Shown here one piece after another: positions 1-35,162 of a stretch of 35,162 nucleotides of DNA. This stretch comes from Acidobacteriota bacterium (GTDB taxonomy: Bacteria; Acidobacteriota; Thermoanaerobaculia; Multivoradales; J023). The notes beneath the pieces are model-generated. The model worked only from the letters and a program-made list of their open reading frames with translations. It searched no databases and was not told where the DNA came from. The stretch lies in assembly GCA_029263395.1 (NCBI GenBank), contig JAJCXO010000167.1:1-35162 (forward strand), written 5' to 3'. The translations under genes and the position numbers were made by a program. The number at the start of each line of letters is the position of its first letter. Position 1 is the first letter of the stretch.

Positions 1-3000
1 ACTCCCTAACCGGACCTCGGTCTCCAATCCGGTATCGGCCGAACCGTTCGCCGTAAGTTCCGCCAACACGAGGTCCAACTGCAAAATTGCGGCCGCGGTC
101 ACATCGCTGCCTGCCAAGCCGACAGCCGCCATGCTGAGGGCCGTCATCTCGGCACTCACCGTTTTGGCGAAGGCGCCAACCGCCACCTCCATCGGCCCAT
201 GGCTGTCCAAGTCTGCGAGACCCTCCTCAGCATAGAGATGGAGCACCCGGACCGTTGTTGTGGGAGCGGAGGCACGCAGCGCCTGGACCAGAAACAGCAA
301 GCCGAGCATTCCGGCCTCGTCGGCTGGCCACAAATGTAAGATCTCCCGAGGCGAGTTACTCGAGCTTGCCAGGGTTTCGCACAGCCGCAGGTAGTCTTCC
401 GCCCGCGTCGGATCGATCTCGAAGGTGTCGTTCGTAACTCGGCGAAAAGCCTGACCCGGTTGCACCAACACCGCCGACCGTTGGCCGGTCAGCGACCGGT
501 GCAACGCCTCACCGGTGTCAAAAACCAGCACTGCCGACTCGCCACCGTCCGCCGCCAGCTCTCGCTCGACCTCCTGCCAACGTGGCTCGAAGGTCACCAC
601 CTCCTGGTCGCGACGCACAAAGGGCATCATGGTGAAGTCTTGGATCGCGACACAGGGCAGGCCGGTCTCGTCCATCAGGGTAATGTGGTACTTGCGGCTG
701 TCTCCAGCTCGACCGACCCGCTGGGCATAAGCCCAACCACGTTCCGGCACCGGCCGGATGATGTGCACCTTGCCCATCACAAACGGCACGTAGGGAATCC
801 CCCGTTCTTCCCACAGCCCTAGGGTGGTTTGCGTCGAGCCGTCCAACATCGAGGGATGCAACACCATGTCCCCAAGATCCCCCAGGAGATCCCGAGGAAA
901 GCTCAGCCGCGACAGCGAGCTTTCCTCGCCATGCCAAAGCTCTTGGATGGTCTGGTAGGTCTCATGATGGACGATACCGCCGGCCCGCATGAAGTCGTAA
1001 CACCAATCCTGCGGGCGATGTCGATCGAGACCCTCACGTAATGCCGTCAGATCTATCGGCTGGGACCACTGCGGATCCGTTGCGGGATCGGTGAAGTACA
1101 ACTTGCCGCGGGCGAAGGACTCACGCTCCCCGCTTTCGTTGACTCCAACCATCTCGAACTGCAAATGGTCGGCAACGGGGGAAAGTTCGATCTCAATCGC
1201 TTGGTGTGACTCCTCGAGCGCAATCGGTCGCGACCAGACAATGTTCTCGAGCAATCCCACCTTACGACCGCACGCGACCTCGCCGGCTGCCCGTGCCATC
1301 TCCAAGTAGCCGACACCTGGCAAGGTCGGCAACCCGCCAACCACGTGGTCGCGCAGGACAAAATGTTCGGCGGCGAACACCTTGCGATATGCCTGACGGC
1401 CAAACGTCGACACGTTGGTATCAATGAAAGTGTGTAAGGGCTTCAGGGCAGATTGGCCGACCACCGGATCCTCGGTACCGATCCAATGCCGTTGACGGGC
1501 GAAGGGATAGGTCGGCAAAGAAACACGGCGACCACTCCCGACCGGGCGTACCCCTCGCCAATCGGCTAACACACCGTCGCACCACAGCCGCGCCAGCTTG
1601 TGGGGGTTACCACGGCGCACCAGAATCTGGACGATCTCTTCGCGCTCATCGCCGTCGAGCAGCGCAGCGAAGGAGGCCGCACTCTTGGCATGACCGGTCA
1701 CGACGGTGGCATGCTCGCCACCGCCAAGAAATCGTTTCAGGCCAGCCAGGACTTCTCCACGGGAGCCCGCGACCACCGCCAAACGATGTTCCATGCTGCG
1801 GCGCCCGAGTTGCAGGGTGAAGGTCATGTCACGGAGATCGAGGTTGTCGAGCCAACCCGCTTCCAACGCCTCGACAAATCGGGTTGCATAAGCTTGCAGC
1901 CGTTCGTCATTTCGGGCGGACAACACGAACACCTCGGCACCGGCGGCACCGACGGCACCGACCCCAGATGGCCTTCGATCGGCGTGCTCCTCGAGAATCA
2001 AATGGGCGTTGGCGCCCCCTGCACCGAAGGAGCTCAGGCCGCCCCGGCGAGGAACTTCGTGACCGTCCACCACCGGCCGCAGCCAAGACTCGGCATGCCG
2101 CTGGACCACAAACGGTGTCGAGTCGAACTCGATCAACTCGTTGAGCTCTTCGGTGTGCAGCGACGGCACCAACTGACGGTGGCGAAACTGCAGCAGCAGC
2201 TTGCTGAGGCCGGCGATCCCGGCGGCGGCTTCGAGGTGTCCAATATTCGACTTGACTGAGCCGATCGCACAGAAACCGTTGTCGGTCTTGTGGGGACCCG
2301 CCGCACGGTCACGATAGGCCGCGGTGAGGGCCTGGACCTCGATCGGGTCGCCGAGCTTGGTGCCCGTGCCATGCGCCTCGACGTAACTGACGGTCCGCGA
2401 GTCGATTGCCGCCCGTTCGAACGCCTTGCCGATCAAAGCGCGTTGCGCCTTGACTCCCGGCACGGTAAATCCGCTCGCCTTGCCACCGTGGTTGACCGCG
2501 CTGGCACGAATCACACCGTAAATCTGATCCCCATCCCGCTCTGCGTCGGCTAGCGGCTTGAGCAGAACCGCCCCTACCCCCTCGCCTGCAACATAACCAT
2601 TTGCACCGGCGCCGAAGGCACGGCACCGTCCGTCCGGGGACAGGAAGCCGCCACCCGCGGTGACCACCCGTTTGCTGGGATGTAAGTCGAGATTGACGCC
2701 ACCCGCTATTGCCGCCCGGCAGTCGCCTCGCCGAATCGCCTCACAGGCCATGTGAATCGCCGTCAAGCTCGACGAACAGGCGGTATCAATCGCCATACTC
2801 GGACCGGTGAAGTCCATGAAGTAGGACACCCGATTGGCGATCGCCCACAGATAAGAGTTGGGACCGACAACGTGCCCTTTGAACGCCTCCTCAGCACCCA
2901 CCGTCTGATAGAAGGTCCAGACCGCACCCACAAAGACCCCGACATCACGGCTCTCGCCAGCCGGTACCAACGTTTCGGGAAGATAGCCGGCATCTTCCAT

Positions 3001-6000
3001 CACCTCCCAGGCAACTTGCAGGAACAGCCGTTCCTGAGGGTCCATCACAATGGCTTCGCGGGGGGCGATGTTGAAGAACAGCGAATCGAATCGGTCCACA
3101 TCACGGATGAATCCGCCCCATTTCAACTCGGGCTTACCGAGTGCAGCTCGCTGGCGATAATCCCAACGATCGCGAGGAACCTCCCCGACACAGTCCCGCC
3201 CAGCCACCAGGTTCTGCCAGAACTGGCCGAGATTCTCGGCCTCCGGATAGCGGCCCGCGAGCCCGACGATAGCAATCCCTTCCACCGACGATGGACCTCG
3301 GCTCAGCTCGCCGGCATGGACCGACCCAGGGCTCGTCTGTAGCGGCCTTTCCGCGAGCACCGGCGACTGCCCGGCCGAGGCCGACGCCTGGTCTGCCGAG
3401 GCCGGCGGCTGCCCTGCCAGACGGTAGACGGCCTTCGACTCACCAAAGAACCCCGGTGGACGACTGACCAGCTCGAGCGACGGCACCGGCTGCGCCGACC
3501 GCCAAAGATCGACCAACCGGCTGATCATTACGCCAACGTCTTGGTCTGTCAGGCCAAGCGGCACAGCCAGCCGGAGCATACGATTCAGTGCAGTGTCTCG
3601 CAGTAGCCCAGCACTGTGTTGCGCCACCCGAATCCCGGTCTCTCGGAACACCTGCGCACCCAGGGCAGCCACCGCCGAACCGCCACCGCTTAATCCGGAC
3701 CAACGCCCACTATCCAGCAACACACAATGCGTCCCGGGACGCCCGGCGACCGGCAGCCCACCCTCATGTAAACCCTGCCACAGGCTCGTTACTTGATTCA
3801 CCCGGCGAACGACCAACTGCTCTACGCTACGATGGTCAGACACCGCCCGAGCCATCAGCCGGCGGTCACGGGCGTTGAGACCGCTACCACAGGTAGACAC
3901 AACATCGCGCAACCGCCCGTAGAACGCTTCATCGCGGAGGGCAATCAAGCCTCCAACGTTGACCGCGAAGTCCTTGGTCAGACTGGCAGTGACAATATCC
4001 GCCAGCTTGAGCGTTTCGCGGGCGGCCTGCCAAAGGTCGCCCGGCCGAGCCGGACTGTGACCGCCATCACCCTCGTAACGCAGCACCCACAGTGCGTTCT
4101 CGAGAACCCGCGTCGCATCGATCACCAGTGGAATGCCATGGGGTGCCAGCAGGTGACGGACCGCGGTCAGGTTGGCCCGCGACACGGGTCGCCCCCCCGC
4201 TGCGTTGTCTGCTAGCTCGATGCAAACGAAGGCCACTTCGTTGGCAGCGGCCTGTAAACGGGTCTCGAGCGCTGACAGATTGAGATCACCGCCGAACACG
4301 TCTGCCTGCGGGTTCGAGGCTGCTGACGCCTCAGCTCCCGCCAACACCGCTGGGTGATTCAACTCCTCGGGTTCGAAGCCTTTGTCTACCTGATGGAAGA
4401 TCCAGGTTGGAAACAGGCCATTCTGCAGCACGAGCTTTTTGGCTTTGGGTCCCGCCTTCGGCCAAGCCTCCGTCAAGTAGGACTCGGCTTGGCGACCCGA
4501 GGACACCGGGATCAGATGGCGGAAGGGAAAAACCTGTCGTAAGGCGGTCTCCAAGTCCGGCGCTGGATCGCGCTGATCTTCCAGCGATCGGATCTGCTGA
4601 TCGATAGTTGGGTTGTCGAGCTCTGCCCAAGAATCCGTCATCAAGTCGAAAGGCACCTGATCAGGCGCGATGGCCAGCGGATTGTGGCCGTGACGTTCGA
4701 GGAGCTCCGAGTGGTCCTGCACAGACGTGGTCTGCACAGGCGTGGCAGGTCGCTCGGCTGCAACCCTGGCAGCGGATGCCTCCACGGCGAACGGTTCTGC
4801 AGCAGCCAGTTCGGCGGCGAGCGGTTCGGCGGCGAGCGGTTCGGCAGTAGCCGGCTCTCCGGAAGCCGGCTCAATAGCAGAATTTTCGGTCCTCAGCAGC
4901 CCAGTCGCCAGGTAGTTTGGCGGATCGGCAATCATCACCAACACGTCCGCGGCAGAGGCGGCGTCGAGCCCCTGAGGCCGACACAGGAAGAGGCATCGAT
5001 TATCGGGACGGAATTTGTTCTTGAACTGGAAATTCCCCTGCCCGAAGTCGCCGCGCTCACGGAGTTGGTCGAACAGCTCTACGACCGCTGGGTCAGCGTT
5101 AAGAGAGGGGCCAAGATCGGGGCCGTAGGTTGCCCCCAGGCTGTAGGCAGTTGCCCCTTCCTCACGCAGGATCTCCAAGATCTGGACGACGGCAAACTCC
5201 AACCCACCCAACGGCATGTCGGCGCCGTAGAACTCTAGATCCATCAACCAAGAGCCGGTGTCGAGGGCCGCAATCAGAATTGCATTTTGTAACTGTTCGT
5301 CGAGCCAGGTCGTGAACAGGCGGTACGACGGATCCAAGTGGCCGGCAAGCAACTCGCGACGGACATCGGCCACAAAGGGATTAACGTCCCCCTTCAGGGC
5401 ACACCAATCGTCGATCACGGCGGCGATGGCCTGCTCTGTCTGGGGGTTTGTTCCCGGCTGATACTCGACCGTGACCGAGCTACCCAACTTGGCAAACCGC
5501 GAGACCATGTAACGCAAGCGGCGCTTCGACCGGCCTCCGAGGCTGAAGTCAGTGATGTCAGCCAAGCGCTGCATCGCACCCATCGGAGTGGCCGTGAAGG
5601 TGACTCCAGAGACCGCCTCCAGCCTCTCCTCCGTCAGGATATTGAGGCCCAGACCGTGTTGATCGCAGTGGTCGGCCAACTCGACGATGAGTGCGTCACG
5701 GGCACTCGCCGGTCCGGTGTAAGCAAAGGCCAGCAACTGCCGAGCGTCGTAGTTGACGTTGAAGTAGGCTTGGCGGGAGGCCCCCAAGAAAACGAATGGA
5801 CCGATGCTTCGAGTTGCGATCGAAACACTGAATTCGGAGCGTGGCAGCTGCCGAATATCGGCCAAGACAAGCCGCAGATCTTCTCGCTGCTCTGCCTCGC
5901 TCCCCCGGAGCAAGATGGGTGCCGGTGCCGGTGACGGTGTTGGTGTTGGTGACGGTGACGGTGCGGACGACACGGTCTGTGACGGTCCGAGGGAAGACGA

Positions 6001-9000
6001 TCCGCCAGAAGATGGTGCCACCTCGACTGCAGTTGATCCAGGATCTTCAGAAACCTCGAGGCCGAACCGCTGCGCCAACGCGTCGCCATTCTCGCGCACC
6101 AAACATTCGGTGAACTCGATCAGATTGGCATTTTCGAACAACAACGTTTTTCGCAGGCTACCGAGCTCATCTTCCAGCAGCTTGATGACCCGCAGGGCGA
6201 CGATCGAGTCGACGCCGTAATCCATGAACGAATCGATATCGACAATCTCAGAGTCCCGTAGCTTGAGGGCCGAACCCACCACGGTTCTCAGCCATGCCAA
6301 CGTCTTTTCACTGACAGCCCGCTTGTCGGTGCCAGGTTGTCTGTCAGTGACAGCCCTCGTGGACTCGGTCTCATGGTTCGAGACTTCGGCTGGTCGAGCT
6401 GGAACCTCTCGCGCATCGTCTGGAGGATCCCCGGTCAAGCCAGGCCCTCCAGTCTTGCTAACGGATCGCGTCATGTTCATCTCCGAAGAAGCATCTAGTG
6501 AAGTTGCGATCGAGAAGGATGGAAAGTCTTCGAGCGGCCATGCGTTGAGCGCCGCCTCAATGGCGCTGCGTTCTCCGCAGGCGGGTATCAGCCGGGGCTC
6601 ATCACCGGCGAGCACGGTGAGCAGGGCGGCCAAGCCCTGGTGCTCGCTCATCGGCTGGGTCCCCGTATGGTCGATCCAGCGAGCGAGCTCGTCGGGGCCG
6701 AGTTGCATGCCGCCGTCTCGCCACAAAGGCCAATTGACGGAAAAGAGGCGACAGTGGGCGCCATTGCGAGACGACGCCCAAGCGTCCATGAAACCGTTGG
6801 CATAGGCATAGTCGGCCTGCCCCGGGTTGCCACACGCCGCGGTCAGCGACGAATACAGCAACATGAAGTCGACCGAGGACTCCGGTTCCACACAAAAAAC
6901 CTGGTCCAGCACCTGTGTGCCGCGCACCTTAGGTCGTAAAACGGCTTCGAAGTCCTCAACCGACTTCAGGTAGAACAACCGATCGAGAATCAATCCAGCA
7001 CAGTGAAAGATGCCGTCCACCCTGCCAAAACGTTCCAGCGCCTGCGTCCGGACTCGACGCATGTCGGCCGGGTCAGCAACATCAGCGCTGAGATAAAGCA
7101 CCTCCGTCTGCTGCCGTAATCGCTCCAGAGGATCCGCCGCAGCCTGGGCGGAACGGCCGGTGAGCACCAGGTTTGCCCCGAGGGTCGACGCCAGGTAACG
7201 GGCCACAATCAAGCCCAAACCTCCGGTGCCACCGGTGATCAAGTAGGTCCCCCCATGGCGCAGCAGAGGAACTGCCGCCACCGTTTCGACCGGAGACGGC
7301 TGGCAGGCTTCGAGCCCATGGATCCAGCGTCGACGACCCGACGAGTCGTGACGGCTGGTGATGTGCAGGACTGCATTCTGCTGATCCAGACTCTGTTGAT
7401 CTAGACTCTGCTGATCCAGACTCTGCGGAGCCGTCAGCTCGGCCCGTAGCTGCGCTGCATCAAGAGGCTCGTCGGTATCGAGCAGAATAAACGAGAATGG
7501 CGGGTGCTCTTGATGGATGGTCGCGAAGAACGATGGTAGTGCTGCCACCACCGGCGGTGTTCGCTCGCCACGATGCGACCACACAACCATAAAGCGGATT
7601 GCAGCGCCCGCCGTCACTTTCACCAAGATACGACAGAGATGGAACAAGGTCCGAAGGCCAACGTCCAAATTACGTTCCAGGGCCTCGTGCTCGGGCAACA
7701 CGCCACCCCCGGCGGTCGAGGCGGGTTCCCCGAGCAGGCAAATCACAGCCTGCGGAATTCGCCCGCCGAGCCGCAGGTCTCGAATCAGAGCTTCCAGGTC
7801 TTCGGCCGATCCAGGGCGAAGGCTCGCTTGATTGGAATCCTGCAAGCGATAAGCTTCTCCAGCCCGCACCCGACAGTCCACTCGACCGCCCACAATCGAT
7901 GGACCGGTAGCCCGCCAATCCAACCAAAGCACCGACGCTGGATCCTGAGACTCCAACTCTCGAGACACTTCAGCCGGACTCGCACCGGGTGCCATCGACA
8001 CCTGAGGTAGAGATCTCAGGGACGGTCGGTAGTAGTGAACATCCGTGCCCGCCGCACCGGGTGGCGCCAGCCCCGGCAAGGGCTCGGCCCCTAAAGAGAC
8101 CTCGGCACTCGACAGGACCTCGGGCCTCGATGGCGTCGACCGCGGGAGGCGCTTGAACATGCAGCCACCGAAGATAGCCAACGGCCGGCCAGTGTCGTCG
8201 AACAGACCGATGTCACACGACCAAAATCCAGTGGCTGATCCGACCGGTGCCCGCATGACCACGTGGGCATACCCGGCGTCACCGGTGGGCGCAAAAAAAC
8301 GCACACGATCGAAGGCAAACGGCAACGCCAGCTCGGCCTCATCACCCTGGAGCGCCAGCGCGGCCTGCAACGCTCCGTCCGCCAGGCTGGGATGCAGATA
8401 AAACGGATGGGACGCCTGGCGAGCCGCTGCTACCGGCAACTCGAGTCGAATCAGCGCCCGGGTGTCATCCAACCAACCGGTCTGAAGCGCGCGCAACGTC
8501 GGGCCATAGTGGAAGCCAATCGCCGCGAAGTGCTGGTAGACCTGCTGACGGTCCAAACCACAGCCTGCCGCCTTCAGCTCCTCTTCGACCGCCGCCAAGT
8601 CCAGGCTGGCAACATCGCGGCGATCCGCCTTGCCGGCAGCAACTAACCGTCCCGCAACATGGATGTGCGCATCGCTCTCACCAGAAACCACCTTAAACGA
8701 CCAGCCATCCTCATCCGGCTCAAGAATGAGCCGGGCTTCGCAGCCGACATCAGACGCCCCCTCCTCACCAGGGGCCGGTTCCAAGTCTGCACCCTCAACT
8801 TCCACCACTGTTGGGCCAGCACAATCCACCTCGAGCGGTCGACTGAAGACCACATCAACCAACTCGACAGGCTCCACGCTGAGTCGTTCAGCTGCCGCAC
8901 GGACCATCTCCAGGTAGGCAACTCCGGGCAGAACACAACGCTCTTGGATGACGTGGTCAGCAACGTAGAACACGTCCGTTGACAAGGCCTTGAGAAAAAC

Positions 9001-12000
9001 GGCGTGCAGACCGCCAAAGGCTGGGTCCCCAACAATCGTTTGGTGATCAATCAGCGGGTGGTACGACTTGGTGGCCGGCCCATCTTCGAACGCCGGGGCA
9101 GGCTCGGCTTCGGCTTGATCGCTGAGACGCGGAAACCAGGTTCGCTCGCCAGCAAACGGATAGGTCGGCAGTGAGCAGCGCCTGGGGAAACCGGCCGGAT
9201 AGAGGCTAAGCCAATCCACAGGCGTACCGTCGAGCCAGGCACGAGCCAGCGCCACAAGGTCTTGCGAGCTGCCCCCAGAATCCAAACGAAGTGGCTTTTG
9301 CTCAACCTCAGGTCTGCGCTGCGGCACCGTTCGCGCCTGGATGCGACTCAGGATGGCCCCGTCGACTTCATCGTCGCCCGGCCCGCCGGGCCCTGTTTCC
9401 GCGAGACCTGTTCCTTCGAACCCTGTTTCCTCGAGACCTGTTCCCTCGAACCCTGTTCCATCGAGACCTGTTCCATCGAGACCTGTTCCATCGAACCATC
9501 GTGCCAGGCGATCAGCCGCCTGGGCACGATCATCAACAACACAGGCGAGCCGAGCTGCCATAGGTTCGCGGCCAACCTGCAAGGTGTAACAAACCGAGGC
9601 CAGCGAAGGCGTGTTGCCGCTCGATGGTTCACGCAGACACTGCACCAGGTCCTGAGCCCGTGCGCGCAAGCGATCTTCGTCACGGGCCGACAGCACCAAC
9701 AGATATGGGCCAGAGTTGCTCGGCTCCACAGTATCTCCACGCCGTACCCCGTCGGGCGCTTCCTCGACGATCAGATGGGCATTGGAACCCCCTGCGCCAA
9801 ACGAGCTGACGCCGCCACGACGAGGGCTGTCCTCTCCTTCACTGGCAGACTGCCAGGGTTCGCAGGCTTCTTGCACGACAAACGGAGAGCTGGCGAAGTC
9901 GATCCGGGGATTCAAGGATTCGCCATGGGGCGACGGCACCAAGGTGCGGTGGCGGAGCTGCATCAATAACTTGGTCAAGCCGGCCACCCCAGCCGCCGCA
10001 ATCAGATGCCCAATATTCGACTTGACCGAACCGAGAGCACAGAAGCCGACGTCCGCGGTGTGATCACGGAACGCTCGGGTCAGTCCTTCGACCTCGATCG
10101 GATCCCCCAATCGGGTCCCTGTGCCATGGCCTTCGACATACGAGATGGTGCGGGCATCAACCCCGGCATCAGCCAGCGCATCCCGTACCAGCTCTGCCTG
10201 GGCGGCGGGATCAGGTACCGTGTAGCCACTGGTTCGCCCACCCGAGTTGATCGCGCTGCCGCGCACCACCCCATAAATGTGATCGCCGTCGGCCAGGGCT
10301 GCCTCCAACGGTTTGAGGAGGACCGACGCAACGCCCTCGGCATCGACAAATCCCCCTGGTCCGTCACCATAGGGTTGCTCGTCGGAGCCTGCCAGCAACA
10401 TCTTCTTGCCGCAGAACTGGACGACTCGATAGGGGTGTAACGTCAGATTGACGCCGCCGGCCAGTGCCATCTCACATTCACCGCGACGCAGACTCTGAAC
10501 TGCCAAATGGATCGCGGTCAACGACGAGGAGCAAGCACTGTCGACTGCCAGACTCGGCCCGTGCAGATCGAAAAAATACGACACACGATTGGCCACGTCG
10601 TAAGCATCGGTATCGGGAATCTGGACATTACCGTGCAGCGACTCTTCCATCGCCGCCAAGGCATAGGTGTTGGTAGTGAACCCGGCAAACACCCCGGTCC
10701 GACGCGGTAGCTGGCTACGCTGATAACCCGCATCTTCGAAACAGGCCCAGGCGTTCTCCAAGAAGAGTCGTTGCTGAGGGTCCATCAGCTCCGCCTGCCA
10801 ACGCGAGATGTTGAAGAACAACGGGTCGAATCGATCGGCGCCGTCCAAGAACCCGCCCCAGCGCGTGTAGGCCTTGTCCGCGTGCTCGCCGGTTTCGTCG
10901 TAGAAGGCCTCGGCGTCCCAGCGCTCGGCCGGCACCTCACCCGTCGAGATTTGCCCCGCTTTCAAGTTCTCCCAGAACAAGCGAATATTCGCAGCCCCTG
11001 GAAAGCGCCCCGCCAGACCGACGACGGCAATCGCAGACCGTGTCGACGCGGCAGCACCCACCGCATTCGAACGGTCAATCGACGCCACTTGCCGATCAGC
11101 GACAGGAGTTTTCGACGGCACCGCGGCAGCCGTCTCATCACCAGCCGTCCCATCAACAGGCACGTGGAAAAGCGTGGCCAAAGCTTCGGATCGATGGTGG
11201 CAGAGATACTCGCCCAAGTCCGCCAGCGTCGAAAATTCGAATAACAAGGTCTGAGGCAACGGTCCGAGATGCTGCCCGAGGGCCGCCAACCATTCCTCGT
11301 TGGTCACCGAATCGACATCGTAGTCGTCGATCAGAGACGCATGCGGGTCGAGATCTTCCGGGGCATATTCCAACAACTCAGCCAGCTGTTCACGGAGCCA
11401 GTCGACCGTCCGCGGCAACAGCTCCAGCTGTGGCGAGGGTTCAGCTTCAGAACGCTCGAGCTGCGCAGACGCGGTTGCACCTACAGCGAGAGTAGATGGG
11501 GCTTGATCCTCGGCGTGCAACGCCGGATGGAGCCAGAGGCGATCACCTTCGAACGGATAAAGCGGCAGCGCACAGGTGCGGAACGATCCGGCCGGATAAA
11601 GATCGCCCCAGGCGACCCCCCCACCGCCCAACCAGCGTCGAACCAGCACGCCGAGGCTGTCTGACTCCCCAGGCTCTGAGCCTTCGACGGAGCCAGCGGT
11701 TGCCGGCTTCCAACTCGACAAGAAGGTTCGCAGTTCCTGCCACGAACCTACCAACGTGCCGGTGCGACAGTCGAAGTCGGATCTACCGGTCAACAGCGTC
11801 GCACAAGCGTCCCGGAGGCTCGTATTCGGCTCCAATTCGTCGGCCACGAAGGCGGCCCAGCGCTCGACCAAATTTGTGAGCGCGTTGGAGCTGCGGGCCG
11901 ACAGTAAAAACGGGTGACGGCCGACGCCCGTGCGGGTTTTGCTATCTGTTGGCGCGGCCGGAGGAGAGGCGAGGACAACATGGGCATTCGAGCCGCCGAT

Positions 12001-13311
12001 ACCGAATGAGCTCACCCCGGCTCGTAGGATGCCGTCGGCATCCACACCCTCCCAGGGCTGGTTACCCTCGGCTAATCTAAACGGCGAGTCGACGAGGTGG
12101 ATACCCGGGTGAAGACGCTCGAAATGCAGATTCCCCGGAATGCTGTGATGCTCCATCATCAGCAGCACCTTGATCACACCGGCCAGTCCAGAGCAGGCTT
12201 CGAGGTGCCCGATGTGGGTTTTCACCGCTCCCAAGGTGCAGAAGTGGTTAGCCGCCGTCCGTTCACGGAAAGCCTCCGTGAGGGCTCCGATTTCGACCGA
12301 ATCTCCCAACGGCGTTCCAGTGCCGTGGGTCTCGACAAAAGTGACCGTCTCGGGAGGCCAGCCCGATTCGTCGAGCGCTGCGCTGATCACCTGGCGCTGT
12401 GCTGCAACCTGCGGAACGGTCAACGAACGGGCATGGCCGCCGTGATTGGTAGCGGAGCCTTGGATAACGCCGAGAATGCGATGCCCCGCCGCCAGCGCAT
12501 CGCGCAACGGCTGGAGGAGCAGCACCGCAACCCCTTCTCCCGGCACATACCCGTCAGCGGCTTGGTCAAACGTTTTGCAGCGGCCCGTTGGGCTCAACAT
12601 GCGTGCCTTGGAGAACGACACATACTTGCCGGGATGCAGATTCAGATTGACGCCCGCCGCAAAGGCATAGCGACTCTCGCCACAAAGTAACGACTTCCTC
12701 GCCTCGTGTAAGGCCACCAACGACGACGCATGGGCAGCATCAACGCTGAGGCTGGGACCGCGCAGTCCCAAGGCATATGAGATCCGGTTGGCGAGTAATC
12801 CATGGCTGTTCCCCAGACCGGTGTAACGATCGATGAGACGCCCGCCTGAGGTGGCCTGCTGAAGATAGTCCGCCCCCATCGCGCCGACAAAAACCGCCGT
12901 CGTCTGCTCACGCAACTCGGTTGCCGGGATCCCGGAGTCTTCCAGGCAATGCCAGGTCTCCTCCAACAGCAAACGCTGCTGTGGGTCCATAGCCCGAGCC
13001 TCCCGAGGACTGATGTCGAAGAACCGTGCGTCGAATCGCTCGACCTCGTCGAGGAAGCCTCCCCACTTGCTGACGCTCTTATTCGGCGCCTCACGATCCG
13101 GCGAATAGAACGCTTCGCCATCCCACCGTTGAGCTGGAATCTCCCCCACCGCGTCCAAGCCGCGGCCGAGATTCCGCCAGAAGGCGCGATAGTTGTCAGC
13201 TCCAGGAAAACGGCACGCCATGCCCACCACGGCAATATCGCGTTCAAAACGCTCTGCCACGGCGATGTCCCCGCTCTCCTGAGGCCCACTCATGACCATT
13301 TGCCTGGTCAT
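1..13311 (-). CDS. Giant trans-AT type I polyketide synthase with internal GNAT-like/cysteine-lyase (DUF-SH-like) didomain; C-terminus beyond window
   Basis: One frame of 4437 codons runs unbroken from ATG 13311 to the left edge. The start is chosen for GGAG five bases upstream; ATGs at 13299 and 13293 lack such a site. Domains by residue: KS1 ~24-447 with His194 in place of the nucleophilic Cys; ACP1 (Ser668); KS2 ~757-1182 (Cys927, both HGTGT and NIGH histidines); DH (His1453, Asp1645); KR (GGTGGLG ~2022, Tyr2168); ACP2 (GVDS, Ser2369); DUF2156/GNAT-like ~2467-2784; tryptophanase-like PLP lyase ~2874-3296 (Lys3113); KS3 ~3341-3773 (Cys3512); DH (His3989, Asp4157); start of a KR structural half. 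No AT domain is present, so malonyl units must be loaded by a separate acyltransferase (trans-AT). By analogy with LnmJ of leinamycin, module 2 would make an enoyl thioester, add cysteine and cleave it to a thiol. The product is unknown. Confidence 0.95.
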   Translation of the reverse strand, partial: MTRQMVMSGPQESGDIAVAERFERDIAVVGMACRFPGADNYRAFWRNLGRGLDAVGEIPAQRWDGEAFYSPDREAPNKSVSKWGGFLDEVERFDARFFDISPREARAMDPQQRLLLEETWHCLEDSGIPATELREQTTAVFVGAMGADYLQQATSGGRLIDRYTGLGNSHGLLANRISYALGLRGPSLSVDAAHASSLVALHEARKSLLCGESRYAFAAGVNLNLHPGKYVSFSKARMLSPTGRCKTFDQAADGYVPGEGVAVLLLQPLRDALAAGHRILGVIQGSATNHGGHARSLTVPQVAAQRQVISAALDESGWPPETVTFVETHGTGTPLGDSVEIGALTEAFRERTAANHFCTLGAVKTHIGHLEACSGLAGVIKVLLMMEHHSIPGNLHFERLHPGIHLVDSPFRLAEGNQPWEGVDADGILRAGVSSFGIGGSNAHVVLASPPAAPTDSKTRTGVGRHPFLLSARSSNALTNLVERWAAFVADELEPNTSLRDACATLLTGRSDFDCRTGTLVGSWQELRTFLSSWKPATAGSVEGSEPGESDSLGVLVRRWLGGGGVAWGDLYPAGSFRTCALPLYPFEGDRLWLHPALHAEDQAPSTLAVGATASAQLERSEAEPSPQLELLPRTVDWLREQLAELLEYAPEDLDPHASLIDDYDVDSVTNEEWLAALGQHLGPLPQTLLFEFSTLADLGEYLCHHRSEALATLFHVPVDGTAGDETAAAVPSKTPVADRQVASIDRSNAVGAAASTRSAIAVVGLAGRFPGAANIRLFWENLKAGQISTGEVPAERWDAEAFYDETGEHADKAYTRWGGFLDGADRFDPLFFNISRWQAELMDPQQRLFLENAWACFEDAGYQRSQLPRRTGVFAGFTTNTYALAAMEESLHGNVQIPDTDAYDVANRVSYFFDLHGPSLAVDSACSSSLTAIHLAVQSLRRGECEMALAGGVNLTLHPYRVVQFCGKKMLLAGSDEQPYGDGPGGFVDAEGVASVLLKPLEAALADGDHIYGVVRGSAINSGGRTSGYTVPDPAAQAELVRDALADAGVDARTISYVEGHGTGTRLGDPIEVEGLTRAFRDHTADVGFCALGSVKSNIGHLIAAAGVAGLTKLLMQLRHRTLVPSPHGESLNPRIDFASSPFVVQEACEPWQSASEGEDSPRRGGVSSFGAGGSNAHLIVEEAPDGVRRGDTVEPSNSGPYLLVLSARDEDRLRARAQDLVQCLREPSSGNTPSLASVCYTLQVGREPMAARLACVVDDRAQAADRLARWFDGTGLDGTGLDGTGFEGTGLEETGFEGTGLAETGPGGPGDDEVDGAILSRIQARTVPQRRPEVEQKPLRLDSGGSSQDLVALARAWLDGTPVDWLSLYPAGFPRRCSLPTYPFAGERTWFPRLSDQAEAEPAPAFEDGPATKSYHPLIDHQTIVGDPAFGGLHAVFLKALSTDVFYVADHVIQERCVLPGVAYLEMVRAAAERLSVEPVELVDVVFSRPLEVDCAGPTVVEVEGADLEPAPGEEGASDVGCEARLILEPDEDGWSFKVVSGESDAHIHVAGRLVAAGKADRRDVASLDLAAVEEELKAAGCGLDRQQVYQHFAAIGFHYGPTLRALQTGWLDDTRALIRLELPVAAARQASHPFYLHPSLADGALQAALALQGDEAELALPFAFDRVRFFAPTGDAGYAHVVMRAPVGSATGFWSCDIGLFDDTGRPLAIFGGCMFKRLPRSTPSRPEVLSSAEVSLGAEPLPGLAPPGAAGTDVHYYRPSLRSLPQVSMAPGASPAEVSRELESQDPASVLWLDWRATGPSIVGGRVDCRVRAGEAYRLQDSNQASLRPGSAEDLEALIRDLRLGGRIPQAVICLLGEPASTAGGGVLPEHEALERNLDVGLRTLFHLCRILVKVTAGAAIRFMVVWSHRGERTPPVVAALPSFFATIHQEHPPFSFILLDTDEPLDAAQLRAELTAPQSLDQQSLDQQSLDQQNAVLHITSRHDSSGRRRWIHGLEACQPSPVETVAAVPLLRHGGTYLITGGTGGLGLIVARYLASTLGANLVLTGRSAQAAADPLERLRQQTEVLYLSADVADPADMRRVRTQALERFGRVDGIFHCAGLILDRLFYLKSVEDFEAVLRPKVRGTQVLDQVFCVEPESSVDFMLLYSSLTAACGNPGQADYAYANGFMDAWASSRNGAHCRLFSVNWPLWRDGGMQLGPDELARWIDHTGTQPMSEHQGLAALLTVLAGDEPRLIPACGERSAIEAALNAWPLEDFPSFSIATSLDASSEMNMTRSVSKTGGPGLTGDPPDDAREVPARPAEVSNHETESTRAVTDRQPGTDKRAVSEKTLAWLRTVVGSALKLRDSEIVDIDSFMDYGVDSIVALRVIKLLEDELGSLRKTLLFENANLIEFTECLVRENGDALAQRFGLEVSEDPGSTAVEVAPSSGGSSSLGPSQTVSSAPSPSPTPTPSPAPAPILLRGSEAEQREDLRLVLADIRQLPRSEFSVSIATRSIGPFVFLGASRQAYFNVNYDARQLLAFAYTGPASARDALIVELADHCDQHGLGLNILTEERLEAVSGVTFTATPMGAMQRLADITDFSLGGRSKRRLRYMVSRFAKLGSSVTVEYQPGTNPQTEQAIAAVIDDWCALKGDVNPFVADVRRELLAGHLDPSYRLFTTWLDEQLQNAILIAALDTGSWLMDLEFYGADMPLGGLEFAVVQILEILREEGATAYSLGATYGPDLGPSLNADPAVVELFDQLRERGDFGQGNFQFKNKFRPDNRCLFLCRPQGLDAASAADVLVMIADPPNYLATGLLRTENSAIEPASGEPATAEPLAAEPLAAELAAAEPFAVEASAARVAAERPATPVQTTSVQDHSELLERHGHNPLAIAPDQVPFDLMTDSWAELDNPTIDQQIRSLEDQRDPAPDLETALRQVFPFRHLIPVSSGRQAESYLTEAWPKAGPKAKKLVLQNGLFPTWIFHQVDKGFEPEELNHPAVLAGAEASAASNPQADVFGGDLNLSALETRLQAAANEVAFVCIELADNAAGGRPVSRANLTAVRHLLAPHGIPLVIDATRVLENALWVLRYEGDGGHSPARPGDLWQAARETLKLADIVTASLTKDFAVNVGGLIALRDEAFYGRLRDVVSTCGSGLNARDRRLMARAVSDHRSVEQLVVRRVNQVTSLWQGLHEGGLPVAGRPGTHCVLLDSGRWSGLSGGGSAVAALGAQVFRETGIRVAQHSAGLLRDTALNRMLRLAVPLGLTDQDVGVMISRLVDLWRSAQPVPSLELVSRPPGFFGESKAVYRLAGQPPASADQASASAGQSPVLAERPLQTSPGSVHAGELSRGPSSVEGIAIVGLAGRYPEAENLGQFWQNLVAGRDCVGEVPRDRWDYRQRAALGKPELKWGGFIRDVDRFDSLFFNIAPREAIVMDPQERLFLQVAWEVMEDAGYLPETLVPAGESRDVGVFVGAVWTFYQTVGAEEAFKGHVVGPNSYLWAIANRVSYFMDFTGPSMAIDTACSSSLTAIHMACEAIRRGDCRAAIAGGVNLDLHPSKRVVTAGGGFLSPDGRCRAFGAGANGYVAGEGVGAVLLKPLADAERDGDQIYGVIRASAVNHGGKASGFTVPGVKAQRALIGKAFERAAIDSRTVSYVEAHGTGTKLGDPIEVQALTAAYRDRAAGPHKTDNGFCAIGSVKSNIGHLEAAAGIAGLSKLLLQFRHRQLVPSLHTEELNELIEFDSTPFVVQRHAESWLRPVVDGHEVPRRGGLSSFGAGGANAHLILEEHADRRPSGVGAVGAAGAEVFVLSARNDERLQAYATRFVEALEAGWLDNLDLRDMTFTLQLGRRSMEHRLAVVAGSRGEVLAGLKRFLGGGEHATVVTGHAKSAASFAALLDGDEREEIVQILVRRGNPHKLARLWCDGVLADWRGVRPVGSGRRVSLPTYPFARQRHWIGTEDPVVGQSALKPLHTFIDTNVSTFGRQAYRKVFAAEHFVLRDHVVGGLPTLPGVGYLEMARAAGEVACGRKVGLLENIVWSRPIALEESHQAIEIELSPVADHLQFEMVGVNESGERESFARGKLYFTDPATDPQWSQPIDLTALREGLDRHRPQDWCYDFMRAGGIVHHETYQTIQELWHGEESSLSRLSFPRDLLGDLGDMVLHPSMLDGSTQTTLGLWEERGIPYVPFVMGKVHIIRPVPERGWAYAQRVGRAGDSRKYHITLMDETGLPCVAIQDFTMMPFVRRDQEVVTFEPRWQEVERELAADGGESAVLVFDTGEALHRSLTGQRSAVLVQPGQAFRRVTNDTFEIDPTRAEDYLRLCETLASSSNSPREILHLWPADEAGMLGLLFLVQALRASAPTTTVRVLHLYAEEGLADLDSHGPMEVAVGAFAKTVSAEMTALSMAAVGLAGSDVTAAAILQLDLVLAELTANGSADTGLETEVRLGS
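3424..4692 (-). other. PLP-dependent cysteine-lyase (SH-like) domain of tryptophanase fold
   Basis: PKS residues ~2874-3296. Tryptophanase/tyrosine phenol-lyase landmarks occur in order: LMTDSW near the start, IPVSSGRQAE, NAAGGRPVSRANL, LVIDATRVLENA (PLP-ring Asp) and SLTKDF with the Schiff-base Lys3113, then a C-terminal LRLAVP segment. This family breaks C-beta bonds of amino acids. In LnmJ the equivalent SH domain cleaves an S-cysteinyl polyketide to a thiol, pyruvate and ammonia. The domain sits between ACP2 and KS3, not at the protein end. Confidence 0.85.
4960..5913 (-). other. DUF2156 / GNAT-like domain preceding the lyase (LnmJ 'DUF' counterpart)
   Basis: PKS residues ~2467-2784, directly after ACP2 and a Ser/Pro/Thr linker. 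The segment contains KRRLRYMVSRFAKLG and a late LGATYGPDLG stretch. These resemble the aminoacyl-GNAT fold of phosphatidylglycerol lysyltransferase C-termini (DUF2156). In leinamycin-type synthases a domain of unknown function lies immediately before the cysteine lyase and is thought to help add cysteine to the acyl chain. Position suggests the same role here. The fold call is pattern recognition and has not been tested by profile search. Confidence 0.6.
7378..7422 (-). repeat. 15-bp tandem repeat (3 copies) in PKS KR region
   Basis: Three copies of a 15-base unit (plus form CTGCTGATCCAGACT) encode a repeated QSLDQ pentapeptide between the structural and catalytic halves of the KR. The length is again a multiple of three, so the frame is kept. 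Confidence 0.85.
9392..9496 (-). repeat. 15-bp tandem repeat (7 copies) inside a PKS linker
   Basis: Seven in-frame copies of a 15-base unit (plus-strand form CCTGTTCCATCGAGA, with variants) encode a pentapeptide of DGTGL/EGTGF type at residues ~1272-1307. They lie in the linker after KS2. Copies 5 and 6 are identical, which points to recent slippage. The unit length keeps the frame. Confidence 0.9.
11971..13242 (-). other. KS1 domain with Cys-to-His active-site substitution
   Basis: First ketosynthase of the PKS, residues ~24-447. The nucleophile motif reads VDAAHASSL; the usual form is (D)xACSSSL, so the acylated Cys is His194 (codon CAT, plus 12730-12732). The two catalytic-His motifs, HGTGT and THIGHLEA, are intact. 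A ketosynthase without the Cys cannot hold an acyl chain by the normal mechanism, so this is probably a non-elongating or decarboxylating/loading domain. It differs from the familiar KSQ type (Gln) and from KS0 types, which usually lose the His. ACP1 follows directly, giving a KS-ACP unit with no reducing domains at the protein's N-terminus. Confidence 0.85.
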
Positions 13312-13669
13312 CAGGTCTCCATTGCAACGAGTGCAATCCAAGAATTTAGACACCACGCCTCTACCAACCTAGAAAATCCAGGTCAGGCAAATGAACAACC
13401 CCAGATCCAGCCGAGCGCAACGGTCGCTCCCATCTCGACAGGCACCAGAGCCAACTACGCGGCTTGAAGGCGAGACTCTAACCGCTTCCAGCACTCAACG
13501 CACAATGTGAGAGGAGACGCCAATCCTGGCGCAAATCACCACTGCAATTTAGACATTTCTCTTTATGTATTCTTTGGCGTGAATACATCGCGCCAACCAT
13601 TCCATCTCGACACACCGCAGCCGGTCTGTGGAGCAGGAAGATCAGTGGCGATCGAGGGGCGGCGAGGGG
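13312..13669. other. Intergenic region upstream of the PKS
   Basis: 358 bases lie between the SGNH gene and the PKS, both on the minus strand, and no convincing gene was seen. The AT-richest stretch, near 13545-13590, holds the dyad described separately and is the most likely place for a PKS promoter. No confident -35/-10 pair could be assigned. Confidence 0.5.
13565..13588. promoter_or_regulatory. Dyad ATGTATTC-N8-GAATACAT, possible operator
   Basis: Perfect 8-base inverted repeat arms separated by 8 bases, about 255 bases upstream of the PKS start and 82 bases downstream of the SGNH stop. The spacing and symmetry fit a dimeric regulator site. No T-run follows on either strand, so it does not look like a terminator. 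Confidence 0.45.
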
Positions 13670-15196
13670 CTACGGACGGTCGATCCCGATGCGCTCGAGA
13701 TCGAAGGCGACGCAGTGTTGCAGCGCCTTACCGACGTAGACGTAGTTGGAAGCCTCGAAGCGCACCGTCACGTTGGGTCGATCAGCCACGATCGCCGGCA
13801 ACACAAACCGCACATCCACCTTCTCGCCAGCAGCCACCTCGAGCACTCCAACCGGCTCACCGTCGACAGACACCCGGATCTCTGTTCCGTTGAGTTCACG
13901 GCGAAAGAGATGCTGGCCTTCGATCCTGAGGTACTCCCCGTCATTCCGGAGCATCAATGAAGCGTAGGGTGACAAGCGTCCTTTGTGATCCACACCGCCA
14001 TGAATTTGCGCAGCTTGTTGCGGGTCGAGTTGGGTGAGGTCCAACTGCGCCAGAATCCCGAAGTTGGGTATCACCACCGGCTGCTCGGCTTCGCGCTGGC
14101 CAGCGACAACAACCTCCTCCACCGCTACCGCGGCTTTATCCCAGGGCCGAGGATCAACCTGTGGCAACAGCTCGTCCTGCACAATCAACCCATAAATCAG
14201 CTGTGCAACCCGTCGATGCCCTGCACGATTCCAATGGGAGTTTTGCTCGGAGACCCAGAATTGTGGATCGTCACCGAAGCTGCTCGCCAGGTAAACCACC
14301 TGTTTTGGATCCAGATGTCGCCCTAGGTACTCGCGGCCCACCGATAGGAGGCGTCGATAGTTCAACAGTAGGCGGTAGCCCGAGCCGGTCTGCTCAATGA
14401 GCCTCGCCATCGGCTTCAGAATTTGGACCGAGTCTCGATACCGCTCGACCCCTTCATGATCGATCGCCCAGCGCAAACGGCCGGAGACCCCTTGGAAATT
14501 CAGGACACGCGCAGGAAACGCCGAATCGATGAGGCTATCGGCCCGATGCCGAAACTGCGACGAGAATCTTGCTGGCCCGCCAAAGCCACGAATGCTGCTG
14601 CTGTCCTCGATGTCGTTAGGCACTGAAATGTGAATCACCAGATCGGGATCGAGCAACGTCAACTGACGGGTCAGGTAAGCCACCTCTGCTCTGAAGTTCC
14701 AACTCGGGATGCCGAGGTGCAGCACCTCCACTTGGGCCTCAGTGTGTTGTCCGCGCTCATTCAGCCACTGCTCCAAAAACACGCCGAGACGATCCTCAGC
14801 GGCGGCGCCATAACCGTACACAAATGAATCGCCGAGCAGCACGACGCGGACGATGTGGTCGGGCTTTGGCAGCACAAAAGGGCGCTCGCGCAGTCCCACC
14901 CGATTGGACGACACCAAAGTGTCGTTCCAAGAGCGATCTACCAGCTCCGACTGCAAAATTCGCCCCACCTCCGGGTCGATGTGGGAGTCATAAATCCCCG
15001 AGCTGAGAGCCGACAGACGCGACGCGACCTGGTCTCGGAGCTCGGGGTCGCGCGCCATCAGCTCCGCCGCACTCGGTGCGTCAGCCCGGGTTGCCAACAA
15101 GTAGACAACCGTCAGCAGCAAGCCGACACAACTCAACACCAACACCAACACCAACCGATAGGCGCCTTGTTTGAATTGCTGCTCGTCAGAAGTCAT
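13670..15196 (-). CDS. Membrane-anchored SGNH/GDSL-family hydrolase
   Basis: 508 aa. A single transmembrane helix at residues ~14-36 follows a short charged N-terminus. The SGNH core starts with LLGDSFVYGYG (nucleophile Ser124 in GDS). The block-III-like Asn is in SVPNDIED (~194), and the C-terminal His motif SHWNRAGH lies at ~320-327, as in AlgX-like acyltransferases and esterases. The last ~120 residues form a beta-rich tail, possibly a carbohydrate-binding-like fold. The protein should face the periplasm or cell exterior and hydrolyse or transfer an ester. It lies 358 bases upstream of the PKS on the same strand, but no role in the polyketide pathway can be shown. The start is ATG 15196 with only a weak GAGAG just upstream. 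Confidence 0.85.
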   Translation of the reverse strand: MTSDEQQFKQGAYRLVLVLVLSCVGLLLTVVYLLATRADAPSAAELMARDPELRDQVASRLSALSSGIYDSHIDPEVGRILQSELVDRSWNDTLVSSNRVGLRERPFVLPKPDHIVRVVLLGDSFVYGYGAAAEDRLGVFLEQWLNERGQHTEAQVEVLHLGIPSWNFRAEVAYLTRQLTLLDPDLVIHISVPNDIEDSSSIRGFGGPARFSSQFRHRADSLIDSAFPARVLNFQGVSGRLRWAIDHEGVERYRDSVQILKPMARLIEQTGSGYRLLLNYRRLLSVGREYLGRHLDPKQVVYLASSFGDDPQFWVSEQNSHWNRAGHRRVAQLIYGLIVQDELLPQVDPRPWDKAAVAVEEVVVAGQREAEQPVVIPNFGILAQLDLTQLDPQQAAQIHGGVDHKGRLSPYASLMLRNDGEYLRIEGQHLFRRELNGTEIRVSVDGEPVGVLEVAAGEKVDVRFVLPAIVADRPNVTVRFEASNYVYVGKALQHCVAFDLERIGIDRP

Positions 15197-15269
15197 CTCT
15201 CATAGTCCCGATGCGAGTCGCCGGACGGCCCGGCGAACACTGAACAGTTGCTCGGAGCATCCTAGCCCG

Positions 15270-15670
15270 CCCAGTGGACTTCCAACGAGTTTCGCCAAGC
15301 GTTCAGGGTCGTCCAGAGGGCTTCTCCTGTTTTACAAGAGCCTTCCAGGACCGTCCGGAAGACTTCTAGCGTTTTGCGCAAGACTTTCAGGACCGTCCGG
15401 AAGGCTTCTGGCGTTTTGCCAAAGACCGTCAGAAGGGTCAGAAAGACTAATGACGTTTTACCCAAGACCTTCAGGACCGTCCGGGAAGGTTTCTGGCGTT
15501 TTGACAAAGACCGTCAGGAGGGTCAGAAAGACTAATGACGTTTTACCCAAGACCTTCAGGACCGTCCCGAAGGTTTCTGGCATTTTGCCCAAGACCTTCA
15601 GGACCGTCCGGGAACGCTTTTGTAGTTTACCCAAAACCTTCAGGACCGTCCGGCAACGCTTTGGGCACAA
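15270..15670. repeat. 42-bp-period degenerate tandem array A (about 9 units)
   Basis: Units carry the landmark AGGACCGTCC followed by GGAAGG.TTCTGGCGTTTT. Landmarks fall near 15305, 15347, 15389, 15431, 15473, 15516, 15558, 15600 and 15642, so the spacing is 42 (once 43). Long reading frames on both strands follow from the period being a multiple of three and free of stops. They have no start signals or protein character and are not annotated as genes. Confidence 0.9.
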
Positions 15671-16096
15671 CTTTCCTTGGCAAGTTCATGTCATATTGTC
15701 TAAAACCCTGCCGTTTTCCGTCACTCCGGTCAAATTGCACAAGAAATGAAGAGTGGCCGGATCTTGCGAGTACTTGCCCTAGGTTCCTCAGACGACAGCC
15801 CGCCGACAAAGACGAAAAACACATCCCGCCCTCCGATCCCCCCACTCCTGGGCGGGTGTGATGGGTGGGAGGGAGAGGGGGCCAGGGGGTGAGGGGTCTT
15901 GCAGAGGCTTTGATCGTTGGCGAGGAAGCGCCAGGGTCTCAGAGTTGGACGAGAAAATCAGCTACTCCCGCACTGCCTCCTCCGCGTCCGCCAACTCCGC
16001 CACTTCACACCCACGGAAGCCTCACGTCATAGGTACCGGGCCGCTGCACCGGAAGGTCCAGCCCTTGCCCTCAGCCCCCATTCCGGGCCCCAAAAG
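15671..16096. other. Gene-free spacer between arrays
   Basis: No gene, promoter or RNA could be supported. The stretch around 15855-15895 is G-rich on the plus strand. The region only separates two tandem arrays. Confidence 0.5.
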
Positions 16097-16437
16097 AAGC
16101 CGAGATCTTCCCGACTTGGGAGGTCCCATCGCCGCCGGAAGCCGAGTTCTTCCCAGAATAGCCGTCGGATCCCCACCAAAAGCCCTTTTCTTCCCAGAAA
16201 ACACCTTCCGGCCGACTCCGGAAGCCTTGTTCTTCCCCGAATTGGTCAAATTTCCGACTGACAATGCTGAGATCTTCCCCGAACTAGAGCATTGTCACTA
16301 GTGACAGTACCGAGAACTTCCCTGAGCATCACCCTTGTCACCCCTGGCAATGCCGAGATCTTCCCGTGACCTTGGTCGTGTCACCGGTGGCAATGCCGTC
16401 AGTTTCCCCGAACACCGGCCTGGCCAGCGGTGGCAAT
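16097..16437. repeat. 42-bp-period degenerate tandem array B (about 8 units)
   Basis: Units begin AAGCCGAGATCTTCCC or ATGCCGAGATCTTCCC. The period is 41-43 bases, matching array A, but the consensus differs. The last four units share a second landmark of the TGTCAC..GTGACA type, and one unit contains the 14-base palindrome TGTCACTAGTGACA. No coding signal was seen. Confidence 0.8.
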
Positions 16438-16728
16438 TGAAAAACCACCAGCCCACGGCACTACTGCCGTGCGGCGGAGCGTCTTGTTGTTTGTCTATAA
16501 GCCTTTAGAGAGGAAATAGTTGGCTAGAGGCTGCCTGACCAAGTCGACCGATGCCACGGTGTCTTCTCAGAATGAGGCTAGAAATCAGGGGTTGGTCCGG
16601 TTCTGGATGAAGGCCAAGGCATCAGGATCGTTCAGCGGACAGTTCGAGAACGGTGATCTTTTGGTGCAAGAAAGCTGACGCCCTGGCCCTATTTTCCAAG
16701 GGAACGCTCATGTTGTACAACATTTGTT
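16438..16728. other. Gene-free stretch
   Basis: No gene supported. It ends with TGTTGTACAACA (a 12-base palindrome) at 16711-16722, just before the larger palindrome. Confidence 0.5.
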
Positions 16729-16760
16729 GTACATCATTTGTTGTACAACAAATGATGTAC
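16729..16760. repeat. Perfect 32-bp palindrome
   Basis: The left half GTACATCATTTGTTGT is followed directly by its exact reverse complement, with no loop. It lies 14 bases past the stop of the thiamine-binding protein gene. The adjacent TGTTGTACAACA repeats the central motif, so TTGTACAA occurs twice 28 bp apart. This could be a regulator operator, a cruciform or a resolution-type site. No T-run suggests a classic terminator. Confidence 0.85.
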
Positions 16761-16774
16761 GGCCGCACCGAGCT

Positions 16775-17053
16775 CTAGCGCAGCTTCGACGCGAGATCCG
16801 GCTCTTTGTCAGCCCGCGTGCCGAGCTTGATCGCGGTCGTAACCCGGGTTGTCCCCTCGGCGTGCAGCACCTCGTGGATGCGAGCGATGACCTGGAGGAT
16901 GGTTTCGATATCACCCTCCACGTTGGTGCCAAAGGAGTGCTCTTGCACGATCAAACCAGATTCTCGAATGAGATCCTGAGCACGTCGAACTTCGGCCCGC
17001 ACGGACACGCCGACACCAATCGGCACAACCTGAATTTCGGCGACAGCTTTCAT
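16775..17053 (-). CDS. MTH1187/YkoF-family thiamine-binding protein
   Basis: 92 aa from ATG 17053. The N-terminus MKAVAEIQVVPIGVGVSV and the segments EHSFGTNVEGD and VTTAIKLGTRAD match the small PF01910 family of ferredoxin-like, oligomeric thiamine/HMP-binding proteins. A longer frame upstream exists, but its N-terminal extension is Ser/Thr/Arg-rich and unlike the family, so the internal ATG is preferred even though its ribosome site is weak. The gene follows the extensin-like gene by 52 bases on the same strand and may be co-transcribed. Function is inferred from the family only. Confidence 0.85.
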   Translation of the reverse strand: MKAVAEIQVVPIGVGVSVRAEVRRAQDLIRESGLIVQEHSFGTNVEGDIETILQVIARIHEVLHAEGTTRVTTAIKLGTRADKEPDLASKLR

Positions 17054-17105
17054 AAGATCATCATAGCTCAATGGCCCTCGATCTATCCTCGCCGAGACGC
17101 GACGC

Positions 17106-17831
17106 CTACTGGCAGGTCTCGTAGCCGCCGTTGTCGAAATGGAAGTGGTCCCGGTGCAACTCGTTGTAGTCGGGACCGAGCACGGTATCGAAGTGATCAC
17201 AGGCCCGGTCATGGACTCGCTCGAGGAAGCGGCCTTCAGGGCTGGCTTCTCCCCAGTCTGCCACTACGCTGATCTCCTTGCCGTCAGCGAGGACAAACCC
17301 GGCAACGTCTACGGCATTGGCGGTGGCATGTTCGCTGCGTCGGCCGTCGCTGTCGTTGTTGACGTTACGACAAGCGTAGGTCCCGAAATGGCGGACGCGC
17401 TGAACCGGGGAGCCGAAGAGTTCTTGCGCGATCGGTTGCAAGGTATGGCGCTCCCACCAGGCGATCCCAGCCAACATCTGGCACTTCAGGGTGATGCCTT
17501 GCCCCCAGGTGATGATCGACTGGTCGAGGCGGGCGACGCCTTCGAAGCCGCAACCCGGCCCCTTGGATTCGTCGGGCAGACGCTCGAGCTCGATACCAGC
17601 CCGCGCCAGCGCTTGGTAACAACGCTCGTCACCTCCCAACCTCAGCTTGAGGTCGTTTACGAAGGTCGGCGGGTGCCTCAGATCGAGCGGACGGGCCAGG
17701 TTGTAATGGTCCGGTGCGTAGGCAAAATAGAGATAGATCGCCAGCAGCGTCGAGCTACCCTTCAGCACTCGGGATAGGGTGCGCGACCGTTGCGGTCGAC
17801 GACGTCGGCTAGGTCTGCGGATTCTGGTCAC
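17106..17831 (-). CDS. Extensin-like C-terminal domain protein (LAS-type fold)
   Basis: 241 aa from a GTG start. An Arg-rich cytoplasmic N-terminus (1-24) is followed by one hydrophobic anchor (~26-40), then the extensin_C domain. Six cysteines (71, 94, 117, 154, 211, 240) probably form disulfides. The signature RRSEHATANAVDVAGF (His168, Asp175) and the terminal LHRDHFHFD (His229/231) resemble the zinc triad of D-Ala-D-Ala/LAS peptidases. It is likely periplasmic and acts on the cell wall, but activity of this family is poorly established. The family assignment is firm; the function is inferred. Confidence 0.85.
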   Translation of the reverse strand: MTRIRRPSRRRRPQRSRTLSRVLKGSSTLLAIYLYFAYAPDHYNLARPLDLRHPPTFVNDLKLRLGGDERCYQALARAGIELERLPDESKGPGCGFEGVARLDQSIITWGQGITLKCQMLAGIAWWERHTLQPIAQELFGSPVQRVRHFGTYACRNVNNDSDGRRSEHATANAVDVAGFVLADGKEISVVADWGEASPEGRFLERVHDRACDHFDTVLGPDYNELHRDHFHFDNGGYETCQ

Positions 17832-18315
17832 AAATCAACGGCGATTGGTGGTGGCGGTTCGACGCCAGTTTAACCCGTGGACGGCTCGAGTGGGCGCGGC
17901 CAGCACTGTGATGCCGGCAAAGGTGTAAGCTCCTCTACGCCAGGATACCCCTCCCCCGTTTCCCATCGACAACATCCCGGCTCACATACTCCCGGAACAA
18001 ATCCCAATACACCGGGCATCGAGTCTTACGAATCACTTCCAAGTCGGTGATCGTCTAGGCGGTAGGCTCTGGGCAGTAGGTCCCAGGGACTAGCAGCGGT
18101 GCTGAATAGGTACCCGCACCACTATGGCGGGCCACGGAGCCCTGCCGATCACAAACCAGGTTAGCGGAATGTGGGGGGCTGATCGTGGGATGAAGCGTGA
18201 CCGCAGGGAGTAACTCAGAGTCTCCACATCGGCCACGCACGAAAATGCTGGGACCTCGATCCGCTACGTTTATTAACTATCAGGCCCTACAGAAAACCTT
18301 GCCGGAAATCGCTGC
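17832..18315. other. Gene-free stretch with dispersed repeat copies
   Basis: No gene supported. It holds an 18-base segment at 17857-17874 (GTTCGACGCCAGTTTAAC) that recurs with one mismatch at 32165-32182, and a GCTGAATAGGTACC variant near 18099 related to the GCTCAATAGGTGCC repeats at 20.1 kb. Confidence 0.5.
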
Positions 18316-18645
18316 TCACAAGCAGGCGTTCAAACAAGCGAAGAACGGCCCCTCGCACTGGATGACTTGGCAAAGATGGCTTCCACAGCTGGCGAGGCAG
18401 GCAACGTAAGCCTGATTGCACTGTTGAGCGCAGGCCGGATCGAAAGCACTAACGGTCCCTTTGAGCCCTTGAAGCTCGAGGCCAAGGCTCGTCCCAGGCG
18501 CTTCGCACACTCCCAGGTCGACGATGGATTCTACGTTCACTCCTTCGTCATCTATGGAGCTGGAAGGGATAGCAGACATCTGAACGGTAACGGAGGCAGC
18601 AAGCAAACCAAAGACACAAATCACAAAGAGCATTCTTTTCTTCAT
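18316..18645 (-). CDS. Small secreted cysteine-rich protein
   Basis: 109 aa. The start is ATG 18645 (or the adjacent ATG 18648), placed by AGGAG just upstream. Residues 1-24 form a signal peptide: KKR, a hydrophobic core, then a small-residue cleavage zone. The mature part has no lysines. Its C-terminal ~40 residues hold eight cysteines spaced C-x3-C-x6-C-x3-C-x4-C-x4-C-x6-C-x3-C, two near-symmetric pairs of helical hairpins reminiscent of CHCH-like scaffolds. A further lone Cys lies in the middle. No family was recognised. A disulfide-stabilised extracellular peptide is the best guess. Confidence 0.7.
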   Translation of the reverse strand: MKKRMLFVICVFGLLAASVTVQMSAIPSSSIDDEGVNVESIVDLGVCEAPGTSLGLELQGLKGTVSAFDPACAQQCNQAYVACLASCGSHLCQVIQCEGPFFACLNACL

Positions 18646-18648
18646 CAT

Positions 18649-19041
18649 CAAACTCCTGTTCAGCTGAAGCAATTAACAGATCCAGGCCAGCAAAAACACG
18701 GGCGAGTGAAACCGCATCCGGCGTCACAATTCAGCCTTTGTCTTAGACGCGACAAATTCGACCAGCCGTGATCAATTAATTTTCTCGTGAGTCCCCCCGA
18801 ACCAGCGCCATGGCACCCCAAGCGAAAGGGACGCTGAGACCGGCACGAGCTGGATACTACGAGCTGAAGTATCGAGGCGGTTTAATGTTCGGGTTCCGTG
18901 GGCGTTGACCTGCTAGCGACCGGACATCGCGCCGGCCATGGTTTGCGCGTTACACTTGGACTGACCGAGTCCACCAACTGATCACCCGGCTTCGACGCTT
19001 CGCTCACCGGGGAAGTTTCATCCGAGGAAGAGAGGGCTACC
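18649..19041. other. Divergent intergenic region
   Basis: 393 bases separate the divergent Cys-rich gene and the S9 hydrolase, so both promoters should lie here. No strong consensus promoter was found. Confidence 0.4.
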
Positions 19042-20013
19042 ATGAAGACGATTTCGATCGCATTCGCCACCCTACTACTCACTTTCTCGCCCTTGAGCGC
19101 TGCCGACGGCGACCTCGTCGCCCGCGAGGCCGTGGCGCTCACTGCCAACGAGTTGCTCGAGGGTATCGAGGGCGAACGCCGGGCACGGCTCCAGGCCTCG
19201 TTGGCAGAGCTCGACGAGGTCGTCGAGCTCGCTCGCATCACGTACGAGAGCGATGGTCTGAAGGTGCGTGGCTACAGCGCTGCCCCCAAAACCGGCACCA
19301 AGCTACCTTGCGTGATTTTCAATCGTGGCGGCAACCGGGAATTCGGCGCATTGAACGACTTGCGTGCGGCCTGGCTGCTCGGCAAACTCGCTCGACGTGG
19401 CTACATCGTCGTCGCCAGTCAGTATCGCGGAAACGCCGGTGGTGAAGGGCAGGAAGAATTTGGTGGCGCCGAGATCCAAGACGTTCTCAGCCTGATTCCG
19501 CTGCTCGAGACAATGCCTCGCGCCGACGCCACCCGCATCGGCATGCACGGCTGGTCCCGTGGAGGCATGATGACCTACCTCGCCCTGGCTCGGACCAACC
19601 GTCTGAAGGCGGCGGTCGTCGGTGCCGGTGTCTCCGACAGCTTCGCGTCCGTCGCCAACCGCCCTGAAATGGAAACACACGTCTTCTCCGAACTGGTCCC
19701 GAACTGGGCCGAGACCCGCGACCAGGCGCTGACCGTTCGCTCAGCGATCCGCTGGCCGGAGACGCTGCACAAGCAGACTCCGATCCTGATCCTGCACGGC
19801 ACCGGCGACTGGCGCGTTCATCCCTCTCAATCGCTGCGTATGGCCGAAGCTCTGCTCGAGGCCCAGCATCCCTACCGCCTGATCATCTTCGAAGGTGGTG
19901 ACCACGGCTTGACCGAATTTCGCGACGAGGTAGACGACGCCGTCGGCACCTGGTTCGACCGCTACGTCCGCGACGGTGAAACGTGGCCAAGCCTCGAGCC
20001 GCACGGCCGATAG
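19042..20013 (+). CDS. Secreted S9-like alpha/beta hydrolase
   Basis: 323 aa with a signal peptide (residues 1-21, cut after SAADG or nearby). The alpha/beta-hydrolase core has the nucleophile elbow GWSRGG (Ser172), an acid in LHGTGDWRVHP (Asp257) and the catalytic His in GGDHG (His289). The pattern SQYRGNAGGEGQEEFGGAE is typical of the prolyl-oligopeptidase (S9) catalytic domain. The beta-propeller of true S9 peptidases is absent, so it may be a compact dipeptidyl-peptidase-like enzyme or an esterase. An AGAGAGGG ribosome site lies before the start. It is monocistronic. Confidence 0.88.
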   Translation: MKTISIAFATLLLTFSPLSAADGDLVAREAVALTANELLEGIEGERRARLQASLAELDEVVELARITYESDGLKVRGYSAAPKTGTKLPCVIFNRGGNREFGALNDLRAAWLLGKLARRGYIVVASQYRGNAGGEGQEEFGGAEIQDVLSLIPLLETMPRADATRIGMHGWSRGGMMTYLALARTNRLKAAVVGAGVSDSFASVANRPEMETHVFSELVPNWAETRDQALTVRSAIRWPETLHKQTPILILHGTGDWRVHPSQSLRMAEALLEAQHPYRLIIFEGGDHGLTEFRDEVDDAVGTWFDRYVRDGETWPSLEPHGR

Positions 20014-20059
20014 CTAGAGTCGACACGCTGGCGAGGACTCAGCAACCCTGCCCGGCACT

Positions 20060-20123
20060 GCTCAATAGGTGCCTCAATAGGTGCCCGGCACTGCTCAATA
20101 GGTGCCCGGCACTGCTCAATAGG
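20060..20123. repeat. 21-bp tandem repeat GCTCAATAGGTGCCCGGCACT
   Basis: The core CTCAATAGG begins at 20060, 20072 (partial unit), 20093 and 20114. The spacer GTGCCCGGCAC is itself a palindrome around its centre. The array directly abuts the integron integrase stub, and single diverged copies occur near 18099 and at 32154. It looks like a dispersed REP-type repeat that has expanded locally. Confidence 0.85.
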
Positions 20124-20124
20124 T

Positions 20125-20355
20125 GGAACGCCCCAACGCGCGTTCAGGCAGGCCCTGCGAGTCGCGGGTATACACAAGCTTGCCGGCTGCCACACGCTGC
20201 GTCACTCGTTTGCCACCGAGTTGCTCCGGCAAGGTTACGATATTCGAACCGTCCAAGAGCTGCTTGGCCACGCCAACGTCAACACGACGATGATTTACAC
20301 CCACGTTCTGAACCGTGGCGGAAAAGGGGTAGCAAGTCCAGCAGACAATCTCTGA
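20125..20355 (+). pseudogene. C-terminal remnant of an integron-type tyrosine recombinase
   Basis: The frame ending at TGA 20353-20355 encodes [19 protein letters not shown], then RTVQELLGH and [17 protein letters not shown]. These are the HxxR, second His and catalytic Tyr of tyrosine recombinases, and the [14 protein letters not shown] ending is typical of integron integrases (IntI). Only ~75 residues remain. The N-terminal domain and first Arg/Lys motifs are missing, and no start codon is evident. The break coincides with the 21-bp repeat array. It cannot be catalytically complete. Confidence 0.85.
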
Positions 20356-21301
20356 GAACGCTCACAAGACTGAGTAGCAGGGTGGAAACCGACAGCGGTA
20401 ACACGTTCGACGCCTTTATATGGCGAGAAGCAACAAGATGGTCTGCGCCGGCTAACGTCTGAACCGATATCAGTCAGATGTGTCTGACGGTCTCTGTTTA
20501 GGCGTCATGGTGAAGACGCACTAAACCGAGGAGCCGACAGGGCCAAGGCATCCTAAGGCTTTTAGATTGAATATCTTGAAGGGTGAAGTGAATCTGTAAG
20601 ATTCCGATAACGCGGCACAGCACAAACCAGATAACGCGTAGAACAACACTGCTGTAGTGCTACCCGAATACGTACCCGTCCGCGTAATAGAGACCGAGCG
20701 CTTGTGCCACGCTGAGAAACCCTTCTTCCTCCGAGACATACCCGAGGAGCCCTGCCGGCTATAGAGTCGCTAGCCGGACGCCTTCAAGTCGTATATACCA
20801 AGACGAATCACCTCTCCCTGCGCAGGCATGACACCAATCGAGTCGTGTTACGCGGACACAGTGATGTCGCGTTGACACTTCCCCTTCGCCCCTTGTAGAG
20901 TTAAGCTCACGTCTTGGCATTTAGGGCCCATAGGCCCATCAGGGAAGGTCGATTTCCGCCCAATTACGCGGACGCTAAGTGACGCATAAAAATTAAAGAC
21001 AAGGTTGAGGTCTTATTTGTACTGTTGAACTAAACCGCTTCGCGGCAGACACCACTCCGTATCGCTTGCCTATATTTAATGTCCTCTAACTCCGAAGGTC
21101 TGTGGGCTCAGATCTCCAAGCACGACTGTCCATCCGTAGGATCGTACGTCTCACAGACTTTGCCTGCCGCAGCCTTTCTTCTGAAGGGCGTAGTTTCTGT
21201 TTGCCTTTCGCTTGGCTCTGTTCGCAAGGCATAGCGCCTCCAGCTTGGAGGGCGCCGCGATACTGTTTTCCAGAATCTTTAACTCTGGAAAGGAGTATCT
21301 C
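20356..21301. other. Stretch without a clear gene, between integrase stub and IS91-like element
   Basis: No gene is supported. A weak attC-like hairpin lies at 20450-20503. A promoter-like pair TTGACA-N18-TAGAGT lies at 20872-20901. From ~20900 the sequence becomes AT-richer. The 10-mer TAAAAATTAA at ~20990 is inverted at ~23752, perhaps marking the ends of the inserted element. Confidence 0.45.
20872..20901 (+). promoter_or_regulatory. Possible sigma70-type promoter toward the IS91-like element
   Basis: A perfect TTGACA is separated by 18 bases from TAGAGT. It faces the recombinase gene 400 bases downstream. It is a sequence match only. Confidence 0.35.
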
Positions 21302-22141
21302 ATGCATCGAACGACGGTAGCTATCATCGAAGAGCTGCAATCCATGGGCCGCAGCCAATCAACGGTTCAGGCCTACGCCGCTGCAACAGAAAGATTTTAC
21401 AAGTTCCATAGAAAGTCGCCTGCTGATCTGATTTGTAAGGATGCTTATGACTATCTTTGGGATCTCTACAACGTCCAGAAAGTGTCGGGCTCTGTCTACC
21501 GTACCCATCTCTGTGCTTTGCGTTTCCTCTATAAATATGTGCTTGAGCTGTCTACAGACTTCGGAAAGGTCCCTCGGGAACCAAGAGGCAAGACGTTGCC
21601 TGTGGTGCTGAGCCAGAGGGAGATTACGAGAATTCTCGCGGTTACGACGAATCTGAAACATCGCACCCTTATGATGACTGCTTACTCTGGGGGACTCCGT
21701 GTCAGTGAAGTCTGCCAGCTTCGAGTGGTCGATATCGATAGCGAGCTCATGCACATCCACGTACGTAACGGCAAGGGGCGCAAGGATCGTTATGTGATGC
21801 TCTCCGAGAGCTTGCTACCCAAACTCCGCGAGTACTACAAAGTTTATCGGCCCAAGATCTGGCTCTTCCCGTCTTCCAGGGGCGAGCATCCGCTGGGGGC
21901 GAGCTCCGCTCAAAGGGTCTTCTCGAGATCGCGGAGGAAGGCGGGGATCCGCAAGCCCGCTACGTTTCACTCCATGCGCCACAGCTTTGCGACCCATCTC
22001 CTCGAGGGCGGAGCGGAGCTATGCTACATCCAGAAACTGCTGGGGCACGCATCGCTGAGCACGACCCTGGTCTACACCAAGGTCACGACAACCGGCGCCA
22101 CGAAGATCCGCAGTCCTCTCGATTATCTTCAACTCGAGTAG
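21302..22141 (+). CDS. Tyrosine recombinase of IS91-like element
   Basis: 279 aa from ATG 21302, chosen because AGGAG lies seven bases upstream. A SAM-like core-binding domain (~1-90) precedes the catalytic domain. The catalytic residues are complete: Arg133 (SGGLRVSE), Lys158 (GKGRK), His223/Arg226 (HSMRHSF), His249 (LLGHAS) and nucleophile Tyr258 (LVYTKV). Its stop abuts the transposase start, so the two are translationally coupled. It probably assists transposition or dimer resolution. It is not an integron integrase: the IntI-type ending is absent. Confidence 0.9.
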   Translation: MHRTTVAIIEELQSMGRSQSTVQAYAAATERFYKFHRKSPADLICKDAYDYLWDLYNVQKVSGSVYRTHLCALRFLYKYVLELSTDFGKVPREPRGKTLPVVLSQREITRILAVTTNLKHRTLMMTAYSGGLRVSEVCQLRVVDIDSELMHIHVRNGKGRKDRYVMLSESLLPKLREYYKVYRPKIWLFPSSRGEHPLGASSAQRVFSRSRRKAGIRKPATFHSMRHSFATHLLEGGAELCYIQKLLGHASLSTTLVYTKVTTTGATKIRSPLDYLQLE

Positions 22142-23338
22142 TTGGACATGCGCCCACGACTCGAGGTCGCGGACATCTTCCGTGACTTTGGGCCTCGCTA
22201 TCGTCAGCTCTACCGGCTGTCCGATCAACAGCGCCGCGTCATGCACGCCATCGAGGTTTGTCGTACCGCGGCGCTGGGTGGCCATCTCTACGTCTGTGAC
22301 GAGTGCCAGGCCAAGGTCCCGATCTATAACTCGTGTGGCAATCGCCACTGTCCGAAATGTCAGGCCCTGGATCAGCAGAAGTGGGTCGAGGCTCGGTCCG
22401 GAGATCTCTTGCCTGTGGAGTATTTCCACCCGGTCTTTACCGTCCCCGACACATTGCACTCGTTATTCCTGGCTAATCAAAAACTGCTCTATGACATGCT
22501 CTTTAGAGCTTCGAAAGAAACCTTGCTCGAAGTGGCCGAAGATCCCAAGCACTTGGGCGCAAAGATCGGTTGTGTCGGCGTGCTACATACCTGGGGATCG
22601 GATATGGCATTCCATCCTCATATCCACTTTATCGTTCCCGGAGGTGGGCTCTCCTCCGGCCGGGATCAATGGGTTGCCTGTAAGCCTAAGTTCTTGCTCC
22701 ACGTCAGAGTCCTCTCTAAGGTCTTCCGAGGAAAATTCATTCATTTTCTCGAGCGCGCCTATCGGACCTCGCAGCTTCAGCTCTACGGTGACTTACAAGA
22801 ATATCGACATCCCATCTGTTTCGAGAGCTTGATCGATCAACTTTACGCCAAGCAGTGGGTCGTCTTTTGCAAGCCGCCCTTTGCTGGGCCGGAGAAGGTC
22901 TTGCAGTACCTCGCTCGTTACACCCACCGCGTAGCTATCTCCAACGAGCGGTTGATCGATATCGAAGGCGACCATGTCGTCTTCTGTTTCAAAGACTACG
23001 CCCAAGGCGGTGTCTGGCGAAACCGACGTTTGAGTGCGGAGGAGTTCATTCGTCGATTCCTGCAGCACGTGCTGCCGCGGGGATTTGTTCGTATTCGGTA
23101 TTTCGGGCTGCTGGGCAACCGGGCTCGGCGAGAAAACCTCGAACGTGTTCGGACTCTGCTGAAGGCTCAACCTGCGGGGACTGTCACCGTTGAGGTCAAG
23201 ACACGGCAGGACCTGCTCGAGTGCCTTACCGGCGCTGACCCCAGACGCTGTCCAAAATGCGGCCGCGGGCGCCTCAAACTCTGCCGAGAGTTTCCGCGCC
23301 CTCAGTCAGCAATCACAGCTGCGCGAGCCCCTCCATGA
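22142..23338 (+). CDS. IS91-family HUH (Y2-type) transposase
   Basis: 398 aa from TTG 22142, or 396 aa from ATG 22148. The N-terminal zinc-binding domain has CDEC and CGNRHCPKC pairs (~55-80). The HUH catalytic motif is HPHIHFIVPGGG (~158-170). The Tyr-bearing helix is LQYLARYTHRVAISNER (~255-270). A C-terminal zinc knuckle, CPKCGRG, lies near residue ~375. Rolling-circle transposition is known for the family. The gene appears intact. Confidence 0.9.
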   Translation: MDMRPRLEVADIFRDFGPRYRQLYRLSDQQRRVMHAIEVCRTAALGGHLYVCDECQAKVPIYNSCGNRHCPKCQALDQQKWVEARSGDLLPVEYFHPVFTVPDTLHSLFLANQKLLYDMLFRASKETLLEVAEDPKHLGAKIGCVGVLHTWGSDMAFHPHIHFIVPGGGLSSGRDQWVACKPKFLLHVRVLSKVFRGKFIHFLERAYRTSQLQLYGDLQEYRHPICFESLIDQLYAKQWVVFCKPPFAGPEKVLQYLARYTHRVAISNERLIDIEGDHVVFCFKDYAQGGVWRNRRLSAEEFIRRFLQHVLPRGFVRIRYFGLLGNRARRENLERVRTLLKAQPAGTVTVEVKTRQDLLECLTGADPRRCPKCGRGRLKLCREFPRPQSAITAARAPP

Positions 23339-24007
23339 AACCTATGCCCTCCACGTCAAACGGTAGCAGCCCGAGTCGCCAAGCAGACGACTGGAGGGCT
23401 CCGTCTACCTTGCGGCAGCGATCTGGCATATACTCCCTACCTATGAATTCGTATTTGGCTATAGGGATGGCAGCAGACTCCGCCAATGCACTGTGTGGAG
23501 CGCTTGGAGGCTCTCATCGCAAGCATGATCGGACCCGAACCAGAAGCGTTCGTCAGTCCGCCGAGCGATTCAAACGCCATAGCCGTCCTCGCCGCTCGGG
23601 ACGCGGCTTAGCTCAACAACTTCCAATCCGAAATCCGTCTCTGCGCCGCCGCTGATGACTGTGGCAAGGTGCTCCCTATTATGACGACAGGCGTTCTCGT
23701 CCGGACTTCAGATTGGAACCTGCCCTGTTGAACGGGACCCGCTCCGCGGGAATTAATTTTTAATGTTTATAGCTGCTCGAGTGTCTCCGTGCCTAAGTAT
23801 ATCGATCTTTAGCAAGGTAATTGATAGTCGGTGAGCAGCGGTCGATATTGAGGACTCCCATCCTTCCGGGGCTCAATGTTGCTGGCGCCGGGCAGTATGC
23901 TAGCATTTGCACGCGGACCGGAGCCCGCCGCGCACCTACCCAAGAAAATATAATCTTTTCCTCTCGCCGCCAAAGATCCGGCGAGTACTTTACGTCCTCT
24001 TATATAT
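23339..24007. other. Non-coding stretch between the two IS91-like transposases
   Basis: Apart from a terminator-like hairpin at 23738-23761 and a hairpin near 23963-23985 with TATAAT just before it, nothing coding is supported. A plus-strand reading frame overlapping the first transposase end has no family character. Confidence 0.5.
23738..23763 (+). terminator. Probable rho-independent terminator or IS end hairpin
   Basis: The stem CCCGC/GCGGG with loop TCC is followed by AATTAATTTTT. It lies 400 bases past the transposase stop. The stem is short, so it may equally be the subterminal hairpin of the IS91-like element. Confidence 0.4.
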
Positions 24008-25195
24008 GTGGGGACGAAGTGTACCTTGCGCGATATCTTCCAGGCCGGGTTCGCAGCTTACCGCCGAACCCGGGGGATGCTGCCTTTCCAGCTCAAGGCC
24101 GGCATCGCTATCCTACGGTGTCGCACCGCTGAGCTGGGTGGGCACGCCAAGCGCTGCCCATCCGGCTGCGTCGAGAAGGTGTGGTACAACTCCTGCCGTC
24201 ACCGCGCCTGCCCGCTGTGCGCGTGGATCAAGATCGATCAATGGCTGGAGAAAATCCGCAGCCTGCTTCTGCCGACGGACCACTACCACGTCACTTTTAC
24301 TTTACCGGGAGACTTGCGGATCTTCTGGGAGTTCGACCGCAAAGCTGTCGGCGACTTGATGTTCAGGATCGCTCGCACGACGCTCTTCAACGCTCTGGAA
24401 GATCCCAAGCATCTGGGCGCCAAGCCTGGCATCCTGATGAGCCTGCATACGTGGTCTCGGGTCTTGTGGGCGCATCCTCATGTCCATTGTCTGGTGACCG
24501 GTGGTGGTCTGACAGCCGACGGGCGGTGGCAACCCTGTCGACGGGAAGGATTCCTCGTTCCCGAAGAAGTCCTTCGCTTTTGGTTTCGGAAGCGTTTCAC
24601 CAAAGCACTACGACGAATGATCAAGGCGGGGAAGATCGAGCTGCCGCCGGACATGTGTCGCTTCGATGCACTGTGTCGCCTCAGCCAGGCAGAGCGCAAA
24701 ACGTGGATCGTCGACGTCGAGGAGCGTTACGAGCACGGCCAAGGTATCGCGACCTACCTGGCGCGCTACGTGCGAGGAGGACCGCTGAAGAACTCGAGGC
24801 TGTTGCGCCTTGACCCCAAGGAGCAAACCGCTACCTTCCGAGTCAGCCGCAAAGGCGAGCCATGGAGCGAGATGACACTGCCTGTCCGTGAGCTCATCCG
24901 ACGCATCCTGTGGCATGTGCCGCCGACCGGCTATCGCGTGGTGCGCGCCTGTGGCTTGTACCACCACCACTATCGTGAACAGCTCGAGGCTTGCCGCGAG
25001 CAACTCGGCGTCGGTGAGGCTCCGGGCAGCGCCGCTGATGACCCTCCAGCTACCGAAGCTGAGGAACTCTCTGGCGAGGACTGGGTCGCAGTCGAGGAGT
25101 ACTGTCGCATCTGCGGCTGTCTGCTCGAAGTCGAGAACATTCCACGGGCCCCGCCTCTACCGGAGCTTGTCAGCGAATTGAGGGCGATTTTGTGA
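24008..25195 (+). CDS. Second IS91-family HUH transposase
   Basis: 395 aa from GTG 24008; the start could be slightly downstream. Zinc-binding pairs CPSGC and CRHRACPLC occur at ~48-75. The HUH motif AHPHVHCLVTGGG lies at ~155-168, and the Tyr helix ATYLARYVRGGPLKNSR at ~248-264. A C-terminal C-x2-C is also present. It is clearly related to but diverged from the transposase at 22142-23338 and lacks a recombinase partner. A hairpin (CTCGCCG/CGGCGAG, 23963-23985) and TATAAT stand just upstream. It interrupts what should be the cassette preceding the attC at 25457. Confidence 0.88.
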   Translation: MGTKCTLRDIFQAGFAAYRRTRGMLPFQLKAGIAILRCRTAELGGHAKRCPSGCVEKVWYNSCRHRACPLCAWIKIDQWLEKIRSLLLPTDHYHVTFTLPGDLRIFWEFDRKAVGDLMFRIARTTLFNALEDPKHLGAKPGILMSLHTWSRVLWAHPHVHCLVTGGGLTADGRWQPCRREGFLVPEEVLRFWFRKRFTKALRRMIKAGKIELPPDMCRFDALCRLSQAERKTWIVDVEERYEHGQGIATYLARYVRGGPLKNSRLLRLDPKEQTATFRVSRKGEPWSEMTLPVRELIRRILWHVPPTGYRVVRACGLYHHHYREQLEACREQLGVGEAPGSAADDPPATEAEELSGEDWVAVEEYCRICGCLLEVENIPRAPPLPELVSELRAIL

Positions 25196-25456
25196 GGCCG
25201 ATGCAACGTCGCAGTGTTGCGGCCTGTGGTCGAGCTGCGTCTGGCGTCAGCGGTTTCCACCTGAGCGACGTGGATCGAGCGGTTGTCGGCCTTGGTTACA
25301 GCTGTCCGAGCCGTGATCCGAGGACGGCGATGTACTGCCGATGTGCCCTCGCGGCCCCGCCAGCTCGCATCCCGCAGTTGCGCTTGTGTCTGAGAACTCG
25401 GTACTATACCCATGGCACTCGAAAGAGCAGCGCTCAGCTAGTAGCCCGCGGACCTC
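25196..25456. other. Cassette remainder without a recognised gene
   Basis: 261 bases between the second transposase stop and the first attC. No supported gene. It is presumably the 3' part of a cassette split by the insertion. Confidence 0.4.
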
Positions 25457-25583
25457 GTTCAACCAGTCGTTGAAACGGAACATTCGCACCTGCTCGCTGC
25501 GGCATCGGTCATCGTGTTTGGATGTGGGATGGAGGCTCTGTTATGAATTTCGCCGAATGTCCGTTCAACTCTAAACGTTAGCC
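25457..25583 (+). other. attC recombination site 1 (127 bp)
   Basis: R'' GTTCAAC (25457-25463) fits RYYYAAC exactly. A 5-base spacer follows, then the arm GTTGAAACGGAACATTCG (25469-25486). The opposite arm CGAATGTCCGTTCAAC (25554-25569) is its reverse complement except for two unpaired bases, the hallmark extrahelical bases of attC. R' is GTTAGCC (25577-25583). The central loop is 67 bases. Confidence 0.85.
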
Positions 25584-25625
25584 AACTGACGCATCTCGCA
25601 GGTCCCTAAGTCTGGAGTACGAGAA

Positions 25626-27008
25626 ATGGCGACGAATATCCGCTCATTATCAGTATTCATAGCTTCGCCAAGTGACGTGTCTTCGGAGCGTGAAATTGCC
25701 GAGGACGTAATCCGAAAGGTCGACGAGACACTACGGGCGATGTTCGAAACCTCCCTCGAAGTGAATCGGTGGGAAAAAGAGCCGCCGCTCACACAGCCGC
25801 TGACTCGAGCGTCAATCCAAGAGGTAATTAACGAAAAAGTCAAGCGGTGCGACATTTTCATTCTAATTCTGAACAAGAGGATTGGCTCAAGGGAGGACGG
25901 CTTCGATGACCCGAACACCAAGAGGGAAATCGACATAATCGTCGAACGCGTCGACCGGGCTGACACTGTAATGATGCTCACCTACTTCAAGAGACTGAAG
26001 GACAACGAAGATCCTGGAAGTCAAGAGAGGGAAGTCCGTGAACTGCGACAGACGCTCGAAAGAAATAGAATATGGTACTCAAACTATGACGCGACAGACG
26101 ATTTCAAAGAACAACTCACCCACCATATCTATCAGACTGCGCTCAAGCTGCTCTGGGAAACCACCAAACAGAAGGCGACACGGCACTTCTGGCAGTTGGG
26201 AGAAGCAGAAAGGAAACCGTCTACCAAGTTAGCGGTCGTTTACCCTCCGATCGATCGTTCGTATACCGAGAAGCAGGAGCCCGACCTCTACTGGCTGAAC
26301 CGGCTCGCTCCCAATGTTGTCTATGAAGATCATCGTGCCCTTCAAAAGATACAGAAAAGCTTAAGTTTCACCGGCCTTCGCGACTACAGAATCTACACCA
26401 CTTCAGACATCCCTCGTGATATAAAGTACATGAACCGGGCTTGGGTTTGTCTTCCGAGAAATCCTCGAGCGCTTTCATACTTGAAACTGTACCAGAAGGA
26501 AGGTCGCTGCCGATTTTCTATCGTTCCGCGGAAGAACAAAGCAGCGGCCAGAATCGACTGGAATGGAGACGATGGCTCCGGGCAGAGGATTGCTGTAAAG
26601 TCGCCCCTCGACACTTATCTCCGACTCCAAAGAGATGGAAGGATGAGCGGAGGAGAGTGGACGGCAAGCATGGGTCGGATTGTAGCGAAGGATTTCGCTA
26701 TACTTGCAAGATTTAGAGACCAGCGCAGTCAGGTAGAAATCCGACTGGGCTATCTCTATGATTATTTCCTCGCAGGGATTCGAGGCCTTGGAACGTGGGG
26801 GGCCGGCTGGTATCTGGACAGGCGTTCGAAGTCTCTACTTCAGTACGACCCATCTTCCGATATCCAGCTACTGCTCGAAATCACTTTTGTTGGCGGCAGA
26901 ATATTGGACGTTGTTGACGTGTCAACTATGCCTGAGGCCTACTTTAGGTCAGCAAATCGGGCAGCTACAATAAGGTCAAACATAAAGCGGTTCAGTGATG
27001 CTGGCTAA
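25626..27008 (+). CDS. Cassette 1: DUF4062 protein with uncharacterised C-terminal region
   Basis: 460 aa; GGAG lies eight bases before ATG 25626. Residues ~7-160 match DUF4062: VFIASPSDVSSEREIAEDVI, then CDIFILILNKRIGSREDG and a later Glu/Asp-rich strand. This Rossmann-like domain is related to TIR/SLOG-type sensors or effectors and is often found in predicted conflict proteins. Residues ~190-460 belong to no family I recognise. They hold a conserved-looking block, KDFAILARF...LAGIRGLGTWGAGWYL, followed by beta-rich sequence. The cassette is promoterless, lies between attC sites 1 and 2, and is AT-richer than its surroundings. A defence or stress-sensing role is inferred from domain and context only. 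Confidence 0.85.
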   Translation: MATNIRSLSVFIASPSDVSSEREIAEDVIRKVDETLRAMFETSLEVNRWEKEPPLTQPLTRASIQEVINEKVKRCDIFILILNKRIGSREDGFDDPNTKREIDIIVERVDRADTVMMLTYFKRLKDNEDPGSQEREVRELRQTLERNRIWYSNYDATDDFKEQLTHHIYQTALKLLWETTKQKATRHFWQLGEAERKPSTKLAVVYPPIDRSYTEKQEPDLYWLNRLAPNVVYEDHRALQKIQKSLSFTGLRDYRIYTTSDIPRDIKYMNRAWVCLPRNPRALSYLKLYQKEGRCRFSIVPRKNKAAARIDWNGDDGSGQRIAVKSPLDTYLRLQRDGRMSGGEWTASMGRIVAKDFAILARFRDQRSQVEIRLGYLYDYFLAGIRGLGTWGAGWYLDRRSKSLLQYDPSSDIQLLLEITFVGGRILDVVDVSTMPEAYFRSANRAATIRSNIKRFSDAG

Positions 27009-27055
27009 CCCTGCGCCCAAGCGGACGGAGGACCGCCGCTTAGCTTGTAACGATA
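27003..27055 (+). other. attC-like site 2 (short)
   Basis: GGCTAAC at 27003-27009 overlaps the stop codon of cassette 1. Arm GCCCAAGCGGACGG pairs with CCGCCGCTTAGCT through ten base pairs plus one G-U pair, with one bulged A and a 4-base loop. The 3' core (GTAACGA) is a poor match to GTTRRRY, so the site is degenerate. Confidence 0.5.
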
Positions 27056-27137
27056 TGCGGCCTGGAGCTGAGAATGACTCTAGAAGGATGCATGGCCGCT
27101 CGACGATTTGAGCTTGGCCCTGACTGTAGGTGTGGTA

Positions 27138-29576
27138 ATGGACATTGATAGTGCAAAAAACCGATTCGATTCGATACGTCCTGAAATCGACTCCTTGATT
27201 CCGAAGATCGAGACGGAAACCGACGCACGCTTTCAAATCATAGACCGCCTCCTGACTGAAGTTCTTGGCTGGCACCGAAGTGAGATCCAGACAGAACCGC
27301 ATGCGCCTGGAGGCGGATACATCGACTACTTGCTTAGTGCATCTAATCGGAATTACCTGGTAGTTGAGGCGAAGCGTATATCCACACCTCTACTTGATGT
27401 TGCCAGTCCCCAGGCCACTTTCTACAAAGCTGGCGGCCCAGCGCTCAAGTCCGCAGCAGATGGCCTCGAGCAAGCCCAGCGTTATTGCAGCAAAACGGGT
27501 GTACTCTTTGCGGCCATTACGACCGGCGTCCAATGGCTAGGCTTTTGGGCCACACGCACGGATGGTCGACCCCCGCTAGAGGGAAAGGCAGCGGCCTTTC
27601 CCTCTCTCGATGCGATTAGCGACCGATTCGCCCTGTTCTACGACCTTTTCTCTAAAGCGGGCTTGCAGGCAAATCTCTACAGGATTCGAGTGAATGAAGC
27701 CGAAGGTTTCATCGTGCGTCACACCGAGAATCTGGAACCCTTGATTCCTGACGGAGAGGTCCGGCTCATGAGGCAGTCAAAGCTCGGCGGTGATCTGGAA
27801 CAGGTTTTTAATCGGTTCTTTGGCGCCATGTCGGGCGCGGGGGATGCCGAAATGCTCGCTCAGTGTTTCGTTGAATCCAAGGAGAGCCAGGAATCTGACG
27901 CAACGCTAACCAAGCTCGCTGACAACTTGATTAGCCGCATCGATGTTGTCGAAACTGCGAAAGGAGAAGAACTTGAGCAAGAAATCCGACAAGCTATCGA
28001 GAGTGAACGGGGCGAATTCGTCTTAATTATAGGTAACAAGGGGGCAGGGAAATCAACTTTTATTGACCGCTTCTTTCGCCTGGTCTTGGAGCGCAGGCTC
28101 CGCGAACGCTGCGTAGTGTGCCGGATCGATCTCGCAGATTCGACCGGGGAGATCGCAACGATCATCCCTTGGCTAGTAACTCATCTCAAGAAAGAGATCG
28201 AGCGCCAACTCTTCGACGGAAAATCACCATCATATGCGGAACTCCAGGGAATATTCATTTCCGAATACGATCGATGGCGGCATGGCGAACGCAAGCCTCT
28301 GTACGATCGCGATCGAGATAAATTCAAAGAGCGATTCGGAGAATGGATTGCAGGCATGATTGATTCCGACCCCGAGCGATATGTCCGCGCCTTGCTTAAT
28401 AATATTGTCGCAGGTCGCCAGAGAATGCCATGTATTATCTTTGATAATACCGATCATTTTCCCGCCTCTTTCCAGGAAGCCGTCTTCCAGTTCGCACAAT
28501 CCCTGTATAGAGAAATTTTCAGCTTTGTGGTTTGCCCTATCACTGATCGTACGGTCTGGCAACTATCCAAGTCGGGACCCCTTCAATCGTACAACTCGAG
28601 AGCTCTCTACCTGCCGGTCCCTTCAACCAAGGACGTCCTTGCCAAGCGAATAACCTTTGTTCGTTCGAAAGCTAAAGGTGATCGCGGGGAATACTTCCTC
28701 TCGAAGGGGATCCGTCTCTCAGTCCCTGACATCGGCGCATTCGCATCTTGCGTGGAAGAGGTTTTCGTCAACGAGGACTACATCGGTCGAGCAGTGGGCT
28801 GGTTGTCTAATCACGATATCCGGCGTGGCTTAAGAATTGCTAACCGCATTATTACTTCTCCCGTGCTCAAGGTTGACGACTTGGTGCGGGCGTTCTTGGT
28901 CGGCAAACGTGCCGTGCCGCGTCGGCGCGAGATAAAGAAAGCTCTTCTCCTCGGAACGAAGACCTACTTCACGCAGGAAGAGAACGACTATATCCTAAAT
29001 CTCTTCGCAGTTGAATCTGACAATATTAGGTCGCCACTGCTCCGACTTTCTGTCCTCCGGATGTTAATCGATCGAGCAGCCGACAAAAGCCATCCGGAAA
29101 AGGCCTACGTCAGCGTCGGTCACGTCCTGGCCTATTTTGAATCTGCGGGCGTATCTTCTATCGCTCTTCGACAAGATTTAGCTGATCTCCTCAGGTATCG
29201 GTTAGTCACCCCTTACGACCCAACGGATGAGAGGACCCATGATGAGCAGCGACTAAAAATAACGCACTCTGGTAGAATCCACTATGAGTTTTCCTTCGCA
29301 GCTCAAGAGGCAAGCTACATGAGTCAAGTAGCGCTCAGGACCCCGGTACGAACAGGCGCCTATTTCGATCGATCTCGGAAGGCACTTTCGGAAGGAAAGA
29401 TGGACTGGCAGTCCTGGCAATCTCTAATTCGTGAATTTTCTAGCTACCTTCTCACTGAAGATGAGCGATCCTTGACACTGCCTCAGATTGAGGATTTTAA
29501 AAGCCAACGACAAATGCGACGCGACCTAGCTCAGACGTGGGGAGTTGAACGCCTTTCTACGAAGAAAGGGCTTTGA
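27138..29576 (+). CDS. Cassette 2: PD-(D/E)XK nuclease-P-loop NTPase fusion, putative defence protein
   Basis: 812 aa from ATG 27138 (AGGTG upstream); an upstream TTG frame extension is not needed. Residues ~25-130 look like the N-terminal nuclease of type I restriction R subunits: RLLTEVLGW, then YIDYLL (Asp63) and VVEAKR (Glu77, Lys79). Residues ~295-500 form a P-loop domain: Walker A GNKGAGKST (~299-307), Walker B PCIIFDNTD (Asp436) and a following helical region like STAND/KAP NTPases. The C-terminal ~300 residues are helical with winged-helix-like stretches and are unassigned. There are no helicase motifs, so it is not an HsdR. A nuclease coupled to a switch ATPase fits an anti-phage sensor-effector. 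It lies between attC sites 2 and 3. Confidence 0.85.
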   Translation: MDIDSAKNRFDSIRPEIDSLIPKIETETDARFQIIDRLLTEVLGWHRSEIQTEPHAPGGGYIDYLLSASNRNYLVVEAKRISTPLLDVASPQATFYKAGGPALKSAADGLEQAQRYCSKTGVLFAAITTGVQWLGFWATRTDGRPPLEGKAAAFPSLDAISDRFALFYDLFSKAGLQANLYRIRVNEAEGFIVRHTENLEPLIPDGEVRLMRQSKLGGDLEQVFNRFFGAMSGAGDAEMLAQCFVESKESQESDATLTKLADNLISRIDVVETAKGEELEQEIRQAIESERGEFVLIIGNKGAGKSTFIDRFFRLVLERRLRERCVVCRIDLADSTGEIATIIPWLVTHLKKEIERQLFDGKSPSYAELQGIFISEYDRWRHGERKPLYDRDRDKFKERFGEWIAGMIDSDPERYVRALLNNIVAGRQRMPCIIFDNTDHFPASFQEAVFQFAQSLYREIFSFVVCPITDRTVWQLSKSGPLQSYNSRALYLPVPSTKDVLAKRITFVRSKAKGDRGEYFLSKGIRLSVPDIGAFASCVEEVFVNEDYIGRAVGWLSNHDIRRGLRIANRIITSPVLKVDDLVRAFLVGKRAVPRRREIKKALLLGTKTYFTQEENDYILNLFAVESDNIRSPLLRLSVLRMLIDRAADKSHPEKAYVSVGHVLAYFESAGVSSIALRQDLADLLRYRLVTPYDPTDERTHDEQRLKITHSGRIHYEFSFAAQEASYMSQVALRTPVRTGAYFDRSRKALSEGKMDWQSWQSLIREFSSYLLTEDERSLTLPQIEDFKSQRQMRRDLAQTWGVERLSTKKGL

Positions 29577-29700
29577 TGAATCGATGACAGAAAATGCGAG
29601 AAGAGGATGGCCGAATGGCCGCATATCAAAGCGCATGCAGAGGGACGCCACAGCCGTACCTATCGTCCACGCTGGGGGTAAGGTTGGCCGCTTCGCCGAA

Positions 29701-29760
29701 CATCAACAGCTGGTTGAATGGGCGCCCCTGATGCGCATGCCGTTGGGCGGCCCGTTGGAA
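29701..29760 (+). other. attC-like site 3 (60 bp)
   Basis: R'' CATCAAC (one base off RYYYAAC) and R' GTTGGAA bound 60 bases, a classic attC length. Inner arms GTTGAATG and CGTTGGGC pair with several G-U pairs. The stem GGGCGCCC / GGGCGGCCC leaves one unpaired base. Confidence 0.6.
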
Positions 29761-29773
29761 GAGGGCTGAGTAA

Positions 29774-30346
29774 ATGAGTGACAAGATACGGCACAATACG
29801 AAGTCGCGGGATTCTCTATATAGGGAGATTGAACTCAATCTTGAGCGTGTCTGCGAGATTTGGCTCGGAGGAGAAGAGAGCCTTCGGTTCTCCCTTCCCA
29901 TTCTGTGTGCTGCGAAGCTCGAGGCTTTTATCAATGCTGCTGGGAAGCTGAAGACAACGCATTGGGATATTTTTGAGCGGAAACTGTCCTTCGAGGAGAA
30001 GTGCCACGTCGTTCTTGGCGCAGCTGGCGTACACTTCGATCGTGCCGCAGAGCCCAACAAGACGGCGATTGCCACATTTGAGACCAGGAACTCGTTGGTT
30101 CATCCTAAGATGAAGTTGAAGGAGATTGACGAAACGATCTCCGGGGAAGAGTACGAGCGGCGAGTGGCGAACGCCGATTACTCGGCAGAGCGGCACCATC
30201 TGCGATCAGAGCTGACTCCTGAACGAGTTACTCTTCTCAAGGACACAAGTGACGCGTTCGTTACCAAATGGGGACCAGCGCTGTTCGATGGGTATCCGGA
30301 GTACTGGCTGGCTGCTGGCTCCAGCGGAGTATTCAGAAGGGCATGA
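29774..30346 (+). CDS. Cassette 3: HEPN-like protein
   Basis: 190 aa, all-helical in appearance. The segment FETRNSLVHPKM contains R-N-x3-H (Arg105 to His110), the R-x4-6-H motif of HEPN ribonucleases, after two long helices (~18-60), as in that superfamily. HEPN proteins are common toxins and abortive-infection effectors that cut RNA. No adjacent antitoxin or nucleotidyltransferase gene is present. If active, its control must come from elsewhere. It is flanked by attC sites 3 and 4. No further family match was recognised, so the HEPN call rests on motif and helicity. Confidence 0.7.
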   Translation: MSDKIRHNTKSRDSLYREIELNLERVCEIWLGGEESLRFSLPILCAAKLEAFINAAGKLKTTHWDIFERKLSFEEKCHVVLGAAGVHFDRAAEPNKTAIATFETRNSLVHPKMKLKEIDETISGEEYERRVANADYSAERHHLRSELTPERVTLLKDTSDAFVTKWGPALFDGYPEYWLAAGSSGVFRRA

Positions 30347-30348
30347 GA

Positions 30349-30426
30349 ATCTAATCCGCGGCATACCGCCCAACCAGGCTGTCGAGCGAGACGGCTGGCG
30401 CCGCCGCTCACAGCAGGTCGTTAGAC
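30349..30426 (+). other. attC site 4 (78 bp)
   Basis: It starts three bases after the cassette 3 stop. The R''-like ATCTAAT (30349-30355) and a perfect R' GTTAGAC (30420-30426) are complementary at five of seven bases. The inner halves fold as imperfect arms with GCCCAACCAGGCTGTC against GACGGCTGGCGCCGCC. Confidence 0.7.
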
Positions 30427-30702
30427 GCCAACGGAATCGTCGTTTGGCCGTTGTTGAACATACTTCACATCATTCTTTGGGTGGTAGGTAACTCCCAAGA
30501 AGCGTGGATCTCTCTTAGCTACAGATCGCGACCTCCAAAGATCCAACCGTCACCTATTTATTGACATCGAACTTTGCCAGAGGAATGAGGGCGCGGCACC
30601 GTAGAGGGCTGTATTCAACTGTGCCAGCATCGGCGGAGAGACCAGATTGTTCTGCCCCTCATCCATCGTGAGGGGCGCGCTCCTCCTCAGCCTCTCGTCA
30701 TA
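30427..30702. other. Gene-free stretch after the cassette array
   Basis: No gene supported. It contains a perfect 8-bp stem (GCCCCTCA / TGAGGGGC, 30654-30676) downstream of the minus-strand amidohydrolase. No T-run follows, so it is at best a weak terminator candidate. Confidence 0.45.
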
Positions 30703-32013
30703 TCAATGAGTTGACGAGAGCTCCATCTTGGCGATCTTGCCGGCCTTCATCACGAAACGGATGTCTTTCAATGTCGAGCTGTCGGCCAGCGGATCGCCTT
30801 TGACGGCGATCAAGTCCGCCCACAGGCCTTCTCGCACCTGGCCGGCGTTCTTCTCGATACCCAGCAGCTCGGCGGCCCACAGCGTCGCCGAGCGGATCGC
30901 GTCGATCGGCTCCATGCCCGCCTCGACCATGAGGGCAAACTGTTCGGCGTTGCGCCCATGGGGATAGACGCCCGAGTCGGTGCCAAACGCGATGCGTGCG
31001 CCAGCTCGGTAGGCGCGGGCAAACCGGTCCGCGTAGGCACGGTAGGTGTCCTCATTGCTGGATCCCAACTGCTTGTCGCTGTAGTCCTTGTCGGTTTCCA
31101 ACAGGTCATAGTGCGCGGCGAGCAGATCCATGACGAGAAACACGCCGCCTTCCTTGACTTGCTGGAGAGACGCGTCTTCCATCAAGCTGGCATGCTCGAT
31201 CGAGCGCACGCCAGCGGCGACGGCGTTGCTGATGCCGTCCTCGCCATGAGCGTGAGCGGCAACGACAAATCCCCGCTTGGCGGCTTCTTCGACCGCCGCG
31301 CGCAGCTCCGGCACGGAGTAAGTCGCAGCTCCCGGAATCGACCCCTCGGTGTAGAAGCCTCCGGTCGCAGCTACCTTGATCAGATCGACACCGTGCTTGA
31401 TATGAGCCCGCACGGCCTTCCTCACCTCATCGACGCCATCGGCTACCGTCTCCGCTGGTGTCCGCACCTCATGCTCGGGCGCCATCCAACCACCCCAATC
31501 ACCGTGGCCGCCAGTCATGGTGATCATCGGCCCGCTCACGAACATCCTCGGACCTTCGATCCAACCACTGCGGATCGCGTTTCTCAGCGCCACGCCGGCA
31601 TAGTACGGTTCCGAGACATTGCGGACCGTTGTGAAGCCGGCGTCCAGCAGCTTTTTCGCGTTGACGACGCCAACGATGCCGAAGCTCGCCGCCGGCAAGG
31701 CCCAATGGTCAAACTCGGCCCCAAGGTAGGAGTTGTCACAGAGATGAGTATGGACATCCATCAGGCCTGGCAGGACGGTGTACTCGGACAGATCGATCCA
31801 ATCGCTCGAAGCCTCGACCTCGCTGGCGTCTGAGATCTCGCGGATCAACCCCCGCTCAATGGTGATGAGGACATCGGATCGATACTGCCCAGATACGACA
31901 TCGAGCACCCGGCCCGCGCGGAGCACGGAAACCCGTTCTTCGTCCGCTTGGGCTGACACAACAAATACAACCAACGTGGCGATGCCCAGGCCTAACCGAG
32001 TCCTTGTTTTCAT
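30703..32013 (-). CDS. Secreted binuclear-metal amidohydrolase (prolidase/imidazolonepropionase-like)
   Basis: 436 aa from ATG 32013, supported by GGGAG nine bases upstream and by the signal peptide it creates (KTRTR, hydrophobic core, cut near SAQA-DE). A longer upstream frame would bury that signal. The metal and catalytic set is complete: HTH (His88/His90), a carboxylated-Lys candidate in LIKVAATGG (Lys213), His254/His256 (AAHAHG), His274 (SIEHAS) and Asp346 (GTDSG). Relatives hydrolyse Xaa-Pro dipeptides, imidazolonepropionate-like rings or N-acyl compounds. The substrate here is unknown. It is a likely chromosomal gene bordering the integron region. Confidence 0.9.
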   Translation of the reverse strand: MKTRTRLGLGIATLVVFVVSAQADEERVSVLRAGRVLDVVSGQYRSDVLITIERGLIREISDASEVEASSDWIDLSEYTVLPGLMDVHTHLCDNSYLGAEFDHWALPAASFGIVGVVNAKKLLDAGFTTVRNVSEPYYAGVALRNAIRSGWIEGPRMFVSGPMITMTGGHGDWGGWMAPEHEVRTPAETVADGVDEVRKAVRAHIKHGVDLIKVAATGGFYTEGSIPGAATYSVPELRAAVEEAAKRGFVVAAHAHGEDGISNAVAAGVRSIEHASLMEDASLQQVKEGGVFLVMDLLAAHYDLLETDKDYSDKQLGSSNEDTYRAYADRFARAYRAGARIAFGTDSGVYPHGRNAEQFALMVEAGMEPIDAIRSATLWAAELLGIEKNAGQVREGLWADLIAVKGDPLADSSTLKDIRFVMKAGKIAKMELSSTH

Positions 32014-32153
32014 GATCGATGTCTCCCGCAGACGGATCTCTGATTGCCGAACCAAACGCGCCCTCAGCGTAGCAGAGGATCGTCCGCCACGGCGACGAAG
32101 ACACCCGTCCGATAGCGTCGCCCGCCCTTCCCAAATCCCCTTGAACCAGCCCT

Positions 32154-32288
32154 GCTCAATAGGTGTTCGACGCCAGTTCAACGGAACAGCAGAGAACCTG
32201 CCGTGCCTGCATCGGCGATACGGACGGCCGGTATGCCGCTACAATCGTGAAGGCGATCGCAGAGCTCTCAGGAGCCTTCCTATTGAGC
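32154..32288. repeat. Region bounded by inverted GCTCAATAGG repeats
   Basis: GCTCAATAGG at 32154-32163 and its exact inverse CCTATTGAGC at 32279-32288 flank ~115 bases with no gene. The left copy is followed by an 18-base segment repeated near 17857. The same decamer forms the tandem array at 20.1 kb. It could be a small non-autonomous mobile repeat. Confidence 0.55.
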
Positions 32289-32325
32289 CCAAGTTAGGAG
32301 CCTGCCAGCCATAAGATAGTAAGAT

Positions 32326-33681
32326 ATGGCTATGGCACTCGACGAAGAACGTTGGCGGCGGCTCTACAATCTGTTCGACCCAACCCTTCGGCTCGAGCTT
32401 CAGGATCATGATCTCTTCGTGCGCCGACCGGGAGCTGTCGCCGAGGAGATCGCCGACGACCTCAGCCTCGGGCTCGAGCCAGACGGCAAATGGGTGGTCT
32501 GCGGGTCCACTGGTAGCGGTAAGAGCTCCGAACTGGTTCACCTCGGCGGGCTGTTGCACGCTTCGCATTTGGTCGTGGGTCTCGATTTGCCGGGGTCGGT
32601 CGCCCGTGTTGACCAGTTGCAGCCGGCGGAGGTGCTCTTTCTTGTCGGCGCCGCCGTGGTCCGAGTCGCCAAGGACGACTGGGCCTTCGAGGTCGATCCC
32701 GGGCTGACCAGCGAGCTACTCAGTGCCTTTCGCGGCCTGCTGTCCAGTGAAGGCCACAACGTCGACATCGGCAAGCTCTTGAGCGGGGTCGCGCTCTTCG
32801 CGGCCAACCTGGCGGCGCCAGGCACCGGAGCGGTGGCCGGGGCGGCCAGCGGGGCCGCTACCACGGCGACCGGAGCGATAGGCGATAGGGCGCGGGTGTC
32901 GCTCCGGAGCGGCGCCAAGCTGGGCGGCCTGACGAAGCCGTCGAAGGAAGGTGAGCCCGACTTCGAGCGCCTCCGCCAGGCTGTGGACGCCGTGCTTGAC
33001 GCGGTACGCCAGAAGCGGCCGCCGGTGATCTTGGTTGACGGGCTCGACAAGCTGTTGGAACTGTCGACGATCCGGGATCTTTTCGCCACCAATCGAATCC
33101 TGGCCCTGCCTCGGGCCCAGGTCGTTTACACCGGGCCCATTACGCTGATGCTGGCGACGGAATGGCAAGCCGCCGGCGGTGCCTTCAAGCGCCAACGATT
33201 GACCAATGTCGTGTCACGGCGGCCTGAGCTCACCAGGATCGATATCTCGGACGAGACCGTCGACGCCGGCCGCCGAGCGCTGGCCGAGGTCGTGGCCCGT
33301 CGCCTTCAGCGACTCGATCTGAAGATCTCTGACGTCTTCGAACCCGGCGGACTCGAGGCCTTGACCGAAGCTTCGGGTGGCCTGCTCCGCGATCTCATCC
33401 ATCTAGTGAACCGGGGGATACGCTGGACACTACGCAACGAGCGTGGCCGCCTGGGCAAGCGAGCCGTGCGCGCCGCGATCGAGGAAGTCAGTAAGGAATA
33501 CGAAATCACCCTGAATACGCTCCGCGTCGAGGAGCTGATGCATGTGCGTAAGCACGGTGAGCCGAGCGGCGCTGAACGGGCTAATGATCTCCTGCTCGAC
33601 GGCTATGTGCTGCCTTATAGCAACGGCCGAGTGTGGTTCGAGCCCCATCCGATCCTGCGGGGCCTGCGCCCAGGGCTGTGA
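32326..33681 (+). CDS. P-loop ATPase coupled to downstream NACHT gene
   Basis: 451 aa. The Walker A motif is CGSTGSGKSSE (~59-69), and Walker B is VILVDGLDKL (Asp238). After it come sensor-like VVYTGP and a C-terminal helical/winged-helix-like region, as in AAA/STAND-type switch ATPases. An unusual Gly/Ala/Thr-rich hydrophobic stretch (~158-188) is inserted between the two Walker motifs and might contact membrane. Its stop overlaps the GTG of the next gene by four bases (GTGA), so the two are translationally coupled. There is only a weak ribosome site before ATG 32326; a second ATG lies two codons on. It probably acts together with the NACHT partner. Confidence 0.85.
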   Translation: MAMALDEERWRRLYNLFDPTLRLELQDHDLFVRRPGAVAEEIADDLSLGLEPDGKWVVCGSTGSGKSSELVHLGGLLHASHLVVGLDLPGSVARVDQLQPAEVLFLVGAAVVRVAKDDWAFEVDPGLTSELLSAFRGLLSSEGHNVDIGKLLSGVALFAANLAAPGTGAVAGAASGAATTATGAIGDRARVSLRSGAKLGGLTKPSKEGEPDFERLRQAVDAVLDAVRQKRPPVILVDGLDKLLELSTIRDLFATNRILALPRAQVVYTGPITLMLATEWQAAGGAFKRQRLTNVVSRRPELTRIDISDETVDAGRRALAEVVARRLQRLDLKISDVFEPGGLEALTEASGGLLRDLIHLVNRGIRWTLRNERGRLGKRAVRAAIEEVSKEYEITLNTLRVEELMHVRKHGEPSGAERANDLLLDGYVLPYSNGRVWFEPHPILRGLRPGL

Positions 33682-35162
33682 GCGTGCAGGCTGCGAAGGA
33701 GTCTGAAGCTCCGCTCGGATCGGAAGCCTGGCGGCAGACGGTCGAGTCTGTTCAGCAGCTATCCGAACTCTCCGAGGGGCTCTCGATCGTATTGATCGTG
33801 GGGCCTTCTTTTCAGGCCCCTGAAGGGCTAAAGCGTATGGCCACGGCCGCAGCGCCGAATCGACGAGCGCTCTGGCATCGCTTTGATCGAGCGGGGAGCG
33901 ACCTGGCTGCGACCCTCGCCGAGGCGGGTGAAGAAGGTGTGCTGCTGCTCGCCTACGGGCTGGAGTTCCTGCCAGATCGCGGGCGTGTGGAGGTCGAATC
34001 CGAGCTGAACCTGCTGCGGGACACCCTCGCTCGGCAGCCAGCGTTGATCGTTATCTGGGTACCGCATGAGGAGCTAGAGAGCTTTCGCCACCACTGTACG
34101 GATCTTTTCCAGTGGCGGTCAGCACTTCTTCAACTCGAGGCGGCCGATGTAGAGACTGCCCCCGAGGTAGTTGCGAGGCGGCGTCTTTTGAAAAGCTTGC
34201 GGAGCCAGTTGGAGACATGGACTGACGCTCCCTACGTCGAACCGCGGGTGGCCCCTCGGCAAGGCCCGCCGGTCGGCCTTGTACGGTGGGCCACATCGGC
34301 GCATCGCGGATGGTTGATCGGCCCCGCGGGCAGCGGAAAAACCAGCGCCGCCAAGCATCTCACAGGGACCGCGTTGGAATTCGCCCTCGCGCAAGAACCC
34401 GAAGGCGGCGGCTTGCTACCTATCTTGGTTCCACTGCGGCTGATTCGTCAATGGCCCGATGCCGTCGTCGAAGGGCGCCTCGAGGTCCTGGCGGTGATCG
34501 CCGAGTTGCCGTTGCCCGTCAGCGGCGAGCAACTCGAGGCCTGGGGAGCGGAGGGTCGACTGTGGCTGATTCTCGACGGCTTCGATGAGATACCGACAGA
34601 TCGACGGCGAGAGATCGATCGCTGGATCGACGGGCTCAGTCGCCGTTATCCAATCAGGATTCTGGTCATCTCACGGCCGGGCGCCAAGGCGTCCGAGCCG
34701 TGGCAGGTCGCGACGGTTCTGCCCTACTCCGACCAACAGGTCGAGATTTTCGTACGACACAACCTTCCACCAGAGCCCGCCGAACGCCTGCTTGACTCCC
34801 TCCGGCGCCAGAGTCGGCTGTGGGAGTTGGCTCGTTCTCCGATGCTGCTCTCGACACTGCTAGACCTGGCTCGAGTGCGAGGAGGAGTTCTGCCAAGCCG
34901 GCGCTTCGATCTCTTCAGATCCGCAACGTCGCAGTTCCTGGTGAGTTGGGATCGATCAAGGGGGTTGACCTCCCTACGTAGCCTGGAATCCCCGGAGCAG
35001 CTACGCCTCAAGCTGGGACGCCTCGCCTTCTATGGGCTCGAGCGCGGCACGAGCACTTTCTCCGAAGCGGAGGTGCGGGAGGTGGCAGATCTCTACGGCG
35101 ACTCCCGCAATTTCCTGGTGGAGCGAACGGGGCTGTTGAAGAGGGAGTCTTCTGCCTTTACC
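33678..35162 (+). CDS. NACHT-domain STAND NTPase (C-terminus beyond window)
   Basis: 495 codons are visible from GTG 33678, and the frame is open at the right edge. Residues ~1-150 form a Rossmann-like N-terminal domain ending ...IVIWVPHEEL...DLFQWRSALLQLE. This ending occurs in other STAND/TPR proteins ('APDFWSWRSGVFEF'-type). The NACHT follows: Walker A GPAGSGKTS (~215-223), the hallmark Walker B LWLILDGFDE (Asp300, Asp303/Glu304), the sensor motif ILVISRP, and helical MLLSTLLDLAR. The sensing C-terminal repeats lie outside the window. Bacterial NACHT proteins are established anti-phage sensors. The paired upstream ATPase is the unusual part. Confidence 0.9.
   Translation, partial: MSVQAAKESEAPLGSEAWRQTVESVQQLSELSEGLSIVLIVGPSFQAPEGLKRMATAAAPNRRALWHRFDRAGSDLAATLAEAGEEGVLLLAYGLEFLPDRGRVEVESELNLLRDTLARQPALIVIWVPHEELESFRHHCTDLFQWRSALLQLEAADVETAPEVVARRRLLKSLRSQLETWTDAPYVEPRVAPRQGPPVGLVRWATSAHRGWLIGPAGSGKTSAAKHLTGTALEFALAQEPEGGGLLPILVPLRLIRQWPDAVVEGRLEVLAVIAELPLPVSGEQLEAWGAEGRLWLILDGFDEIPTDRRREIDRWIDGLSRRYPIRILVISRPGAKASEPWQVATVLPYSDQQVEIFVRHNLPPEPAERLLDSLRRQSRLWELARSPMLLSTLLDLARVRGGVLPSRRFDLFRSATSQFLVSWDRSRGLTSLRSLESPEQLRLKLGRLAFYGLERGTSTFSEAEVREVADLYGDSRNFLVERTGLLKRESSAFT

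What the first reader, a model, noticed from the sequence alone, without database searches (positions are those of the whole stretch)
3424..5913. Leinamycin-type DUF-SH didomain placed inside a trans-AT PKS
Seen: ACP2 is followed by a DUF2156/GNAT-like domain and a tryptophanase-like PLP lyase with its Schiff-base Lys and Asp, then by another KS-DH-KR module. Known: in LnmJ of leinamycin the DUF-SH pair adds cysteine and cleaves it to a thiol on the last module, next to a thioesterase. Inferred: here sulfur would be installed mid-chain by a KS-DH-KR-ACP module that makes the needed enoyl thioester, and the chain would then be extended further. That would give a sulfur-bearing polyketide of a new architecture, apparently outside the actinobacteria.
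Basis: partly seen in the sequence, partly recalled or inferred. Interest (0 to 1): 0.85.

Follow-up and report, generated by a model that had tools for sequence, protein, structure and literature searches.

The report
Polyketide factory inserting sulfur twice
A giant Acidobacteriota enzyme that builds a polyketide-peptide molecule carries, twice over, the domain pair that other bacteria use to put sulfur into leinamycin-type antitumour compounds, so its unknown product probably bears two sulfur groups.

Summary
Window 3472-5889 (minus) encodes a DUF2156 (PF09924) domain and a tryptophanase/TPL-like PLP lyase with catalytic Lys and Asp intact, between ACP and KS of an AT-less PKS. This is the leinamycin DUF-SH didomain, whose characterised SH domains are thiocysteine lyases giving -SSH (PMC8479088).

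The joined 13,357-codon ORF has four KS, two DUF-SH (the second directly before an NRPS condensation domain), five C-A-PCP and TE; an AT-ER gene lies on C28. Three relatives share the layout, complete in one ORF of 17,277 codons. In a tree of 189 KS, the 54 directly after an SH domain form one clade, the window's included.

DUF-SH outside actinobacteria and before a KS is not new: 45 of 79 loci begin an ORF so, and PMC3870968 listed such proteins in 2013. Two in one line, and hand-over to an NRPS, look new. The DUF's fold is that of aminoacyl-tRNA-dependent transferases: an untested lead.

The parts
1..13356 (-). trans-AT PKS gene, first 4452 codons of the open frame; continues in frame on contig C28 (C28:57020-30291, minus) to give a joined ORF of 13,357 codons
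   Evidence: no PF00698 AT at E 1e-5
11971..13239 (-). KS0 (residues 40-462): loading-type KS with the active Cys replaced by His (DAAHASS); His also in the three relatives checked (G001, G010, L035)
11194..11400 (-). ACP0 (653-721)
9766..11031 (-). KS1 (776-1197), Cys-His-His motifs present
8182..9009 (-). DH1 (1450-1725): catalytic His and Asp present; the motif Gly reads Glu here but Gly in G001 and G010
6712..7251 (-). KR1 (2036-2215), Ser-Tyr-Asn present
6091..6294 (-). ACP1 (2355-2422), single, GVDS
4921..5889 (-). DUF domain (2490-2812), PF09924/DUF2156; predicted dual-GNAT fold of aminoacyl-tRNA-dependent transferases
3472..4710 (-). SH domain (2883-3295), PLP lyase PF01212
3973..3975 (-). 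Lys3128, predicted PLP Schiff-base lysine (SLTKDF)
   Evidence: 85 of 85
4117..4119 (-). Asp3080, predicted pyridine-N aspartate (DATR)
   Evidence: 85 of 85
1993..3276 (-).
655..1398 (-). DH2 (3987-4234)
85..534 (-). structural (N-terminal) half of KR2; the catalytic half lies on C28
1..16 (-). 16-bp overlap with the end of contig C28 (57006-57021), the only other copy in the genome; joins the two halves of the gene

Best explanation
It is a trans-AT PKS-NRPS that sulfurates its chain twice. Shown from sequence: KS0(Cys to His)-ACP / KS1-DH-KR-ACP-DUF-SH / KS2-DH-KR-ACP / KS3-DH-KR-ACP-DUF-SH / five C-A-PCP / TE. Inferred: KS0-ACP supplies a short starter (perhaps acetyl by decarboxylation of malonyl). 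KS1-DH-KR makes a 2-enoyl-ACP. The DUF adds thiocysteine (or cysteine) to C3, and the SH lyase cleaves the C-S bond with loss of pyruvate and ammonia, leaving -SSH (or -SH) on C3. KS2, from a clade that holds only KS found directly after an SH, accepts it. Two reducing, dehydrating rounds follow, and the second DUF-SH adds sulfur at the new C3, giving a 3,7-disulfurated oct-4-enoyl chain if the starter is acetyl and no trans-ER reduction occurs. The first C domain joins this to a pentapeptide, released by TE. The two sulfurs could close into a cyclic di- or polysulfide.
For: DUF and SH families, with catalytic residues invariant in 85 of 85 SH. Didomain 39-41% identical to four plasmid-borne ones, three of which have an annotated LnmK gene next (the fourth record is unannotated). 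In the SH tree 28 leinamycin-type rows form one clade and the 85 SH stand apart from three tryptophanase-like rows. KS directly after SH: 54 of 189 rows, one clade, local support 99 (FastTree), 1 change against 47.3 shuffled; control: the 40 KS one module further on need 5 changes. The upstream module keeps KR and DH catalytic residues. Gene join: 16-mer present only at the two contig ends, G001 colinear across the junction at 70% identity. Same order of domains in G001 (contig ends after the first C-A), G025 (on two contigs) and G010 (complete, one ORF on one 248-kb contig). Discrete FabD-type AT fused to a PfaD-like ER on C28.
Against: No product or activity is known. KS clade membership may reflect inheritance of an SH-KS block and not substrate choice. 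DH1 of the window has Glu for the motif Gly. The AT-ER gene could act as an ER in trans and change the alkene pattern. The role of KS0 is a guess. Preference for thiocysteine over cysteine was measured only for three leinamycin-family SH domains (PMC8479088), and SH1 and SH2 lie outside that clade. Addition by the DUF is only proposed, even in the leinamycin family (PMC8479088, PMC7618002).
Confidence: 0.75

Rival explanations
1. Same line, but the DUF uses cysteine itself and the product carries thiols (or a ring disulfide), not hydropersulfides.
For: The three leinamycin-family SH also cleave cysteine adducts, though 50- to 106-fold less well (PMC8479088). SH1 and SH2 lie outside the leinamycin clade, so their preference is untested.
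Against: Core residues are the same as in the leinamycin type.
Confidence: 0.3
2. The first DUF-SH is only transient chemistry: sulfur added at module 1 is eliminated again or used to steer the chain, and only the second didomain marks the final product.
For: Beta-sulfur next to a thioester can be lost by retro-Michael reaction (established chemistry); not tested here.
Against: After extension by KS2 the sulfur is no longer beta to the thioester. SH1 keeps its catalytic residues in the four lines seen (and in 85 of 85).
Confidence: 0.12
3. The DUF does not use free (thio)cysteine: it is an aminoacyl-tRNA-dependent transferase that brings cysteine (or cysteine persulfide) from charged tRNA(Cys).
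For: A profile of 50 DUFs matches 10 PDB sequences at E 0.001, all of the MprF/LpiA/PG-synthase kind. The predicted fold best fits MprF, A-PGS and L-PGS (Z 20.4-25.7), then a Bacteroides protein of unknown function (2hqy, 20.4), the tRNA-dependent streptothricin ligase Sbb17 (18.8) and FemX (16.9), above other GNATs (14.3 and less). LR, D, PxG and FKxKF positions are shared with the first chain aligned, 5vrv (my reading of the alignment).
Against: A shared fold shows no function. Free thiocysteine can be made by cystathionine gamma-lyase in three Streptomyces producers (PMC8479088). Acyl transfer would have to be followed by S-addition. No tRNA-binding residue was mapped.
Confidence: 0.22
4. 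The didomain is decayed or silent and the line makes an ordinary polyketide-peptide.
For: Draft assembly, no expression data.
Against: Open frames and intact catalytic residues in both didomains, here and in the relatives.
Confidence: 0.06

Closest known systems
[quoted passage not shown]
   Same: DUF2156 then PLP lyase, trans-AT PKS, AT-ER enzyme; 39-41% identity to plasmid-borne leinamycin-type didomains (PMC8479088, PMC7618002). LnmJ itself was not aligned.
   Different: There one didomain, last module, tandem ACPs, beta-branched acceptor, TE next. Here two didomains, single ACPs, an enoyl made by KR and DH, and KS or C next.
ORFs that begin ACP-DUF-SH-KS in Bacteroidota, Pseudomonadota, Acidobacteriota (Kordia algicida and a Lysobacter protein are listed in PMC3870968 Table 2)
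   Same: DUF-SH followed by KS-DH-KR-ACP-KS; their first KS lies in the same clade as the window's KS2
   Different: There the didomain sits at the N terminus (median 154 aa of open frame before the DUF in 45 loci); here KS0-ACP-KS-DH-KR precedes it and a second didomain follows. Whether theirs is a true starter module was not settled (20 loci).
MprF / alanyl-PG synthase / FemX (aminoacyl-tRNA-dependent transferases)
   Same: Fold and FKxKF-type motif of the DUF
   Different: About 20% identity to the PG synthases; tRNA use by the DUF is untested.

Membership tests
DUF-SH sulfur-inserting didomain | DUF2156/PF09924 domain directly before a PF01212 PLP lyase in one PKS protein | tested here: met
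DUF-SH sulfur-inserting didomain | PLP Lys and Asp, and conserved Arg and Asn, retained | tested here: met
   Lys3128, Asp3080, Arg3083, Arg3262 and Asn3051 in 85 of 85. PMC3870968 names two Arg and an Asn of TPL as carboxylate ligands; that mine are the same ones is assumed, not mapped.
DUF-SH sulfur-inserting didomain | trans-AT assembly line | tested here: met
   no AT domain in the ORF at E 1e-5, discrete AT-ER on C28
DUF-SH sulfur-inserting didomain | (thio)cysteine lyase activity | not testable with these tools
   needs enzyme assay
Leinamycin family proper | terminal module KS-ACP-ACP-DUF-SH-TE | tested here: not met
   KS-DH-KR-ACP-DUF-SH, then KS or C
Leinamycin family proper | beta-branching cassette (HMGS, LnmK) in the cluster | tested here: inconclusive
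   not among the 20 window ORFs scanned nor the ten C28 ORFs scanned; other C28 ORFs and the rest of the genome were not searched for it
Leinamycin family proper | SH domain inside the leinamycin SH clade | tested here: not met
   28 leinamycin-type SH are one clade (99) without WIN_SH1 or WIN_SH2
PKS-embedded aminotransferase | PLP domain of the aminotransferase families | tested here: not met
   The only Pfam hits up to E 0.1 are PF01212 and PF09924; best NCBIfam model tryptophanase, an aminotransferase only at E 0.0028, far below its cut-off
aminoacyl-tRNA-dependent transferase (MprF/FemX fold), for the DUF | sequence and fold kinship | tested here: met
aminoacyl-tRNA-dependent transferase (MprF/FemX fold), for the DUF | use of charged tRNA as donor | not testable with these tools
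   needs assay with tRNA, CysRS and RNase

The most novel reading that the evidence does not exclude
The DUF, long without known function, is a tRNA(Cys)-dependent (thio)cysteinyl transferase recruited from the MprF/FemX fold, so that the sulfur reaches the polyketide from the translation apparatus. In this line it would act twice, towards a 3,7-bis(hydropersulfide) acyl-peptide, and the DUF-only cis-AT modules of related genomes (L029, L030) would make S-cysteinyl (or aminoacyl) polyketides.
Probability: 0.2. Interest if true: 0.88.

Novelty: new variant of a known kind. Interest (0 to 1): 0.6.

Why it matters
Sulfur insertion by DUF-SH is one of few ways in which an assembly line makes a C-S bond, and leinamycin shows that such groups can be potent. 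A natural line that uses the didomain twice, between elongation steps and before an NRPS, suggests that it is portable and points to the KS type that accepts its product, which is what engineers need. The kinship of the DUF with tRNA-dependent transferases turns the open question of the DUF's role (left open in PMC8479088) into a simple test.

Tried and rejected
Rejected: PLP aminotransferase. Rejected: assembly chimera as the cause of the odd layout, since three relatives share it and one is complete on a single contig. Rejected: member of the leinamycin family proper (terminal module absent, SH outside the clade). Not resolved: whether the two didomains arose by duplication within the line; SH1+SH2 as one clade is not rejected (AU p 0.53, three long rows left out; for the DUFs p 0.19). 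A-domain specificity codes by motif gave nothing usable. A search with the FK228-type term 'mercaptoheptenoic acid' and gene cluster terms: none of the 15 papers listed held that term. 'leinamycin' with 'aminoacyl-tRNA' and 'DUF': 2 papers, unrelated by title and abstract start (listing only). 'leinamycin', 'SH domain', 'Lysobacter': 0 papers. 'Acidobacteria', 'trans-AT', 'polyketide', 'giant': 1 volume of conference abstracts, not read. 'cysteine lyase domain' with trans-AT: 1 review, not read. 'cysteine persulfide', 'cysteinyl-tRNA synthetase', 'polyketide': 2 papers, not read. Limits: the phylum survey scored only the two best candidates a genome and the class survey six, so 2 of 396 and 8 of 148 are lower bounds. 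Domain profiles were built from the window's own domains; TE, C and A rested on one seed each and miss distant forms, so the leinamycin TE shows only as a tail of about 300 aa. Domain copies under 85% of the profile were left out of the trees, and one of four tryptophanase loci gave no row (L020). In one search, L112 is filed by the script as leinamycin-type; its ORF is broken by a frame change and a KS follows, so it is better called internal. The KS tree is by FastTree and warns of some long rows.

Full report
Observation. NCBIfam's best models for the lyase are tryptophanase and tyrosine phenol-lyase, below their own cut-offs. The nearest solved structure is a chain named only 'Polyketide Synthase Protein' (9cen), 207 bits against 132 for TPL. 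In 85 SH domains from the loci collected here, the Schiff-base Lys, its Asp, two Arg and an Asn are invariant.

The gene is larger than the window. The window is one whole contig (C167) of a 10.68-Mb, 291-contig genome. The last 16 bases of its minus strand equal the first 16 of the minus strand of contig C28, in frame, and that 16-mer occurs nowhere else in the genome. A same-genus genome (G001) is colinear across the junction at 70% identity. The joined ORF has 13,357 codons. Domain order (with Pfam): KS0-ACP, KS1-DH-KR-ACP-DUF-SH, KS2-DH-KR-ACP, KS3-DH-KR-ACP-DUF-SH, five C-A-PCP, TE. KS0 has His for the active Cys, also in G001, G010 and L035. No AT was found in the ORF at E 1e-5; a 781-aa frame on C28 is a FabD-type AT (over its cut-off) fused to a PfaD-like ER (399 bits, cut-off 449), the arrangement that PMC7618002 gives for WsmJ (passages seen).

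Conservation. Of 72 genomes of the order, 6 match at E 1e-40: four (G000, G001, G010, G025) have two DUF-SH didomains, two (G005, G020) have a DUF alone. Of 148 genomes of the class, two more match, both outside the order. In G010 the whole line is a single ORF of 17,277 codons with the same PKS half and eight NRPS modules. G001's contig ends after the first C-A, and G025 has its two didomains on two contigs.

How common is the didomain? One scan of species genomes gave 120 relatives, of which the best 80 (79 loci) were kept. Of the 79: 45 begin an ORF with (ACP-)DUF-SH followed by KS (Pseudomonadota 26, Bacteroidota 15, Acidobacteriota 4); 26 are leinamycin-type, one of them (L112) better called internal; 5 are internal and followed by KS, three of these being the window's own relatives (L035, L036, L074) and two others (Marinicella L063, Spirochaetales L109); 3 are cut. 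So the didomain before a KS and outside actinobacteria is frequent. In 20 loci looked at upstream, most show no PKS module there within 10 kb, but a few have a lone KS frame and L109 has modules, so I do not claim that the N-terminal type is always a starter module. In print, PMC3870968 (passages seen, Table 2) already lists CP-DUF2156-PLP-KS proteins from Kordia algicida and Lysobacter, and an internal lyase without DUF2156 from Burkholderia gladioli; PMC8479088 (parts 1 and 3 of 7, and passages) reports three non-leinamycin families among 109 BGCs; PMC7618002 (passages) says that annotated non-leinamycin modules have one ACP and no TE. I searched whole the genomes of 50 of the 79 loci: two (G451, G464) have a second didomain, on a different contig; none has two in one ORF. 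Among all that I examined, the double line was seen only in the window's group of four. Whether it is in the supplement of PMC8479088 I could not see.

Does the next KS expect a sulfurated chain? Of 189 KS domains, the 54 directly after an SH domain form one clade (FastTree local support 99; 1 change, shuffled mean 47.3, 0 of 500 as low). They come from N-terminal, internal and window-type lines. As a control, the 40 KS one module further on need 5 changes, 4 of them forced. In trans-AT PKS, KS clades usually track the substrate (general knowledge), so KS2 probably accepts a beta-sulfurated chain. Inheritance of SH and KS as one block would give the same tree and is not excluded.

Chemistry. 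Three leinamycin-family SH are thiocysteine lyases, 50- to 106-fold better on thiocysteine than on cysteine adducts (PMC8479088). With KR and DH before each DUF-SH, both acceptors here would be enoyl thioesters. The predicted chain is 3,7-disulfurated oct-4-enoyl if the starter is acetyl and no trans-ER acts; both are inferences. The spacing recalls the 7-mercapto-4-heptenoyl group of FK228 (recalled, not from a call); this is a resemblance only.

The DUF. A model of the window DUF (pLDDT 92.7) matches MprF and lysyl- or alanyl-PG synthases (Z 20.4-25.7), then a Bacteroides protein of unknown function (2hqy, 20.4), the aminoacyl-tRNA-dependent ligase Sbb17 (18.8) and FemX (16.9), above other GNATs (14.3 and less; mycothiol synthase 13.7) (Foldseek ranks MprF/PG synthases and then FemX first). 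A profile of 50 DUFs matches 10 PDB sequences, all of that PG-synthase kind (2.4e-14 at best). The role of the DUF is open in print (PMC8479088, whose main text holds neither 'tRNA' nor 'MprF'). The kinship makes charged tRNA(Cys) a natural donor to test. My searches showed no paper proposing it; they cover open-licence papers only, and most hits were seen as listings.

DUF without SH. In two related genomes (G005, same family; G020, same order) the DUF sits in cis-AT modules KS-AT-DUF-DH-KR-ACP (L030, L029), and no SH passed E 1e-20 in those genomes. Their DUFs sit on long branches, so they may have another function; if not, the DUF can work without the lyase.

Verdict. The finding is real and its mechanism is well supported by homology. 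Its stated novelty (mid-chain, outside actinobacteria) is mostly anticipated. The double use in one line, the hand-over to an NRPS and the tRNA-transferase kinship of the DUF are what deserve attention.

Noticed in passing
L029:6119-13522 and L030:7148-15139: cis-AT PKS modules KS-AT-DUF-DH-KR-ACP with a DUF2156 domain and no SH domain, in two genomes related to the window's; a natural separation of DUF from lyase.
   Followed up: partly
window 13239-11971 (minus): N-terminal KS with active Cys replaced by His (DAAHASS), His also in three relatives (DAAHASS or NAAHASS); perhaps a decarboxylating starter KS.
   Followed up: partly
window 9009-8182 (minus): DH1 has Glu where G001 and G010 have the Gly of the HxxxG motif; catalytic His and Asp are kept.
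   Followed up: no
window 21212-25195: Phage-type integrase followed by two IS91-type transposases with zinc-binding domains. By eye the stretch 20180-20320 also reads like an integrase C-terminus; the ORF called there gave no Pfam hit.
   Followed up: no
window 25626-29576 and 33633-35162: DUF4062 protein (match of its first 170 residues to PADLOC candidate PDC-S60, E 9e-21), an AAA_16 ATPase and a NACHT protein near the transposases; a possible defence island.
   Followed up: partly
window 15335-15664: Degenerate tandem array with units of about 42 and 85 bp, in a gap near the PKS gene.
   Followed up: no
G000:C28:12287-20573 (L009, L010): On the PKS contig: CsgG-like, caspase-domain (Peptidase_C14) and CHAT-TPR genes close together.
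   Followed up: no
G475:C162 (L109, L130, L131): Spirochaetales PKS with an internal DUF-SH (KR-ACP-DUF-SH-KS), on the longest end branch of the SH tree.
   Followed up: partly
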